Assembly: GCA_951799425.1 (NCBI GenBank)
Contig: OX637391.1
Span: 52,923,069-52,987,068 of the forward strand
From: Ilex aquifolium
Lineage: Eukaryota > Streptophyta > Magnoliopsida > Aquifoliales > Aquifoliaceae
DNA: 64,000 nt
Direction: 5' to 3'
Shown piece by piece: positions 1 to 64,000 of this stretch (position 1 is its first letter; every line of letters starts with the position of its first letter). The position numbers were made by a program, and so were the translations under genes. Below the pieces are notes generated by a model. It had not been told where the DNA came from. It ran no database searches and worked only from the letters and a program-made list of their open reading frames with translations.

Positions 1-1400
1 TGTAAGGCTCTTGGTGGGAGAAATAGCCTTTATAGTAAAGTTTTATTTTGTAGATGATCGCACGTATCCAAAATTCGCATTGTATTCCCGAGTTTTGAGG
101 TGGCCATGTTGGAATGGTTCTAATTATTTGTCACTAAAAATGATGGCATACCATACCAAGATGTGCTAAATTTGACTCATAACAAGCACACAAAGGGGAG
201 AGTAAGCTTTGCATAAATTTATTCGATTATAACTTAGACATCAAAGATTCGAGTAGCAAAAACGGTCTTTCCACATCCAAGAGAAAGGTTGATCCTCCAA
301 ACTCTGCAATAATAAGAGACTCGTAGGGACAATTTGGTGAGCTATTATTAAACGATTACATTATGTCTCAATGTTAACGTGGTGTAACCATAAATTTTTT
401 TACTCCCAAAACCGGGGAGCAGGTTGGTGGGGGGGGGGGGGGGGCATCAAAATTAGAAATTCAAAACGACCATGTAGTTTATTGAAACCAAGTCATATTA
501 TTGTAACGTCAAACCTGACTGCTCCCCCTTTATGGGTCAAAGTTGCCCACCCTCACACATCAATTTCCTCTCCATGTTTTTCTATTTGATTTGAGGATCT
601 AGAATGAAGAAATTCAATAAAGATAATGAGATTTGAAAAAGAAAGCCAACATTAGGTAATGTTTAAATTAGTATTTTAGGTCATTATGATAGTTGACTAA
701 TACTTTCTAGAGATCATTCATCAGCATCAAGGTAATAGATTAGTTTAGTTAGTCTTGGTATTCCCATCTAAATTTTACTAATCATGAGGTTTCACGTTCT
801 AACTCTTTCCGTTCTTGGCTTATGTTATTTAGATTTAAACCATTGAATTAAAAATGACCCTCAATATTTGTTAGGACCCATCCACCAATTATAGCTCTAG
901 CCCCACTTGCTGTATGCTTTTGAAAAGGCAAACCAAACATTAGGTAAAGTTTAAATCAATATTGCATTATGATATTTGAGTTATACTTTGGACAGAGTAT
1001 TCATCAGCATCAATGTATTAGTTTAGGATAGTTTTTCTTTATTATTTACAAGTCCCCTTTCCAGCTACATGAATGAGATCTCGAGGGTGGATTAGTTGGT
1101 CCAATCTTTTTCGTCAAAATTCCACTAAACAGAAGAATTCAAAGTCAACTTTCACACTCTTTCATGGAATTAGCTTTCAGTTTGATTTTATCTTTAAATG
1201 TTGATGAGTATAGCACGCCCGACAATCTTAATAACATCCTGGTCATACTTTGGACTTTACTTTCCTCAACAAACCCACAATCAGAACTTGAATCCGTGAA
1301 CTTTCCCCGTGAAGAAAAAAAAAACCCCATGTTTTTCCATTTAGACTAGCTAGTCCTATGGCTCAAGCCAATATGTCCATGCAACTTAAGACTGTGAACC
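1..1400. other. Non-coding AT-rich flank with a diverged direct repeat
   Basis: No convincing exon or reading frame is visible. A stretch around 633-750 (motifs CATTAGGTAATGTTTAAAT and CATCAGCATCAA) recurs with many differences at about 918-1035, offset near 285 bases, so an old local duplication is likely. A run of 16 G lies at 429-444. Short open frames here are in AT-rich sequence without splice or codon support. Confidence 0.5.
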
Positions 1401-1417
1401 AAGTTAATCCATGTGTG

Positions 1418-1646
1418 ACCATGGAGTGGGGTACCGACCGAATTTTTTATCTTGAGGTTGGAGGTTCAAGTCTTGGAGTGCACATTGGGGCTCGGTGGTT
1501 GACCGCTATGCTAGCCTAACTAGGTTCGTTCCTGAGAGAAATAATGGGTGCAGTTAGGGATCTCATGATCCTACTAGTGAGGGTCTATCGGGGTAGTCTC
1601 TGGACGCTCTCCTTTGTCCCCAACCATTTTTTTCACAAGAAAAAAA
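1418..1646 (+). mobile_element. tRNA-derived SINE-like insertion with 17-bp target duplication
   Basis: A 229-bp insert is flanked by a near-perfect direct repeat: AAGTTAATCCATGTGTG at 1401-1417 and AAGTTAATTCATGTGTG at 1647-1663 (one mismatch). It ends in an A-rich tail. A box-B-like motif GGTTCAAGTCT lies at 1463-1473, about 40 bases after a possible box A (TGGAGTGGGGTACC, near 1421-1434). A long target duplication, A tail and internal Pol III boxes are the hallmarks of a SINE. The family is not identified. The + orientation follows from the tail and boxes. Confidence 0.75.
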
Positions 1647-1663
1647 AAGTTAATTCATGTGTG

Positions 1664-3447
1664 GAATTGCATTATATTTCTCAAAGTTCAATTGAGAATT
1701 GTCCCTATCCAAGTTGATTTGCAACCAAGTCCTAACCACCCTTATTTACTTTTCAGAGTCCATACCATACAATGAGACCTTAGTTTCGGCCCCAACATAC
1801 GTACGATGGGGTCTCCAGTAAATAGTTTTGTTGTGTTAAAAGAACAATACTCTCTGACGGATATGTAGAGTGACATATCTATATATCCATTTTATGTATA
1901 AAAAAAAAGGTTACAAAATGGCCTATCACCGTCCAACTCGGACGGCAACCCGGCCATAAAAATGGAGGAATGATTGTCATCGAGCTTATGTCCATCATGC
2001 AAAGTTTGTCATTGGAGATATCAAAGTGAGAATGTTAGACAAATAAGTGAAGCCAACAAAGGTTGTACTTATAAACTAATAATGTATTTAACCAAATGTT
2101 TCATATGATCACTGCAATGTGCAGGCCCGAAGTAAAATTTGGCGACAATGAACTAAGACAAACATGCTAACCGTATAGGAATATATTATTTAGACTTAAT
2201 TTAGTGATTTAAATACTTTTTATTTTTCTTGCTTTGTCTGCAGATGTCGAGGGAGTGTCACGCCCCGACTTTATATTGTAAGAGATCTGAATTAACATTA
2301 TCTTTATGAACAAAACAAACAAAAATAAAAATTTCCAACTCAGCCATGATTGCAGGCTCTTGGGATTTACAAGACTGAGAATTGTTCAAAAACAGAACAA
2401 GTTTTAAGGGCAAGTACTTGACGTAATGTGCAGGTCACCCCCCAATAATTCAGAAGACAAGTCCATCACATCCAATACAATTGATGGTCAAAGCAAACTT
2501 GTAGCAGATATTAAGGTTTCTAAGTTGATGGTTAAAATGATAATTTTTATTTTATATTAATGAAGTCATATTTATTTGAATGAAAATCTAAATTACATAA
2601 ATATTATATTTTATTTTAACTTTATCATTTTTATTTTTTTTGACAAATATTAACAAAAACTACCAAACAAGAAGTCTGTAATAGACAACACACAGAGAGA
2701 GACTTTGATAATAATAATTTGACGTCGTCATCGAGATCGTTATCTGAAATAACTGTAATTAAATTAATTATAATTGAAAAGCCAAATTAACGGTCTCATA
2801 AAGCGCGTGGGGCTAGCATTCGTAATCGCAGCAGACTCAGCAGTAGCTTCTTCCCAAAAGAAAGTCATGGAACTCGCAAGCAACGTGCTTGACTGGTCAA
2901 CACTGCCGTCCCTTGCGCAACCTCTTTAGGCTCGCCGACCAACACTCACTCAAACAAAACGTTTTCAAATTTCTTTTTAACTCAACTGACCCCACTTAAC
3001 ATCCAAATTTCCGCCCCCCCCCCCCCCCCCCGCCCTCCCTAAAAATTTTCTCCAATTACTTCTCCGGAAGAGAGGGTAAGTAATGCATGCCAAGGGTATA
3101 TTTGGATCGCGGATTAAAAAGAGATAACTCTGATAAGATCGGATAAAAAAACACGTGAGACTCATATATCTCACGTTTGATAAATAAAAAAATATATTAA
3201 AAATTTCATTTAAATTTTATTCTAATTTGGTTTGAAAAGTCTACTTTAATCCATCTATATAGATTAAATGAAACCCAAAAGGTAAAATAGTCATTTGTAC
3301 CATATTCTATTACCCTTCTCCATTTGTCCCACAAAAGTGCTTATGTATTATCTAAACACTAAAAATGATAGGATATAGTCATTAAATAATAATTAGTCCA
3401 ATAATAAATGGGTTTGAGTCGGATAAGAAATAATATTTTTTAGTACT
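1664..3447. other. Intergenic sequence, no gene seen
   Basis: AT-rich DNA without a recognisable gene. TGTCACGCCCCGAC at 2257 resembles the first bases of many gypsy-type LTRs and may mark a truncated LTR remnant running to about 2520; no matching end or target duplication was found. An 18-base C run lies at 3014-3031. Confidence 0.4.
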
Positions 3448-3620
3448 AATGCTATTGGGACATAATTTAAGGACATAATTTGGAGATTTAATGCATTATG
3501 ACCATTGGATTGATAGTGTTAGAATCCAGTGATAATTTAATGTTGGGATCCATTAACAATCTAATGACCACAATCATTAAGTCCCCAAATTATGTCCTTA
3601 AATTATGTTCCAATAGCATT
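3448..3620. mobile_element. MITE with long terminal inverted repeats
   Basis: The first and last ~46 bases are inverted copies of each other: the left arm begins AATGCTATTGGGACATAATT and the right arm read in reverse begins AATGCTATTGGAACATAATT, with only a few mismatches along the arms. The 173-bp unit is flanked by ACT on both sides (3445-3447, 3621-3623), a possible 3-bp target duplication. It has no coding capacity. The superfamily is unresolved: a 3-bp duplication hints at PIF/Harbinger, but the usual TWA target is absent. Confidence 0.7.
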
Positions 3621-4058
3621 ACTCTTTTTTTAGATCTCCAATCGAGTCCAATCCTATCATCTAAACACACCCCAAGAGTTTTGAGAACAAAAACGATCTT
3701 CTCGCATGTTGTTATAAGATTACATATATCTAACTCTTAGTGATTTTGACCAAAAAAAAACTCTTAATGACAATATCGTAGTACATTGTGCTTTTTTTTT
3801 TTATTACTTTTTCCAAAGTTTCTTTCCCGTGGACTAGTTTGTTGTATAATTTATGTATATATTTCGGGATCCATATTCTATAGAGACCCAAAATTTTTTT
3901 TTATGTCAATATTAGCTACACCAATGCAATTTGCATTATTTTTCTTAGCTTGAATAGTATGTCTATTAGCTATACCAATGCAACTTGGTGTTTTCCATGT
4001 TGCTTTTGGCTAACATAAAAGGACCCACGCATATCATTCTATAGTTGACTACGCAAAT
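3621..4058. other. Intergenic sequence, no gene seen
   Basis: T-rich spacer between the MITE and the start of the duplicated gene block. GCTACACCAATGCAATTTGC near 3913 recurs in altered form near 3969 (CTATACCAATGCAACTTGG), a short diverged direct repeat. Nothing else is supported. Confidence 0.4.
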
Positions 4059-4944
4059 AAAAACTAATAAGTCCATGCCAAGTTGCAAATCCAGAGGGAT
4101 GAATCTTCAACTTTTGAAAACACCAGCGGTTTCATAAAAAAAGTGTAGTTTTTTTTAGAAATTTTTCCTATTTTTTTGAAGTTTTTGTTTCCAAAAATGC
4201 ATCACCAAATCTTTAGTAATTAATTATTAAAATAAGATATTATTGCTTAATTTAATTAAAATTTCATTTTGTTTACGATCGTGCATGAGAATGGACGCTG
4301 GCAATAATAACGTTGTTTCATTATGACTTGATTCATGAAAATAAATAAAAAAAATGAAAAAAAAAATTCATGAAAATAAGTACTTTTGATGTACATCTTA
4401 AGATCAAATATAGCATGGGTTTTAGTTCTAACAAAAGAGATAAGTATGCCAATAGTTATTTACCGGTAAAACACTATATTAAGATTGATTTAATTACACT
4501 TTACTCTCCTTAAACAATGGTCTTCATATCATTTTGCCCCTTAAATTATTGAATTTCTTACTTTATCTCCTCTACTACTTGAATTAGCTTATGATCATTA
4601 CCCAAAATCTAAACATCCGTTATTAGAAAATATCAACACATAGAGACAAATTGAAACAAGATGACATAGTTCAGGATATAGAGTGAAAACAACTTTTATT
4701 CAAAATTTAACGGAAGGTGGTCGTTGAGGGAGTATGACACTAATAGTTATAATTGAAGGTGAAACATGATAAATATGATATTTGAGAGGGCAAAGTGTAA
4801 TTAGCCCTTTTTAAGGTTTTACAACCTAATTGAAAGATAAATACTAATTAACAGTAATAATTGAACAGCTAATTACTACTGGCCACAGCTCCAATGACAA
4901 GTGGTTCCCTACAAGTCTTAAACGCGGGTTCGTTATCCCCTCCA

Positions 4945-4953
4945 TATAAATAA
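4945..4953 (+). promoter_or_regulatory. TATA box of hydrolase gene 1
   Basis: TATAAATAA lies in CCATATAAATAAAGATC, about 195 bases upstream of the start codon. It is followed by a CT-rich leader typical of plant 5' UTRs. The corresponding stretch is missing in the second gene copy. Confidence 0.6.
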
Positions 4954-5144
4954 AGATCGAGTCCTCAACTTTTCTCTCACTCCACCTTCTTCTCAGATTT
5001 CTGATCTTCTAAACATTCTTAGATCGCTTCTACTACGTAATACTCTTGATATATTTTTGAATCTTTCCTTATCAATAACAACTTTCTCTACTTTCTCTCC
5101 TTCTTCTCAGATCAACCCCACAGCTAGCCTCTCTCTCCTTCTCG

Positions 5145-6241
5145 ATGGTATGTTTCTCTCTTGATCTTCCTGATCTCCCCTCTCTCTCTCTCCCTCTCTC
5201 TCATTCTGTAAAATATATATGGATGTTTATATGTCGGTATATCCTCTCCTCTTTCTGATGGGTTCTTACTTTGTTTATTCTTTGTATTTTCAGGCGAGTG
5301 AAATTGGAAGTTTCACATATGAAGATGTAAGCCAAGTTGACTTCTGTAATTTTTTATTTTTTTTGATGAATTTGGCATGACCCAATTAACAATTTTTCCT
5401 GATTTTATTATTTTTACAGGAATACATATTGAATTCGCGAGGAATGAAGCTTTTCACTTGCAGATGGTTGCCTGCAAATTCTGAGCCAAAAGCTTTGGTC
5501 TTCTTTTGCCATGGATATGGCATGGAGTGCAGCATCACAATGAAAGGTGAATATCTGCTCTTATACACATAATCTTATTTGATTCATCATGGTTCAAGTC
5601 ACATAACCAATCTCATATTTAATTATCTCAAAACCCAACAAGAGAGTCTCGTATATTGAATTGTCTTTTTTTATATATATAAACAAAGAAAAATATACAC
5701 GATCAGGAAGGTAACATGTGGATACATGATTGAACAGGTGCTGCAATTCGGCTTGTAAAGGCAGGCTTTGGAGTTTATGGGATTGATTATGAAGGCCATG
5801 GAAAGTCTTCTGGACTTAATGGTTATGTTCCTAGCTTTGACGACGTTGTTACCGACTGCTCTGATCATTTTACAAACATTTGTGGTAAGTTTTTGGTATT
5901 ATTATCACCCATCTTCGGGATTTGTTTTGAACTTCGTTGTAATATCTACTTCTTGTGGTTGAATACTTCTTAATTTGGGTCCTCAAGATTTTGAGTATTT
6001 GTTAGAAATATGTAAAAAAATAATGCTATTAATCTTTACACCTTTGTGTATTAAGATCATTATTAGATAGTGATTGTATTTTTTGGGTGTGATTTGAATA
6101 ATTGCAGAAAGGAAGGAGAACGTGAACAAGTTAAGGTTTTTACTGGGAGAATCAATGGGAGGAGCTATGGTTCTTCTCTTACACAGGAAGAAGCCAAACT
6201 ATTGGGATGGTGGGGTCTTGGTTGCACCCATGTGTAAGGTG

Positions 6242-6285
<44 letters not shown>

Positions 6286-8192
6286 TTCTGTGGGGCTGCA
6301 TGTTTCTTCTAACTTTATCAAAACAATAATGGAAACCTATATCCTCCCATCAAGCTGAAGCTGTTATTCAGGGATTCAGATTCTTTCTATTAATTTCATA
6401 TTATATCAAACTTGTTATCGCCCGCCATTAAATTCTTAATAAACTTAAGGATACAAAATAGAACTTTATTGAAATTTGGAAGGATACAAAATTTATTTCT
6501 CAGATCTTTAATTAGTGAAAATAACAAGATCCATAGTTGACCAGAATCTTGAAAGTATTCTTATTATTCGAGAAATAAAAAGTGTCAATATTCAATTTGG
6601 TTCTCGTAAAAAAAGAAAGTTTTTTAAAACTTTCTTTGCTTGAATTTTGCGAGGTGGTTATGTTTATTGTTTAACATGGTCTTTGTTTGATATATCCTTA
6701 CAGATTGCAGATGATATAAAGCCACATCCACTGGTCATCAGTGTTTTGACCAAACTTGCTCGTATCATCCCAACATGGAAAATTATTCCGACTCAAGATA
6801 TAGTTGATGTTGCCTTCAGAGATCCTGAAATAAGAAAGGAGGTATAACTATTTATTCCCTTCTCTGTCTCAACCCTCCTCCCCTTCTTTGTACTTTTTGT
6901 TTTTTGGGTTCTAAAAAAGAAGGATTTGTAGGGATTAGTAGGGTTATAAATCAATACGTATTATGTTTGAATTATGTTATTTTTATTGACACGGTTTTTT
7001 TTAGTAAGATGTGATTTCAAATTCAGTGTTAGGATAGTTGTTCTCTATCCAATTCCAAAAACGACTACTAAGGTAGCTTTTGTCATGCCCAAAAAAGTTG
7101 ACGTTTTCGAAGAATACTTTTTCAAAAATGTTCTCGACATTAAAAGTGCATTTTCATTAATTTCTTCTTTTAAAGATCAATATGTGCAATTTAGGATATT
7201 TGTTTGGGTTTCGTAATTTTACTCATATCTTTCACGGTTCTTGTCAAAAGTACACTATACACTATGAAAACTATGTAGTGTAAAAAATCACGAAAAAAAA
7301 TTAATGGGTTTTCTATAAAAATTACTAAACACCATGGAACAGAGTATTTATTATTTATTTATTTTTTCTTTTCTTTGTTGACCATAACAGGTCCGGGCCA
7401 ACCCGTATTGCTACAAAGGAAGGCCACGCTTGCAGACTGGCTACCAACTCCTGTCTGTCAGCTTAGATCTAGAAAAAAGACTCCAAGAGGTTACTTTTCT
7501 TTTCTATTAATCTATTTATCATATTAAATCTATTAGTTATTTACGTTCGTACCCTCTAATTTTCTTTGCGAAGTTTGGTTCGTCATAATCATACAATGAG
7601 AATCTTGTAATAAAGATTTGTTCACCTGATGCACGAATCTCTAGATCCCATTAGGTGTGTAATAATGACGCAAAATGTGTTTAACGAGATCTTATAATAT
7701 GCACAATCTCAAATCGAATCTTGTATGTTTAGTTCTATTATGCTGAACTTCTTACGAAGTTTGACTTAACTTTAAAGGATCGTCTCGGTAACCTATCATA
7801 GTTTTTTTTTTTTTTTTTGGTTTTTTTGATTTCAATTATATCATCTGTTTTTCTAATGAGTTTGTGTTGTTGTTACCAAACAGGTTTCATTACCATTTCT
7901 AGTTCTCCATGGGGAAGATGACAAAGTGACAGACCCATCTGTTAGCAAACTCTTATATGAAACAGCTTCAACTCCAAGCGAGGACAAGAGCATCAAGTTG
8001 TACAAGGGAATGTGGCATTCTCTCTCCTACGGAGAGTTTCCAGAAAACATTGACACTGTGTTTGCAGACATTATTGACTGGTTAGATGCCAAATCTTCCT
8101 TAGGGAATTGGAAGTTGGAGAGAGAGCAAAAACTGGAAAATGACAGTTTATTAGTAGCTAGTTCCAGCAAAAAAAAGTTTATAGGAGAATAG
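5145..8192 (+). CDS. Monoacylglycerol lipase / caffeoylshikimate esterase-like hydrolase, copy 1
   Basis: Alpha/beta-fold serine hydrolase of the plant MAGL family, which releases acyl or acyl-like groups from monoglycerides, lysophospholipids or, in some members, caffeoyl shikimate. The substrate cannot be decided here. Exons with GT-AG junctions: 5145-5147, 5294-5326, 5420-5546, 5738-5884, 6108-6238, 6704-6841, 7391-7489, 7884-8192. They give 328 residues, close to the family's usual ~320-350. The oxyanion motif HGYG is at 43-46. The nucleophile elbow GESMGG places Ser119; Asp243 lies in DDKVTDP and His271 in KGMWHS, spaced as in mammalian MGL. No signal peptide or membrane segment is seen. 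The first coding exon is only the ATG, directly followed by the intron. The start was chosen because the joined frame MASEIGS matches copy 2. Confidence 0.9.
6247..6281 (+). repeat. (CT)n microsatellite in intron 5 of hydrolase gene 1
   Basis: An uninterrupted CT run of about 35 bases just after the splice donor. The same intron of copy 2 has a shorter GT/CT run at 57441-57467, so the tract differs in length between the duplicates. Confidence 0.9.
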
Positions 8193-8639
8193 ATTGTTTG
8201 TAACTCAATTATTTATGAATTTGATTGATGCCCACGATAGCTTTATAAGTCCTGTAAAAAACTGTAAGAATAAGCTGTTACTCAATTATTTTAAATTAGA
8301 GAGATAAATGATTGTTTTGGTATGAACTTTGAAAAATTATGATTAGATGTTTGTATAATTTTTTTTAAGTCATTCGTATATTGTCGTCATAAAGAATAAT
8401 CAACTATTACAACTTTAAAAACATTGCATTTATGGCGGAGAAAAAAACACTTAGTGCAATGAACAAAAAACCCTAAAAAAGGCACAATAGAATCTCCAAA
8501 GAGATGGACATAAGTAATAAATGACCCCTTGACCGCTTGGTCAAGGAATATTAAGAAAATCAAGAGTAGTCAATTAAGTTAGTTCGGATTAGTTGATGTT
8601 TATTCCTAGAATTGATGATGATGTTTGCTTAGGGATGTC

Positions 8640-9407
8640 CATGAGTCGGATCGGGTTTGTCTTGCGAAATTTGTTTTGGGTTGGATCTGGGTAAGGTAGG
8701 CCCAAGTCCTTACCCAGGTAAGTTATCGGACAAACCTGCCTAGTTTCGGGTAGGGGTAGGATACTCGCAGCCCAACTCGCGAGCCTATTGGGTGAGCTTG
8801 TTGGGCGGGCCTACTCGCGGGATTTTTTATATATAATTTCATTTAAAAATAATGAATAATTTTGTAACTTATAAATTATATTTTTAAATCAAAAGTAGAG
8901 TCAAAATGAACAAAAAATAAATAATAAATAATTTTATTTTTGAATAGAGGAGAAACTACATCACAATAGAATGAGTACATCCTAACTTGGTTGACACTTA
9001 CCCACTTATCTATCATTTGTACAACTCTATCCTTTAAAACGTGTATGTTTAATACATGGAAAAGAAAATAATACATTATTTATAACATCTAAATTTTTAA
9101 AATTTCAATTCCGAAATTGGGGGACTTATTTCAAGTTTCAAATTCATTGGTCTAACAGTCTAACTTTTTTTCAAAGGCTGTGTGGGCGGATTGGGTTGGT
9201 TGGGCGGGCAGGTTCTTGGGTTGGGTTTTAATGGGTGTTTGCGGGCGGGCTATTGGGCCGGGTAATGAGTTTAGGGGCAAGCCTAAACCCTCTTTTTAAG
9301 GATACTGGGCTCGGACTTGGGCAAACCAACTATCGGGTTTTGAACATATTTTTTTTTTTTTACCGAATAACGAGACCCGTGGGTAACTCGACCCAAAAAC
9401 ACCTCTA
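8640..9407. mobile_element. Non-autonomous hAT-like element
   Basis: The left end TAGGGATGTCCA and the right end, read in reverse, TAGAGGTGTTTT form short imperfect inverted termini of the hAT type. The flanks are 8-bp near-duplicates TGTTTGCT (8632-8639) and TGTATGCT (9408-9415). The interior is rich in GGGCGGG and GGGTTGGG blocks near both ends and AT-rich in the middle. No transposase is encoded. The 478-bp element at 58108-58585 has similar ends. Confidence 0.7.
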
Positions 9408-9415
9408 TGTATGCT

Positions 9416-10015
9416 TGATGGGCTTCCCATATGTAGGCCTCCTGGTTCAAGGAGGGCCTTGAAACCTTCAATTTATGTTTGCAATGGATTTACAACAATA
9501 TTTCCAGCACCTTACAGAGGAAGGAGAGAGAGAAAGAGAGAATACAAAGAGACTGGTGATCTAGGAATTTTTATTTATTTATTATAGGGTATCTATGCTT
9601 ACGCCGATTACTCCCTCGAACTCTAAACTGACCACCGTAACTCGAGCTAATTTAAGAACATATTCCTTGAGGAACAAGGGCGACTGGTGATATAGGATTG
9701 GTAGTGCATAAATCCAGCAAACTCATTTGACCTTTCAGAGCAAAACATATCATAATCCAATTTTATTCTCATTGATTGAATGTGGGGAGGATGTGGTTGT
9801 AATATACAAACCTAATATTTGACATATTTTCCACGAGGCGACTAGTTTCAAATTCTAATTCATAACTTTTTAGTTTTATTTCGACACTTTTACCACTACA
9901 CTAGATAATAGCCCTCCGTTTGGCATTCTAGAGTAACATTGATTAAATGGCAACAAAATAAGGTTCACAAGAATTAAAAATAATCAAACAAACAAAAAAA
10001 TTGTTGTTGTGTATA
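9416..10015. other. Intergenic sequence, no gene seen
   Basis: Unique-looking DNA between a hAT-like element and LTR element D. CCCTCCGTTTGGCATTCTAG at 9913 resembles ends of common plant DNA transposons, but no partner end was found. Confidence 0.4.
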
Positions 10016-10020
10016 TTAGC

Positions 10021-10591
10021 TGATGGTGTTATTTCACGTGAATGAGCAGCGAGTTAGAGTATAATTGCTAGGAACAGATCTGAGGTACAAGGCCCGTGAA
10101 TTGGTGGTTGAATGTTCTAGTTGTTCGAGGTGTGGTGTGTGTAACACGTAGAAATATAGTGGTTCACCGGCTTGGGAGCTCGGCTAGTCCACTCTTCAAT
10201 GGAGTCTCTTGCTCCTAGAATCTATATTCATCTAGAAAATGTTTTACAAGAGGCCTTTGATGCCAGTAGGGTTCTCTGCCCTTTGATTGAGGCGTTGTAC
10301 AGTATTTATAGTGTAATTCCTATCTCTAAGGGATTTTCACCGAGATCTTTGCCTTCATCCGTGGGATCTTCCTTGATTTTTGGGAGAGGATCTTAGTTAG
10401 TTGAGAGTTTTGTGCCTTGATTATAGCTTTCCATTGCTTTGAGGATGCCATTCACTAGCCAGCTGTTTCCCTTTCAATTTCCCGTTTGTTTTCTTTGAGG
10501 AGAGCTTGAGGTCTGGATTGCGGAGCCCTGGTTACTGTGTCTGACCTCCTTGTCTGACCTCATACTTAGAGCTTTTTTCTAGGTATCATCA
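10021..10591 (-). repeat. 3' LTR of element D
   Basis: 571 bp, starting TGATGGTGTTATTTCACGTG and ending AGGTATCATCA. It is nearly identical to the copy at 12817-13387. Part of it (GAAATATAGTGGTTCACCGG and following) is shared with the LTR of element C, showing common ancestry. Confidence 0.9.
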
Positions 10592-10611
10592 GTTGCCCCC
10601 CAGCCCTTGGC
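10592..10611 (-). promoter_or_regulatory. Polypurine tract of element D
   Basis: Read on -, AAGGGCTGGGGGGCAAC directly abuts the 3' LTR. This purine-rich stretch is the expected plus-strand DNA primer site and is the same as in element C. Confidence 0.75.
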
Positions 10612-10799
10612 CCAAGCGAGCTTGGGCAGGGGCTGAGTCGATGTTGAATTGAGATAGACTTCCACACATCGACCTCGATTTGCATGAGCTCGAGGTGTAG
10701 AGAGCTGCTGCTTTTCCTACGGTTGTCGAGTTCCCAGTTGTTCCCATTGCTTCGAGAAATACTTCAGTGCTTATTAAAGCAAATTTATTGACTTTATGA

Positions 10800-11530
10800 G
10801 CTGCCGTACTCTTTTTTTTTTTTTTGAACTCATCATGAGCTTCAAGGCTCTTTTAAGGAATTAAAGAATTCATTATGAGCTACAAGGCTCTTTTTAGGAA
10901 TTAAATAGCCCAATCCGAGCTCCTAGGCTCTTTTCTGAACTATTGAAGTTCTTCGTGGGCTGTGTTGCTCATATCATGAACTGAATAGTTCAGCGCGAGC
11001 TACGTGACTCATATTATGAGCTGAAGAGTTCAGCGTGAGCTGCTTGGCTCAAGTTATGAACTGAATAGTTCATCGTGAGCTGTGTGGCTCAAGTTAGGAA
11101 CTGAAGAGTTCATCGTGAGCTGCGTGGCTCAAGTTACGAACTGAAGAGTTCATCGTGAGCTTCTTGGCTCAAGTTATGAACTGAAGAGTTCATCGTGAGC
11201 TGCGTGGCTCAAGTTATAAACTGAAGAGTTCATCGTGAGCTACGTGACTCAAGTTATAAACTGAAGAGTTCATCGTGAGCTGTTTGGCTCAAGTTATGAA
11301 CTGAAGAGCTCATCTTGAATTTATGAGCTGAAGAGCTCATCGGATGTTTATGAGCTGAAGAGCTCATCTTGAGTTCATGAGCTGAAGAGCTCATCTTGAG
11401 TTCATGAGTTGAAGAGCTCATCTTAAATTTATGAGCTGAAGAGCTCATCGGATGTTTATGAGCTGAAGAGCTCATCTTGAGTTTATGAGCTGAAGAGCTC
11501 ATCGGATGTTCATGAGCTGAATAGCTCGTC
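10800..11530 (-). repeat. Two-tier tandem repeat tail of element D (40-bp and 27-bp units)
   Basis: From about 10900 to 11290 a 40-bp unit recurs (CTGAAGAGTT at 11101, 11141, 11181). From about 11290 to 11530 a 27-bp unit takes over, built on the near-palindrome GAGCTGAAGAGCTCAT. Spacing of 27 keeps one - strand frame open (SSSAHKxxM pattern), which creates an apparent 96-residue ORF at 11254-11544. I regard that ORF as a by-product of the repeat. Element C carries a related 54-bp array. Confidence 0.8.
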
Positions 11531-12754
11531 TCGTTCTCTGACATCTTCCCTTCTCTTGGGGGAGCGATCCCTGTCTCTTCTTGGGGACCTATCTCGTCCT
11601 CTTTCTTTCCTAAGACTTCGATCCCTCTTATTTTCTTCCTTCACTTTTTCCTTCTGTGAGGATGAGCTCCCTACCTTTGAGAGAAGGGCTTCCTCGCCAT
11701 TAATATACTTTTCTGCTTTAGCCAGCACCTCTGCCATGCTTGCTTGCGGGTTCTTTGATATAGAAAATATCAAATCCTTCGACTGCACTCCTAATCCAGA
11801 AATGAAAGCAGTGATAGCAAACTTCTCATCTGGAATTTCTACCTTCAGGGATTTTGAATTGAACCTTTGGACATAAGACCGTAGGTTCTCGTTGGGTCCT
11901 TGTTTTACATTCAACAGGTGGTAGCTTGGCTTTCGGTAGGTCCGAGCTCCTATGAAATGAGATACAAAAGCTATGGAGAGCTCTTTAAAGGATGAGATCG
12001 AGGCTGGTGGGAGCCTGTGAAACCAGGCTAGGGCAGAGCCTTTCAACGTGATGACAAAGGCTCTGCAACGTACAGGATCCTGGTATCCATGCAGCTCCAT
12101 CTGGTTCTTGTAAGTGTTGAGATGATCTACGGAATCTTTCGTTCCGTCAAAGATCTCTATTTGTGGCATCCTGAACTTTGGTGGGAGAGGAAAGTGCAGC
12201 ACTCCAGTGGTGAATGGGGACTCGGTCTGTTGTATTAGGGCGTCCATTGTAACCGGAGCCTTGCTCTTTACAGCCTCCTTCATGTGGTTGATCTCTTGCT
12301 GGATGTCCTTGAAGCGTTGCTCCCAGTGCTGCTCTCTCCTGTCCTGCTGGTAAGGGAAAAAATCGTCCCTCTCGCTCCCATCGTTCTGACTTTGCACTTC
12401 TTCGTTGTGGCCATTCCTAGGGGGTAGGTAGGGAACATGCCCCCTGGTCTGGCTGCTTTCTCCTCCTTCGTTGACCTCTCTAAGGGGGTCCAAGTGTCGT
12501 TGTTCCCTATGAGGGGGATTATTCTGGCCTTCTTGGGCCGGTCGTGCCTCCTGTGGGCGTTGTATGAGCTTCGATAGCTCTGCGTTTTCCTTTAGCAAAC
12601 GTTGGTTGACGAGGCGAAGGGTCTCCATCTTGTTGTTAATGGGGGAATTAGTCTCTTGGACGTTCTCGGGTTGTCTGCCGTTGGTGGCTAACTGCTGATC
12701 CTGCGTTCGTGGTGGGTTTGTTTGGCTTCTGCTCATGTTTCGAGTTGATACCAT
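11510..12754 (-). CDS. Gag protein of element D, truncated relative to element C
   Basis: 414 residues, starting MVSTRNMSRSQTNPPR. The N-terminal 60-70 residues include a short coiled-coil-like stretch. A Pro/Glu/Gln-rich linker follows, then the conserved Ty3/gypsy gag core (roughly residues 190-340, with FDGTKDSVDHLNTY and LKGSALAWFHRLP) and a basic Arg/Ser/Lys tail (RDRSPRRDRDRSPKRR). It aligns throughout with the gag of element C but stops where C continues into a Cys/His knuckle and protease. The last residues (DELFSS) are read from the tandem repeat, so a deletion fused mid-gag to the 3' repeat tail. The intact frame suggests it still makes a capsid-like protein. Confidence 0.88.
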   Translation of the reverse strand: MVSTRNMSRSQTNPPRTQDQQLATNGRQPENVQETNSPINNKMETLRLVNQRLLKENAELSKLIQRPQEARPAQEGQNNPPHREQRHLDPLREVNEGGESSQTRGHVPYLPPRNGHNEEVQSQNDGSERDDFFPYQQDRREQHWEQRFKDIQQEINHMKEAVKSKAPVTMDALIQQTESPFTTGVLHFPLPPKFRMPQIEIFDGTKDSVDHLNTYKNQMELHGYQDPVRCRAFVITLKGSALAWFHRLPPASISSFKELSIAFVSHFIGARTYRKPSYHLLNVKQGPNENLRSYVQRFNSKSLKVEIPDEKFAITAFISGLGVQSKDLIFSISKNPQASMAEVLAKAEKYINGEEALLSKVGSSSSQKEKVKEENKRDRSLRKERGRDRSPRRDRDRSPKRREDVRERDELFSS

Positions 12755-12795
12755 CAGTCACTGAGAGATCAACTTATTTGTAACAGGAACAGTCG

Positions 12796-12813
12796 TTCCC
12801 ACAGACGGCGCCA
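12796..12813 (-). promoter_or_regulatory. Primer-binding site of element D
   Basis: On - the sequence TGGCGCCGTCTGTGGGAA starts 3 bases after the 5' LTR. It ends in the tRNA-type TGGCGCC block and is identical to the sites of elements A and C. The priming tRNA is not assigned. Confidence 0.8.
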
Positions 12814-12816
12814 AAC

Positions 12817-13387
12817 TGATGGTGTTATTTCACGTGAATGAGCAGCGAGTTAGAGTATAATTGCTAGGAACAGATCTGAGGTACAAGGCCCGTGAATTGG
12901 TGGTTGAATGCTCTAGTTGTTCGAGGTGTGGTGTGTGTAACACGTAGAAATATAGTGGTTCACCGGCTTGGGAGCTCGGCTAGTCCACTCTTCAATGGAG
13001 TCTCTTGCTCCTAGAATCTATATTCATCTAGAAAATGTTTTACAAGAGGCCTTTGATGCCAGTAGGGTTCTCTGCCCTTTGATTGAGGCGTTGTACAGTA
13101 TTTATAGTGTAATTCCTATCTCTAAGGGATTTTCACCGAGATCTTTGCCTTCATCCGTGGGATCTTCCTTGATTTTTGGGAGAGGATCTTAGTTAGTTGA
13201 GAGTTTTGTGCCTTGATTATAGCTTTCCATTGCTTTGAGGATGCCATTCACTAGCCAGCTGTTTCCCTTTCAATTTCCCGTTTGTTTTCTTTGAGGAGAG
13301 CTTGAGGTCTGGATTGCGGAGCCCTGGTTACTGTGTCTGACCTCCTTGTCTGACCTCATACTTAGAGCTTTTTTCTAGGTATCATCA
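12817..13387 (-). repeat. 5' LTR of element D
   Basis: 571 bp, the same as 10021-10591 except for one visible substitution. It acts as the promoter LTR because the gag frame is on -. Confidence 0.9.
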
Positions 13388-13392
13388 TTAGC

Positions 13393-15862
13393 AAATGATG
13401 GAAATGACTAGCCAACCAAAGTTGGGGACAGATCATACAATACGTCATACCAACCAAGGACAAACTAGTGTATTTAATTTGAGAACTTAGTCTAGATATC
13501 TAACTAATTATAATTGTTGAATTAAAAGTGAACTTCATCTATCATTGAAACTCATAACTAATCAAATAATTGGGATAAATTAAGTCCTTCAATTAGATTT
13601 CTCGAATATTGCTCAAAGTTTAATGTATATAAAACAGTTTTTGAATTACAAGTCTAACAATAGAAGAATATAAAACAGTTTTTTGAATATACAAAAGGAA
13701 AATTTGGAGGTCGGTCCCCCTTTGTGAATTTATTTAGTGATAAGTCTATCAAAGAAATTTGTTTAATATTAAATCTATTTTGATATCCATTATCCAAAAT
13801 ATCCTAATTAGTTATATTTAATTACAATAAATTTGAAAACTAATAACTCCTAAATTTTAGGAGTATAACATTAAAATTTTCTCTCTCATATCTATCTATA
13901 TCCATATATAGAATATGACTATTTATTTTTCTCTCATATATAGATATATTAGTCATTGCCCGTACCTAAAGGCACTATGTTACTTATAAAATTTCAACAC
14001 ACAACGATAGGATGTTTGAATAATTTCAACACATAGCGATTAGATTGGTTTTGAACATTTTTTGTTGGTGCAATTGGTATCTTATTTTTTTTGTATTGGT
14101 CACCTATTTTCTTTTTTTAATTGCTGATTAGCTTGGGCTGTGGATTTTTTTAATTTTCTGAGAACTATAGGTTTTCATACAGTAGTGATTTATTTTTGGT
14201 ATGAATAATAAATTGATGATTTTATTTATGGATTATAAAGACAATTTAAACTGCATTGATTGATAAGAAGATCTACTTACGGTGTACTCTAGATATGAAT
14301 CAGTTTGTAATAAGAAGAATGAAAAATTATATAGTAAGAATATAATGGTTTTTAATGAAATATTATACCAAAGGTTTTGAAAAAATCGATATACCAAATA
14401 ACTTACATGTCCAAAAATGGTGACATTGTCCATTTGGTTACTGGTTTTTGTGTTGTAATGATGGTGTGTATGAGGTTATTGGGGTCAACCGTAAACTGGC
14501 AAACCTTGAAAAAAGAAGCACTAAACTTAGAGATATTATATATTTTATGTGTGTTTAATAGAAATATTTTTAAATTTATGCAAAGTTTTATCGTAAAATT
14601 AGAAATTAAACAAAATCAACCTAAATCAAGTACAAACAATACACTTTTAACATATAACATTTAACAATAATCAGTTAATAACAATATATCCACAACTAAA
14701 CCACACGAACATTAAAAATTAAAAACAACAAACTATTGCCAAATCATACACTACTAAACCAACACGAAAAAATCATCAATATTCAAAAACACGCATAAAT
14801 GTCAAACATTTACTAACTGCACAGTTATAAAAATTAAACATAAAATATTTGATAACTACCTAGTTATAAAAATTGAACAAAAAAAATAATCAACATGAAA
14901 TAATGAGATGCTTTGCCATTAACAAAATTTGTAATAGATATTCTTTTAACTAATCATTTATGACAATCAACAATATGTTTTGTTCACTTTCAATAAAAAT
15001 TAAATTTTTGAGAACTATAAGTTTTCATGTAATTCTGAGCAAAGTGATGATTAGGTATGAATAATAGTTCGAAGGTTTTACTTATAGATTGAATATTTTG
15101 TATTTTTTGTTTGTGTAAAAATTTGAATTTTTTTTTGTGCAATTGGTAATACTTGTTCTTTTTTATTAGTCACTTATTTTTTTTATTGGTGATTAGATTG
15201 GGTTTTGTTTTTTTTTTTTTTTTTTGAGAACTACATGTTTTCATATAGTAGTGATTTATTATTGGTATGAATAATAACTTTATGATTTTATTTATGGATT
15301 GTATATTTATACTTTTTATTTGCGTGAAAGTGGTGATGGCGATTAGATTGATTTTGAATTTAGCTACTTCATTATATATAAAGAGAGATAGGAGATGAGA
15401 TAGTGTGTTTAAAATGTCTAAGAGATAAGTGAGAGAGAGAGTTATATGAGAGATATGAGTGTTAGAGTTAAGTCCAATTATGATCGTCGGATTAGTATTT
15501 TTGAGATGATCTGAACCGTCTTTTATGTTGGGATTACGTTGTCCGTTGAATGTGTTTATGTTTTGTCTCAAAACGATCTGGACCTATATATATATAGTAA
15601 CATTAAAAACTAAAAATAATAACATTCAAACATAAAAAATAATACTATTTAAACAAAAAAAATAGTAACATTCAAAAATAAAAAATAGTAACATTGAATA
15701 TTAATATTAAAAAAAATAAAATTAGTAACATGGTCCACAAAAAAGTAACATTTAATATTAATATTTCAGAAAAATAGTAATATTCAATATTAGCTGTAAC
15801 ATGCTCATAACAAAAATAGTAATATGCTCAATAAAAAAATACTAACATAGAAAAAAGTAGTA
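13393..15862. other. AT-rich intergenic DNA with three diverged copies of a ~110-bp motif
   Basis: No gene is supported. A unit beginning with GAGAACTA and containing GTTTTCAT...GTATGAATAATA...TTTTA(C/T)TTATGGATT occurs near 14158-14235, 15008-15090 and 15228-15310. From about 15590 to 15862 short units of the type AATAGTAACATTCAATATTA recur, and they continue beyond element E at 19651-19700, which proves E is inserted into this low-complexity tract. The 133-residue frame at 15170-15571 (-) is low-complexity and not believed. Confidence 0.5.
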
Positions 15863-15867
15863 ATATG

Positions 15868-16419
15868 TGATGGGCCAAGCCCAAATGCCCAACTTCAAAA
15901 GGTCCAGCTAGCCAAGCCCAAAGAGGTCTACACCCAGTCAAGCTCATCAGGGAGCTACATCAGCTTGGCTACGTCATCAGGAGAGCATCCAGGAGCCTCA
16001 CCTTCACCACCTTGGAAAGAGTCAGCCCTCACTCCATCCTTGACCGAGTCTCATGGAGAGCACCTCAACCACCTCGCCTGTTGAGAGAAAGTCGTGAGCT
16101 CCGCTGGAATAGATACTTAGTTGTTATTGAGTCGCCCCAATCTGTTAGAGAGCGACTATAAATTGTAAGCCTCACCGACACTTGGGGGGCAACACACTCA
16201 ACTGAGCACATAGCTCATCTCCTTATCTAAGCTTGTACTCTCTGCTCTCCCTACACACCGGAGTTAATAAAATACCGGCGACCCTTGCCATTCAAAGTGG
16301 ACGTAGGTCATGTTGACCGAACCACTATAAATCTCGTCTTCTATTTCCCTCTACTTTAATTACTGCATTTATTATTCATACTTGACAGGTGGTGTGCAAA
16401 GCCAATTTGTGCATCATCA
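15868..16419 (+). repeat. 5' LTR of element E
   Basis: 552 bp. It carries a TATA-like CTATAAATTG near 16156 and AATAAAATA near 16267, consistent with promoter and polyadenylation functions. The partner is at 19094-19645. Confidence 0.9.
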
Positions 16420-16422
16420 GTT

Positions 16423-16440
16423 TGGCGCCGTCTGTGAGAA
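16423..16440 (+). promoter_or_regulatory. Primer-binding site of element E
   Basis: TGGCGCCGTCTGTGAGAA starts 3 bases after the 5' LTR. It differs by one base from the site in elements A, C and D. Confidence 0.8.
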
Positions 16441-16482
16441 TCGACAAACTTCTCACTTCTAATCACTCCCTCTGTTGAACCT

Positions 16483-17570
16483 ATGACGATCACCACCAGA
16501 TCGATGAATCAACCTGAGGATAATCCACCACGAGAGGAGGAGGTTGCCCCTCCACCAACCAATCATGTTCCAAATGCTCCTATTCCAAACACGCAGAAAA
16601 TGTTGGAGACCATGCAGCAGCTGGTGGCCCAAAACCAGCAGATCCTGCAACTCATGCTTGCCGGACAAGGAGGAGCACAACTTGGAGGACCTCAAGTCAT
16701 AAGAGCTTCACGCCCTGGACATCAAGAAGCTCCACACCTTGGTGCTCCCCATCTAGGCGCCCAGCATGGGGGAGCTCCCCATGAGGGACCTCCTCCTCTA
16801 ACTTCTGCTCCTCACGGTGGAGACCCTCCTCTCCAAGAGGATGAGGGTGAAAACCAGAGCATAGAGCATGGGAGTCATTTCCATGACAATTCAAGAGGAG
16901 CTCTCAACCATTGGGATAAGAAAATTAAGGAGGTACAAAATCAACTGGGTGACATCTTCAACGCCATGAAGGCACAGGGACCCGAGACAGTGGACTACCT
17001 CGTAAGGCGAACAGACACACCTTTCAAGCCAGACGTGGCGAACTACCCCTTTCCTCAAAAGTTTAAAATGTCATCCGTGGAGACCTTTGATGGTATGAAG
17101 GATCCACTGGACCATCTGGAAACTTACAAGACCTTGATGCAGCTGCACAACGTCCCTGACGAAATCATGTGCAGAGTGTTCCCGACCACCTTGAAGGGAT
17201 CAGCATGACAATGGTTCGCCAAACTCACCCCGGCCTCCATAGGCTCCTTCGCCGAATTGAGCAGATCCTTTGTGACACAGTTCATTGGTGGACGCCGCCA
17301 GCAGAAACCTGTCACCCATCTGCTCAGCATAAAGAAGGACCAAGATGAGAGCCTGATAAGCTACCTCACTCGTTTTAACGAGGGGGTCCTTCAGGTCGAA
17401 GAACCCGATGAAAAAGTCAGCATGACCGCCTTCTTGGGAGGCCTCCGATCATCGAGCTTTCTTTTCTCCGTGATGAAGCGACCACCAAAGAGCATGCCAG
17501 AACTATTGGAAAAAGCTTAAAAATATATGAATGCTAAGGAAATCAACAAGTTTAGGCGAGGTGAATCATC
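16483..17570 (+). pseudogene. Gag remnant of element E with two in-frame stops
   Basis: The frame starts MTITTRSMNQPEDNPP and shows a Pro/His/Gly-rich linker with repeats like GAPHLGAPHLGAQHGG. The gypsy gag core follows (PETVDYLVRRTDTPF, ETFDGMKDPLDHLETY, LKGSA). It is interrupted at 17206-17208 (TGA) and continues in the same frame (residues around FVTQFIGGRRQQKPVTHLL) to a second stop at 17518-17520 (TAA). After that, gag similarity fades into repeats. It is clearly related to the gag of element A. No basic tail, Cys/His knuckle or pol remains. Confidence 0.85.
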
Positions 17571-18330
17571 TTGCGGATCGTCAAAAGATTGACCTGCCTC
17601 TGCACTGTTCTCAAACAGGCAGCCTATCTCCAGCTTAGCGGCTCACTTGCGGGTCGCCAAAAAAGCTTGGCATATCCCTGCTCTGCTCTTAAGCAGATAG
17701 CCTATCTCCAGCTTAGCGGCTCTCTCGCGGGTCGCCAAAAAGTCTGGCATATCTCTACTCTGCTCTTAAGCAGGCAGCCTACCTCTGCACTGTTCTCAAA
17801 CAGGCAGCCTATACCTCAAGCTTAAGGACCCTCTCATGGGACGCCAAAAGCTCAGTCTCAAAATGTGTAGCTCTCTCATGAACAATCCTCAAACTCTATA
17901 TTTGCTCTCGCGCAAGCAGCCTACCTCTATCTCCAGGTAATTATGTTAGATAATTTAATGTTCGGAATAACATTGTTTTTGACATCTCCAACACAGGCTC
18001 CCAACATCTCTCAGAACACCCACCCAGGCGCCTAGACCTTGCGCCTAGACATCCTCGGGCGCCCAAGCAAGGCGCCCAGACCCCTCAGGCGCCCAGACTG
18101 GCGACGAGGCAACATCCCCAGGCGGCTAGACCCCCTCAGGCACGCAGACTGGCGCCCAGGCAACATCCCTAGACGCCCAGACACCCTCTGGCGCCCAGCT
18201 ACCTCCCTCAGGCGCCCAGGCAACATCTTCAGGCGGCTAGACCCCCTCAGGCGCCCAGACATCATCTGGCTCCCAGCCTGGCACCCAGGCAGCCCAGCCT
18301 AGCGGCCAAGACCTCCTGCTCGCCCAAGCT
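17571..18330 (+). repeat. Diverged tandem repeats in element E (cagcctatctccagc and ggcgcccag blocks)
   Basis: At about 17610-17830 three copies of a roughly 65-70-bp unit contain CAGCCTATCTCCAGCTTAGC and GCGGGTCGCC. From 18020 to 18300 a GC-rich array of GGCGCCCAG(A/G)C words recurs every 25-35 bases. The open frames across these blocks on both strands are repeat artefacts. Confidence 0.7.
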
Positions 18331-18350
18331 CCTCAAACCAGCACCTAGAG

Positions 18351-18620
18351 AGGAGCAGACCCCCTTTGCTCACCCAAATGAGCCAGCCTAGCGCTTGGAG
18401 TGGAGCAGACCCCCTTTACTCACCCAAATGAGCCAGCCTAGCGCCTGGAGAGGAGCAGACCCCCTTTGCTCACCCAAATGAGTCAGCCTAGCGCCTGGAG
18501 AGGAGCAGACCCCCTTTGCTCACCCAAATGAGCCAGCCTAGCGCCTGGAGATGAGTAGACCCCCTTTGCTCACCCAAATGAGCCAGCCTAGCGCCTGGAG
18601 AGAAGCAGACCCCCCAGGCT
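18351..18620 (+). repeat. 50-bp tandem array in element E
   Basis: Units beginning AGGAGCAGACCCCCTTTGCT start at 18351, 18401, 18451, 18501, 18551 and 18601, an exact 50-bp period with a few substitutions per copy. Confidence 0.9.
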
Positions 18621-18639
18621 CGCCCAAGGTGCTCCAAAC

Positions 18640-19093
18640 GGGGCTTATAATATATTAAATTGAAGCTCTCGACGAGCTCTACAAGACTCATAGCCTTTGG
18701 CTGATGCTGTAAAAAGTCCAAAAAAGGCTTAGAAATAGCTGTTTTGGCCTCCCGAAGTTTTTTAAAAAAAAAAAAAAAAAAATTCTGCTCGCCTAAAAGC
18801 TGCCTGGTCGCCCAAAACCGTGCACCCAACTTTCTGCTCGAAGTTTTGACCGAAACTTTTGCTCCGTAACTCGAAATGAGGCTTATAATATATCAAATCG
18901 AAGCTCTCGGCGAGCCCTACAAGACTCACATCATTTGGCTGTGACTGATGCTGTTAAAAGCTCAAAAAATGCCTAAAAGCACAGGTTTTGGCCTCCCAAA
19001 GTTTTTTCAGTTATGTCGGTCAGCCGAAAATTCAAATTCAACCGAATGCCCTCGTCTCCAAGTTCCATTGGACACAGGGCATTGGAGGGCAAA
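18640..19093 (+). repeat. Tandem duplication of ~235 bp and PPT at the 3' end of element E
   Basis: The stretch starting GCTTATAATATATTAAATTG near 18642 returns in diverged form near 18881 (GCTTATAATATATCAAATCG); both end in GTTTTGGCCTCCC(G/A)AAGTTTTT. An 18-19-base A run sits between them. GGGCATTGGAGGGCAAA immediately before 19094 is the probable polypurine tract. Confidence 0.7.
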
Positions 19094-19645
19094 TGATGGG
19101 CCAAGCCCAAGGGCCCAACTTCAAGAGGTTCAGCTAGCCAAGCCCAAAGAGGTCTACACCCGGTCAAACTCATCAGGGAGCTACATCAGCTTGGCTACGT
19201 CATCAGGAGAACATCCAAGAGCCTCACCTTCACCACCTTGGAAAGAGTCAACCCTCACTCCATCCTTGACCGAGTCTCATGGAGAGCACCTCAACCACCT
19301 CGCCCGTTGAGAGGAAGTCGTGAGCTCCGCTGGAATAGATACTTAGTTGCTATTGAGTCGCCCCAATCTGTTAGAGGGCGACTATAAATTGTAAGCCTTA
19401 CCGACACTTGGGGGGCAACACACTCAACTGAGCACATAGCTCCTCTCTTTATCTAAGCTTGTACTCTCTGCTCTCCCTACACACCGGAGTTAATAAAATA
19501 CCGGCGATCCTTGCCATTCAAAGTGAACGTAGGTCATGTTGACCGAACCACTATAAATCTCGTATTCTCTTTTCCTCTACTTTAATTACTGCATTTATTA
19601 TTCATACTTGACAGGTAGTGTGCAAAGCCAATTTGTGTATCATCA
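19094..19645 (+). repeat. 3' LTR of element E
   Basis: 552 bp, starting TGATGGGCCAAGCCCAAGGG and ending TGTGTATCATCA. It is visibly diverged from the 5' copy. Confidence 0.9.
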
Positions 19646-19650
19646 ATATG

Positions 19651-20136
19651 CACAATAAAAAAAAATAGTAACATGCATAATAACATTCAATATTAAATTA
19701 ACCATAGTCTTCTCAGCAAAAAAAAATTGAGTCTATAATTTCCAATTGAGATTGAACAAGCCATGCAACATGGATCAAGATAATAAAGAACTTCTCAAAA
19801 ACATGAAATCAATGTCTCTGGGCCTTACATCAGATTATTGGACAATAGAGTGGAGAACTCATGGGTTAGTCATAATATGTTGGCCCACACTTTTGTAAAA
19901 ATGTATATAACCTTCTTGATTTTCATGTTTCTTCCGAACTTTATCATCATCATCATCGTCTCGGGGTTTGCAGTATCGATGACTAGACTTTGCACGAAGT
20001 TGTTGTATGAGAGATTGTTGAGGGAGGATGAGTCCGAAAAGATAGGTTGAAAAAGATTTGGGACCGTGAGACTGAAGCATTTGGTCGAGAAACAATCTAG
20101 GTGTGAAGTTTTCCAGAGTAAAGTCACTGTACACGT

Positions 20137-20167
<31 letters not shown>

Positions 20168-21182
20168 TAGTGATGTCAAATTTAAATTTACATTTCAGAT
20201 TTTATGAAAAAAATCTTTCATTAAATATGAATCAAGAATAACTATTTAGGAAACTGATTTAATGTTGAATATTGATTTTAAGTCATTAGAAGAATATTTT
20301 GGAGTTTTAAAAACATAGTAGACTTAACTATTTATTAGTAAGATTAAAAACAGACTTACCCACAAATAAGTTTTCTTAGCAGATTAAACTCATTATAAGT
20401 CCATTAAGAAGGACTCAACCCTAATTTTAACTTTTTTATTCGGTCATGATAACAATATAGTTTGAGGACAAAAATTTAGTAGATTCTTCCTAATAGGGCA
20501 CTCATTTTTTCTGAATTTGTGAAAATAGGAATGGTTTAAAAAAAGTAATCATTGTGAAAATAAATAATAATTTAGAAGGAAAATTTCAAAAACAAGTTTT
20601 TTTTTTGTTACAATAATTTATTTTCACATGATTTAGTAACACAATTCCAATTCAACAATAGCATAATCTGATTGAAAACTTGTATCAGTAAATAGAGTGT
20701 GAAAATACTATAGTTCTTCTTCTTTTCCATAGAAAATGTAAATCACTCAAATTAATGGAAGTCTCACTTATCAAAAAATCTAATCTAATAATTTTCTCAG
20801 AAAAACAAATTGAACAATAATAATAATTATTATTGTTCTGTAAATGTTTGCTTATGGATTATTCTATATGAAAAACAAATTTTTTTCCACTTTCTCGGTT
20901 GGATCAAATGCCAAAGCAATTTAGATGTCTTTTTGGTCTTTTGGGTATTATAGTCAGGACGTCCGGGCAACTTATGTTCTCCTCGATTAATTTTCTCATC
21001 AGTCTGGTCAAAGACAAATCATCCATGTTGAAACTAAAGAATTTATTATGGATAAATCTCTCATACTCTAACTCAAAAGAACTGTCAAGTTTTGAATACA
21101 TAATATTGGGTTTAAATCCTTGTATTTACTCAACTACGCCTTGAAATGTAGACGTCTTTTTGACCTTTGCAAGTTGTAATTG
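19651..21182. other. Intergenic DNA, no gene seen
   Basis: AT-rich. A (GA)n microsatellite lies at 20138-20164. Short open frames at 19838-20179 and 20899-21144 show no domain and no conserved structure, and I do not call them genes. Confidence 0.45.
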
Positions 21183-21504
21183 TTAGAGCATCTCTAATAG
21201 ATTCTCTATTCCCACTCAATTCTCCATTATAGAGAGTCAACCCTTAAAATTTTATCTCCAATAAACTCTTTATTTAGACTCTTTAAAATAAAAAGTTCAT
21301 CTCTACTCTCTACTCTATTTTTTTTTTTTTTTAAAATGATATATATATTTTTTCGTCTAAGACATTTAGAATAAATATATCTCATTCTTTTCATCCAAAC
21401 CAACCTCTTTCCTTTATTTGAAACTCTAAAAGCTATTACTCAATAAATTGGGAGCTAGCACATGCCGAAGCCGTTGAAGGTTTGAATGGGATTGAAGGGA
21501 TATG
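21183..21504. mobile_element. Left part of a MITE-like element, split by element C
   Basis: TTAGAGCATCTCTAATAGAT at 21183 resembles the common plant MITE terminus of the GAGCATCTCCAA type. Beyond element C, at about 35043-35066, AGTCCTATTAGAGTGGTGTCC read in reverse gives a partly matching end (TCTAATAGGACTCTC against TCTAATAGATTCTC). If these are the two ends, element C landed inside the MITE. The match is imperfect. Confidence 0.4.
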
Positions 21505-21509
21505 AGAGG

Positions 21510-22220
21510 TGATGGCGTAAACCTTCGGATACGAGCTAAGGAACCAGATTAATTGGCGTGAGCAGTTTGCATGGGGACTAATATGGCATCTGAGCTACAA
21601 GGCTCGTGAAGTGGGGAATGACAGTTCTAATTAGTCGTGTGTAATGTGTGAAATACAATAGAAATATAGTGGTTCACCGGCTGATGAGCTCGGCTAGTCC
21701 ACTCTCTAATGGAGGCTCTTGCTCCTGTCTCTTTATTGATGAATTGAAGGTGTTACAGTCGAATACTCAGGGAACTAGGGTTTCAGAAAGTCTCTCCCTT
21801 CCAATGGGGGCTGTCTCTTCCTTTTTATAGCCTCATACTTACCTCTAATACGGGACTATCCTACATTGAAGGGATCGTGCCCTATCTTTATCCACAATTC
21901 CGGAGTTACCTAAGCTCCTTATGGCTGGCTTCAAAAGGAGAGATCTTTGCCTCCTCCTGTGGGATCCTCCTTAGTTTTAGGAGGAGATCATGGTTAAATA
22001 CGGGTTTTCTGCCTCGGATTGGATTCTACCTCCTTAATAAGGGTATCCAAGTCGTCTTGTTGTTCCCTTAGCATTTCTTCTCTCGCGCCTTCGACTAGGA
22101 GCTCTTAGTGCTGACTGGATGAGCTCTGCTCATGGCTAGGGGAGCTCAGCTTCTTTCGCCTGAGCTCCCGAGCTGAGCTCACTTACTGAGCACGTGCCAG
22201 TTTTATTCTGGGTATCATCA
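21510..22220 (-). repeat. 3' LTR of element C
   Basis: 711 bp from TGATGGCGTAAACC to GGGTATCATCA. The twin is at 34269-34979. Confidence 0.92.
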
Positions 22221-22240
22221 GTTGCCCCCCAGCCCTTGCC
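22221..22240 (-). promoter_or_regulatory. Polypurine tract of element C
   Basis: On -, AAGGGCTGGGGGGCAAC directly precedes the 3' LTR, the same tract as in element D. Confidence 0.75.
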
Positions 22241-22872
22241 TTGAGTTAGCTCAGGCAGGGGATGACTTGTACAAGACGAGTTAGACGTGCGTGTGGCCGG
22301 CACGTGGCTGTAGGATTTCTGACGGTTTTATAGCCATCATGACTTTCCTCGATTCCCGCGCACGTCTCAGCCCATGTCTCCCAGGCTTTAAATGCTTAAA
22401 ACGGCTATCTAAACTGCTTCTTCGCACTGTTCATCTTCTTTACTGCCCTTCGTCTCCGCTCTCTCTGCGATTCCAGTCCTCCTTGCCTTGGTTTTTCTAT
22501 TTTCTTGCCTGAAATCGAATTTCCGGACCTCGTTTCGAAGACTTGCGACGCCTCCTTTTCCGATTTCGTTCCCAGTTCCTGTTTGCCACTATCCCTGGGT
22601 TAGGTACGTCCTTTGCCCTTATTTCTTCCTTTTTTTTTGCTCTGGATCCCTCGAGTTCGAGGTGGTTATTGCATTTTTGGGCTTTTCGGTTCTTTTATTT
22701 TTGGAATCGTGACCATTGTCTAGCCCCACTTCACCACTTCGTGGATTGGGGTTCTGTAGTTCATATCCTTGCTGTTGGGAGCCACTGTGTTGATCCCCGG
22801 GTCATTAGAGAGTGTCTGACTAATCCCCCTTTGCTCTATCGCTCTTTCCATCTTCCTTTTTCTCTCCCTATC
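22241..22872 (+). promoter_or_regulatory. Putative promoter and leader of antisense gene 1
   Basis: CTTTAAATGCTTAAAACGG near 22386 could serve as a TATA-like element, followed by a CT-rich stretch like a plant 5' UTR. TTAGGTACGT near 22600 looks like a splice donor and CTGTAG near 22755 a possible acceptor, so a leader intron is conceivable. All of this is inference from composition; no transcript start is known. Confidence 0.3.
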
Positions 22873-25502
22873 ATGTCTGCTTCTTCTGAAGCCACTCGCT
22901 CCTCTGTTTCACTTCTAGGATCTAGGTCAGCCGGAGAAGATACGGATTTAGGGGAAGTTGGTGATGAGATTGATAATTTTCCGGGTGTAGAGGCTGTAGA
23001 GGCTGAGGTCTACGCCGAGGAGCCTCCCTCCACCTCATCTTCCCTGCCCCCCAGACCTGACAAAGGCAAAGCTAAGATAAGTGGAGTCGGGGTGGAGGAG
23101 AAAACCTCGTATCTAGGGCTCGCCTTTAGGCATGCCGAATCTGTGGGCTGCAGTAAAGAGGCCCCTAGGCTAATGAAGTCTTATAAAGTTCGGTATGGTT
23201 TTCCCCCTGGGGTCGAACCCTGGTGCCCAGATCGATCCGTTTTTTATGTAGAAAAAGTTCATAACAGAGTCTGCTTCTTTCTTGCTGCTTTTGACAACGG
23301 CCTTCGCTTTCCCTTGCATCCCTTCATCAAGGCTGTTCTGCAACATTTTCATGTGTGCCCTTCCCAGATCTCCCCCAACTTCTATGGCGTCATGGTTGGT
23401 CTGTTAGTCCTGTTTAAGAAGCATAAACTTGGGATTCCTAGCATTCCTTTGTTCTTAGAGCTCTTCAATGTAAAACCGACCTCCGGAGGCTTCTTGTATG
23501 CCTCCAAGCGTGCCAGTGTTAGGCAGCTCATCTCTGACATTCCGACCTCCCATAAACACTGGAAGGAACATTTCTTCTTTGTCGGGGGCACCAATTGGGA
23601 GTACAACCCTGCTGATAAGACAGACACACTCGGTATCCCTACGGCCTGGGCTGAACCAGATAATTTACGTGAGTCCTTACTTGAGTTCGAGCTCTGATCT
23701 GGAACCTGCCGGCCTCTTATCTTTTTCTTATTTGCATACTTTCTTCCTCTTAGGTGAACGCTACGAGCTCAGCCCTGAGGACAAAAAGTTGCTAGCAAAG
23801 TTGGAGAAGATCAAGCCAGAGAAGTACGCCGATTTGATTGAGTCAAGGAACCTGGTACAGCTAGGTCTGAGTCTTCCTGTGGCGACTTTAGCGATCCCCT
23901 TGTCTGTTTTAGGGGCTGACGAAGGTGATTTCAACGCCATTCTTTTTCCTTTCTTCATTATCTTTCCTTCCTTTCTCTTTTTCTTTACATTTTCCTACTT
24001 CTTCCAGATCTTCCAGGTCCTTCTACCATGAAGGTTGATCCAGAAGAGCTTCAGGCCAAAATTGCAGAGCTGATGGTGGGTGGCAGGTCTAAGAAACGCA
24101 AAGCTCGGGTAGGCTCTGGGAGCGGCCCAAACATTCGAGCTAAGATCCCCCGGCTGGAAGCATCTTCTCCCCCTTCTGCAGCTGAAGGACAGGTTCCAAG
24201 CAAGGCTCCGCCCTCCTCCTCTGGAACTTCACAAGCTGCAACCACCTTTTCTTCCCCTCCAGTGGCCCCTTCTAAGTTGGCGTCTGCTCAGGAGAGGGAT
24301 CAGGCTTCCCCTTCTTCTTCTGAGGTCAAGGAGGCTTTGGAATTGGTTCCCGACCTTCAACCCGGGAAGTTCGAATACAGTGCTTCTGGGAAGGTGACTG
24401 AAAAAGAGAGAAAGTCTGAGGAGGAAGATGAGGACTCCTTTTTTGACAATATAGACCTTGCTGCTGGAGCTCTTTCCTCTATCTTTTCTGAATCTGATGT
24501 CCTGAAGGCCGCTTCCATGCCCCTGGAGGAATCCATCTCTTTGGCCCTTCAGGGAGCTGCTACTGTGAGTGTTAACCCCCTGTCTCTCTTTGCTTGTTTG
24601 TATTTCGTGGTCTGACATTATTTGCTGTACTTTCCTTATATTCTCAGGCTGCCCTTCATACGAAAGGTCTGCTGCACCGAGTTCGCTCTCAAGAGAGCTC
24701 TTTCCAGGTCTTAAAGAAATACAAGACCAAGGTTTCAGAATTGTCTCTTGAGAATGAAGACCTCAGAGCTCAGGTGGAGAGCCTTAAAGTGCAGATGGAG
24801 GGTCTCAACGAACAGATGGTGAAGCAAGCCTCCGATCTCAAACATACACTGACAGTCAAGGCCAGAGCTGAGGAAGGGGAAAAGAAGACTCGGGATGAGC
24901 TGAAGGCGGTTAAGGAAGACCTGCAGGCTAAGGTTGAGGCGTGGTCCAAGGCTAACCAGGAGGCCTTTGACGCTAAGAGGGAGCTCATCCAGGTTAATCA
25001 AGATTATTTTGCCCTCAGTGAGGCTAACGGCAAACTCTGTGAGGAGCTCGAGGAGCAGAAATATTTGGTTCAAGAGAGAGACAAAGAGTTTGCCGAGCTT
25101 AAGGATGAGGCCACCACTTCATGGGCTACTGGATGGCTTGCTTTTAGGCGTAAGGCTACCAAAGCATATCCAGACCTTGATTTCAATCTCCCCATCCCCA
25201 CTGAGGAGGAAATGGAAGAATCTGGCACTGACAATGAGGGGGATATCTCAGACTCCCCAGCTGCTGCCTTAAGTCAAGACACACCCGCCCCTGGGACCTC
25301 AGAAGCTATTATCGCGCTCCCTGAGCCTTCAACAACGATTCCTGAGCTTTCTGCTGTAGCTCCTGCTGTTCCTGTTTCTGCATCCTTTTCAGCTGTCGTG
25401 GTGTCTGAAGCCCTTGTTCAAGGTGAGCCCTCAGCAACAGAAGCAAGGGACTCCTCTACTGAGCTGCGAGATCCTTCAATCCCTCTTCTTCCAGAATCCT
25501 AG
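22873..25502 (+). CDS. Antisense gene 1 of element C: gypsy-type-transposon-like domain protein with coiled coil
   Basis: Four exons joined by GT-AG introns that keep frame: 22873-23668, 23754-23924, 24008-24564, 24648-25502, giving 792 residues from MSASSEATRS. Residues ~100-260 hold a folded domain (FDNGLRFPLHPFIKAVLQHF, then NFYGVMVGLLVLF and a HWKEHFFFVGG motif) resembling the plant family annotated as putative gypsy-type transposon. A basic cluster KKRKAR at about 351-356 could be a nuclear signal. An acidic/Ser-rich linker follows, then a long coiled coil (~525-670) and an acidic Pro/Ala/Ser-rich end. It runs opposite to gag-pol and lies between the pol 3' end and the 3' LTR. Function is unknown. 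The start was chosen at the first ATG before the acidic N-terminus; the frame is open further upstream. Confidence 0.75.
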
Positions 25503-26663
25503 GTCTTTTTAGTTGTAATTTCTCTGTAAAGAATTTTTCGTGATGTAGTCTTTGACTTCATTTATTGCTCTTTTGCTGGCTTAGTATATATATACATATC
25601 TTTTAATTTCAGCATATATGTATTCTTGGATTTTGATTCGACTTCGACTCGAACCGCAACGGTGCACTTATTTGCCTGGCTTTGCATGCACTCAACTTTG
25701 TATACTCCCTTTGCCCCCTTTTGCTTTGAGGGGTGCTGTGCACTTCTTGAAGCAAAATTACTAGGTTTGAAGAGTACGGGGGACTTGGTGTTATGTTCTA
25801 CTGATTTTCCCGAGCCTTTTAAGCTCAGTAGTTGGTACCCTAGGGGTCCACTCCTTATTCTTCTTCGTCCTAAGCTGCTCAACTCTATATTCTGAACTGG
25901 CGTGCTCCTTCAGAGTTGCATAGCTCGTGCTTGTGAGCTTATAAATTCTTGCTGAGCTAAGACGGTTCTTTTTTCGAACTTGAGAGCTCTGAGCTCTTTG
26001 TCTTTTCCGTATGAACTGAAGAGCGCTTTCTGAGCTATTTGGCTCTGTTGTCTGATCTTAAAGTTTATTTCTGAGCTTCGTGGTTCTTTTGTCTGAATTT
26101 ACGGGTTCTGTCTGAGCTTCATGATTCTTTAAACGAACCCTTCTCTAGATCAGATAATAAATTTCGTTGCTCCATTTCTCTAAGAGTAGAGGACCTTCTT
26201 CTACGTTTCACCTCTCTTTTCCCCACATCTTGCTTTGCGGAGTGCTTTAGGCCTTCCTTAAGCGAGGCTTTGAGCTTTCACACCTCACAGATTTGGTATA
26301 CAAGTGCTCTGTTTTTTACTGGGCTGAGCTCAAATATGGAGGGTATATTGCTTGGTGGGGTCAGAATTTTCGTTGGTCGTTTTGAGTGCAAATAGGAGGG
26401 GTAGTATCTGGTTTCTTTTCCCGCGTTTTTCTCTCAACCGCTTCCCATAACCGCCACGTCTTTCCCCTTTCCATATCCGCAACCACTTTCCATAACCGTA
26501 GCCACTTTCCATAACCGCTGCTACCTTTATTACTTAAGAAACTGAACAGGCCACTTGATTCCCTCTTTCTTGGCTCTTAGTTTCCTGAAAAGCTCTCAAG
26601 CGCATGACCTATTCTTGACTTTCTTCTTGATTTCTTGCATCTTTTTCCTTACCAGCATTTTCG
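25503..26663 (+). other. Spacer between the two antisense genes of element C
   Basis: No coding exon is seen. From about 25900 to 26120 are degenerate repeats containing GAGCTT and GAGCTC with ~40-bp spacing, resembling the 40-bp units of element D. The part near 26520-26640 is CT-rich and probably the leader of antisense gene 2. Confidence 0.45.
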
Positions 26664-27752
26664 ATGGCCGCATCCACTTCTTCTTTGTTCCAGGAACGAT
26701 CCTCCTTTGGGATCGAATGGGAGTGGCATTGTCGCTATTTGTCCCCTTCATTACTTGAATCTTCTGATTTGACGGACATCAAGAAACGGTTTTTCCCTGA
26801 TCTTGACTTGCCTATGCGAGTTTCTTCCTCCGACGAGCCTTGTAACTACCTTCCCCGAGGGGAAGTCTGTTTCTTTGAAGGTGCTATGGACATGGGACTT
26901 CGCCTTCCCATTCATCCGGCCATTGGGCGAGTTCTTGCCTATTATGGCCTGTGCCCTTCTCGCCTTTCTCCACGAGGATGGGGTGCTATGGTAAGCTTCT
27001 TCTTGTTCTGCCGCCTTCATGCTCTTGGCAGGTTCCCCTTTGTCTCTGAGTTTCTATACTTCTTTGAGATTGAGGAAGATAATGCCCCCTGCTTCAGTTT
27101 CTTCCGTTGGAGGGATTTCAATTTACGCCCTCTGGTTCTAGATCTTCCCTCCAACCCTGAAGGGTGGTCTGAGCGTTTCTTCTTCGCTTCTGGAGAGGCT
27201 TGGAGGTCTCCTGAGGATCGTTGTCATAAAGCCAGGATTCCTCGGTCCTGGAAGAGCTTCTCCCGTATTGGTAAGCTCGAGCATAGCTCTTTTGAGTACT
27301 TTCCTTTTAAAAATATGCTCTGATTATGTCCTTGCTGTGCAGATCCACCTGACCTGGATTTACCAGGGATGGTGAATATCAACGAGTTGTTGCTTGTGGA
27401 GTCTAAGACTTATTCCGAGCTGATGACGAGCGCAAACCTCTATTTGCTTGGGGCTGAGGCTACTGAGTTTGAGTTTTCCACTATTCCTTACTCTTCCTGG
27501 ACCTCTTTCTCTGATTCTGATGAGGATGAGGATTCTGACAAGGACGGAAACACCGCCACGAGTTCGAGGAAGCGTAAGAGGGACGATTCCCCTTCTCCTG
27601 ACTCTCTGTCCACCATCTTCCTTACCTCTGTTGGTCAGAAGCTCCTTAATTCGCTTCAAAAGGCTGAGCAGGAAAGGGATGAGCTGAAGAAAGAGAATGC
27701 TAGCCTGAAGGGAGAGGTTGCTGAGCTGAAATCTGAACTTAAGAAAGACTAG
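26664..27752 (+). CDS. Antisense gene 2 of element C: shorter paralogue of antisense gene 1
   Basis: Two exons, 26664-27270 and 27343-27752, with a GT-AG phase-1 intron give 338 residues from MAASTSSLFQ. Residues ~70-200 carry the same domain as gene 1: AMDMGLRLPIHPAIGRVLAY here against FDNGLRFPLHPFIKAVLQHF there, and WSERFFFASG against HWKEHFFFVGG. After the intron DPPDLDLPGMV parallels DLPGPSTMKV of gene 1, so the intron position seems shared. An acidic patch (DSDEDEDSDKD) precedes a basic signal-like RKRKR (278-282). The C-terminus (~300-336) is a coiled coil. It is a tandem paralogue of gene 1 with a shortened C-terminal half. Function is unknown; a nuclear role is inferred only from composition. 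Confidence 0.75.
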
Positions 27753-28139
27753 AATCTTTGTTTCCTTGTATCGTTCTTTCTTTTCTTAAGCGATATCAGA
27801 CTATGACTCTTTTTGTATTTTTCTGAATATTTGCACTGTCGGATATTTCGAATGCCAGACTTTTCATTCATCTCGAATTCTGTTAGGTTATTTCAGCTTA
27901 CTCTTCTCGTTCGAAACACGAACGTAGATGGAGAATAGAAGATCATGTCTGCTCTGACCTTACTTCTCATCTGACCTCATAGGTGTTCTCAGTTGTTCTG
28001 GACCTTTCGAGGTCTTTGAGTGTGTAGGCAGTGCACAAGGGTATCTGGTCCTGGGGGGAGGACCATTGGTGTCTCCAAGAAGCGTTCAGCCTTGAATTTG
28101 ACTGTTGGTGTCTCCAAGAAGCGTTCAGCCTTGAATTTT

Positions 28140-29085
28140 GTACGAGCTGAAGAGCTCGTCTTTTGTTTATAAGCTTTTGAGGCTTATCCTGTAGTTATGA
28201 GCTGAGGAGCCCATCTTTCTTTTATAAGCTTTGGAGCTTATCGTGTTTTTATGAGCTGAAGAGCTCATCTTAAATTTATAAGCTTTGAAGCTTATCGGGT
28301 TTTTATGAGCTGAAGAGCTCATCTTGCATTTATAAGCTTTGAAGCTTATCGTTTGTTTATGAGCTGAAGAGCTCATCTTGCATTTATAAGCTTTGAAGCT
28401 CATCGTTTGTTTATGAGCTGAAGAGCTCATCTTGCATTTATAAGCTTTGAAGCTTATCGTTTGTTTATGAGCTGAAGAGCTCATCTTGCATTTATAAGCT
28501 TTGAAGCTTATCGTTTGTTTATGAGCTGAAGAGCTCATCTTGCATTTATAAGCTTTGAAGCTCATCGTTTGTTTATGAGCTGAAGAGCTCATCTTGCATT
28601 TATAAGCTTTGAAGCTTATCGTTTGTTTATGAGCTGAAGAGCTCATCTTGCATTTATAAGCTTTGAAGCTCATCGTTTGTTTATGAGCTGAAGAGCTCAT
28701 CTTGCATTTATAAGCTTTGAAGCTTATCGTTTGTTTATGAGCTGAAGAGCTCATCTTGCATTTATAAGCTTTGAAGCTCATCGTTTGTTTATGAGCTGAA
28801 GAGCTCATCTTGCATTTATAAGCTTTGAAGCTTATCGTTTGTTTATGAGCTGAAGAGCTCATCTTGCATTTATAAGCTTTGAAGCTTATCGTTTGTTTAT
28901 GAGCTGAAGAGCTCATCTTGCATTTATAAGCTTTGAAGCTCATCGTTTGTTTATGAGCTGAAGAGCTCATCTTGCATTTATAAGCTTTGAAGCTTATCGT
29001 TTGTTTATGAGCTGAAGAGCTCATCTTGCATTTATAAGCTTTGAAGCTTATCGTTTGTTTATGAGCTGAAGAGCTCATCTTGCTA
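28140..29085 (-). repeat. 54-bp higher-order tandem array of element C
   Basis: GAGCTGAAGAGCTCAT recurs at an exact 54-bp period from 28253 to 29063 (16 copies), with two degraded copies before that. Each 54-bp unit consists of two diverged 27-bp halves: one with AGCTGAAGAGCTCAT, one with AGCTTTGAAGCT(T/C)AT, both near-palindromic. Element D has the 27-bp form. The apparent 330-residue frame on - (28167-29159) exists because 54 is a multiple of three and the unit lacks a stop. It sits between the convergent ends of pol and antisense gene 2. Confidence 0.9.
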
Positions 29086-29159
29086 CTTTGGAGACCATTG
29101 GAGGGTGAATAAAAGGCTTGCTCTTTCTTATTTAAAAGTAGTCCTATTACAAGTAACAC

Positions 29160-31331
29160 TTACTGAAAAAACTTCTTAAGGTGCTCGGCATTCCACGAGT
29201 GAGGTAAAACCTTTCCTTCCTCTGTTTGCAACTCGTAATTCCCTGGTCTGATTATCCTTGACACGATATAGGGCCCTTCCCAATTGGGTCCCAATTTCCC
29301 ATGCGTGGGATCCTTTCTCGCAAGCAGAAGCCTCCTAAGCACCAAATCTCCAACCTTGAAACTTCTGTGTCTTACCCTCCTGTCATAGTACCTTGCTGTT
29401 TTCCTTTGGTAAGTACGGACACGGTGCAGAGCTCTGTCCCTCTTTTCATCCAAGAGATCGAGGTTTAGCAAGAGAGACTCATCATTGTGCTCAGGATCTG
29501 CAAACTCCACCCTTGGTGATTGGAGCCCTATCTCCACTGGGGCCACTGCCTCAGTCCCAAAGGCCAAAGCAAAGGGGGTTTCCTGAGTCGCAGATCTGGC
29601 GGTGGTCCTGTAGGCCCACAATACCTCCGGAATGTACTCCACCCATTTGCCTTTCAGGTTTTCTAGCTTGGTCTTCAAAGCTGACTTTATGGTTCTTATA
29701 GTGACCTCTGCCTGCCCATTAGACTGGGGATGGGCAGGAGCTGAGAAATAGTTCTTGATTCCGAGCTCGGCACAAAAACTTTTGAACTTTGAATTATCAA
29801 ACTGCTTTCCATTGTCAGATACGAACGCTCTGGGAACTCCAAACCTGCAAACTATCGACTTCCAAACGAAGTTTTGAACTTTTTGCTCTGTGATCGTTGC
29901 CAAAGGTTCGACCTCTGCCCATTTAGTAAAGTAATCCACTCCTACGACGGCAAACTTGCACTGCCCCACACCGGTGGGTAGGGGTCCCAGAATGTCTAGC
30001 CCCCACTGCTGAAAAGGCCATGGGCTTACCACCGAGGTTAGGAACTCGGGAGGACAGTGGGACATATTAGCATGCTCTTGGCAAGTTTTGCATTTTCTTA
30101 CTAAGTCGGTGGCGCTTTTGAACATGGTGGGCCAATAATATCCTTGCCTCAGTACTTTTCCTGCCAAGGCCCGAGCTCCTATGTGGTTGCCACATATCCC
30201 CTCATGTACTTCTCTGAGTATGTAGTTAGCATCTTCGTCTCCTACGCACTTAAGGAGAGGCATTGAAAATCCATGCTTGTACAGTTTCCCTTGCATCAGG
30301 GAAAATCTGGCTGACCTGGCCCTTAGCTTGGATGCCTCCTTGGCACTATTTGGCAAAGTTCCATTCTGAAGGTACTCTACGATGGGGTCCATCCAGCTCG
30401 GCTGAGCTTCAATTGACAGAATTTCCTCTTCTTCAATGCTTACCGAGGGCTTTGGAAGGTGCTCTACTGGAATTAGCCTATCCAAATCCTCTTGTGAGGC
30501 AGTTGCTAACCTTGCCAGAGCATCTGCTCGTGAGTTCTCCACTCTAGGCACGTGTCTGACCTTAACCTGCACAAACTGTTTCATTAGTTCTCGTACCTTT
30601 TTAAGGTACAGGACCATCTTCTCGCCTCTTGCCTCGTAACACTCTTCTATCTGCTTCACCACCAGTTGAGAATCACTGCAGATCTCCAGCTGCTCTGCTT
30701 CCATAGAATAGGCAAGATTAAGCCCAGCGATGACGGCTTCATATTCTGCCTCATTATTTGAAGCTTTGAACCCAAATCTGAGGGCATATTCGACGTCTAT
30801 TCCTTCTGGGGAGGTCAGGATCATTCCTGCACCGCTTCCCTGAGCATTGGCGGCTCCATCCACTGAAAGCTTCCATATGGGAAGGTCCGGTACTAAATCC
30901 GTGGTTTCCATAGGCGCTGCTGCTGTGAATTCTGCAATAAAATCTGCCAAAATTTGCCCTTTGATGGCAGTTCTTGGCTTGTACCTGATATCAAACTCGC
31001 TGAGCTCTACGGCCCACTTAACCAACCTCCCTGAGGACTCCGGCTTGTGTAGTACTTGCTTCATTGGCTGATCTGTTGGAACCTCAACAGTATGAGCCTG
31101 GAAATAAGGTCTAAGTCTCCTAGCTGTTGTAACCAGAGCTAGAACGAGTTTTTCCATCCTTGGATATCTCTCATCTGCCCCCCTCAGAGCTCTGCTACAG
31201 TAGTAGACTGGTTGCTGAGCTCTGTCTCGCTCCCTAACTAGCGCTGCACTTGTTGAAAAATCTGAAACTGCTAGGTAGAGGGTGAGGATTTCCCCTTCTA
31301 GAGGGCTCACCAGAACAGGGGGAGAGCTCAT
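29160..31331 (-). CDS. Pol of element C, 3' part: RT connection, RNase H and integrase
   Basis: 723 residues. The first ~90 correspond to the RT C-terminus and the normal RNase H-like connection (YLAVSDFSTSAALVRE, ALRGADERYPRMEKL). Residues ~145-280 form a second RNase H of the archaeal type (SVDGAANAQGSGAGM, SNNEAEYEAVIAGL, SDSQLVVKQI, RADALARLA), typical of the Tat lineage. Integrase follows at ~370-600, with the Asp of WGLDILGP, the Asp of SDNGKQFD and the Glu of NGQAEVTIRT, all three catalytic residues present. The C-terminus ends in a chromodomain-free basic tail. It is out of frame with the upstream ORF because of a deletion around 31360-31370, so it cannot be made as a normal polyprotein. 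Confidence 0.88.
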   Translation of the reverse strand: MSSPPVLVSPLEGEILTLYLAVSDFSTSAALVRERDRAQQPVYYCSRALRGADERYPRMEKLVLALVTTARRLRPYFQAHTVEVPTDQPMKQVLHKPESSGRLVKWAVELSEFDIRYKPRTAIKGQILADFIAEFTAAAPMETTDLVPDLPIWKLSVDGAANAQGSGAGMILTSPEGIDVEYALRFGFKASNNEAEYEAVIAGLNLAYSMEAEQLEICSDSQLVVKQIEECYEARGEKMVLYLKKVRELMKQFVQVKVRHVPRVENSRADALARLATASQEDLDRLIPVEHLPKPSVSIEEEEILSIEAQPSWMDPIVEYLQNGTLPNSAKEASKLRARSARFSLMQGKLYKHGFSMPLLKCVGDEDANYILREVHEGICGNHIGARALAGKVLRQGYYWPTMFKSATDLVRKCKTCQEHANMSHCPPEFLTSVVSPWPFQQWGLDILGPLPTGVGQCKFAVVGVDYFTKWAEVEPLATITEQKVQNFVWKSIVCRFGVPRAFVSDNGKQFDNSKFKSFCAELGIKNYFSAPAHPQSNGQAEVTIRTIKSALKTKLENLKGKWVEYIPEVLWAYRTTARSATQETPFALAFGTEAVAPVEIGLQSPRVEFADPEHNDESLLLNLDLLDEKRDRALHRVRTYQRKTARYYDRRVRHRSFKVGDLVLRRLLLARKDPTHGKLGPNWEGPYIVSRIIRPGNYELQTEEGKVLPHSWNAEHLKKFFQ

Positions 31332-31359
31332 ATATCTCTTTAGGTCTTCGAATGCTTCT

Positions 31360-34206
31360 TCACAATCCGAAGGGCATGACCTGATAACAATATGTTCCCT
31401 GTTCAGTCACAAAGGAGGTCTTCTCCTGATCGCTGGGATCCATCCCGATCTGGTTGTAGCCTGAAAAAGCGTCCATGAAACTGAGGAGCTCGTGCCCTGC
31501 AGTGGCGTCCACTATTAGGTCAATCCGAGGTAAGGGAAAACTGTCTTTGGGGCATGCTCGGTTGAGATCAGTGAAGTCGATGCACAATCGCCACTTCCCA
31601 TTGGTTTTCTTTACGAGAACTACATTTGCTAACCAAGTGGGGTAATGAACCTCCCTGATAGCCTTGGCATGGAGGAGTTTGCTGACCTCCTCATTGATTG
31701 CTTTTTGCCTTTCATAAGCAAAGCTCCTCCTCTTCTGTTTGATGGGTTTGCAAGTTGGGTTTACGCATAACTTGTGGGTAATAACCGAGGGATCAATTCC
31801 TTCCATGTCTTCTTGCTTCCAAGCGAACACTCCTATATTCTCTTTTAGGAACTGGATGAGGAGTCTTTTGAGCTCAGCGTTTAGTTTGGAACCCACATAA
31901 ACAAGGTGTTCTGATTTCTCATCAAGCTGAACTGGTTCCAGCTCTTCCGATGGCATTGGTCTTGTCTCCATTTCATCTCTCATGTCGAGCTCATCCAGTT
32001 GGATGTTCTCGACCTCCTTCCTTTTTACAGAAGCCAAGTAGCACTCCCGTGCTACGCGCTGGTCTCCTCGGACCACTCCGATTCCATTTTCTGTAGGGAA
32101 CTTCACGACTAAATGATACGCAGATGGGATTGCCTTTATAGAATTTAGGGATGGCCTTCCAAGCAAGATGTTGTACGCCGATGGTGCATCGACTACTAGG
32201 AATTTGACAGTGGTAGTGGCTTGGCAAGGTGGATCCCCCAGGGTGAGCACGAGCTGGATTGAACCCAGGGGGAGCACCTTTTCCCCGGAGAATCCCAGCA
32301 AGTGAGTGCTTACTGGCTCAAGTTTTTGTCTTCCTATGTCCATCCTGTCAAACGCAGGTGCGAAAATAATATCTGCCGAGCTCCCGTTATCAATTAGAAC
32401 CCGATGAACTGTTCTATTTGCCACCACAGCTCGTACCACCAGTGGATCATCATGGGGGTATTGGCACCCTTCTAAATCAGCATCTGAAAAAGTGATAGTT
32501 GTATCCAAGCGTGGAGCCTTGGATACAGCGTGCACTTCGAGAGTTTCTTCGGCTCTGATTCGCCGGAGGTGCGCCTTCCTAGCTGAGCTTGACTCTCCAC
32601 CTCCTGCGAAACCTCCAGATATCACTCTGATTTCTCCTAGAGGCTGCTGGTGTGGTGCAGGTGCCTGCTGTCGGGGTGGCGGAGGCGGAAGAGCTCGGTT
32701 CAGGTTATCATTGGCTATAAAACGACGCAGCTGACCTCGCTGGATCAAGAACTCGATTTCCTTCTTCAATTGAATACAGTCATCAGTGTGGTGTCCATGA
32801 TCTCGATGATAATCACAGTACTTCGTGGGGTCCCTCTTTGCCGGGTCTGCCTTCATCCTAGGTGGCCATTTTAAAAACTTCTCGTTCTGGACCTCATACA
32901 GTACTTGTGACACAGCAGCGGTGAGTGGGGTAAACCGCTGAGGCCCATACCTGGGTTGTAGTTCAGGTTGCATGGGACCCAGCCGATCTCTGACATTTCC
33001 TCTCCTCTTTGGCGAGCGGTCTCTGTCCCTCCTTGGGGACCTCTCTCGTCCTTTTTCCTTCCTAGGGCTTCTGTCCCTTCTCTTTTCTTCTTTTTCCTTT
33101 TCCTTTCGTGAAGATGTACCGACCACCTTAGAAAGGAGTGCCTCTTCACCATTTATATATTTCTCTGCCTTGGCTAACACCTCAGCCATACTTGCCTGAG
33201 GGTTTTTTGATATGGAGAACATCAAATCCTTTGATTGCACTCCCAACCCTGCAATGAAAGCAGTTATGGCGAATTTTTCATCCGGGACGTCTACTTTCAA
33301 TGTCTCCGAGTTAAATCTTTGGACATAAGTCCTCAGGTTTTCCTGGGGACCCTGCTTCACATTCAGCAGGTGGTAGCTCGGCTTTCTGTGTATCCGGGCT
33401 CCTATGAAATGAGAGACAAAAGCAATGGAGAGTTCTTTAAAGGATGAGATCGAGGCTGGCGGGAGCCTATGAAACCAGTTTAAGGCGGAGCCTTTCAGCG
33501 TGATAGCAAAAGCTCTGCATCGTACAGGATCCTGGTACCCATGTAGCTCCATCTGGTTCTTGTAAGTGTTGAGATGATCCACGGGATCTTTCGATCCGTC
33601 AAAGACCTCCATTTGAGGCATCCTGAATTTTGGTGGGAGAGGGAAGTGTAGCACCCCCGTGGTGAATGGGGATTCGGTTTGCTGGACCAAAACATCCATT
33701 GTAACCGGGGTCTTACTTTTTACGGCCTCCTTCATATGGCTGAGCTCTTGCTGGAAATCTTTGAAGCGTTGCTCCCAGTGCTGCTCTCTCCTGTCTTGCG
33801 GATAAGGGAAGAAATCACCTCTCTCACCCCTGTCGTTCCGACTTTGCACTTCGTCGTTAGGGCCATTACCAGGGGGTACGTAGGGGACATATCCCCTGGC
33901 CTGGCTGCCTTCCCCCCCCTCGCTGACCTCTCTATGGGGGTCCCAGTATCGAGGTTCCCTATGAGGGGGGTTATTCTGGCCTTCATGGGCCGGTGGTGCC
34001 TCTTGTGGGTGTTGTACGAGCTTTGACAGCTCTTCATTTTCCTTTAGCAAACGTTGGTTGACGAGACGCAGGGCCTCCAACTCGTTATTAATGAGGGAAT
34101 TCGCCTCCTGGATGTTCCCGGGTTGCCTGCCGTGGGCAGTTTCCGGCTGATCTTGCATTCGAGGTAGATTTGTTTGGCTTCTGCTCATATTTCGAGTTAT
34201 TACCAT
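31360..34206 (-). CDS. Gag-protease-RT (N-terminal part) of element C
   Basis: 948 residues from MVITRNMSRSQTNLPR. The gag core lies at ~190-340 (FDGSKDPVDHLNTY, LKGSALNWFHRLP). Next come a basic RS-rich stretch, a Cys/His element YCDYHRDHGHHTDDC near 480 and a protease with DNGSSADI near 610. The first part of reverse transcriptase follows, from ~850 (WRLCIDFTDLNRACP, FMDAFSGYNQI). The frame ends right after VMPFGL, a conserved RT block, where a deletion joins it to sequence encoding the end of RT. The catalytic YVDD-type box is therefore absent from the element. Start chosen by alignment to the gag of element D. Confidence 0.9.
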   Translation of the reverse strand: MVITRNMSRSQTNLPRMQDQPETAHGRQPGNIQEANSLINNELEALRLVNQRLLKENEELSKLVQHPQEAPPAHEGQNNPPHREPRYWDPHREVSEGGEGSQARGYVPYVPPGNGPNDEVQSRNDRGERGDFFPYPQDRREQHWEQRFKDFQQELSHMKEAVKSKTPVTMDVLVQQTESPFTTGVLHFPLPPKFRMPQMEVFDGSKDPVDHLNTYKNQMELHGYQDPVRCRAFAITLKGSALNWFHRLPPASISSFKELSIAFVSHFIGARIHRKPSYHLLNVKQGPQENLRTYVQRFNSETLKVDVPDEKFAITAFIAGLGVQSKDLMFSISKNPQASMAEVLAKAEKYINGEEALLSKVVGTSSRKEKEKEEKRRDRSPRKEKGRERSPRRDRDRSPKRRGNVRDRLGPMQPELQPRYGPQRFTPLTAAVSQVLYEVQNEKFLKWPPRMKADPAKRDPTKYCDYHRDHGHHTDDCIQLKKEIEFLIQRGQLRRFIANDNLNRALPPPPPRQQAPAPHQQPLGEIRVISGGFAGGGESSSARKAHLRRIRAEETLEVHAVSKAPRLDTTITFSDADLEGCQYPHDDPLVVRAVVANRTVHRVLIDNGSSADIIFAPAFDRMDIGRQKLEPVSTHLLGFSGEKVLPLGSIQLVLTLGDPPCQATTTVKFLVVDAPSAYNILLGRPSLNSIKAIPSAYHLVVKFPTENGIGVVRGDQRVARECYLASVKRKEVENIQLDELDMRDEMETRPMPSEELEPVQLDEKSEHLVYVGSKLNAELKRLLIQFLKENIGVFAWKQEDMEGIDPSVITHKLCVNPTCKPIKQKRRSFAYERQKAINEEVSKLLHAKAIREVHYPTWLANVVLVKKTNGKWRLCIDFTDLNRACPKDSFPLPRIDLIVDATAGHELLSFMDAFSGYNQIGMDPSDQEKTSFVTEQGTYCYQVMPFGL

Positions 34207-34247
34207 CAGTCACTGAGGAATCAGCTTACTTGTAACAGGAACAGTCG

Positions 34248-34265
34248 TTCCCACAGACGGCGCCA
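34248..34265 (-). promoter_or_regulatory. Primer-binding site of element C
   Basis: TGGCGCCGTCTGTGGGAA on -, 3 bases inside the 5' LTR. It is identical to the site of elements A and D. Confidence 0.8.
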
Positions 34266-34268
34266 AAC

Positions 34269-34979
34269 TGATGGCGTAAACCTTCGGATACGAGCTAAGG
34301 AACCAGATTAATTGGCGTGAGCAGTTTGCATGGGGACTAATATGGCATCTGAGCTACAAGGCTCGTGAAGTGGGGAATGACAGTTCTAATTAGTCGTGTG
34401 TAATGTGTGAAATACAATAGAAATATAGTGGTTCACCGGCTGATGAGCTCGGCTAGTCCACTCTCTAATGGAGGCTCTTGCTCCTGTCTCTTTATTGATG
34501 AATTGAAGGTGTTACAGTCGAATACTCAGGGAACTAGGGTTTCAGAAAGTCTCTCCCTTCCAATGGGGGCTGTCTCTTCCTTTTTATAGCCTCATACTTA
34601 CCTCTAATACGGGACTATCCTACATTGAAGGGATCGTGCCCTATCTTTATCCACAATTCCGGAGTTACCTAAGCTCCTTATGGCTGGCTTCAAAAGGAGA
34701 GATCTTTGCCTCCTCCTGTGGGATCCTCCTTAGTTTTAGGAGGAGATCATGGTTAAATACGGGTTTTCTGCCTCGGATTGGATTCTACCTCCTTAATAAG
34801 GGTATCCAAGTCGTCTTGTTGTTCCCTTAGCATTTCTTCTCTCGCGCCTTCGACTAGGAGCTCTTAGTGCTGACGGGATGAGCTCTGCTCATGGCTAGGG
34901 GAGCTCAGCTTCTTTCGCCTGAGCTCCCGAGCTGAGCTCACTTACTGAGCACGTGCCAGTTTTATTCTGGGTATCATCA
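34269..34979 (-). repeat. 5' LTR of element C
   Basis: 711 bp, essentially identical to 21510-22220. Confidence 0.92.
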
Positions 34980-34984
34980 AGAGG

Positions 34985-35740
34985 AAAGCTAAATTTATTC
35001 CCAAAAAGGACAAAACATAAAATAATAAAATGATTAAAATTGAGAGTCCTATTAGAGTGGTGTCCAAAAAGGACGAAACTTCGTTTGTTTGTGTCAAAGT
35101 CTTGGTAAATTATTGTTTGTGGACCTTGGTTGTTTTGTAACATGTTGGGGTAGATGGAATAATGTGTCACTTGTCAGCCTTTTAGAGGTATTAGCAATAT
35201 GTGAAGTGGGTTGTACGTGAATATTTTTAAATAATAATTTATAATTTAAATTTATTTAAATAATAAATTATGTGTGTAATAATTAAATCTTATATTAATT
35301 ATTACTAAACCTAATTACTAATCCACTTTACTCTTCTTTGGGTACTTAATTTGTCATTTTTTTAGGCATCTTTCTGACTTTTTTAAAAATATTTTCTCTT
35401 TTGTTTATAGTAAAATTTTATTGTAAAATTGTCATTCTATTTGTACATCCAAATATATTATTATATTTTATTGTCAAAGAGATTGATAAAATTGTAAACT
35501 ATTGTTTATATCATAATATTATGATATTATTGCATATAAAAAAAATTAAATGTGACATATATTTGATAATAAAATTCAATTTTCTAACATCATGTATATA
35601 ATAATAAAATATAGATTGAATTTTTTTTACATAAATAAATATAGATATAGAAATTATATGTAAGTGTAGTACCAATAAATGAGTTCAAAAGAATTTAGAG
35701 TGTAATACTATTAATAAAAAGTCTAAAATAATTTAGAAGT
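34985..35740. other. AT-rich spacer between elements C and A
   Basis: No gene seen. The first ~80 bases may be the right end of the MITE interrupted by element C. The rest is very AT-rich with no ORF of interest. Confidence 0.4.
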
Positions 35741-35745
35741 CTAAT

Positions 35746-36475
35746 TGATGATGCACAAATCGGTATTGCGCAAAATCAACAGTCAAGAATGTGTAAGAGT
35801 GCAATCAATAAACAATTATCAGACAATCAATGATAGAATAGTAAACAAAGAGTCAACACAGAGGTATATAGTGGTTCGGTCCGGGTGACCTATTCCACTC
35901 TTAGGAACGGCAGCGGTGGCCGGAGATCTTTATTAATGAGCAAAAGTCGCCGAAAGAGTATTCTCTGGGAGTATTACAGTGCTAAGAGAGAGAGAGAGAG
36001 AGAGAGAGAGCAACGTTCAGGAAGATGTGTGAGGTCTCTCAGTCATGCCCTCTATATGGAGAGGGTTTACATTATATAGATTTAGTAAGGTGGTGAGGCG
36101 GTCACTACAATTTAGTAAGTACGGTTATGGTAGGATTTGATCTCTGTATCCCGATATTCTTTCCCCCGTGCTCCTGTTCAGTCGGAGGAGGATCCTGGGC
36201 TGGATTGAACTTGAGCCTGAACTTAAGTTGGAGTGGGTTGGACCTGAATTGGAGTGACAAAGTCAAGAGGGCGAAGGAGGAACAAGAGGGCTAGCCCTTG
36301 GGCAACGCCCAGGCCCTGGGCGGCGCCTAGGCTTGGGTGACCCCTTGGGCGGCGCCCCTTGGTGCTCAATTTGGGCGTTGGCTTCTTGACCTCCTTCTAG
36401 GCCTGGTGAGTTGGACTCCTTCTCAGTGCTGGCCTTGGGCCTCATTAATTCATTGGGCCTGGCCTAGTTGATTTC
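35746..36475 (-). repeat. 3' LTR of element A, lacking its first ~10 bases
   Basis: It aligns with 50494-53831 minus the solo LTR insertion. Homology stops at GATTTC (36475), whereas the intact copy continues GGGCTCATCA. A (GA)n run is at 35984-36009. This LTR copy contains the stop of the truncated protease frame. Confidence 0.88.
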
Positions 36476-37259
36476 TGGGGTCAACATTGAGTCGGTGGGA
36501 GGCCACCTCGGGGTCGATGCCCTCCAGGTCTTCGTGGGACCAAGCGAAGACGTATGTGTTCCACCCGAGGAAGTTTGCTAAGGCGGATGCCTGCTCTTGG
36601 GATTGTGAAGAGCCTATGTAGACTCTCCTCCCTAGAAGGTTGTCGTCGACTACTACGGACTGAAGCTCTTCTGCAGGTTCACCCCTCTCCAAGGTATTGT
36701 CGTCCCTCGGGTCAAGCACCTCGATTTGGAGGGTCTCTTGTGGTCTTCTGACCTTCATAGATGTCACATAGCACTCTCTGTCTGAGACCTGATCTCCTCT
36801 TATCTCCCCAATCCCACTAGGGGTTGGAAAACGGATGAGAAAGTGGTAGGTTGACGGCACTGCCCTTAGGGCATTGAGGGCAGGTCGTCCAAGAATTATA
36901 TTATATGCAGAAGGACAATCAAGTATGAGAAAATTTACCATAACAATAGAGCTCATTGGTGCAGTTCCTGCTGTGACAGACAAGGTGAAAGATCCCAAGG
37001 GATGGACTCTCTCTCCTGAGAAGCCAACCAAAGGAGTCCTGACTGGCTGTAGTCGCTCTCTGCCGAGGTGAAGGCTGTCATAGGCTGTGACAAATAGTAT
37101 TTTCGCTGAGCTTCCGCTGTCGACTAGGATCCTCCTGACTTGGTAGTTGGCCACCATCAAGGTCAAAATTAGAGGGTCATCATGTGGGACCTGGATCCCC
37201 TCAAGGTCTCTGTCTGAGAAGGTGATGACCTCCTCCTCCCCTCGTCGGGGTGTCTTCAT
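36450..37259 (-). pseudogene. Protease-region remnant of element A
   Basis: A 269-residue open frame. It contains ITFSDRDLEGIQVPHDDPLI, the protease motif LVDSGSSAKILF and the ILGRPALNALRA block, closely parallel to the same region of element C (LIDNGSSADIIF, LLGRPSLNSIKA). It reaches the segment just before reverse transcriptase (EDLEGIDPEVASHRLNVDP) and then runs into LTR sequence. The protease active-site Asp-Ser-Gly is present, but the start is only the first Met of an interrupted polyprotein. Confidence 0.8.
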
Positions 37260-37723
37260 CAGGCGAGAGTCATGCGACTCTACCTGTCTGGCTTTTCGGG
37301 CGTGCGCCTTCCTGGCGGAGTTGGAATCACCCCCTCATCCTAACCCTCCGGCGATGGTCTGAATCTCATCGAGGGGTTCCTGGGGCTTTTGTTCTTCGTG
37401 TGGTGGGGCTGGCCCTCGACAAGCAACATACTATCTCAGTTGGCCGCGCTGAATAAGCTCTTCAATTTGTCTCTTCAACTGGAAACAGTCGTCTGTGTCA
37501 TGATTGTGGTCGCGGTGGAAGCGACAGTACTTGCTGGAATTTCGGCGCTTGGGGTCAGACTTCATCTTCCCTGGCCAACGGATGGCGGGGTTATCCTGTA
37601 TTTGGAGTAGGATGTGCTCCACCGAGGCGTTGAGTGGTGTAAAAGGTTGTCGGTCTCTCGGAGGTAGTAGACCAAGACGGTCCTTGACAGAAACCCTCTC
37701 GGTTTTCTTCCTCTTGCTCTCCG
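37260..37723 (-). pseudogene. Gag C-terminal part of element A
   Basis: On -, frames include VKDRLGLLPPRDRQPFTPL and the Cys/His element YCRFHRDHNHDTDDC with FQLKRQIEELIQRGQLR, matching the gag C-terminus of element C. It is cut by element B at 37724-37728 (target duplication CCTCC) and by stop codons. Confidence 0.8.
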
Positions 37724-37728
37724 CCTCC

Positions 37729-38812
37729 TGCTTCAACTTTAAAAGTGTAAACCCAAGCGCAGGTTGAGCAAAGTAATATAATCTCGGAAGTCCGAGGTCG
37801 ATCCCACGAGGAATTGTAACAAGGAACAATCACACAAACAACAAAAGTAATTTGAACGGAAAAGGATTTGTTTAGAAAGTTGTTGATTGGAGAAAAGTGA
37901 TTTTTGGTAATTAAAACAGTAATAAATAAAATACTAGAGCATCAGGTACTCCCTCTCAACTTCATACAATAATAGTTAAAGACTCAAAGCTTGACTTGAA
38001 AGAGGAATTAAATGTCAGTTAACCCAATTAACAAGTCAAGTGATAAATCCAATGGTTATAATCAAATAACTACCAGGAACCTGAATAATCATTCAATCAT
38101 ATTATTCTATGAAATAATGTTAACCCTTCCAACATGGAATAACCAGTGATTTACACGCAGGGAAACTCAAGCAATCGATGTACGTGGCACAACAACTCAA
38201 GAATTTATACAGCATAAACACTTTGCTAAAATATTAGGAATTCAATTAACACAGTTTCATAAATCCTTAAGTACAAGAGTCAATAAAAATACCGTACTCC
38301 GTCGAGAGGTTTTCCCCTAGCCCTAGCTTAGCCTTCTAGCCAGACATGGTAAAGGATTCAGAAAATAGACTAAAACAAAGAGAGTAAAAAGATAGATCCC
38401 CCTTACAAAGTCCTAGGTTTGTATTTATAAATTACATTCCCCAGAGATTGCATCCCACTAGGACTCAAAGCTCGGCAGCAGAGGTTTGACACGCGTCCGG
38501 ACGCGACTCTCTCAACCGTCCGGACGCGCCTTCCAAAATGGTCCTTGCTTCGTTTGTCAACTTTCTGCCAACCGCGTCCGGACGCGTATACTTCCTCCGT
38601 CCGGACGCGTGTTCCAGTGTAATCCTTCCTGAGCTATGCTTCCTTCCTTCTCATAGCTTCACTCCAATTGTGCACTATTAACCTGCAAAACAACACAACT
38701 CATCTTTTATTCTCCTAGCCTTAATCTTCAATTAAATCATCATAAATATCTCACTTTCACAATAAAATGATTAATATTACCTCTGACAAATGTAAATATT
38801 AGACCTGAATCA
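37729..38812 (-). repeat. 3' LTR of element B
   Basis: 1,084 bp, TGCTTCAACT...GACCTGAATCA. It contains four CGTCCGGACGCG palindromes at 38492, 38517, 38573 and 38598 and, downstream on -, a TATA-like TTTATAAATAC near 38423-38433. Confidence 0.95.
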
Positions 38813-38825
38813 CACCTCCCCACTT
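38813..38825 (-). promoter_or_regulatory. Polypurine tract of element B
   Basis: AAGTGGGGAGGTG on -, immediately before the 3' LTR. Confidence 0.8.
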
Positions 38826-40671
38826 AGACCTTGCTAGTCCCTAGTAAGGCAGACAACTAACATGTAATACTATAAACAAAACAAAACCACTTTCGTAGGA
38901 TTCACGATTGCATTTAGCATATGCAACAAGCCTTTAAACCCCTAGGTTTCCCCTAGTGGACGAGTATAGTCTCGTGAGGGTTTCCAGAGATGATACCCAC
39001 AAACATCGCCCTTTGATCAAATATCTGAATAACAACTGTATAATATAAATTGCTACCGCACTATTGAAATTTTTAGATACAAAACTTTTTATAAGCACAT
39101 GCAAAACAACATATAGAACTATGCGGTATATAATTGTATGCACTTATCATATTCTCATATAAACTCGTGTGTAGTGTGAATTAATTATACCAAGTCAGTA
39201 ATTTATCTGGTAATCACCTCTACAACTATCAACTATTCGTCTCAATGCCAAATCTCACTAGATAATTCACTCATAAAAGATTCTCTCAGATTATAGTGAC
39301 TATTCCCTCAAATATCACATGTGAGAAGAAGATATTTAAGTCAAAACAAAATAATGCTCACATGTCTATTAAAAAAAACGTAATCCAAAAGAAAAAGATT
39401 TGACATAGTCTCATGAAAGGAAATCAACACACAATAAACAAATAATCACTATTCTCTTCCTTATTCACACAAGTCATGCATCCTCAATACACTCTTGAGA
39501 TCAGATAGGACTTTATTTAAGGTTGTAATGGGGCCTTGGGATTAGGGTTTTGAAACGAAGGATATACAGGAATTCAAAAGACTATCCCGAGAGAACATGT
39601 ACATTACACAACCAAACTTTTTTCCATAGCCTTTCACTCTGCATCCTTTAGAAGCACAATTTACATCACTTGCTCATATTTTTTTTCTTTTCAAACACAT
39701 GCTTGCTATTTTTTTCTCTTTTTTTTCACATCTAGACATATTGTCTTTCTCTCTTTTTTTCAACTTTTTTTTTTTTTTTTTTTTTAGCAAGACATCTAAT
39801 GCAAATATTCACAAGTATGCAAAACTCTTTTTTTTTTCTTTTCTTTTCTTAACCAACATCTCCCAAATTACATAAACAATAAAAGTTCAATCTCAGGATA
39901 ACCAAGGGTAAAAGATATTATTTTTCTCATTGGCTTGGTTATTATATGTTGGGTATAAGAAATAAAATTTTGCTTTAAAGGCTCAATCATGGCTTCTAGG
40001 GATAATAATATTCAAAGAATAAGGTTTAGGCTCAAATAATATCAAAGATGGCCTAAAATCATATCTCAAGAGCTTTTGCTAACACACTTCTCATGCAAAT
40101 AATTCAAAGTCAAGCAATCATTCACAATATTGGTGTTAACCAAAACAAAAATAATGAGACTATTGAAGGAGATTAGCTGAATAAAAATATTTTTTTATTG
40201 AGTAAATGTACATAACCCTCCAAGAAAGATTGGAACAAAACTCACTAGGGTTTTCATGCATCTCCACTATATGTTTCAAGTTCTCAAGGTAACCTACCTA
40301 ACAAATTTTCAACTTGGTAAAGTCTAAAGTGCACAAATTGTGAGTTTTTATAAGAACATGATATGAGATACAAAAATATAGACTAAAGTTCTATGTGATG
40401 CTTAAACAGTTACAAATTTAAAGTTAAGCAAATTATTTCTATATTGTGGTATCAACTTATTCATAGCAATGTTATTTAGATATTTGATAACACACCAAAC
40501 AAAATATGCATTTTATATATATAATAATGAGAATTTTGAGTACAATGCATATTCAAAAGATAAAAGAAATCAAGCCTAACAAAAACTACCCAACATAGGC
40601 TTTGATTTCTACATAAAACTGGAAAATAAAAGAAATGATTTTGAAACCACCGGGACCTAGAAGAAATCATC
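38826..40671 (-). other. 3' non-coding region of element B
   Basis: About 1.85 kb between the env-position ORF and the PPT. It is AT-rich with several long T runs on + (for example around 39765-39785) and no coherent frame. Such a long untranslated stretch is usual in Athila elements. Confidence 0.6.
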
Positions 40672-41748
40672 CTAAGATGAGGGACCTGCCTGATCACGAG
40701 AACTACGTCCTAGCCCCCTCATCTCAGCCCTCAACTCTCTCATCTCCTTCCTCATCTCTCTCTGACCTCTCAACAACTCGAACAGAATCTGCCGGTCAGT
40801 CCTGGGATCAGTGTCTTCATCCACTGGCAAGTCAAAATCTTCATCGAAATTGAAGAGCTGATCCCAATCCTCTACCGGTACATCACCCTCAGCTGCAGCT
40901 TCCCCCTGCTGGCCCCTCATCCCCACTGGCCTCGCCACACTCCGACTTTTTAGAAGAGAGCCGGAGGTGAGTGCAACAACCTTCTTTGCCCTCTCCATCG
41001 TAGGGTCAATCACCACCCCCGCATTTTCACAGAATGCGGTAGCCAGACCGGAAAATGGGAAAGATGGCTTTTTAGGGTCAACAATGGCCCTACGCATTTC
41101 TGAGAAAATAAGAGAGGGGAGGTCTATGGTCTTGCCAGTGCCTATGGCATACAGAAGTCGGGCTCGGTCAGGGTAAATGTGATTATTCCTCAGCAAAGGA
41201 AAAATGTTGGAGACTGAAATTAGATTGAGAATCTTGTACTTATTGGTCAAGTCTCCCTGCTGAAGGAATTTCACTCCGTCAGTCCATACAAAACCTTGCT
41301 CGCCCATTAACTCCCTACCCACCTCATCTCCACTAAAATTCTGAGGGTATTCGGGGACAGCCACCCGAGCTTGAGTCATTTCAGTCAGTTGGGCAATGGC
41401 TGAGGCATCTATACTGATGTGCTTGCCTCGGACATAGGTGGTCAGCTGACCATTCTCGAGGTCATCGGCATTGCTGTAGAACTCCCTTGCCAGGATGGGA
41501 ATGCAAGGCCAATCTCTACCCATAAACTCGGCCCACCCTCTAGATGTGATGATCTCTTGGATTCCTAATCGAGAGAAATCCTTGAGTTCAATCTTCCTCT
41601 CACAGACAAAGGGTTTGGAGGCATAGTACTTCTCAAATCTTACCCGCTCATCTAGTATTTGGAAACGTATGGGGTCAAATGTGGTGTCCTCATCTTCTTG
41701 GGTGCTTGATCGGGCTCTCTTTGAGGTGGAGGCTCTTGGTGGTGCCAT
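40672..41748 (-). CDS. Env-position ORF of Athila element B (putative plant transposon protein domain)
   Basis: 358 residues from MAPPRASTSKRARSS. The N-terminus is basic. Residues ~30-220 match the plant retroelement domain often annotated as putative plant transposon protein (ASKPFVCERKIEL, WPCIPILAREFYSNADDLEN, TTYVRGKHISIDASAIAQL, YPDRARLLYAIGTGKTIDL). An acidic segment (DQLFNFDEDFDLPVDEDTD) and a C-terminal amphipathic/coiled part (QREMRKEMRELRAEMRGL) follow. No signal peptide or transmembrane helix is visible, so an envelope function is not supported; only the position after integrase corresponds to env. The frame is intact and preceded by its own TATA box. Confidence 0.82.
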   Translation of the reverse strand: MAPPRASTSKRARSSTQEDEDTTFDPIRFQILDERVRFEKYYASKPFVCERKIELKDFSRLGIQEIITSRGWAEFMGRDWPCIPILAREFYSNADDLENGQLTTYVRGKHISIDASAIAQLTEMTQARVAVPEYPQNFSGDEVGRELMGEQGFVWTDGVKFLQQGDLTNKYKILNLISVSNIFPLLRNNHIYPDRARLLYAIGTGKTIDLPSLIFSEMRRAIVDPKKPSFPFSGLATAFCENAGVVIDPTMERAKKVVALTSGSLLKSRSVARPVGMRGQQGEAAAEGDVPVEDWDQLFNFDEDFDLPVDEDTDPRTDRQILFELLRGQREMRKEMRELRAEMRGLGRSSRDQAGPSS

Positions 41749-41838
41749 AGTTGTTAGAGTAGAGCAGAGAGAAGTGGAAAGGGTGGGAATTGTTTGAAAA
41801 TCGGTTTAGAAGTGTGCTGAACAAGTCTGACAACGCCT

Positions 41839-41848
41839 CTATTTATAG
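41839..41848 (-). promoter_or_regulatory. TATA box of an internal promoter in element B
   Basis: CTATAAATAG on - (in CCTATAAATAGAGGCG), about 90 bases upstream of the env-position ATG. It follows closely after the palindrome array at 41858-42115. The LTR shows the same order: palindromes, then a TATA-like motif. Confidence 0.55.
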
Positions 41849-41857
41849 GTTCTCACA

Positions 41858-42115
41858 CGCGTCCGGACGCATGGGGTGTTTCCGTCCGGACGCGGCTCAA
41901 CTGCAGGCATTAATAGGCTTTGAATGACACGCGTCCGGACGCGTGGTGAGGTCCCGTCCGGACGCGTGTTCTGAATTTAAAACGAATAGCCTTCCCGTCC
42001 GGACGCGGTGCAAATCACCGTCCGGACGCGTATGCCAGTAAGTTCAGCCTATTCTTCCCCGTCCGGACGCAAACTCCAGAAGATTTTATACTATAATTCA
42101 TGCGTCCGGACGCGA
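41858..42115 (-). repeat. Array of CGTCCGGACG palindromes upstream of the env-position ORF
   Basis: Eight copies of the core CGTCCGGACGC occur at about 41859, 41883, 41929, 41954, 41996, 42018, 42059 and 42101, with unrelated AT-richer spacers of variable length. The same core is present four times in each LTR (38492-38609 and 48923-49040). The sequence is self-complementary and CpG-dense in otherwise AT-rich DNA. Confidence 0.85.
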
Positions 42116-42516
42116 GTTCCAATGAATTGATTCCTCTATACTTAGAAAAATTCACATTTTTCTTCAACTATTTCTCTCCCAAGTGATTCCCTTCTACTTC
42201 TAAAAATTTCTAAGGCCAAAAATAAGAAAATTATACTTAACTATAAAAAAATAAACACAGTTGCATGTGCACATCAAATTCAAAAATTTTTATTTTTCAA
42301 AATTCAATATGCTTTGTATTATCAAGTAAATGCTCCACCCCCCCACTCAAAAATTTGCATTGTCCTCAATGTATGAATACATAGAGTAAGATCAAATAAG
42401 GGATAGAAAGAACATACCAGATGCGCGTAAAATGTGCTCATGCATCTGTAGAAAAATTAAAGAGAAAACAACATACACTAATATACAACAGTATACACCA
42501 AATGGTTAGAGACAGA

Positions 42517-44979
42517 TTATTCATAGTGGGGATCCATCAATTCGATGGATTCCACTTCCACGATACCCTCCTCCAAGAATGGTTTCAATCTTTGCCCATT
42601 AACTTTAAAAATGTTTCCATTACTTGGGTTTTCAATCTCCACTGTTCCATATGGGAATACTTCCTTAACAACGTATGGACCACTCCATCTAGTCCGAAGC
42701 TTTCCTTTAAAGATGTGAAGCCTAGAATTATAAAGAAGAACTTTCTGTGCAGGTGTAAAGGTTTTACGCACAATATTCTTATCATGAAACACCTTCATGC
42801 GTTCTTTACTGATTCTAGAGTTCTCATATGCTTCATTGCGGATCTCATCAAGCTCATTTAGCTGTAATTTTCGTGCAGGGCCAGCTTGGTCAAAACTAAA
42901 GTTGAACATTTTAATGGCCCAATATGCTTTATGCTCTAATTCCACAGGCAAGTGACAAGCTTTTTCATAAATCAATCTATATGGAGACATACCAATCGGG
43001 GATTTATATGCAGTTCGGTATGCCCATAATGCATCGAGTAGTCGTAACGACCAATCTTTACGATCTGGATTCACCGTTTTTTCCAAAATGTAAGAAATTT
43101 CCCGATTAGCAAGGTCTACTTGACCACTTGTCTGTGGGTGATAGGGAGTTGCAACTTTATGTGTTACACCATATTTTTTCATCAAATTCTCAAAAGGCCT
43201 ATTACAGAAATGCAATCCCCCATCACTGATAATGGCTCTAGGTATACCAAATCTGGACAAAATATTTTCCTTTAAAAATTTCAAAACAACTTTATGATCA
43301 TTTGTCCGACATGGTATAGCTTCAACCCACTTAGAGACATAATCTATTCCCACTAAAATGTACATATACCCAAAAGATGGGGGGAAAGGACCCATGAAAT
43401 CTATTCCCCAACAGTCAAAAATTTCTATAATCAAAATCGGGTTTAGGGGCATCATGTTCCTACGTGTTAATCCCCCTAGTTTTTGACATCGCTCACACAC
43501 TTTACAAAAGTTATGAGCATCCTTAAAAATTGTAGGCCAATAAAAACCACACTGCAAAACTTTCGCAGCGGTCTTTTTCATAGAAAAATGGCCTCCACAG
43601 GCTCCCGCATGACAAAAAGATAGAATGCTACTTACCTCATTATCGGGTACACATCTCCGGATAATCTGATCTGGGCAATATTTGAAAAGATATGGGTCAT
43701 CCCAGAAGAAACTCTTTACCTCGACTAAAAATTTCCTCTTATCCAAAGCAGTCCAAGCCGGTGGCATGTTACCTGTAACAAGAAAATTCACAATGTCAGC
43801 AAACCATGGTAATGAAGAAACTGCCAACAGCTGTTCATCTGGGAAAGTATCTTTGATCGGCACTGTCTCAATGGGCACATCACTCACCAGTCTAGACAAA
43901 TGGTCAGCCACTACATTTTCTACTCCTTTTTTATCTTTAATAGTGATATCAAATTCTTGGAGTAGTAGGATCCACCTCAACAGTCTCGGTTTCGCATCTT
44001 TCTTAGTTAATAAGTATTTGAGAGCTGCATGGTCTGTGAAGATAACAATGGGGAAACCTACTAAGTATGACCTGAATTTGTCTAGTGCGAATACTACAGC
44101 CAGTAACTCTTTTTCTGTGGTAGAATAATTCATCTGTGCACTATTTAAAGTCCTACTGGCATAGTAGATGACATGAGGCTTTTTGTCAATCCTTTGTCCT
44201 AAAACTGCCCCTACAGCATAGTCACTGGCATCACACATGATTTCAAAAGGAAGACTCCAATCTGGGGGTTGCATGATTGGAGCAGTGATAAGCATGCCCT
44301 TTAACTTATCAAAAGCCTCTTGGCATGCATTATCCCACTCAAAAGGTGTGTCTTTCCCTAGGAGACTGCAAAGTGGTCTAGATATGGAACTAAAATCTTT
44401 TATAAATCTCCTATAAAAACCAGCATGACCCAAGAAAGATCTAACATCCTTAAGGGCTTTAGGAATAGGTAAATCAGCGATTAATTCAATTTTGGCCTTA
44501 TCCACCTGAATTCCCTCAGAAGAGACAATGTGACCAAGAACAATTCCCTTTTTAACCATGAAGTGACATTTTTCCCAATTAAGCACAAGGTTCTTTTCTT
44601 CACATCTTATAAGTACCTTCTCCAGATTAGCTAAGCAGTCATTATAAGAATCACCAAAAACAGTAAAATCATCCATAAAGACTTCAAGAAAACGCTCAAC
44701 CATATCACTGAAAATACTAAGCATACACCTTTGAAAGGTCGCAGGTGCATTGCATAGTCCAAAAGGCATCCTTCGATAGGCGAAGGTGCCAAAAGGGCAA
44801 GTAAATGTGGTCTTCTCTTGGTCTTCTAGGGCAATTTCAATTTGGTTATATCCCGAGTAACCATCTAAAAAACAATAGTATAAGTGTGAAGCTACCCTTT
44901 CTAAAATTTGGTCCATAAAAGGCAAAGGGAAGTGATCTTTTCTAGTAACCGCATTAAGTCTCCTGTAGTCTATGCACAT
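42517..44979 (-). CDS. Pol of element B: reverse transcriptase, RNase H, integrase
   Basis: 820 residues. RT: residues 1-~165 with [27 protein letters not shown] and the catalytic FMDD at 101-104. RNase H follows to ~360 ([37 protein letters not shown]). Integrase: zinc-binding HHCC region ([25 protein letters not shown]), first Asp in [10 protein letters not shown], second in ISDGGLHF. At the usual Glu position the sequence reads [11 protein letters not shown], an Asp. It lies in frame with the upstream gag-protease ORF and is separated from it only by the TGA at 44983-44985. The ATG at 44979 is internal to RT and not a natural start. Confidence 0.9.
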
Positions 44980-44982
44980 TCT

Positions 44983-47900
44983 TCAACCAGTAACTGTCCT
45001 AGTTGGCACAAGTTCATTATTCTCATTGGCAACTACAGTGACTCCAGATTTCTTAGGAACTACTTGTGTGGGGCTTACCCATTTGCTGTCTGCAATAGGG
45101 TAGATAATTCCTACATCTAACAGTTTCAACACCTCTTTTTTCACAACTTCTTTCATATGTGGATTTAGCCTACGTTGCATCTCCCTAGATGTTTTAGCAT
45201 TATCCTCCAAATAAATTTTGTGGGTGCAAACCAAAGGACTAATTCCTTTTATATCAGCTAAAGTCCAACCAATTGCATTCTTATGTTCCTTAAGAAGATG
45301 TAACAACATACCTTCCTGTGCTGAATTCAATTGAGAGGAAATTATTACCGGATAAGTTTCATCATCTCCTAAAAATGCATACTTCAATTCTACCGGTAAT
45401 TGCTTGAGGTCTAGCTTGGGGGCTTTAACCTTGGATGGTATTGGTGGATCAGTTCTTGGTGGGAGCTCCTCAAATCTCTGTCTCAACTCTCTCATTTCAA
45501 GTACCTGCAAAGAGTTTAATATATCAGTTGAAACAGAAATGTCGGCATTCTTTTCATCTATCTCTAACTCAGAATATTGTTCAAGCAAACATGCTTCAAG
45601 TGGATCAAACAAAGAGGAATCATACATTCTGCTTGGAACAATAGATTCAATCATGTTAACTTCATGCATATCCTCATCAATATTCCCAGGTTGTTTACAC
45701 ACGTTAAAAATGTTGAGCTCTAATGTCATATTCCCAAATGTCAATTTCATCACACCATTCCTGCAATTAATTAGAGCATTTGAAGTTGCTAAGAATGGTC
45801 TGCCTAAAATGACGGGAATTTGAGCACTAGTACTTAATACAGGTTGAGTGTCTAAAATTATGAAATCCACTGGAAAATAGAATTTATCAACCTGTACTAA
45901 AACATCTTCTACTATACCCCTCGGTATCTTCACTGAGCGGTCAGCTAATTGAAGTGTAACCGAAGTGGGTTTTAACTCCCCCAACCCTAATTGCTCATAT
46001 ACTGAATAAGGGAGCAAATTCACACTAGCTCCTAAATCCAGTAATGCTTGTTCAATTCTGTGGTTGCCTATAACACAAGAAATAGTAGGACAACCTGGGT
46101 CTTTATATTTTGGTGGAGTTTTATGTTGTATAATAGAAGATACCTGCTCAGTCAAAAATGCCTTCTTTTGCACATTCAATTTCCTTTTAACAGTGCATAA
46201 CTCTTTCAAAAATTTTGCATAAGAAGGTATTTGTTTAATGGCATCCAACAAGGGAATATTGATTTTCACCTGCTTAAAAATCTCTAACATATCATTATGC
46301 ACAACAGGCCTAGTAGAAGTAAGCAATCTATGTGGGAATGGTGCAGGTGGAACATACTTTTCAGATTCATTATTTTCAGGCAGGCTAATCTTATCATCAC
46401 TCTCCATGGGTTGAGAAATCTTTTCAAAGTCTTGAGTTTTCAAAGGAATGGTTTTATTAATTTCTTTCCCACTGCGGAGTGTAGTGATAGACTTTACATG
46501 CTCGTGGACAGTCTCAGAAGTGCAAGTCTCATTTACAACAAATTGACCCTGTGGGTTCGGTTGTGGTTGTGCTGGAAGTCTACCTTTTTCCTGATGGCAA
46601 GGGTCAATGGTCAATTTAGTGATTGCACTCCTCATATCCTCAATAGCCTGAGTTGTTTGTCTATTGTATGTTCGTTGATCCTGCATGAATTGTGACAACA
46701 CTTCCTCAATGTCTCTTTTTGGGCGTGGAATGTAGGGTGCAACATTTGAAGAGTTTTGTTGGGGTGGTTGTGATGCATGATTGTCATTCCTCCAACTAAA
46801 ATTTGGATGATTCTTCCACCCCGGATTGTATGTGTTCGAGTATGGGTTATTGTAAGGCTTTGAAAAAGTGTTTACAGCATTTGCTTGGTCATACACTTCT
46901 TTTAACGCAGGTAATGATGGACACTCTGTCACAGGATGTCCAGGAATTTCACAGATACTACATAACTCCTCTCCCTGAACTGTGTCAACCTGATTAACCT
47001 TTTTGTACTCCATAGCCTCTAACAGTCTCGTTAAGGTGGCAATCCTAGCTCCTAGGTCATCCTCCTCCCTCAACTGGTATTTACCCCCACTAGATGATGA
47101 TGATTGTGCCATTTTACCCTTAGATGGCTCATGGGATGTAGTATCCCAAGATTGTGCATTCTCGGCTAATTGGTCTAAATAGTCAAAAGCATCATCTGGT
47201 TCCTTATTCATGAAATCCCCATTACACATCATTTCTATAAATTGACGCAATTGTGGGCCTAAACCCTCATAAAAGAAACTTATTATGCGCCAGCTTTCAT
47301 AACCATGATGTGGGCAAGATGCGAGAAGGTCTTTAAATCTTTCCCAACTTTGATAAAAATTTTCAGACTCCTTTTGAGAAAAATTCATTATCTGTCTTTT
47401 CAAAGAATTTGTGCGATGTGTGGGAAAAAATTTCTTTAAAAATTGTTTCTGCATCTCTTGCCATGTCCCTATAGACCTAGATCTCAACGAATATAACCAA
47501 GTTTTAGCTTTTTCCTTTAATGAAAAAGGAAATAACTTCAGCCTGACTATATCCATTGCCACATTCTGATCATGAAACGTAGCACATACATCCCCAAATT
47601 CTCTGATGTGCAAATATGGGTTCTCTTCACCTATACCAAGGAATTTTGGAAGTAGTTGAATCATGCCAGGTTTGAAAACAAAATGAATGGCATTCAATGG
47701 AAAAATGATGCATGACGGTTCAGTGAGAAGTACGGGTTGTAAATATTCACGCAACGTCTTACCCTGATTGACATTCAAATTATCCACATCATTCTCATCA
47801 TGATTGCTCACCCTATCAATATGATCTCCCCGATCGGGAAAATCATTCTGCCTATGTCCATTAGGATTAGCAGCCATTGTGTGCAAGAAGTGATTCGACA

Positions 47901-47985
47901 CAGATAAATCAAATAAATTTCCAAACAGAGTATTTGAATCTTCTCTTGTTAAACGTCCACTTAAATCACGATGCCAAAAGCTCAT
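44983..47985 (-). CDS. Gag-protease and start of RT of Athila element B
   Basis: 1,000 codons. The natural start may be the Met at 47877 (MAANPNGHRQ). The gag core covers ~95-300 (FKPGMIQLLPKFLGIGEENP, KLFPFSLKEKAKTWLYSL, FYEGLGPQLRQFIEMMC), the standard Athila capsid region. A CX2CX4HX4C zinc knuckle (CSICEIPGHPVTEC) follows near 340-355, a Gln/Pro-rich linker, and protease with LLDLGASVNLLPYSVYEQLG near 650. RT begins near 960 (WVSPTQVVPKKSGVTVV). An in-frame TGA at 44983-44985 ends it within RT. Confidence 0.9.
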   Translation of the reverse strand: MSFWHRDLSGRLTREDSNTLFGNLFDLSVSNHFLHTMAANPNGHRQNDFPDRGDHIDRVSNHDENDVDNLNVNQGKTLREYLQPVLLTEPSCIIFPLNAIHFVFKPGMIQLLPKFLGIGEENPYLHIREFGDVCATFHDQNVAMDIVRLKLFPFSLKEKAKTWLYSLRSRSIGTWQEMQKQFLKKFFPTHRTNSLKRQIMNFSQKESENFYQSWERFKDLLASCPHHGYESWRIISFFYEGLGPQLRQFIEMMCNGDFMNKEPDDAFDYLDQLAENAQSWDTTSHEPSKGKMAQSSSSSGGKYQLREEDDLGARIATLTRLLEAMEYKKVNQVDTVQGEELCSICEIPGHPVTECPSLPALKEVYDQANAVNTFSKPYNNPYSNTYNPGWKNHPNFSWRNDNHASQPPQQNSSNVAPYIPRPKRDIEEVLSQFMQDQRTYNRQTTQAIEDMRSAITKLTIDPCHQEKGRLPAQPQPNPQGQFVVNETCTSETVHEHVKSITTLRSGKEINKTIPLKTQDFEKISQPMESDDKISLPENNESEKYVPPAPFPHRLLTSTRPVVHNDMLEIFKQVKINIPLLDAIKQIPSYAKFLKELCTVKRKLNVQKKAFLTEQVSSIIQHKTPPKYKDPGCPTISCVIGNHRIEQALLDLGASVNLLPYSVYEQLGLGELKPTSVTLQLADRSVKIPRGIVEDVLVQVDKFYFPVDFIILDTQPVLSTSAQIPVILGRPFLATSNALINCRNGVMKLTFGNMTLELNIFNVCKQPGNIDEDMHEVNMIESIVPSRMYDSSLFDPLEACLLEQYSELEIDEKNADISVSTDILNSLQVLEMRELRQRFEELPPRTDPPIPSKVKAPKLDLKQLPVELKYAFLGDDETYPVIISSQLNSAQEGMLLHLLKEHKNAIGWTLADIKGISPLVCTHKIYLEDNAKTSREMQRRLNPHMKEVVKKEVLKLLDVGIIYPIADSKWVSPTQVVPKKSGVTVVANENNELVPTRTVTG

Positions 47986-48135
47986 AAAACAAATAAATAA
48001 CCTAAATAAATTCTAAATCAAACTAACAAGAAAAGTAACTTAAATAAACTAAAAATTAGAACGAAGTTACCGGATTTCCGAAGACTCGCAAATACCGCAA
48101 ACCTCAATGATGTAATGGCTCCTTGTCTTTCAAGT

Positions 48136-48153
48136 TCCCCGGCAACGGCGCCA
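48136..48153 (-). promoter_or_regulatory. tRNA-Asp primer-binding site of element B
   Basis: On + the 18 bases TCCCCGGCAACGGCGCCA equal the 3' end of plant cytosolic tRNA-Asp including CCA, so - carries the complementary PBS, 6 bases from the 5' LTR. tRNA-Asp priming is characteristic of Athila elements. Confidence 0.88.
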
Positions 48154-48159
48154 AAAACT

Positions 48160-49243
48160 TGCTTCAACTTTAAAAGTGTAAACCCAAGCGCAGGTTGAGC
48201 AAAGTAATATAATCTCGGAAGTCCGAGGTCGATCCCACGAGGAATTGTAACAAGGAACAATCACACAAACAACAAAAGTAATTTGAACGGAAAAGGATTT
48301 GTTTAGAAAGTTGTTGATTGGAGAAAAGTGATTTTTGGTAATTAAAACAGTAATAAATAAAATACTAGAGCATCAGGTACTCCCTCTCAACTTCATACAA
48401 TAATAGTTAAAGACTCAAAGCTTGACTTGAAAGAGGAATTAAATGTCAGTTAACCCAATTAACAAGTCAAGTGATAAATCCAATGGTTATAATCAAATAA
48501 CTACCAGGAACCTGAATAATCATTCAATCATATTATTCTATGAAATAATGTTAACCCTTCCAACATGGAATAACCAGTGATTTACACGCAGGGAAACTCA
48601 AGCAATCGATGTACGTGGCACAACAACTCAAGAATTTATACAGCATAAACACTTTGCTAAAATATTAGGAATTCAATTAACACAGTTTCATAAATCCTTA
48701 AGTACAAGAGTCAATAAAAATACCGTACTCCGTCGAGAGGTTTTCCCCTAGCCCTAGCTTAGCCTTCTAGCCAGACATGGTAAAGGATTCAGAAAATAGA
48801 CTAAAACAAAGAGAGTAAAAAGATAGATCCCCCTTACAAAGTCCTAGGTTTGTATTTATAAATTACATTCCCCAGAGATTGCATCCCACTAGGACTCAAA
48901 GCTCGGCAGCAGAGGTTTGACACGCGTCCGGACGCGACTCTCTCAACCGTCCGGACGCGCCTTCCAGAATGGTCCTTGCTTCGTTTGTCAACTTTCTGCC
49001 AACCGCGTCCGGACGAGTATACTTCCTCCGTCCGGACGCGTGTTCCAGTGTAATCCTTCCTGAGCTATGCTTCCTTCCTTCTCATAGCTTCACTCCAATT
49101 GTGCACTATTAACCTGCAAAACAACACAACTCATCTTTTATTCTCCTAGCCTTAATCTTCAATTAAATCATCATAAATATCTCACTTTCACAATAAAATG
49201 ATTAATATTACCTCTGACAAATGTAAATATTAGACCTGAATCA
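48160..49243 (-). repeat. 5' LTR of element B
   Basis: 1,084 bp, practically identical to 37729-38812. It carries four palindromes (48923-49040; one has a C-to-A change) and the TATA-like motif at 48854-48864 on -. Confidence 0.95.
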
Positions 49244-49248
49244 CCTCC

Positions 49249-50432
49249 CGCTTATCTTCACGCGTGTCCTTCATCTTTTCTCCTCCTCGAGAGGACTCAC
49301 CTCTATTGGCTCTGGTGACGTCCTCAGCGTTCATATATTTCTATGCCCTCGACAACAGCTCGGGCATGCTGGAGGGCGGCTTCTTGATAACAGAGAACAT
49401 AAAACTGGAGGTTCGTAGGCCGGCGATAAAGGCGGCCAAGGCTACCTTGTCATCTAGCTCCTCAATCTAGAGAGCCTCCTCATTGAAACGAGCGAGGTAG
49501 TCTCTGAGGCTCTCATCCCTGTCCTGCTTGATGGTGAGCAGGTGGGTTACGGGCTTCTGATGCTGGCGTCCCCCAATGAAGTGGGAGATGAAAGATCTGC
49601 TGATTTCTGCGAAGGAATGGATGGAGGAAGGCTTGATTTTCGCAAACCATTGGCGCGCGGACCCCTTCAAAGTGGCAGGAAAGACTCTACACATAATCTC
49701 CTCAGGTACGTTGTGGAGTTGCATGAGAGATTTATATGTGTCCAGATGGTTGAGGGTGTCTTTGGTACCATCAAAGATCTCGATAGTAGGCATCTTGAAC
49801 TTCGATGGCAAGGGATAATTGACTATATCAGCAACAAAGGGTGTATCAGTGCGTCTTACCAGGTAATCTACGGTCTCGGGTGCATGGGCCTTGATGGCGT
49901 TGAGGGCATCACCGAGCTGGTTTTGCACTTCTCTAATCTTCTTGTCCCACTGATTGGGGACATCCTCAGTCGGGTAGTGGTACTGGCTTTCGTGGTCACC
50001 GTATTGGCTTTCTCCATCTTCGTTCTCCTGCGCAGGTACGTGTGGAGGAGGTACATGTGAGCTCCCTGCGTGCTGAGGAGGGATTGCTGGGTGAGGGGCG
50101 CCCTGGTTCGGCCTTGGGGCATTCTGGCGAGGGGTCCCATGGTGAGGGGCTGCCTAGCGCCTAGAAGGGATGAGTTGTTGTTCCTCTTCTATTGGAGGGA
50201 GTGGTACTCCTCCTACAGGGTGAGGGGCGACGCCTCCCTGGGCGAGCATCAACTAAATGATCTGCTGGTTCTGTTTCACTAGCAGCTGCATGGTCTATAA
50301 GAGTTGCTGCCCGGCGACAGGAGTCGCAATAGTTGATGGTTCCGAGGGTCCGAGAGGAGGGGTAGCCTCATCCCGGTTGGCCAGGTGGTTGTCACTCGGT
50401 TGTTGACTCATTGATCTAGTAGTGATTATCAT
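49249..50432 (-). pseudogene. Gag N-terminal part of element A
   Basis: Starts at 50432 with MIITTRSMSQQPSDN, parallel to the gag starts of elements C, D and E. It contains stop codons early (near 50296 and in the Pro/His-rich linker). The conserved core is open at 49467-49928: VDYLVRRTDTPFVADIV, FDGTKDTLNHLDTY, LKGSARQWFAKIKPSS, SHFIGGRQHQKPVTHLL. It is then interrupted by element B. It is nearest to the gag of element E. Confidence 0.85.
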
Positions 50433-50472
50433 GGATTTCGAGAAAGCAGCAAGGTAGCAGAAAACTAGTCGT

Positions 50473-50490
50473 TTCCCACAGACGGCGCCA
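50473..50490 (-). promoter_or_regulatory. Primer-binding site of element A
   Basis: TGGCGCCGTCTGTGGGAA on -, 3 bases inside the 5' LTR. Confidence 0.8.
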
Positions 50491-50662
50491 AACTGATGAT
50501 GCACAAATCGGTATTGTGCAAAATCAACAGTTAAGAATGTGTAAGGGTGCAATCAATAAATAATAATCAGACAATCAATGATAGAACAGTAAACAAAGAG
50601 CCAACATAGAGGTATATAGTGGTTCGATCCGGGTGACCTACTCCACTCTCAGGAACGGCAGC

Positions 50663-53254
50663 TGTAAAACCCGAACACGCATGACCAATATATAATATTT
50701 GTCATAAGTATATTCACACATGACATGCATGCGTAGGATTGACGATTAGTATTTAATTATGAGTAATGAACGATGAATATTTTAATATTTAGGGATAATT
50801 TATAAAAATGATTATAGGGAGAATTGTTTTATTTAAAGTGTGAAAAATTAAATAAGAATGTTGACATGTGATATTCTTTTATTATTTCATGTATATTAGC
50901 GCATGTGAAATTAATCGGGTGACAAGCATGTGACATCAATTTATTGTTATAAAAAAAAAAATAATAATAATAATGAAATAAAATGTATTAGTATATACAA
51001 GAAGTGGTTAAGGGTCCGAGAGACGAATTTAATAGATTGTCAATAATTTGAATATATGTATATACATGTGTATGTATAACTATGTATACAAAAAGAAAAT
51101 ACATACATATAATTGTATATATGTATGTATATAATAAATATGTATATAACATATAATATATTTATAATATATATATATATAATATTGGGTCATGATTATA
51201 GTCTCCACTTAGCAAGACATGCAAGGCATGTCTTGCATGCAAAAAGAAAGAAAAAAAAAAAGTCTTTCCCTTGAACATTTCGGCTAGATCAAGAACCAAA
51301 AGGGAAAAAAAAAAAGAAGAAAACCAAGGGAAGAAGAAGGAAAGAAAGAAAAGAAAAGAGAAGAAAAGAAGAAAAAAAAAATTAAGTGTGGCTACAAGGT
51401 AAGAATTATGCTTCATTTTCTTTCTTCTAAGATGTAGAAATCCTATTTTTTTTTATTTAGGCATTTTGAGTGTTGCATGTGTTTCAAGGATGATATTTTG
51501 TATGTGTTTAGATGTTGTATATTGATGTATGATGTTGGGTATGAGATTTGATTAATGAATGAAGGTTACATCTTGATATTTATGTGGGTGTGTAAATTAA
51601 GTTAGTATTGTTGAAAAAAATTTGAAGTGTGGTGGGTACTTGGAAATGTTGTTAATTGTTCTTGAATTTTCATGAAATTCATGGGTATGAAATTTTCACA
51701 CAATTTTATGATTTTATTGGGAAATTATGTAGATTCAACTATATTTTGGTTACTATAATTTTATGAGAAATGTTTACTTTGGATGTAATGGATTCGAGTA
51801 GGTAATCTTACTCTCTATAAACGAATTATTTTCATATGACTCGAATTGATTATAACTACTAGTTTAATTTGTTTGAGTAATTGATATGGCTAGATGTGGA
51901 TGAGATATTGAATGTGGCATGATTTAATTAAGAAATTTGTTTTGTGTAAACCAATTCGAGTAAAGCGGTATTATTTATTAATACTCGAATGCGATTTTGA
52001 AATAATGGGTGTCAGGTTCAGGGACGAGCACCGTAAAGAACGCTGCTCAAAAAGCTCCGGCAGAGGAGTCATCAACACGATAAATTGTCAGCAAGGTACG
52101 TGTGTACACTAATATTTGGTTTTATCTACATGTAAATATTTATGTTATGCGACTGTCTAGCTTATGAGTTCTATTGTGACTAAATAGCTTAAGTGGTCTA
52201 ATATTTCGATGGAAAATAAGATGTCTTCGTGACAGCTTATAATATTATGGTTTAGTTGTCTGTGTGACAAGTGGAAAGAAAAACCAAATGGTTGAGACGA
52301 TAAAGCGTCGGGGGTCTAAGTGACGTATTTTATTTGCGTAGTGAAGACGTCAAAGAGACGAAAGCGAACTATTAGATTGAGATGTCTACGTGACTAAAAG
52401 TAACTCAAGTGTTCCAGTTTATCCTCGTGACGGAGATAAGTTAAAGCTGATTTCGTCTAAGTGACGGAAGCTAAATTTTTGATGTGATGTGATTTGTTTC
52501 AAAAAAAAAACTAGAATATTGAGAAAATGATACATGTTGTTAAGTTGTCTGAGTGACAATCGTATATCGATATGATGATAGACTTGTGTGGTGTTTTGTT
52601 GCCTGGGTGGCAAGACGGTTATTTCTGTGTGAAACCGTAGCGCAATGAAATAGAATTGCGAGAAAAGTTATGGAATTACGAATATTATTGTGTGGTGTTT
52701 TGTTGCCTGAGTGGCAAGATGGTTATTTCTGTGTGAAATCGTAGCGCAATAAAATAGAGTTTCGAAAAAAGATATGGAAACATGAATATTAAATTCCATA
52801 AATGAGCAAGAACATCACATTATTTTCTTTGTTCTATCTCTGAAATTATTAATGAGAACTCACTGAAAAATTTGCTTGAAAATCTTTTCAGGTAAACGGT
52901 ATACAAACTTGCAGTCCACTGCCGCAGCTAGAAGTCCAGTTAGGAGTGTCGGGAAGGGCTCGTGTCCGTTTCTTTAAAAAAAATAACACTTTTTGGGTTG
53001 TATAAGATGTCAATATTTTGGTTTTGGCATGTAAGTAACACTTGTAAATATTTTTAGGATATGTATATTCTACATGGTAGCCGGCCTATGTGCCGTGCGC
53101 ATATAACTTTTCTTTTTGAAAGAAAAAAATGATCCTAAGATAAATATTTCTAGGATGAGTTTTCTTTAAATGTCAAGTTATAATATTTTATTAATAACGG
53201 GATTGCCTAAATGTTATTTTTATACTAATAGTGTAGTGGGATTGGGGTGTTACA
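50663..53254. mobile_element. 2.6-kb solo LTR inserted in the 5' LTR of element A
   Basis: A 2,592-bp insert bounded by TGTAAAACCC and GGGGTGTTACA (imperfect inverted TGTAA...TTACA ends, common in Ty3/gypsy LTRs). The target duplication is GCAGC (50658-50662, 53255-53259), inside a site that reads CGGCAGCGGTGG in the other LTR. There is no PBS, PPT or coding region, so it is best explained as a solo LTR left after recombination. AT dinucleotide and A/G-rich tracts occupy 51050-51390. Confidence 0.8.
52150..52795. repeat. Short GTGAC-type repeats and a 104-bp tandem duplication within the solo LTR
   Basis: Words such as TCTAAGTGACG, CGTGACAG, GTGTGACAAG and GAGTGACAAT recur roughly every 30-45 bases from 52160 to 52560. 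A unit starting GTGTGGTGTTTTGTTGCCTG at 52586 is repeated at 52690 with a few changes, including GAAA(C/T)CGTAGCGCAAT. Confidence 0.65.
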
Positions 53255-53836
53255 GCAGCGGTGGTCGGAGATCTTTATTAATGAGCAAAAGTCGTCGGGA
53301 GAGTATTCTCCGGGAGTATTACAGTGCTAAAAGAGAGAGAGAGAGAAAGAGAGCAACGTTCAGGAAGATATGTGAGGTCTCTCAGTCATGTCCTCTATGT
53401 TGAGAGGGCTTACATTATATAGGTTTAGTAAGGCAGTGAGGCGGTTACTACAATTTAGTAAGTACAGTTATGGTAGGATTTGATCTCCGTATCCCGATAT
53501 TCTTTCCTCCGTGCTCCTGTTTAGTTGGAGGAGGATCCTAGGCTGGGTTGAACTTGAGCTTGAGCATGGACTTAAGTTGGAGTGGGCTGGACCTGAATTG
53601 GAGTGACAAAATCAAGAGGGCGAAGGAGGAACAGGAGGGCCAGTCCTTGGGCGGCGCCCCCTTGAGCGACGCCTAGGCTTGGGTGACCCCTTGGGCGGCG
53701 CCCCTTGGTGCTCCTTTTGGGCGTTGGCTTCTTGACCTCCTTCTGGGCCTGGTGATTTGGACTCCTTCTCAGTGCTGGCCTTGGGCCTCATTAATTCATT
53801 GGGTCTGGCCCAGTTGATTTCGGGCTCATCACTAAT

Positions 53837-54656
53837 AGTTATAGAAAACATTAAAAATTGGATGAAAACAAATATGTTGGTATAATTAATTTTATAACAA
53901 TAATTAAGGATAAAATAGAAAATCAAAAAAATTTCAAAGATGCTGACATTTATAAATAATATAAATAAATATAAATATAGATATAGATATGCAGATGATC
54001 TTTGTAGGTATTTTACTATCGGATTGCATCATGGTAGTAGATTGAGCATTAAGAGTTAAAAAATTTAAAATAATAGCACACACAACCTCCCGTAAAAAAT
54101 GGTCCCAACACAACGTCACAATCAACCCACAATAGCATGGCGCATTGCAACACGGTTGTAAGTCATTGATCGCTTCTCTCAATATTCACGACATTTTTTA
54201 TTCTTCAAGTTGCTCAACCCAGACCACGCAATTGACAAACCCTAGATCAAGTTGTTTGATCTTTCTATCCCAAACCAGGCAATTGAAAAAACCTACACCT
54301 AATATTTGATCTTTCTCTCCCAAACCAGGCGATTGAAAACCCCTAGATCAAGGTGTTTGGTTTTTTTCTCCCAGACCAGGTGAATGAAAAGTCCTACATT
54401 TTTTGTTCTCTCTGCACAAGGTGTTCATGTGCAAGTCACATGGGAGTTCATCAGGTTATTTGACAATAAAGCCCTTGCATATAATCACGTGTTTCGCACA
54501 TGATCAGAAAATAGACGAACGCCTAAGCGGAAATAAGGTGGTGCACTAGATTGCAACCCTTTTACTTCTTTGAATGTGTAATTTGAAAAAAATTAATCTT
54601 ACAGGATGCAATCTAAAAATGTTGTTATCTTTCGGGAGGCAAAGTGGGATTGTCCC
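53837..54656. other. Intergenic DNA with a 50-bp tandem repeat
   Basis: No gene seen. Between about 54205 and 54395, four diverged ~50-bp units carry CCAAACCAGG(C/T)(A/G)ATTGAAAA (54220, 54270, 54320, 54371) alternating with CCCTAGATCAAG and GTTTGATCTTTCTCTCCC. Confidence 0.6.
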
Positions 54657-55515
54657 TAAAAACTAATAAGTCTATAGCAAGTTGCAAATCAAGACTAACT
54701 GAAAATAAAATAAAACAAAAATAGTTGCAAATCAAGAGGGATGAATCTCCAACTTTAGAAAACACCAAGGTACGTTTTCATAAAAAAGTTTAGTTTTTTA
54801 TAGAAATTTTTCCTATTTTTTGAAGTTAGTTTTCCAAAAATGCATCACCAATGTTTAGTAATTAATTATTAAAATAAGACATTATTTTTTAATTTAATTA
54901 AAATTTCATTTTGTTCACGACCGTGCATGAGAATGGACTTTGATGCAATAATAATGTTGTTTCATTATGACTTAGACATATAAGTTGATTCATGAAAATA
55001 ATCACTTTTGATGTACATCTTAAGATCAAGTATAGCATGGGTTTTATGTTAATTATCAGTTCAAACAAAACAGATAAGTATGCCAAGAGTAATTTACCGG
55101 CAAAAGATTGGTTTAAGATTGGTTTAATTACACTTTGCTCTCTTAAACTATGGCTTTCGTCTCATTTTTCTCTTGAACTATTGAATTTTTTATAATATCC
55201 CCTCGACTACTTGAATTAGTTTCTTACTACCCAAAAAAATCCAAAAATCGTTATCTTTTTGATAGGAAATGTCAACACATAGAGACAAATTAAAACAAGA
55301 TCACATAGTTCAAGAGATAAAGTGAAAACAACTTTTATTAAAAATTTTAACGGATGGTAGTCATTGAGACAGTATGACACTAATATCTATAGTTGAAAGT
55401 ACAGCATGAGAAATATGATATTTGAGAGGGCAAATGATAGTTTGGGGAGGGGCGGGGGAGTGTAATTACCGGTTTTACTTGTACAGCCTAATTTACTGTA
55501 ATAACTGAATCAACA

Positions 55516-55672
55516 ATGCTACTCTGATCAAGATTTCTTATCAAATTTTTTATCTCAAGTAATGTGGCATATTTTTATCATCGGGTCCCATTAATATTTA
55601 ATAATAGAAATTGTGCCACTTTACATGAGATTGAGATGATAAGAAATTTAATAAGCATAAGATTAGGGTAAC
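55516..55672. mobile_element. MITE-like inverted repeat upstream of hydrolase gene 2
   Basis: This block is absent from duplication unit 1. The arms TTTCTTATCAAATTTTTTAT...AAGTAATGTGGCA and, from the right read in reverse, AAATTTCTTATCATCTCAAT...TGTAAAGTGGCA are inverted copies with differences. Exact ends and target duplication are unclear. Confidence 0.5.
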
Positions 55673-55792
55673 TAACTAAACAGCTAAACATTACTGGCCA
55701 CAGCTTCAAAGATAAGTGGTTCCCACAACTCATAAACAGGGTTCGTTGAGTCCTAAACTTTTCTTCTCAGATTTCTGATCTTTTAAACATAT

Positions 55793-56062
55793 CAGGGCCG
55801 ACATGAGAGTATGGAAAAAAAGTATAGGCTTTAGGTTCCAAATTTTTAAAATGCCTTATAATTTTAGGTATATCACTAACCCACAAAAAAAATTAAATAT
55901 ATTAAATTTTAAGTCTTACAAAAAAGCCCCAAAAAATTAAATCCAATCAAAATTTTTATTGCAATAATTTGGGCATATAATCTAATTCATAACATTAAAA
56001 ACTTAGAAATTAAAAAAATAAAAATAAATATTCAAAAGTCAACTCATATTTACTCCCACCCA

Positions 56063-56103
<41 letters not shown>

Positions 56104-56342
56104 TCTCCGGTAAAAAAAAAAATAAAAACAAAAATTGAAATTAAATACTCTCTCTCCCTCTCTGTGGTTAAAAATAAAAACAAAAATTAAAATATCTTTT
56201 TCGACAATATTAACACATCTTTATTTTGTCTTTCTCACATAAAAAATTAAAAATAAATTAATTTTTTTAAAAAAAATAATATTAAAAATAAAAAAACCTC
56301 TATTTAATCGCTTTATGCCTCAAATTAGATTGAGCCACCCTG
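55793..56342. mobile_element. hAT-like insert in the 5' leader region of hydrolase gene 2
   Basis: It begins CAGGGCCGACATGAG and ends GAGCCACCCTG (reverse: CAGGGTGGCTC). Comparison with unit 1 (TAAACATTCTTAGATCGC) shows it is an added 550 bp. The right flank ACATTCAT may be the 8-bp target duplication, the left copy (ACATAT) having lost two bases. The interior is AT-rich with a (CT)n run at 56066-56098. No transposase. Confidence 0.6.
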
Positions 56343-56480
56343 ACATTCATAGCCTCAAATCGCTTCTACTACATAATCTCTTGATATATTTTTGAATCTT
56401 TCCTTATCAACAAAAGCTTTCTCTACTTTCTCTCCTTCTTCCTAGATCAACCCCACAAGCTAGCCTCTCTCTCCTTCTCG

Positions 56481-59345
56481 ATGGTATGTTTCTCTCTCTC
56501 TCTCTCTCTCTTTGTAAAATAAATATAGATGTGTACATGTCGGTATATCCTCTCCTCTTTCTGATGGGTTCTTACTTTGTTTTCTTCATATTTTCAGGCG
56601 AGTGAAATTGGAAGTATCAGATATGAAGAGGTAAGCCAAGTTCAATTCTATATTTTTTTCAACGGCATCGTTTTTTGTTTTTTTTTGATGAATTTGGCAT
56701 TACCAGTTAACAAATTTTTTTTTTTAATTTTATTATTTTTACAGGAATTCATAATGAGTTCGAGGGGAATGAAGCTTTTCACTTGCAGATGGTTGCCTGC
56801 AAAATCTGAGCCAAAAGCTTTGGTCTTCTTGTGCCATGGATATGGCATGGAGTGCAGCATCACAATGAAAGGTCAATATCTGCTCTTATTCACATAATCA
56901 CATAACCAGTCTAATATCTAATTATCTCAAAACCCGACAAGAGAGTCTCGTACACTGAATTGTTTATTTTTTTATATATAAACAAAGAAAAATATACACG
57001 ATCAGGAAGGTAACATGTGGATACATGATTGAACAGGTGCTGCAACTCGGCTTGTAAAGGCAGGCTTTGGAGTTTATGGGATTGATTATGATGGCCATGG
57101 AAAGTCTTCTGGACTTTATGGTTATGTTCATAGCTTCGACGATGTTGTTACCGACTGCTCTGATCATTTTACAAGCATTTGTGGTAATTTTTTGGTATTA
57201 TTATTCACCCATCCTCGGGATTTGTTTTGAACTTCATTGTAATATCTTTGTTTTTGTAAAAATAAAGTTATTTTTCCGAGTTCTTTGGGTATGATTTGAA
57301 TAATTGCAGAAAGGAAGGAGAACGTGAACAAGTTGAGGTTTATACTAGGAGAATCAATGGGAGGAGCTATGGTTCTTCTCTTACACAGGAAGAAGCCAAA
57401 ATATTGGTCTGGTGGCGTCTTGGTTGCACCCATGTGTAAGGTGTGTGTGTGTCTCTCTCTCTCTCTCATTATTCTATGGGGCTGCATGTTTCTTCTAACT
57501 TTATCAAAATGGAAATCTATATCCTCCCATCAAGCTGAAGTTGTTATTCAGGGATTCAGATTCTTTCTATTGATTTCATATTATGTCAAACTAGTTACCG
57601 CCCGCCGTTAAATTCTTAATAAACTTTAGGATACAAAATAGAACTGTATTGATATAAGAAAGATACAAAATCTATTTCTCAGATCTTTAATTAGTGAAAG
57701 TAACAAGATTTATAGTTGTACAGAATCTTGCAAGTATTCTTCTTATTCGAGAAAAAAAAGTGTCAATGTCGGATGATGCACAAAATAGACTTATGCAAGA
57801 TCAACAGTCGAGTGAAAGATGCAGGGGAATTAATGATACAATTAATAAAACAACTAATGGCAAAAAGGTAAATATTGAGTCAACACACAGATATATAGTG
57901 GTTCGGTCCGGGTGACCTACTCCATTCCGAGAAACAACAACGGTGGCCAAAGAACATTTATTAATAAAGTAAGGTGAGAGGGAGAGAGAGAGAGAGCAAA
58001 TATTAGTTCCGGAAGAGATACAATAGCTAAGAGAGAGAAAAGCTATGTGAGGGGTGTGTAGAGAGATATAGAGATGCCCCTCTCAATGGAGAGAGCTTAC
58101 AATTTATTAGGGGTGCAACTCAAGCTGGTTGGGCTGGTTGGGCATGGGTTATTTAATTCGAGTTGATTTTTTGAAATATAGATTTGATTATTTCAAATGT
58201 AGATCTGATTTTTTCAAGTGATCTGAGATGAAGGGCGAGACACAGATTAAGAGAGAGGGAGGAGTGATGAGTGAGAGAGGGATTTGTGAGTGATGGAGGC
58301 GCATATGTGAAAACTTGAAGTGAAGTGAAAGCCTGAACTCTGAATAGTGAAGATAAATACTAACTCTAGTTAAATATATTTATATATTTATGTATATTCG
58401 GGGGTTCAACCCGATTTTAATATTTGGGTTGAACCCGACAACCCAATGTCTCAAGCTGAGACTCGCCCAAATTCAATTCGAGTTAGAATTTTTTTGCCCA
58501 AGCTCAACTCAAGTATTAAAAATTCTAATCCAAGCCCTGTTTTTTTTGGATTGGGCTCAGGTTGGCCCGCCCAAGTTACCCCCTACAATTTATAGACACA
58601 GAGTCTTAGTTGAGGCGGTGACTTGAGGGGAAAGACACTAATTTTCGGGGAGGATAACTACAAAATATAAATACAATTAAAGGGTGTCTTAATCTTCAAG
58701 AGTGGGTATCCCGATGATTGCTCCCCACGTGTTTTAACCTTCTTGGATTCCTTGGACCTTGGGCTGGGTCGAATTTACGAACTGAGTTTGACTTGTTTTT
58801 TAACTAATTTTGGCTTGCTTAATTTATTAGGCCTAACCCAATTGAATCTAGGCTCGTCAATATCCATTTTCGTTGTCGTCAAAATGAGAAGTTTGGGGAG
58901 GGATGGACTTATGAAAGGATGGACTGAATTTTGGTATCATTTACACTAAGTGATTACTCTCATATAGGTATTCACAGCTTCACCATTGTTAAGACGAGAC
59001 TTTCAGCACTACGCCAGACAATTGATTTCGATTATTCTAAGTAAAAAAACAACAATTTTTTTCATAAAAACCTCTCTTGAATTAATATGCCTGATGTCGG
59101 GATATGGTCTTTCTAAACCTTCTTTGCTTGAATTTTGTGAGGTGGTTGTTTGATCTTGCTTCATATATGCTTATAGATTGCAGATGAAATAAGGCCACAT
59201 CCACTGGTCATCTGGGTTTTGACCAAACTTGCTCGTATCATCCCAACCTGGAAAATTATTCCGACTCAAGATATAATTGACGTTGCCTTCAGAGATCCTG
59301 AAATAAGAAAGGAGGTATTCCTGTATATTCCCTTCTTTGTCTCAC

Positions 59346-59387
<42 letters not shown>

Positions 59388-60796
59388 CCCCCTTTTTCTT
59401 TTCTTTGTACTTTTGGCTTTTTGGGTTCTAAAAAATAAGGGTTTGTCAAATTAATATGTCTCATGTTCGAATCGACCCCCCCCCCCCCCCCCCCCTCCCC
59501 CAAAAGAAACCACCCACCCACCCCTTCTTTTCTTTGTACTTTTAGTTTTTTGAATTCTTAAAAAGAAGGGTTTGTCAAATTAATGCGTCTTATGTTCGAA
59601 TCATGTTGTTTTTATTTACACAGTTTATTTAGTACGTTTTGATTTCAAATTCATGTTAGGACAATTGTTCATCCAATTTCAAAAATGATCACTACCGAAG
59701 CTTTTGTCATACAAAAAATGTCGACGTTCTCGAAAAATTTTCTATGAATGCTTTTTCAAAACTGTTATCGACATTAAAAGCAAATTTTCTTTCTTCTTTT
59801 AAAGATCAATATGTGCAATTTAGAATATTCATTTGGGTTTCGTAATTTTACTCTCATATCTTTCACTAGTCTTGCCAAAAGTACACTACACACTATGAAA
59901 ACTATAGTGTACAAAATCATGAAGAAAAAAAAAATTAGTGGGTTTTTCTATAAATTACTAAACACTATGGAAAAGAGTATTTATTATTTATTTTTTTATT
60001 TTCTTTGTTGACCATAACAGGTCCGTGCCAACCCGTATTGCTACAAAGGAAGGCCACGCTTGCAGACGGGCTACCAACTCCTGACGGTCAGCTTAGATCT
60101 AGAGAAAAGACTCCAAGAGGTTACTTTTCTTTTCTATTAATCTATTTATCATATTAAATCTATTAGTTATTTGCATTCGAATCCTCTAAAGTTAACTCTA
60201 ATTTCAATGTGAAGGTTGGTTCGTCATAATCATTTAATGAGAATCTTTTAACAAAGATTCATTCACATGTTGTACGAATCTCAAGATTAATGTGCTTAAC
60301 GACGTCTTATAATATGCACAATCTCAAATTGAATCTTGCATGTTTAGTTCTATTATGTTGAACTTTTCACGAAGTTTGACTTAATTTTAAAGGATTGTCT
60401 CGTTAATCTATCATAGTATAATTTTTTGTTTTTTTTTTTTTATTTCAATTATATCATCTGTTTTTCTAATGAACTTGTGCTGTTGTTACCCAACAGGTTT
60501 CATTACCATTTCTAGTTCTTCATGGAGAAGATGACAAAGTGACAGACCCATCTGTTAGCAAACTCCTATATGAAACAGCTTCAACTTCAAGCGAGGACAA
60601 GGCCTTCAAGTTGTACAAGGGAATGTGGCATTCTCTCTCCTACGGGGAGTTTCCAGAAAACATTGACACTGTGTTTGCAGACATTATTGCCTGGTTAGAT
60701 GCCAAAGCTTCCTTAGGGAATTGGAGGTTGGAGAGAGAGCAAAAACTGGAAAATGACAGTTTATTAGTAGCTAGTTCTAGCAAAAAAAGTTTGTAG
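56481..60796 (+). CDS. Monoacylglycerol lipase / caffeoylshikimate esterase-like hydrolase, copy 2
   Basis: Same fold and exon plan as copy 1: 56481-56483, 56598-56630, 56745-56871, 57037-57183, 57310-57440, 59177-59314, 60021-60119, 60497-60796. The sum is 325 residues; exons 1-7 have identical lengths to copy 1 and the last exon is three codons shorter at the C-terminus (ends SSSKKSL). Ser119 in GESMGG, Asp243 in DDKVTDP, His271 in KGMWHS and HGYG (43-46) are all kept, with no frameshift or stop, so the enzyme should be functional if expressed. Differences are scattered (for example HGYG preceded by FLC instead of FFC, and TSI instead of TNI). The intron 3 donor is GTCAAT instead of GTGAAT, a weaker match. 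The promoter lacks the TATA segment of copy 1. Confidence 0.88.
57768..58855. mobile_element. Solo LTR related to element A, in intron 5 of hydrolase gene 2
   Basis: The insert starts with GGATGATGCACAAAATAGAC, like the LTR start of element A (TGATGATGCACAAATCGG). It contains ATATATAGTGGTTCGGTCCG and GGGTGACCTACTCCA as in that LTR, and ends near CTAACCCAATTGAATCTAGG (element A: GGCCCAGTTGATTTCGGG). GTCAAT occurs at both edges (57762-57767, 58856-58861), a likely target duplication, and gene 1 has the uninterrupted GTCAATATTCAATTT. Exact termini are uncertain. Confidence 0.65.
58108..58585. mobile_element. hAT-like MITE nested in the intron solo LTR
   Basis: 478 bp with ends TAGGGGTGCAACTCAAGC and, in reverse, TAGGGGGTAACTTGGGCG, flanked by a perfect 8-bp duplication CAATTTAT (58100-58107, 58586-58593). 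AT-rich centre; no transposase. The exact duplication makes this a secure call. Confidence 0.85.
59349..59602 (+). repeat. C44 and C20 tracts with duplicated intron segment (intron 6 of gene 2)
   Basis: 44 consecutive C at 59349-59392 and 20 C at 59476-59495, followed by TCCCCC. The segment after each tract (TTCTTTGTACTTTT...AAGGGTTTGTCAAATTAAT...TATGTTCGAATC or a variant) is present twice, so a ~125-bp block including the C tract was tandemly duplicated. Gene 1 has one copy without a long C tract (near 6880-6975). Confidence 0.85.
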
Positions 60797-60924
60797 GAAA
60801 ATAGATTGTTTGTAACTCAATTATTTATGAATTTGATTGATGCCCACGATAGCTTTGTAAGACCTGTAAATAGGTGTAAGAATAAGCTGTTACTCAATTG
60901 TTTTAAATTAGAGACAGCTAGCTG

Positions 60925-61450
60925 GGTTCAAATTTTGAACTTTCTTTCAATAGAATGAACCAAGTTACCACAGAGATCATCGGCAACAAGATAGGTTGTT
61001 TCTTGGAAGCTGACCTGAGGAGTGAAGGAGTGGACTGGGGGAGATGCTTGAGAATTCAGGTGAATATTAATGCTAACAACCCCTCTTTAGAGGGATGAAT
61101 CTAACGGTGGAAGAGGGTGAAAACTCAACGGTGTTCTTGAAGTACGAGAGACTACCACATTTATGCTACTTTTGTGGTTGTTTTGGTCATGGGGAAATAG
61201 AGTGCTCGCTAAGATTGGAATCGGCAAATGCTTCCACGAAAGGCTCCTTATTTGTTTAATAGCCCTTTTACATGACGCGGAGTTGAAAGGAACGTTGACT
61301 GGTATAATGGTGGGTAGAGGCTGTCCAAGGATATCTCATCTCACCTCTTGTTCGCTGACAATAGCCTCCTATTCTTGAATGCATCACAATTAGAAGCTGG
61401 GGCGGTGAAATCAATCCTTAAGCAATACGAAGCTACTTCAAGTCAACAAT
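60925..61450 (+). pseudogene. LINE (L1-type) remnant: ORF1 zinc knuckle fused to RT fragment
   Basis: Broken frames translate to EIIGNKIGCFLEADLRSEGV, then LPHLCYFCGCFGHGEIEC, a CX2CX4HX4C knuckle at 61164-61205 typical of plant LINE ORF1. Soon after comes reverse-transcriptase-like LLICLIALLHDAELKGTL...GRGCPRISHL and, in another frame, LFADNSLLFLNASQ, where the normal FADD box reads FADN. Several frameshifts and stops and a large internal deletion are evident. It lies just beyond the end of duplication unit 2. Confidence 0.75.
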
Positions 61451-61959
61451 ATGAAAAAATTATATCAAACGTAATTTGAGACTATTATATTTTACCTCCC
61501 TATATTATAAGAATTTACACATAATCCCCAACAATATGAAATCATATTATACACACAAAGAGAAATTCTATAGTTCAATCCCAACCCACAGAGAATTGAG
61601 TATGCGTTTGTGAAATATGGGGAGATAACCTATTATCTGCTCAAACCACCTAAAAATAATCTACAATTCATCAAAAAAAACTTAATTAAGAAAGAGACAC
61701 CTCAAATTGGAGCATCCATCAACAAACTGGTCAAACAAAGATGATCACCTTATTTCCTCAGTTCCATTGAAGAAAAGCTCTTCTGGTGAAAAATAAAGCA
61801 TCGAATGTCTCGTTTCTGCAACCTCAAATAAATAAATAAATAAATAAAAAATAAAAAAAAAGAACTACTTAAATCTTACAAACAGAAATACTGCAGAACA
61901 ATTGAAATTGATTCATGATGGGACCAAGTTACCTGAAAGAAACAGGTAGAAAGCAAATC
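61451..61959. other. Intergenic sequence, no gene seen
   Basis: AT-rich spacer. An (AAAT/TAAA)n microsatellite lies near 61827-61855. No exon is supported. Confidence 0.4.
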
Positions 61960-62273
61960 TACTTGGTCCAAGGCGCTCCCCGTAAAGAGAGGCCATTACA
62001 TATCAATTCTAGCAAACGACAATAATTCACATAGACGGGCTACTACATAATTACAACAACAACAACAACAAAACGTCTGAAGAATGAAAGCTAGGCACGA
62101 GGTGAAGATCTTAGTTCCTTCCAGTGCACTCTCAGCTGCTCCCAGAATGAATTTTGCATGAAACGTGGTTTGGTCTGAATCAGATGAAACGTGTTTTGAT
62201 CTATTGACGATCCATGAAAAGTATATAGCAATGCTTCATGTTGCAGCCATAAATACAGTGCCAACGCCATATC
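61960..62273 (-). other. Possible spliced 3' UTR exon of the SF3B3 gene
   Basis: Less AT-rich than its surroundings. On -, ATGTGGACAG near 62274 could be a splice acceptor, and the exon at 63266-63403 is followed after its stop by ATCAAAG/GTAAAC, a good donor at 63248. A 3' UTR intron from 63248 to about 62274 is therefore plausible. The open frame at 62091-62342 has no recognised domain. This is inference and needs transcript evidence. Confidence 0.35.
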
Positions 62274-62379
62274 CTGTCCACATGGAAACCAATAACTTGA
62301 GTAACAGTTAACCTTGTTTGAACACGAATACATCACTAGCATGCACGATTCAAACAGCTGAAGTCATTTGAGGGGGTAA

Positions 62380-63248
62380 CAGAAGCAAGTGAGATCCCAG
62401 CAACAAAATACAGATCTCAAAAAATAGTGTTTATTTGCTTGCCATTTCGCAAGGTAACCAAGAAGGCTAGAAAATGGGAAATTAGAAATTTTGTGTGCAT
62501 GCTTTCGAACTTGTGGACGGAAGTCTAAGGTTGAATTTATATATTCTTTGGCACTAGATTTAGGACAATAAGTTGATGGAATTTTATTATTTATACGATA
62601 CTGAATTTAGCTGTTAAGGGAGTTTCAAGTCTTTCAAATAATTCTTGTACTCCATCGAACGTGATTTTATAATATTATACTGGAGTTTTCTCAGTCTAAA
62701 CTAGCTAGAATAGTCCTAACAGTTATCAGAGCCCAAGTTTCTTAGTTGGAAGTAGTCCTAATTCAATCTAGTATGCTGCATAACGGATAATTGTTAATGA
62801 AGCCTAATTGCTCAAATACGTTATGAAACATTATACTGTCAATTTAAGCCCTTTCAGCTTTATGTCGCAACCAAAATAATTTCCCAAAAGCCTTTACACC
62901 TAAATCATAATGTATTCCCACATATAATTCTACAAAACATCTCTAGTGGTGATTCTTAGGCTACTCTGTCTCCCCTCCTCCATATCATCTCAATACTCTC
63001 TGTCAAACACAACTTCAAACAGACATCACATGTCAAAATAAACAGAGAATTAGTAAGAGACACAGAATTATTTATTTGAACATGAAAAACAAACATGCCC
63101 TCAAAAAATTGTGAGACCACCACTGTCATCAGGTTCAAATGTAGTCTTGAGCATACCTAGAATTGGATAACCTAAATCAATATAGTTACATACATACCCA
63201 AATATATTGATGCAAAATGACTTTGCTGATCTGCTAGGGTTAGTTTAC
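62380..63248 (-). other. Non-coding stretch downstream of SF3B3 stop, perhaps a 3' UTR intron
   Basis: No coding exon visible on either strand. If the exon at 61960-62273 is real, this belongs to the intron between it and the terminal coding exon. Confidence 0.35.
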
Positions 63249-63265
63249 CTTTGATCCATGCAATC

Positions 63266-63403
63266 TCATATGATCTTATTCCGCACTTCTTCAAGTTTTT
63301 TCAGAATCTCAGCAGGAGTTCTGTCCAACTCATCTGCAATTTTTCGCTGCAAATCCAGAGGCAATGTTGGGAACTGCTCACACAAATCTCCATCGATCAC
63401 ATC
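63266..63403 (-). CDS. SF3B3: Splicing factor 3B subunit 3 (SF3b130/SAP130), last coding exon
   Basis: 46 codons including TGA read DVIDGDLCEQFPTLPLDLQR, then KIADELDRTPAEILKKLEEV and RNKII. This matches my recollection of the C-terminus of plant SF3b130, the large WD40/beta-propeller-like scaffold of the U2 snRNP SF3b complex, which acts in branch-site recognition in the nucleus. VIDGDLCEQF and ELDRTP are the most conserved parts. The acceptor TGCAG directly precedes GAT (on +, CTGCA at 63404-63408). Only this exon is in the window; the rest lies to the right. The short tail alone cannot show whether the gene is intact. Confidence 0.82.
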   Translation of the reverse strand, partial: DVIDGDLCEQFPTLPLDLQRKIADELDRTPAEILKKLEEVRNKII

Positions 63404-64000
63404 CTGCATAATTATTCAAATATTTTGGCATCATTACCAACATTCACTGAAAAGCTGGTACAATAAAATCGTTACCAAGAAGCAGCGGACTGTCAAAATT
63501 GCTTTCTAGGTAAGATCAAGTATGAACTAAATTCCTAACCCGAGCATTTAGAGTAAAAACTATCCGCCACAACTGCATCAAGCAATGTCAATAGCTTGAA
63601 ACTATACCCTTTCTTGGCCCAAGTTTGGCTCAAATACAAAGCTAACTGCAAAGATGGCCATTTTTACTCATTTTACGAAATTCACTTTCCTCTACTGTTG
63701 AATGCAAAGATCTGTACATTCCTGAGATGGGCATAAACTGACAATGTAGGAGGGAGCCATGGCCAGGTAAAATCGGCTCGCAATCACTAGAAACCAAAAA
63801 ACAGTCGAAAATGAATTCAAAAGGAAAAGATTTGTATTGGGCATGGGCATAAAATGTAATCTAGGAGGGACTCATGGCCTAATAAAATCTGGTATGAATC
63901 TCTATATTCATTATTAAAAAATAATGATACAATCATACAACATGAATTTCAAAGTAAAGGTAGACTAAGTGAAATAAGAGAGAGTATATGTTTTACTCAC
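63404..64000 (-). other. Last coding intron of SF3B3, donor at the window edge
   Basis: On - the window begins GTGAGTAAAAC, a strong splice donor, and ends for this intron at TGCAG (63404-63408), giving 597 bp. Within it, a segment with GGGCATAAACTGACAATGTA and GGAGCCATGGCC near 63730 is repeated in diverged form near 63846. Confidence 0.65.

Follow-up and report, generated by a model that had tools for sequence, protein, structure and literature searches.

Plant retrotransposons can carry antisense accessory genes, which have long been puzzling. According to the main text of a survey of Retand elements (Vicient 2025, PMC11963269), antisense TRP28 genes are a mark of this lineage, with antisense PF04195 genes present in 61 of 63 clusters ("all clusters except two"). 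In that survey, ORFs were found with ORF Finder, as single ORFs, and the word "intron" is absent from its main text; the reported ranges are 7.4-12.9 kb for the internal region, 315-1194 bp for the LTR and 2.9-6.6 kb for the stretch between pol and the 3' LTR. The trait described for the wider Tat clade is a dual RNase H (PMC9289625). For gene23 of the maize element Grande, a promoter of its own and a nuclear protein have been reported (Gomez-Orte 2013, as related in the review PMC7264820).

In the current study, we analyzed a window of 64,000 nucleotides of the Ilex aquifolium genome, containing an element (element C) that we consider likely to be a Ty3/gypsy retrotransposon of the Tat clade (Retand-type), with two spliced accessory genes, the paralogues A and B, lying opposite gag-pol (Table 1). 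The dual RNase H of the Tat clade was found by Pfam as RT_RNaseH/RT_RNaseH_2 and RVT_3 matches in one ORF. The Retand-lineage trait was found as well: in the stretch from pol to the 3' LTR, a TRP28 gene runs antisense. Compared with the Retand ranges, the LTR (711 bp) and the internal region (12,048 bp, as shortened in this copy) fit, whereas the pol-to-3' LTR stretch, at ca. 6.9 kb (22221-29159), is longer. An earlier note, made from the letters alone, had called element C a near-intact, recent insertion. Its recency is borne out by LTRs that are identical at 710 of 711 sites and by AGAGG on both sides (21505-21509 and 34980-34984), but the element is not near-intact: the reverse transcriptase lacks ca. 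425 bp that are present at 31363/31364 in all six other copies sampled, and the RVT_1 match breaks off at profile position 123 of 205, which is the end of its ORF, the following ORF starting with RNase H.

Table 1. Features of element C and its two antisense genes (positions within the window)
Feature	Position	Strand	Remarks
3' LTR	21510..22220	-	711 bp; direct repeat with 34269-34979, 1 mismatch; TG...CA ends
Gene A	22873..25502	+	4 exons, 792 aa; between pol and 3' LTR
Gene A exon 1	22873..23668	+	Frame joins; TRP28 domain in 23269-23475 (PF04195 residues 133-201)
Gene A intron 1	23669..23753	+	GTGAGT...TAG, phase 1, 85 nt; indicated by protein relatives in other genomes
Gene A exon 2	23754..23924	+	Frame joins; copy comparison
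Gene A intron 2	23925..24007	+	GTGATT...CAG, phase 1, 83 nt; 74-101 nt in far copies
Gene A exon 3	24008..24564	+	Frame joins; basic cluster SKKRKAR at 24088-24108
Gene A intron 3	24565..24647	+	GTGAGT...CAG, phase 0, 83 nt; donor indicated by relatives
Gene A exon 4	24648..25502	+	Frame joins; coiled-coil-like region and stop
Gene B	26664..27752	+	2 exons, 338 aa; between pol and 3' LTR
Gene B exon 1	26664..27270	+	Frame joins; TRP28 domain in 26865-27071 (PF04195 residues 68-136)
Gene B intron	27271..27342	+	GTAAGC...CAG, phase 1, 72 nt; less well supported than A introns
Gene B exon 2	27343..27752	+	Basic cluster SSRKRKRDD at 27561-27587; short coiled-coil-like tail
54-bp tandem array	28144..29083	.	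17.4 copies; between gene B and end of pol
Part of pol	29160..31406	-	RNase H, second RNase H-like domain, integrase (Pfam)
gag and first part of RT	31360..34209	-	Pfam; RT ends at deletion point near 31363/31364
5' LTR	34269..34979	-	Direct repeat with 21510-22220

The two multi-exon frames proposed in the earlier note hold up: the exon joins are open throughout both proteins, and all four introns are bounded by GT-AG. Open stretches of 394, 308, 230 and 228 codons occur on the + strand of 22221-28143, and in 500 dinucleotide shuffles of this interval the longest was 224 codons (230 or more in 0 of 500); 32 read-through relatives were used in the same analysis. Both proteins carry the domain that they had been said to share, PF04195 (Transposase_28/TRP28), with whole-protein scores of 35.9 bits (A) and 38.6 bits (B) against a gathering cut-off of 26.2; this is the "putative gypsy type transposon" family named in the earlier note. 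A basic cluster common to A and B can be read directly from the sequence, and each protein has a coiled-coil-like region, judged from heptad-like sequence seen by eye and from sub-threshold Pfam matches (exon 4 of gene A alone gave no Pfam match at E <= 0.01). Structure models were confident over only ca. 62 (A) and 64 (B) residues, where the predicted order of helices and strands is identical; no solved fold matched these models, and searches of the PDB, of viral folds and of solved-structure profiles gave nothing usable.

A and B are indeed paralogues (33% identity over 181 aa, E 7e-28). Intron 1 of gene A and the intron of gene B each split a codon 7 residues past the same aligned tryptophan (W259 in A, W196 in B), in phase 1. 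The earlier claim of a common intron of the same phase stands, but not the "DLPG" motif by which the introns had been paired, which indicates intron 2 of gene A and is unsupported by the alignments. Because A and B have the same intron site, their common ancestor most likely already had this intron.

We compared element C with 40 further copies from the source plant's own 800 Mb genome. These were chosen from 150 rows, the best gene B matches of 7287 candidates, and are thus biased towards similarity in B; at the 150 places scored (best of 7287), exon 1 of gene B was stop-free in 139. Copies were classed as near (21) or far (19) by a divergence in A below or above 5%. The earlier note had set neutral disruption of the frames as the outcome that would tell against it. 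We found the frames kept: against the 19 far copies, dN/dS was 0.20 for gene A (shifted frames, 1.39 and 1.27) and 0.21 for gene B (shifted frames, 1.29 and 1.45), values pooled over non-independent pairs with dS of 0.66-0.92, near saturation. By exon, the true frame gave 0.08, 0.30 and 0.29 for exons 1, 3 and 4 of gene A and 0.18 for exon 1 of gene B, and the RNaseH-integrase piece gave 0.14 against 6 other copies. In the near copies, selection was clear for exon 1 of gene A (0.11) and for gene B (0.25); exons 3 (0.69; shifted frames, 0.71 and 0.48) and 4 (0.50; shifted frames, 0.52 and 0.57) of gene A did not stand out. Comparison between copies thus shows that the frames of A and B are both held by purifying selection within the family.

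It is also conceivable, although improbable, that the antisense RNA matters rather than the protein, acting as a non-coding regulator of the element (through double-stranded RNA, silencing or its avoidance) with the frames incidental. A dual role for antisense transcripts has been raised in the review cited above (PMC7264820). However, neither the frame-specific selection seen in far copies in both genes (shifted frames, 1.27-1.45) nor the scarcity of indels in exons 1-3 of gene A and in the exons of gene B would be expected from RNA pairing alone.

The low divergence of gene B in far copies (p of 0.04-0.055, with flanks at 0.12-0.19) was considered as a sign of strong constraint, a reading that we rejected. 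Exchange between subfamilies, together with picking bias, explains it better, since divergence is just as low in the B intron (0.039), the copies were picked by their similarity in B, and windows of zero divergence are found elsewhere too.

Further comparison of the copies bears on the introns. Leaving out copies without the site, the donors of introns 1-3 of gene A were GT in 38 of 39, 38 of 39 and 39 of 40 copies, and the acceptors were AG in 39 of 39, 39 of 39 and 40 of 40. Intron interiors were 74% identical in the 19 far copies, and their lengths varied. Frame-breaking indels in far copies (n = 18, one copy without exons 1-2 of gene A being left out) numbered 3.9, 9.4 and 12.1 per kb in introns 1-3, and 0.21, 0 and 0.38 per kb in exons 1-3; exon 4 had 2.4 (and 6 indels per kb in all). 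This pattern of change shows gene A to have three introns. The intron of gene B is shown less firmly. Taken with dN/dS, the indels and the conserved splice ends argue for what had been proposed for element C, namely, a duplicated, intron-bearing accessory gene under purifying selection.

Protein relatives in other genomes likewise indicate introns 1 and 3 of gene A; they gave no sign of intron 2. Among the best-scoring 120 of 1419 relatives within a length window, 80 stop 1-39 aa past the donor of intron 1, 13 stop before it, and 27 continue for at least 40 aa beyond it; these counts come from a tally of 136 proteins, the 120 and 16 others from a separate search. Of the 136, 79 were taken into an alignment, and residues compatible with N|GTRAG were found at 110 of the 119 readable junctions (17 left out). 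The donor of intron 3 is reached by 12 relatives, one of which reads on. The gene B protein had no match outside its own genome at E <= 0.001 among 1351 candidates, and no relatives were found in viral contigs or in a scan of genome contigs. Could the supposed introns instead be coding, with the genes single-exon or read through? The 27 relatives above pass the intron 1 site, as do all 19 matches of the separate search, although that search returned only proteins of at least ca. 435 aa, which favors read-through. Moreover, all 40 copies have a B intron of 72 nt, a length divisible by 3, and among the 19 far copies it is open in 9. At the intron 1 site of gene A, however, a stop is present in 40 of 40 readable sequences from the plant's own genome, element C included, and intron length changes while the ends stay GT-AG. 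We regard this explanation as very unlikely overall; for gene B, it is only weakened.

Introns and antisense orientation would also be in keeping with a gene taken up as DNA and not by way of an mRNA, as if the pair were a captured host gene hitchhiking without benefit to the element. We think this unlikely, given that whole-gene dN/dS (0.20-0.34) is comparable with that of the integrase piece (0.14), and that the main text of the Retand survey reports no TRP28 similarity outside transposable elements (PMC11963269).

Turning to expression, no TATAWA hexamer was found at 22100-22900, ahead of gene A, and two lie 0.7-1.1 kb upstream of gene B. A bacterial-type promoter scan performed at chance level and was disregarded. 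We envisage that A and B would have their own promoters and be transcribed from the integrated DNA, that the host would splice the transcripts, and that the products would be nuclear proteins (in view of the basic cluster) able to self-associate via the coiled coil. The TRP28 part may contact element DNA or chromatin, and the proteins may regulate many related copies in trans or shield them from silencing; the nuclear and DNA-binding roles are proposed by analogy.

Reverse transcription is expected to remove introns from retrotransposons, and introns kept for so long would be an exception with a simple strand-based reason. The packaged genomic RNA would be the gag-pol sense strand, on which the GT-AG introns of antisense genes would read as CT-AC, so that the spliceosome would ignore them and they would survive reverse transcription. 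The antisense proteins, in turn, could be made only from nuclear DNA and never from packaged RNA. One possible, albeit tentative, generalization is that elements of the Retand type possess a nuclear module of two proteins from spliced genes, made up of the TRP28 paralogues A and B with their coiled coils (perhaps as partners), in which one intron predates the duplication and all are protected by antisense orientation from retrotranspositional loss, and which would act only from integrated DNA. If so, the element would have a built-in switch between two phases, expression in the nucleus and replication in the particle. With the exon-intron structure backed by comparison within one genome, and with selection in the RNaseH-integrase range, the question of whether, in this family, this is a gene appears nearly settled, and the exact junctions and proteins of A and B are now given for testing.

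The genes had been described as possibly belonging to a little-described accessory system. As a gene type they are known; like the antisense TRP28 ORF of Retand elements, A and B lie between pol and the 3' LTR, run antisense and carry PF04195, and element C further resembles these elements in its tandem repeats adjoining pol and in an LTR size within range. What is not described, in the main texts examined, is introns in antisense TRP28 genes or a pair of such genes in one element; here, unlike the TRP28 ORFs of the survey (PMC11963269), introns interrupt both genes, which stand in tandem. Grande gene23 is likewise an antisense accessory gene 3' of pol, but it is a single gene with no intron mentioned in the account available, and it is likened to A and B by description rather than by sequence. 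Splicing is also described for a related plant Ty3/gypsy lineage (PMC6317226), although there the intron separates gag-prot from pol in the sense orientation, and those of element C are in antisense genes. HTLV HBZ, as discussed in the Retand survey (PMC11963269), is an antisense nuclear regulator of a retroelement and may offer a parallel to A and B, by functional analogy only.

By comparison of genomic copies, genes A and B, which run antisense to gag-pol within the Retand-type Ty3/gypsy element of the window (element C), were shown to be two coding genes under selection. The exons proposed in the earlier note, once joined, give stop-free frames of 792 and 338 residues, which bears out its spliced gene pair opposite gag-pol. 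Open stretches on the plus strand reach 394, 308, 230, and 228 codons, against a maximum of 224 among 500 shuffles of the region. Both proteins clear the curated cutoff of PF04195 (Transposase_28, or TRP28; "Putative gypsy type transposon"), gene A at 35.9 bits and gene B at 38.6, and their claimed paralogy was confirmed by BLASTP (33% over 181 residues; E 7e-28), in an alignment extending past the Pfam domain. A profile search with exon 1 of gene A returned 1419 relatives on ENA contigs of 44-151 Mb, whose hosts are probably plants; PF04195 was present in all 120 listed (the best 120 of 1419). Since gene A is closer to these relatives (47-56% identity) than to gene B (29-30%), the A/B split seems, judged by identity rather than by a tree, to be older than that between gene A and its relatives. 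Gene B is 31-40% identical to the relatives.

Features of element C and its neighbors in the window
Feature	Position	Strand	Remark
LTRs of element C	21510-22220 and 34269-34979		
Gag-pol of element C		minus	
Candidate donor in leader of gene A	22604-22609		GTACGT
Gene A	22873-25502	plus	4 exons; between pol end and 3' LTR
Gene B	26664-27752	plus	2 exons; between pol end and 3' LTR
54-bp tandem array	28144-29083		separates gene B from pol
Gap in reverse transcriptase	31363/31364		
Short LTR element	10020-13300		repeats 10020-10504 and 12816-13300
Small element	15868-19393		

Element C itself is a recent yet defective copy. Its LTRs differ at 1 of 711 sites and AGAGG borders it on either flank, so the insertion is recent, as the earlier note had it; the description "near-intact" did not survive. 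Pfam identifies an integrase and two RNase H-type domains in pol, but RVT_1 is matched over only positions 1-123 of 205, where the ORF stops, and RNase H opens the next ORF. Here the reverse transcriptase has a gap of ca. 425 bp relative to all six other copies sampled, and copies without it therefore exist.

Selection was measured by Nei-Gojobori counts, comparing element C with 40 copies from the same genome chosen among the 150 best gene B matches: 19 far copies, whose gene A differs by ca. 18% in DNA, and 21 near copies (<5%). Against the far copies, dN/dS was 0.20 for gene A (shifted frames, 1.39 and 1.27) and 0.21 for gene B (1.29 and 1.45); by exon, gene A gave 0.08 for exon 1, 0.30 for exon 3, and 0.29 for exon 4 (true frame, the row printed as frame1). 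Against the near copies, the values were 0.34 for gene A (shifted, 1.04 and 0.80), 0.11 for its exon 1, and 0.25 for gene B (1.21 and 0.97). In this near comparison the true frame did not stand out in exon 3 (0.69; shifted, 0.71 and 0.48) or exon 4 (0.50; 0.52 and 0.57) of gene A, and pairs inside the near set gave 0.65 for exon 3, with one shifted frame at 0.37. The RNaseH-integrase piece, compared with six other copies, gave 0.14 (shifted, 0.97 and 3.80). In-frame stops occur in gene A of 4/40 copies and gene B of 2/40, and the terminal stop codon of gene B is altered in 2/40. The best 150 of 7287 candidate gene B exon 1 places in the genome were scored; all were full length, at 93-100% identity, and 11 contained a stop. 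Disruption of the frames at neutral rates, named beforehand as one outcome that would count against the gene pair, was not what we found, given the low true-frame dN/dS and the few stops among copies.

The introns of gene A are well supported by indels among copies, by their kept splice ends, and by concurring relatives. In far copies, indels per kb numbered 15.7, 26.8, and 12.1 in introns 1 to 3 versus 0.21, 0.32, 1.8, and 6.05 in exons 1 to 4; for frame-breaking indels, the figures were 3.9, 9.4, and 12.1 versus 0.21, 0, 0.38, and 2.41. Exon 4, with the highest rates of any exon, is thus the least constrained. Donor GTs of introns 1, 2, and 3 are kept in 38/39, 38/39, and 39/40 copies and acceptor AGs in 39/39, 39/39, and 40/40; by comparison, GT pairs within exons 1 and 3 are retained in 775 of 1078 cases in far copies, where intron interiors are 0.741 identical. 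Across all copies, lengths range over 82-94, 74-101, and 82-84 nt. In the leader of gene A, a donor-like motif follows AG and precedes T-rich sequence, and a 5' UTR intron is possible there.

The relatives, which come from other genomes and look like plain ORF predictions, point to intron sites 1 and 3. At the intron 1 donor, 80 of the 120 listed stop 1-39 residues beyond, 13 stop earlier, and 27 continue; junction residues agree with N|GTRAG in 110 of 119 readable junctions. In 32 read-through relatives, conservation is lowest over the intron 1 stretch (0.689 versus 0.753-0.878). A contrary point is that intron 1 is read through in 19/19 hits of one protein search, in part because of that search's length window. 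Of 136 relatives, 12 extend to the intron 3 donor. Nine of these have S-V/I-S at that point and terminate no more than 14 residues later, another 2 stop right at the donor in a shifted frame, and only P0003 continues. No counterpart of intron 2 is visible in the relatives, which lack the ca. 28 residues standing before it in gene A; its prediction draws solely on the within-genome evidence.

Gene B likely has one intron. It splits a codon 7 residues past a Trp aligned with the Trp preceding intron 1 of gene A, in identical phase, and the shared intron claimed for the two genes holds for this pair. GT and AG are both kept in 40/40 copies. However, the intron is 72 nt, a multiple of three, in all 40, is open in frame in 9/19 far copies, and is no more divergent than the adjoining 150 bases of exon 1 (0.0395 versus 0.0400); its support therefore comes from homology with intron 1 of gene A and from the stop met on read-through in 32 of 41 sequences, element C included. 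Open frames of 373 aa occur among the scored exon 1 places (26664-27342), and these, with the open introns, make an intron-retained gene B protein possible in some copies.

Divergence along far copies switches between ca. 0.2-0.4 and 0 within a few hundred bases; one (L037) shows 0.000 at both 24300 and 27700. Pol pieces of three copies, far type by gene B identity, match element C at 96.7-99.6%. The plain reading is that subfamilies exchanged sequence, e.g., by template switching. Over 22500-27900, copies L022-L048 show zero-divergence windows amid ca. 20% divergent sequence, a sharp subfamily mosaic.

Two smaller elements lie nearby. The repeats of the short LTR element are 99.8% alike across the 485 bp compared, and it carries a related tandem array along with a gag stretch that shares 83% identity with element C across 1289 bp; neither an RNaseH-integrase nor a TRP28 match was found there, and it looks like a non-autonomous relative of element C. 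The other has repeats 96% alike, and its gag-like frame shares 38% identity with the one in element C.

As to mechanism, genes A and B may be transcribed from their own promoters and spliced in the cell; basic clusters would direct the proteins to the nucleus, coiled coils would pair them, and TRP28 might contact DNA or chromatin, the proteins acting in trans upon a large element family. By established splicing rules, antisense introns persist because the genomic RNA carries their complement; retrotransposition reporters use the same strand logic, reversed (PMC12786077). Acquisition of the genes from spliced mRNA is unlikely, as the introns are present.

Genes of this kind are already known. 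In PMC11963269, every cluster has antisense ORFs, and 61 of the 63 clusters have TRP28; DNA binding is predicted and a regulatory role proposed. The word "intron" is absent from the main text of that paper; its figures or supplements could depict a TRP28 pair. Elsewhere, Transposase_28 is reported in 23% of Retand elements and an intron in Ogre (PMC6317226). Gene23 of Grande is reported to have a nuclear protein and a promoter of its own in PMC7264820, whose authors urge examination of "antisense and spliced transcripts". Introns in antisense TRP28-type genes were not found among literature titles and abstract openings, and our claim to novelty is bounded by these and by the text portions cited. 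Genes A and B are a real, selected antisense accessory pair; what is new is their structure, not the system itself.
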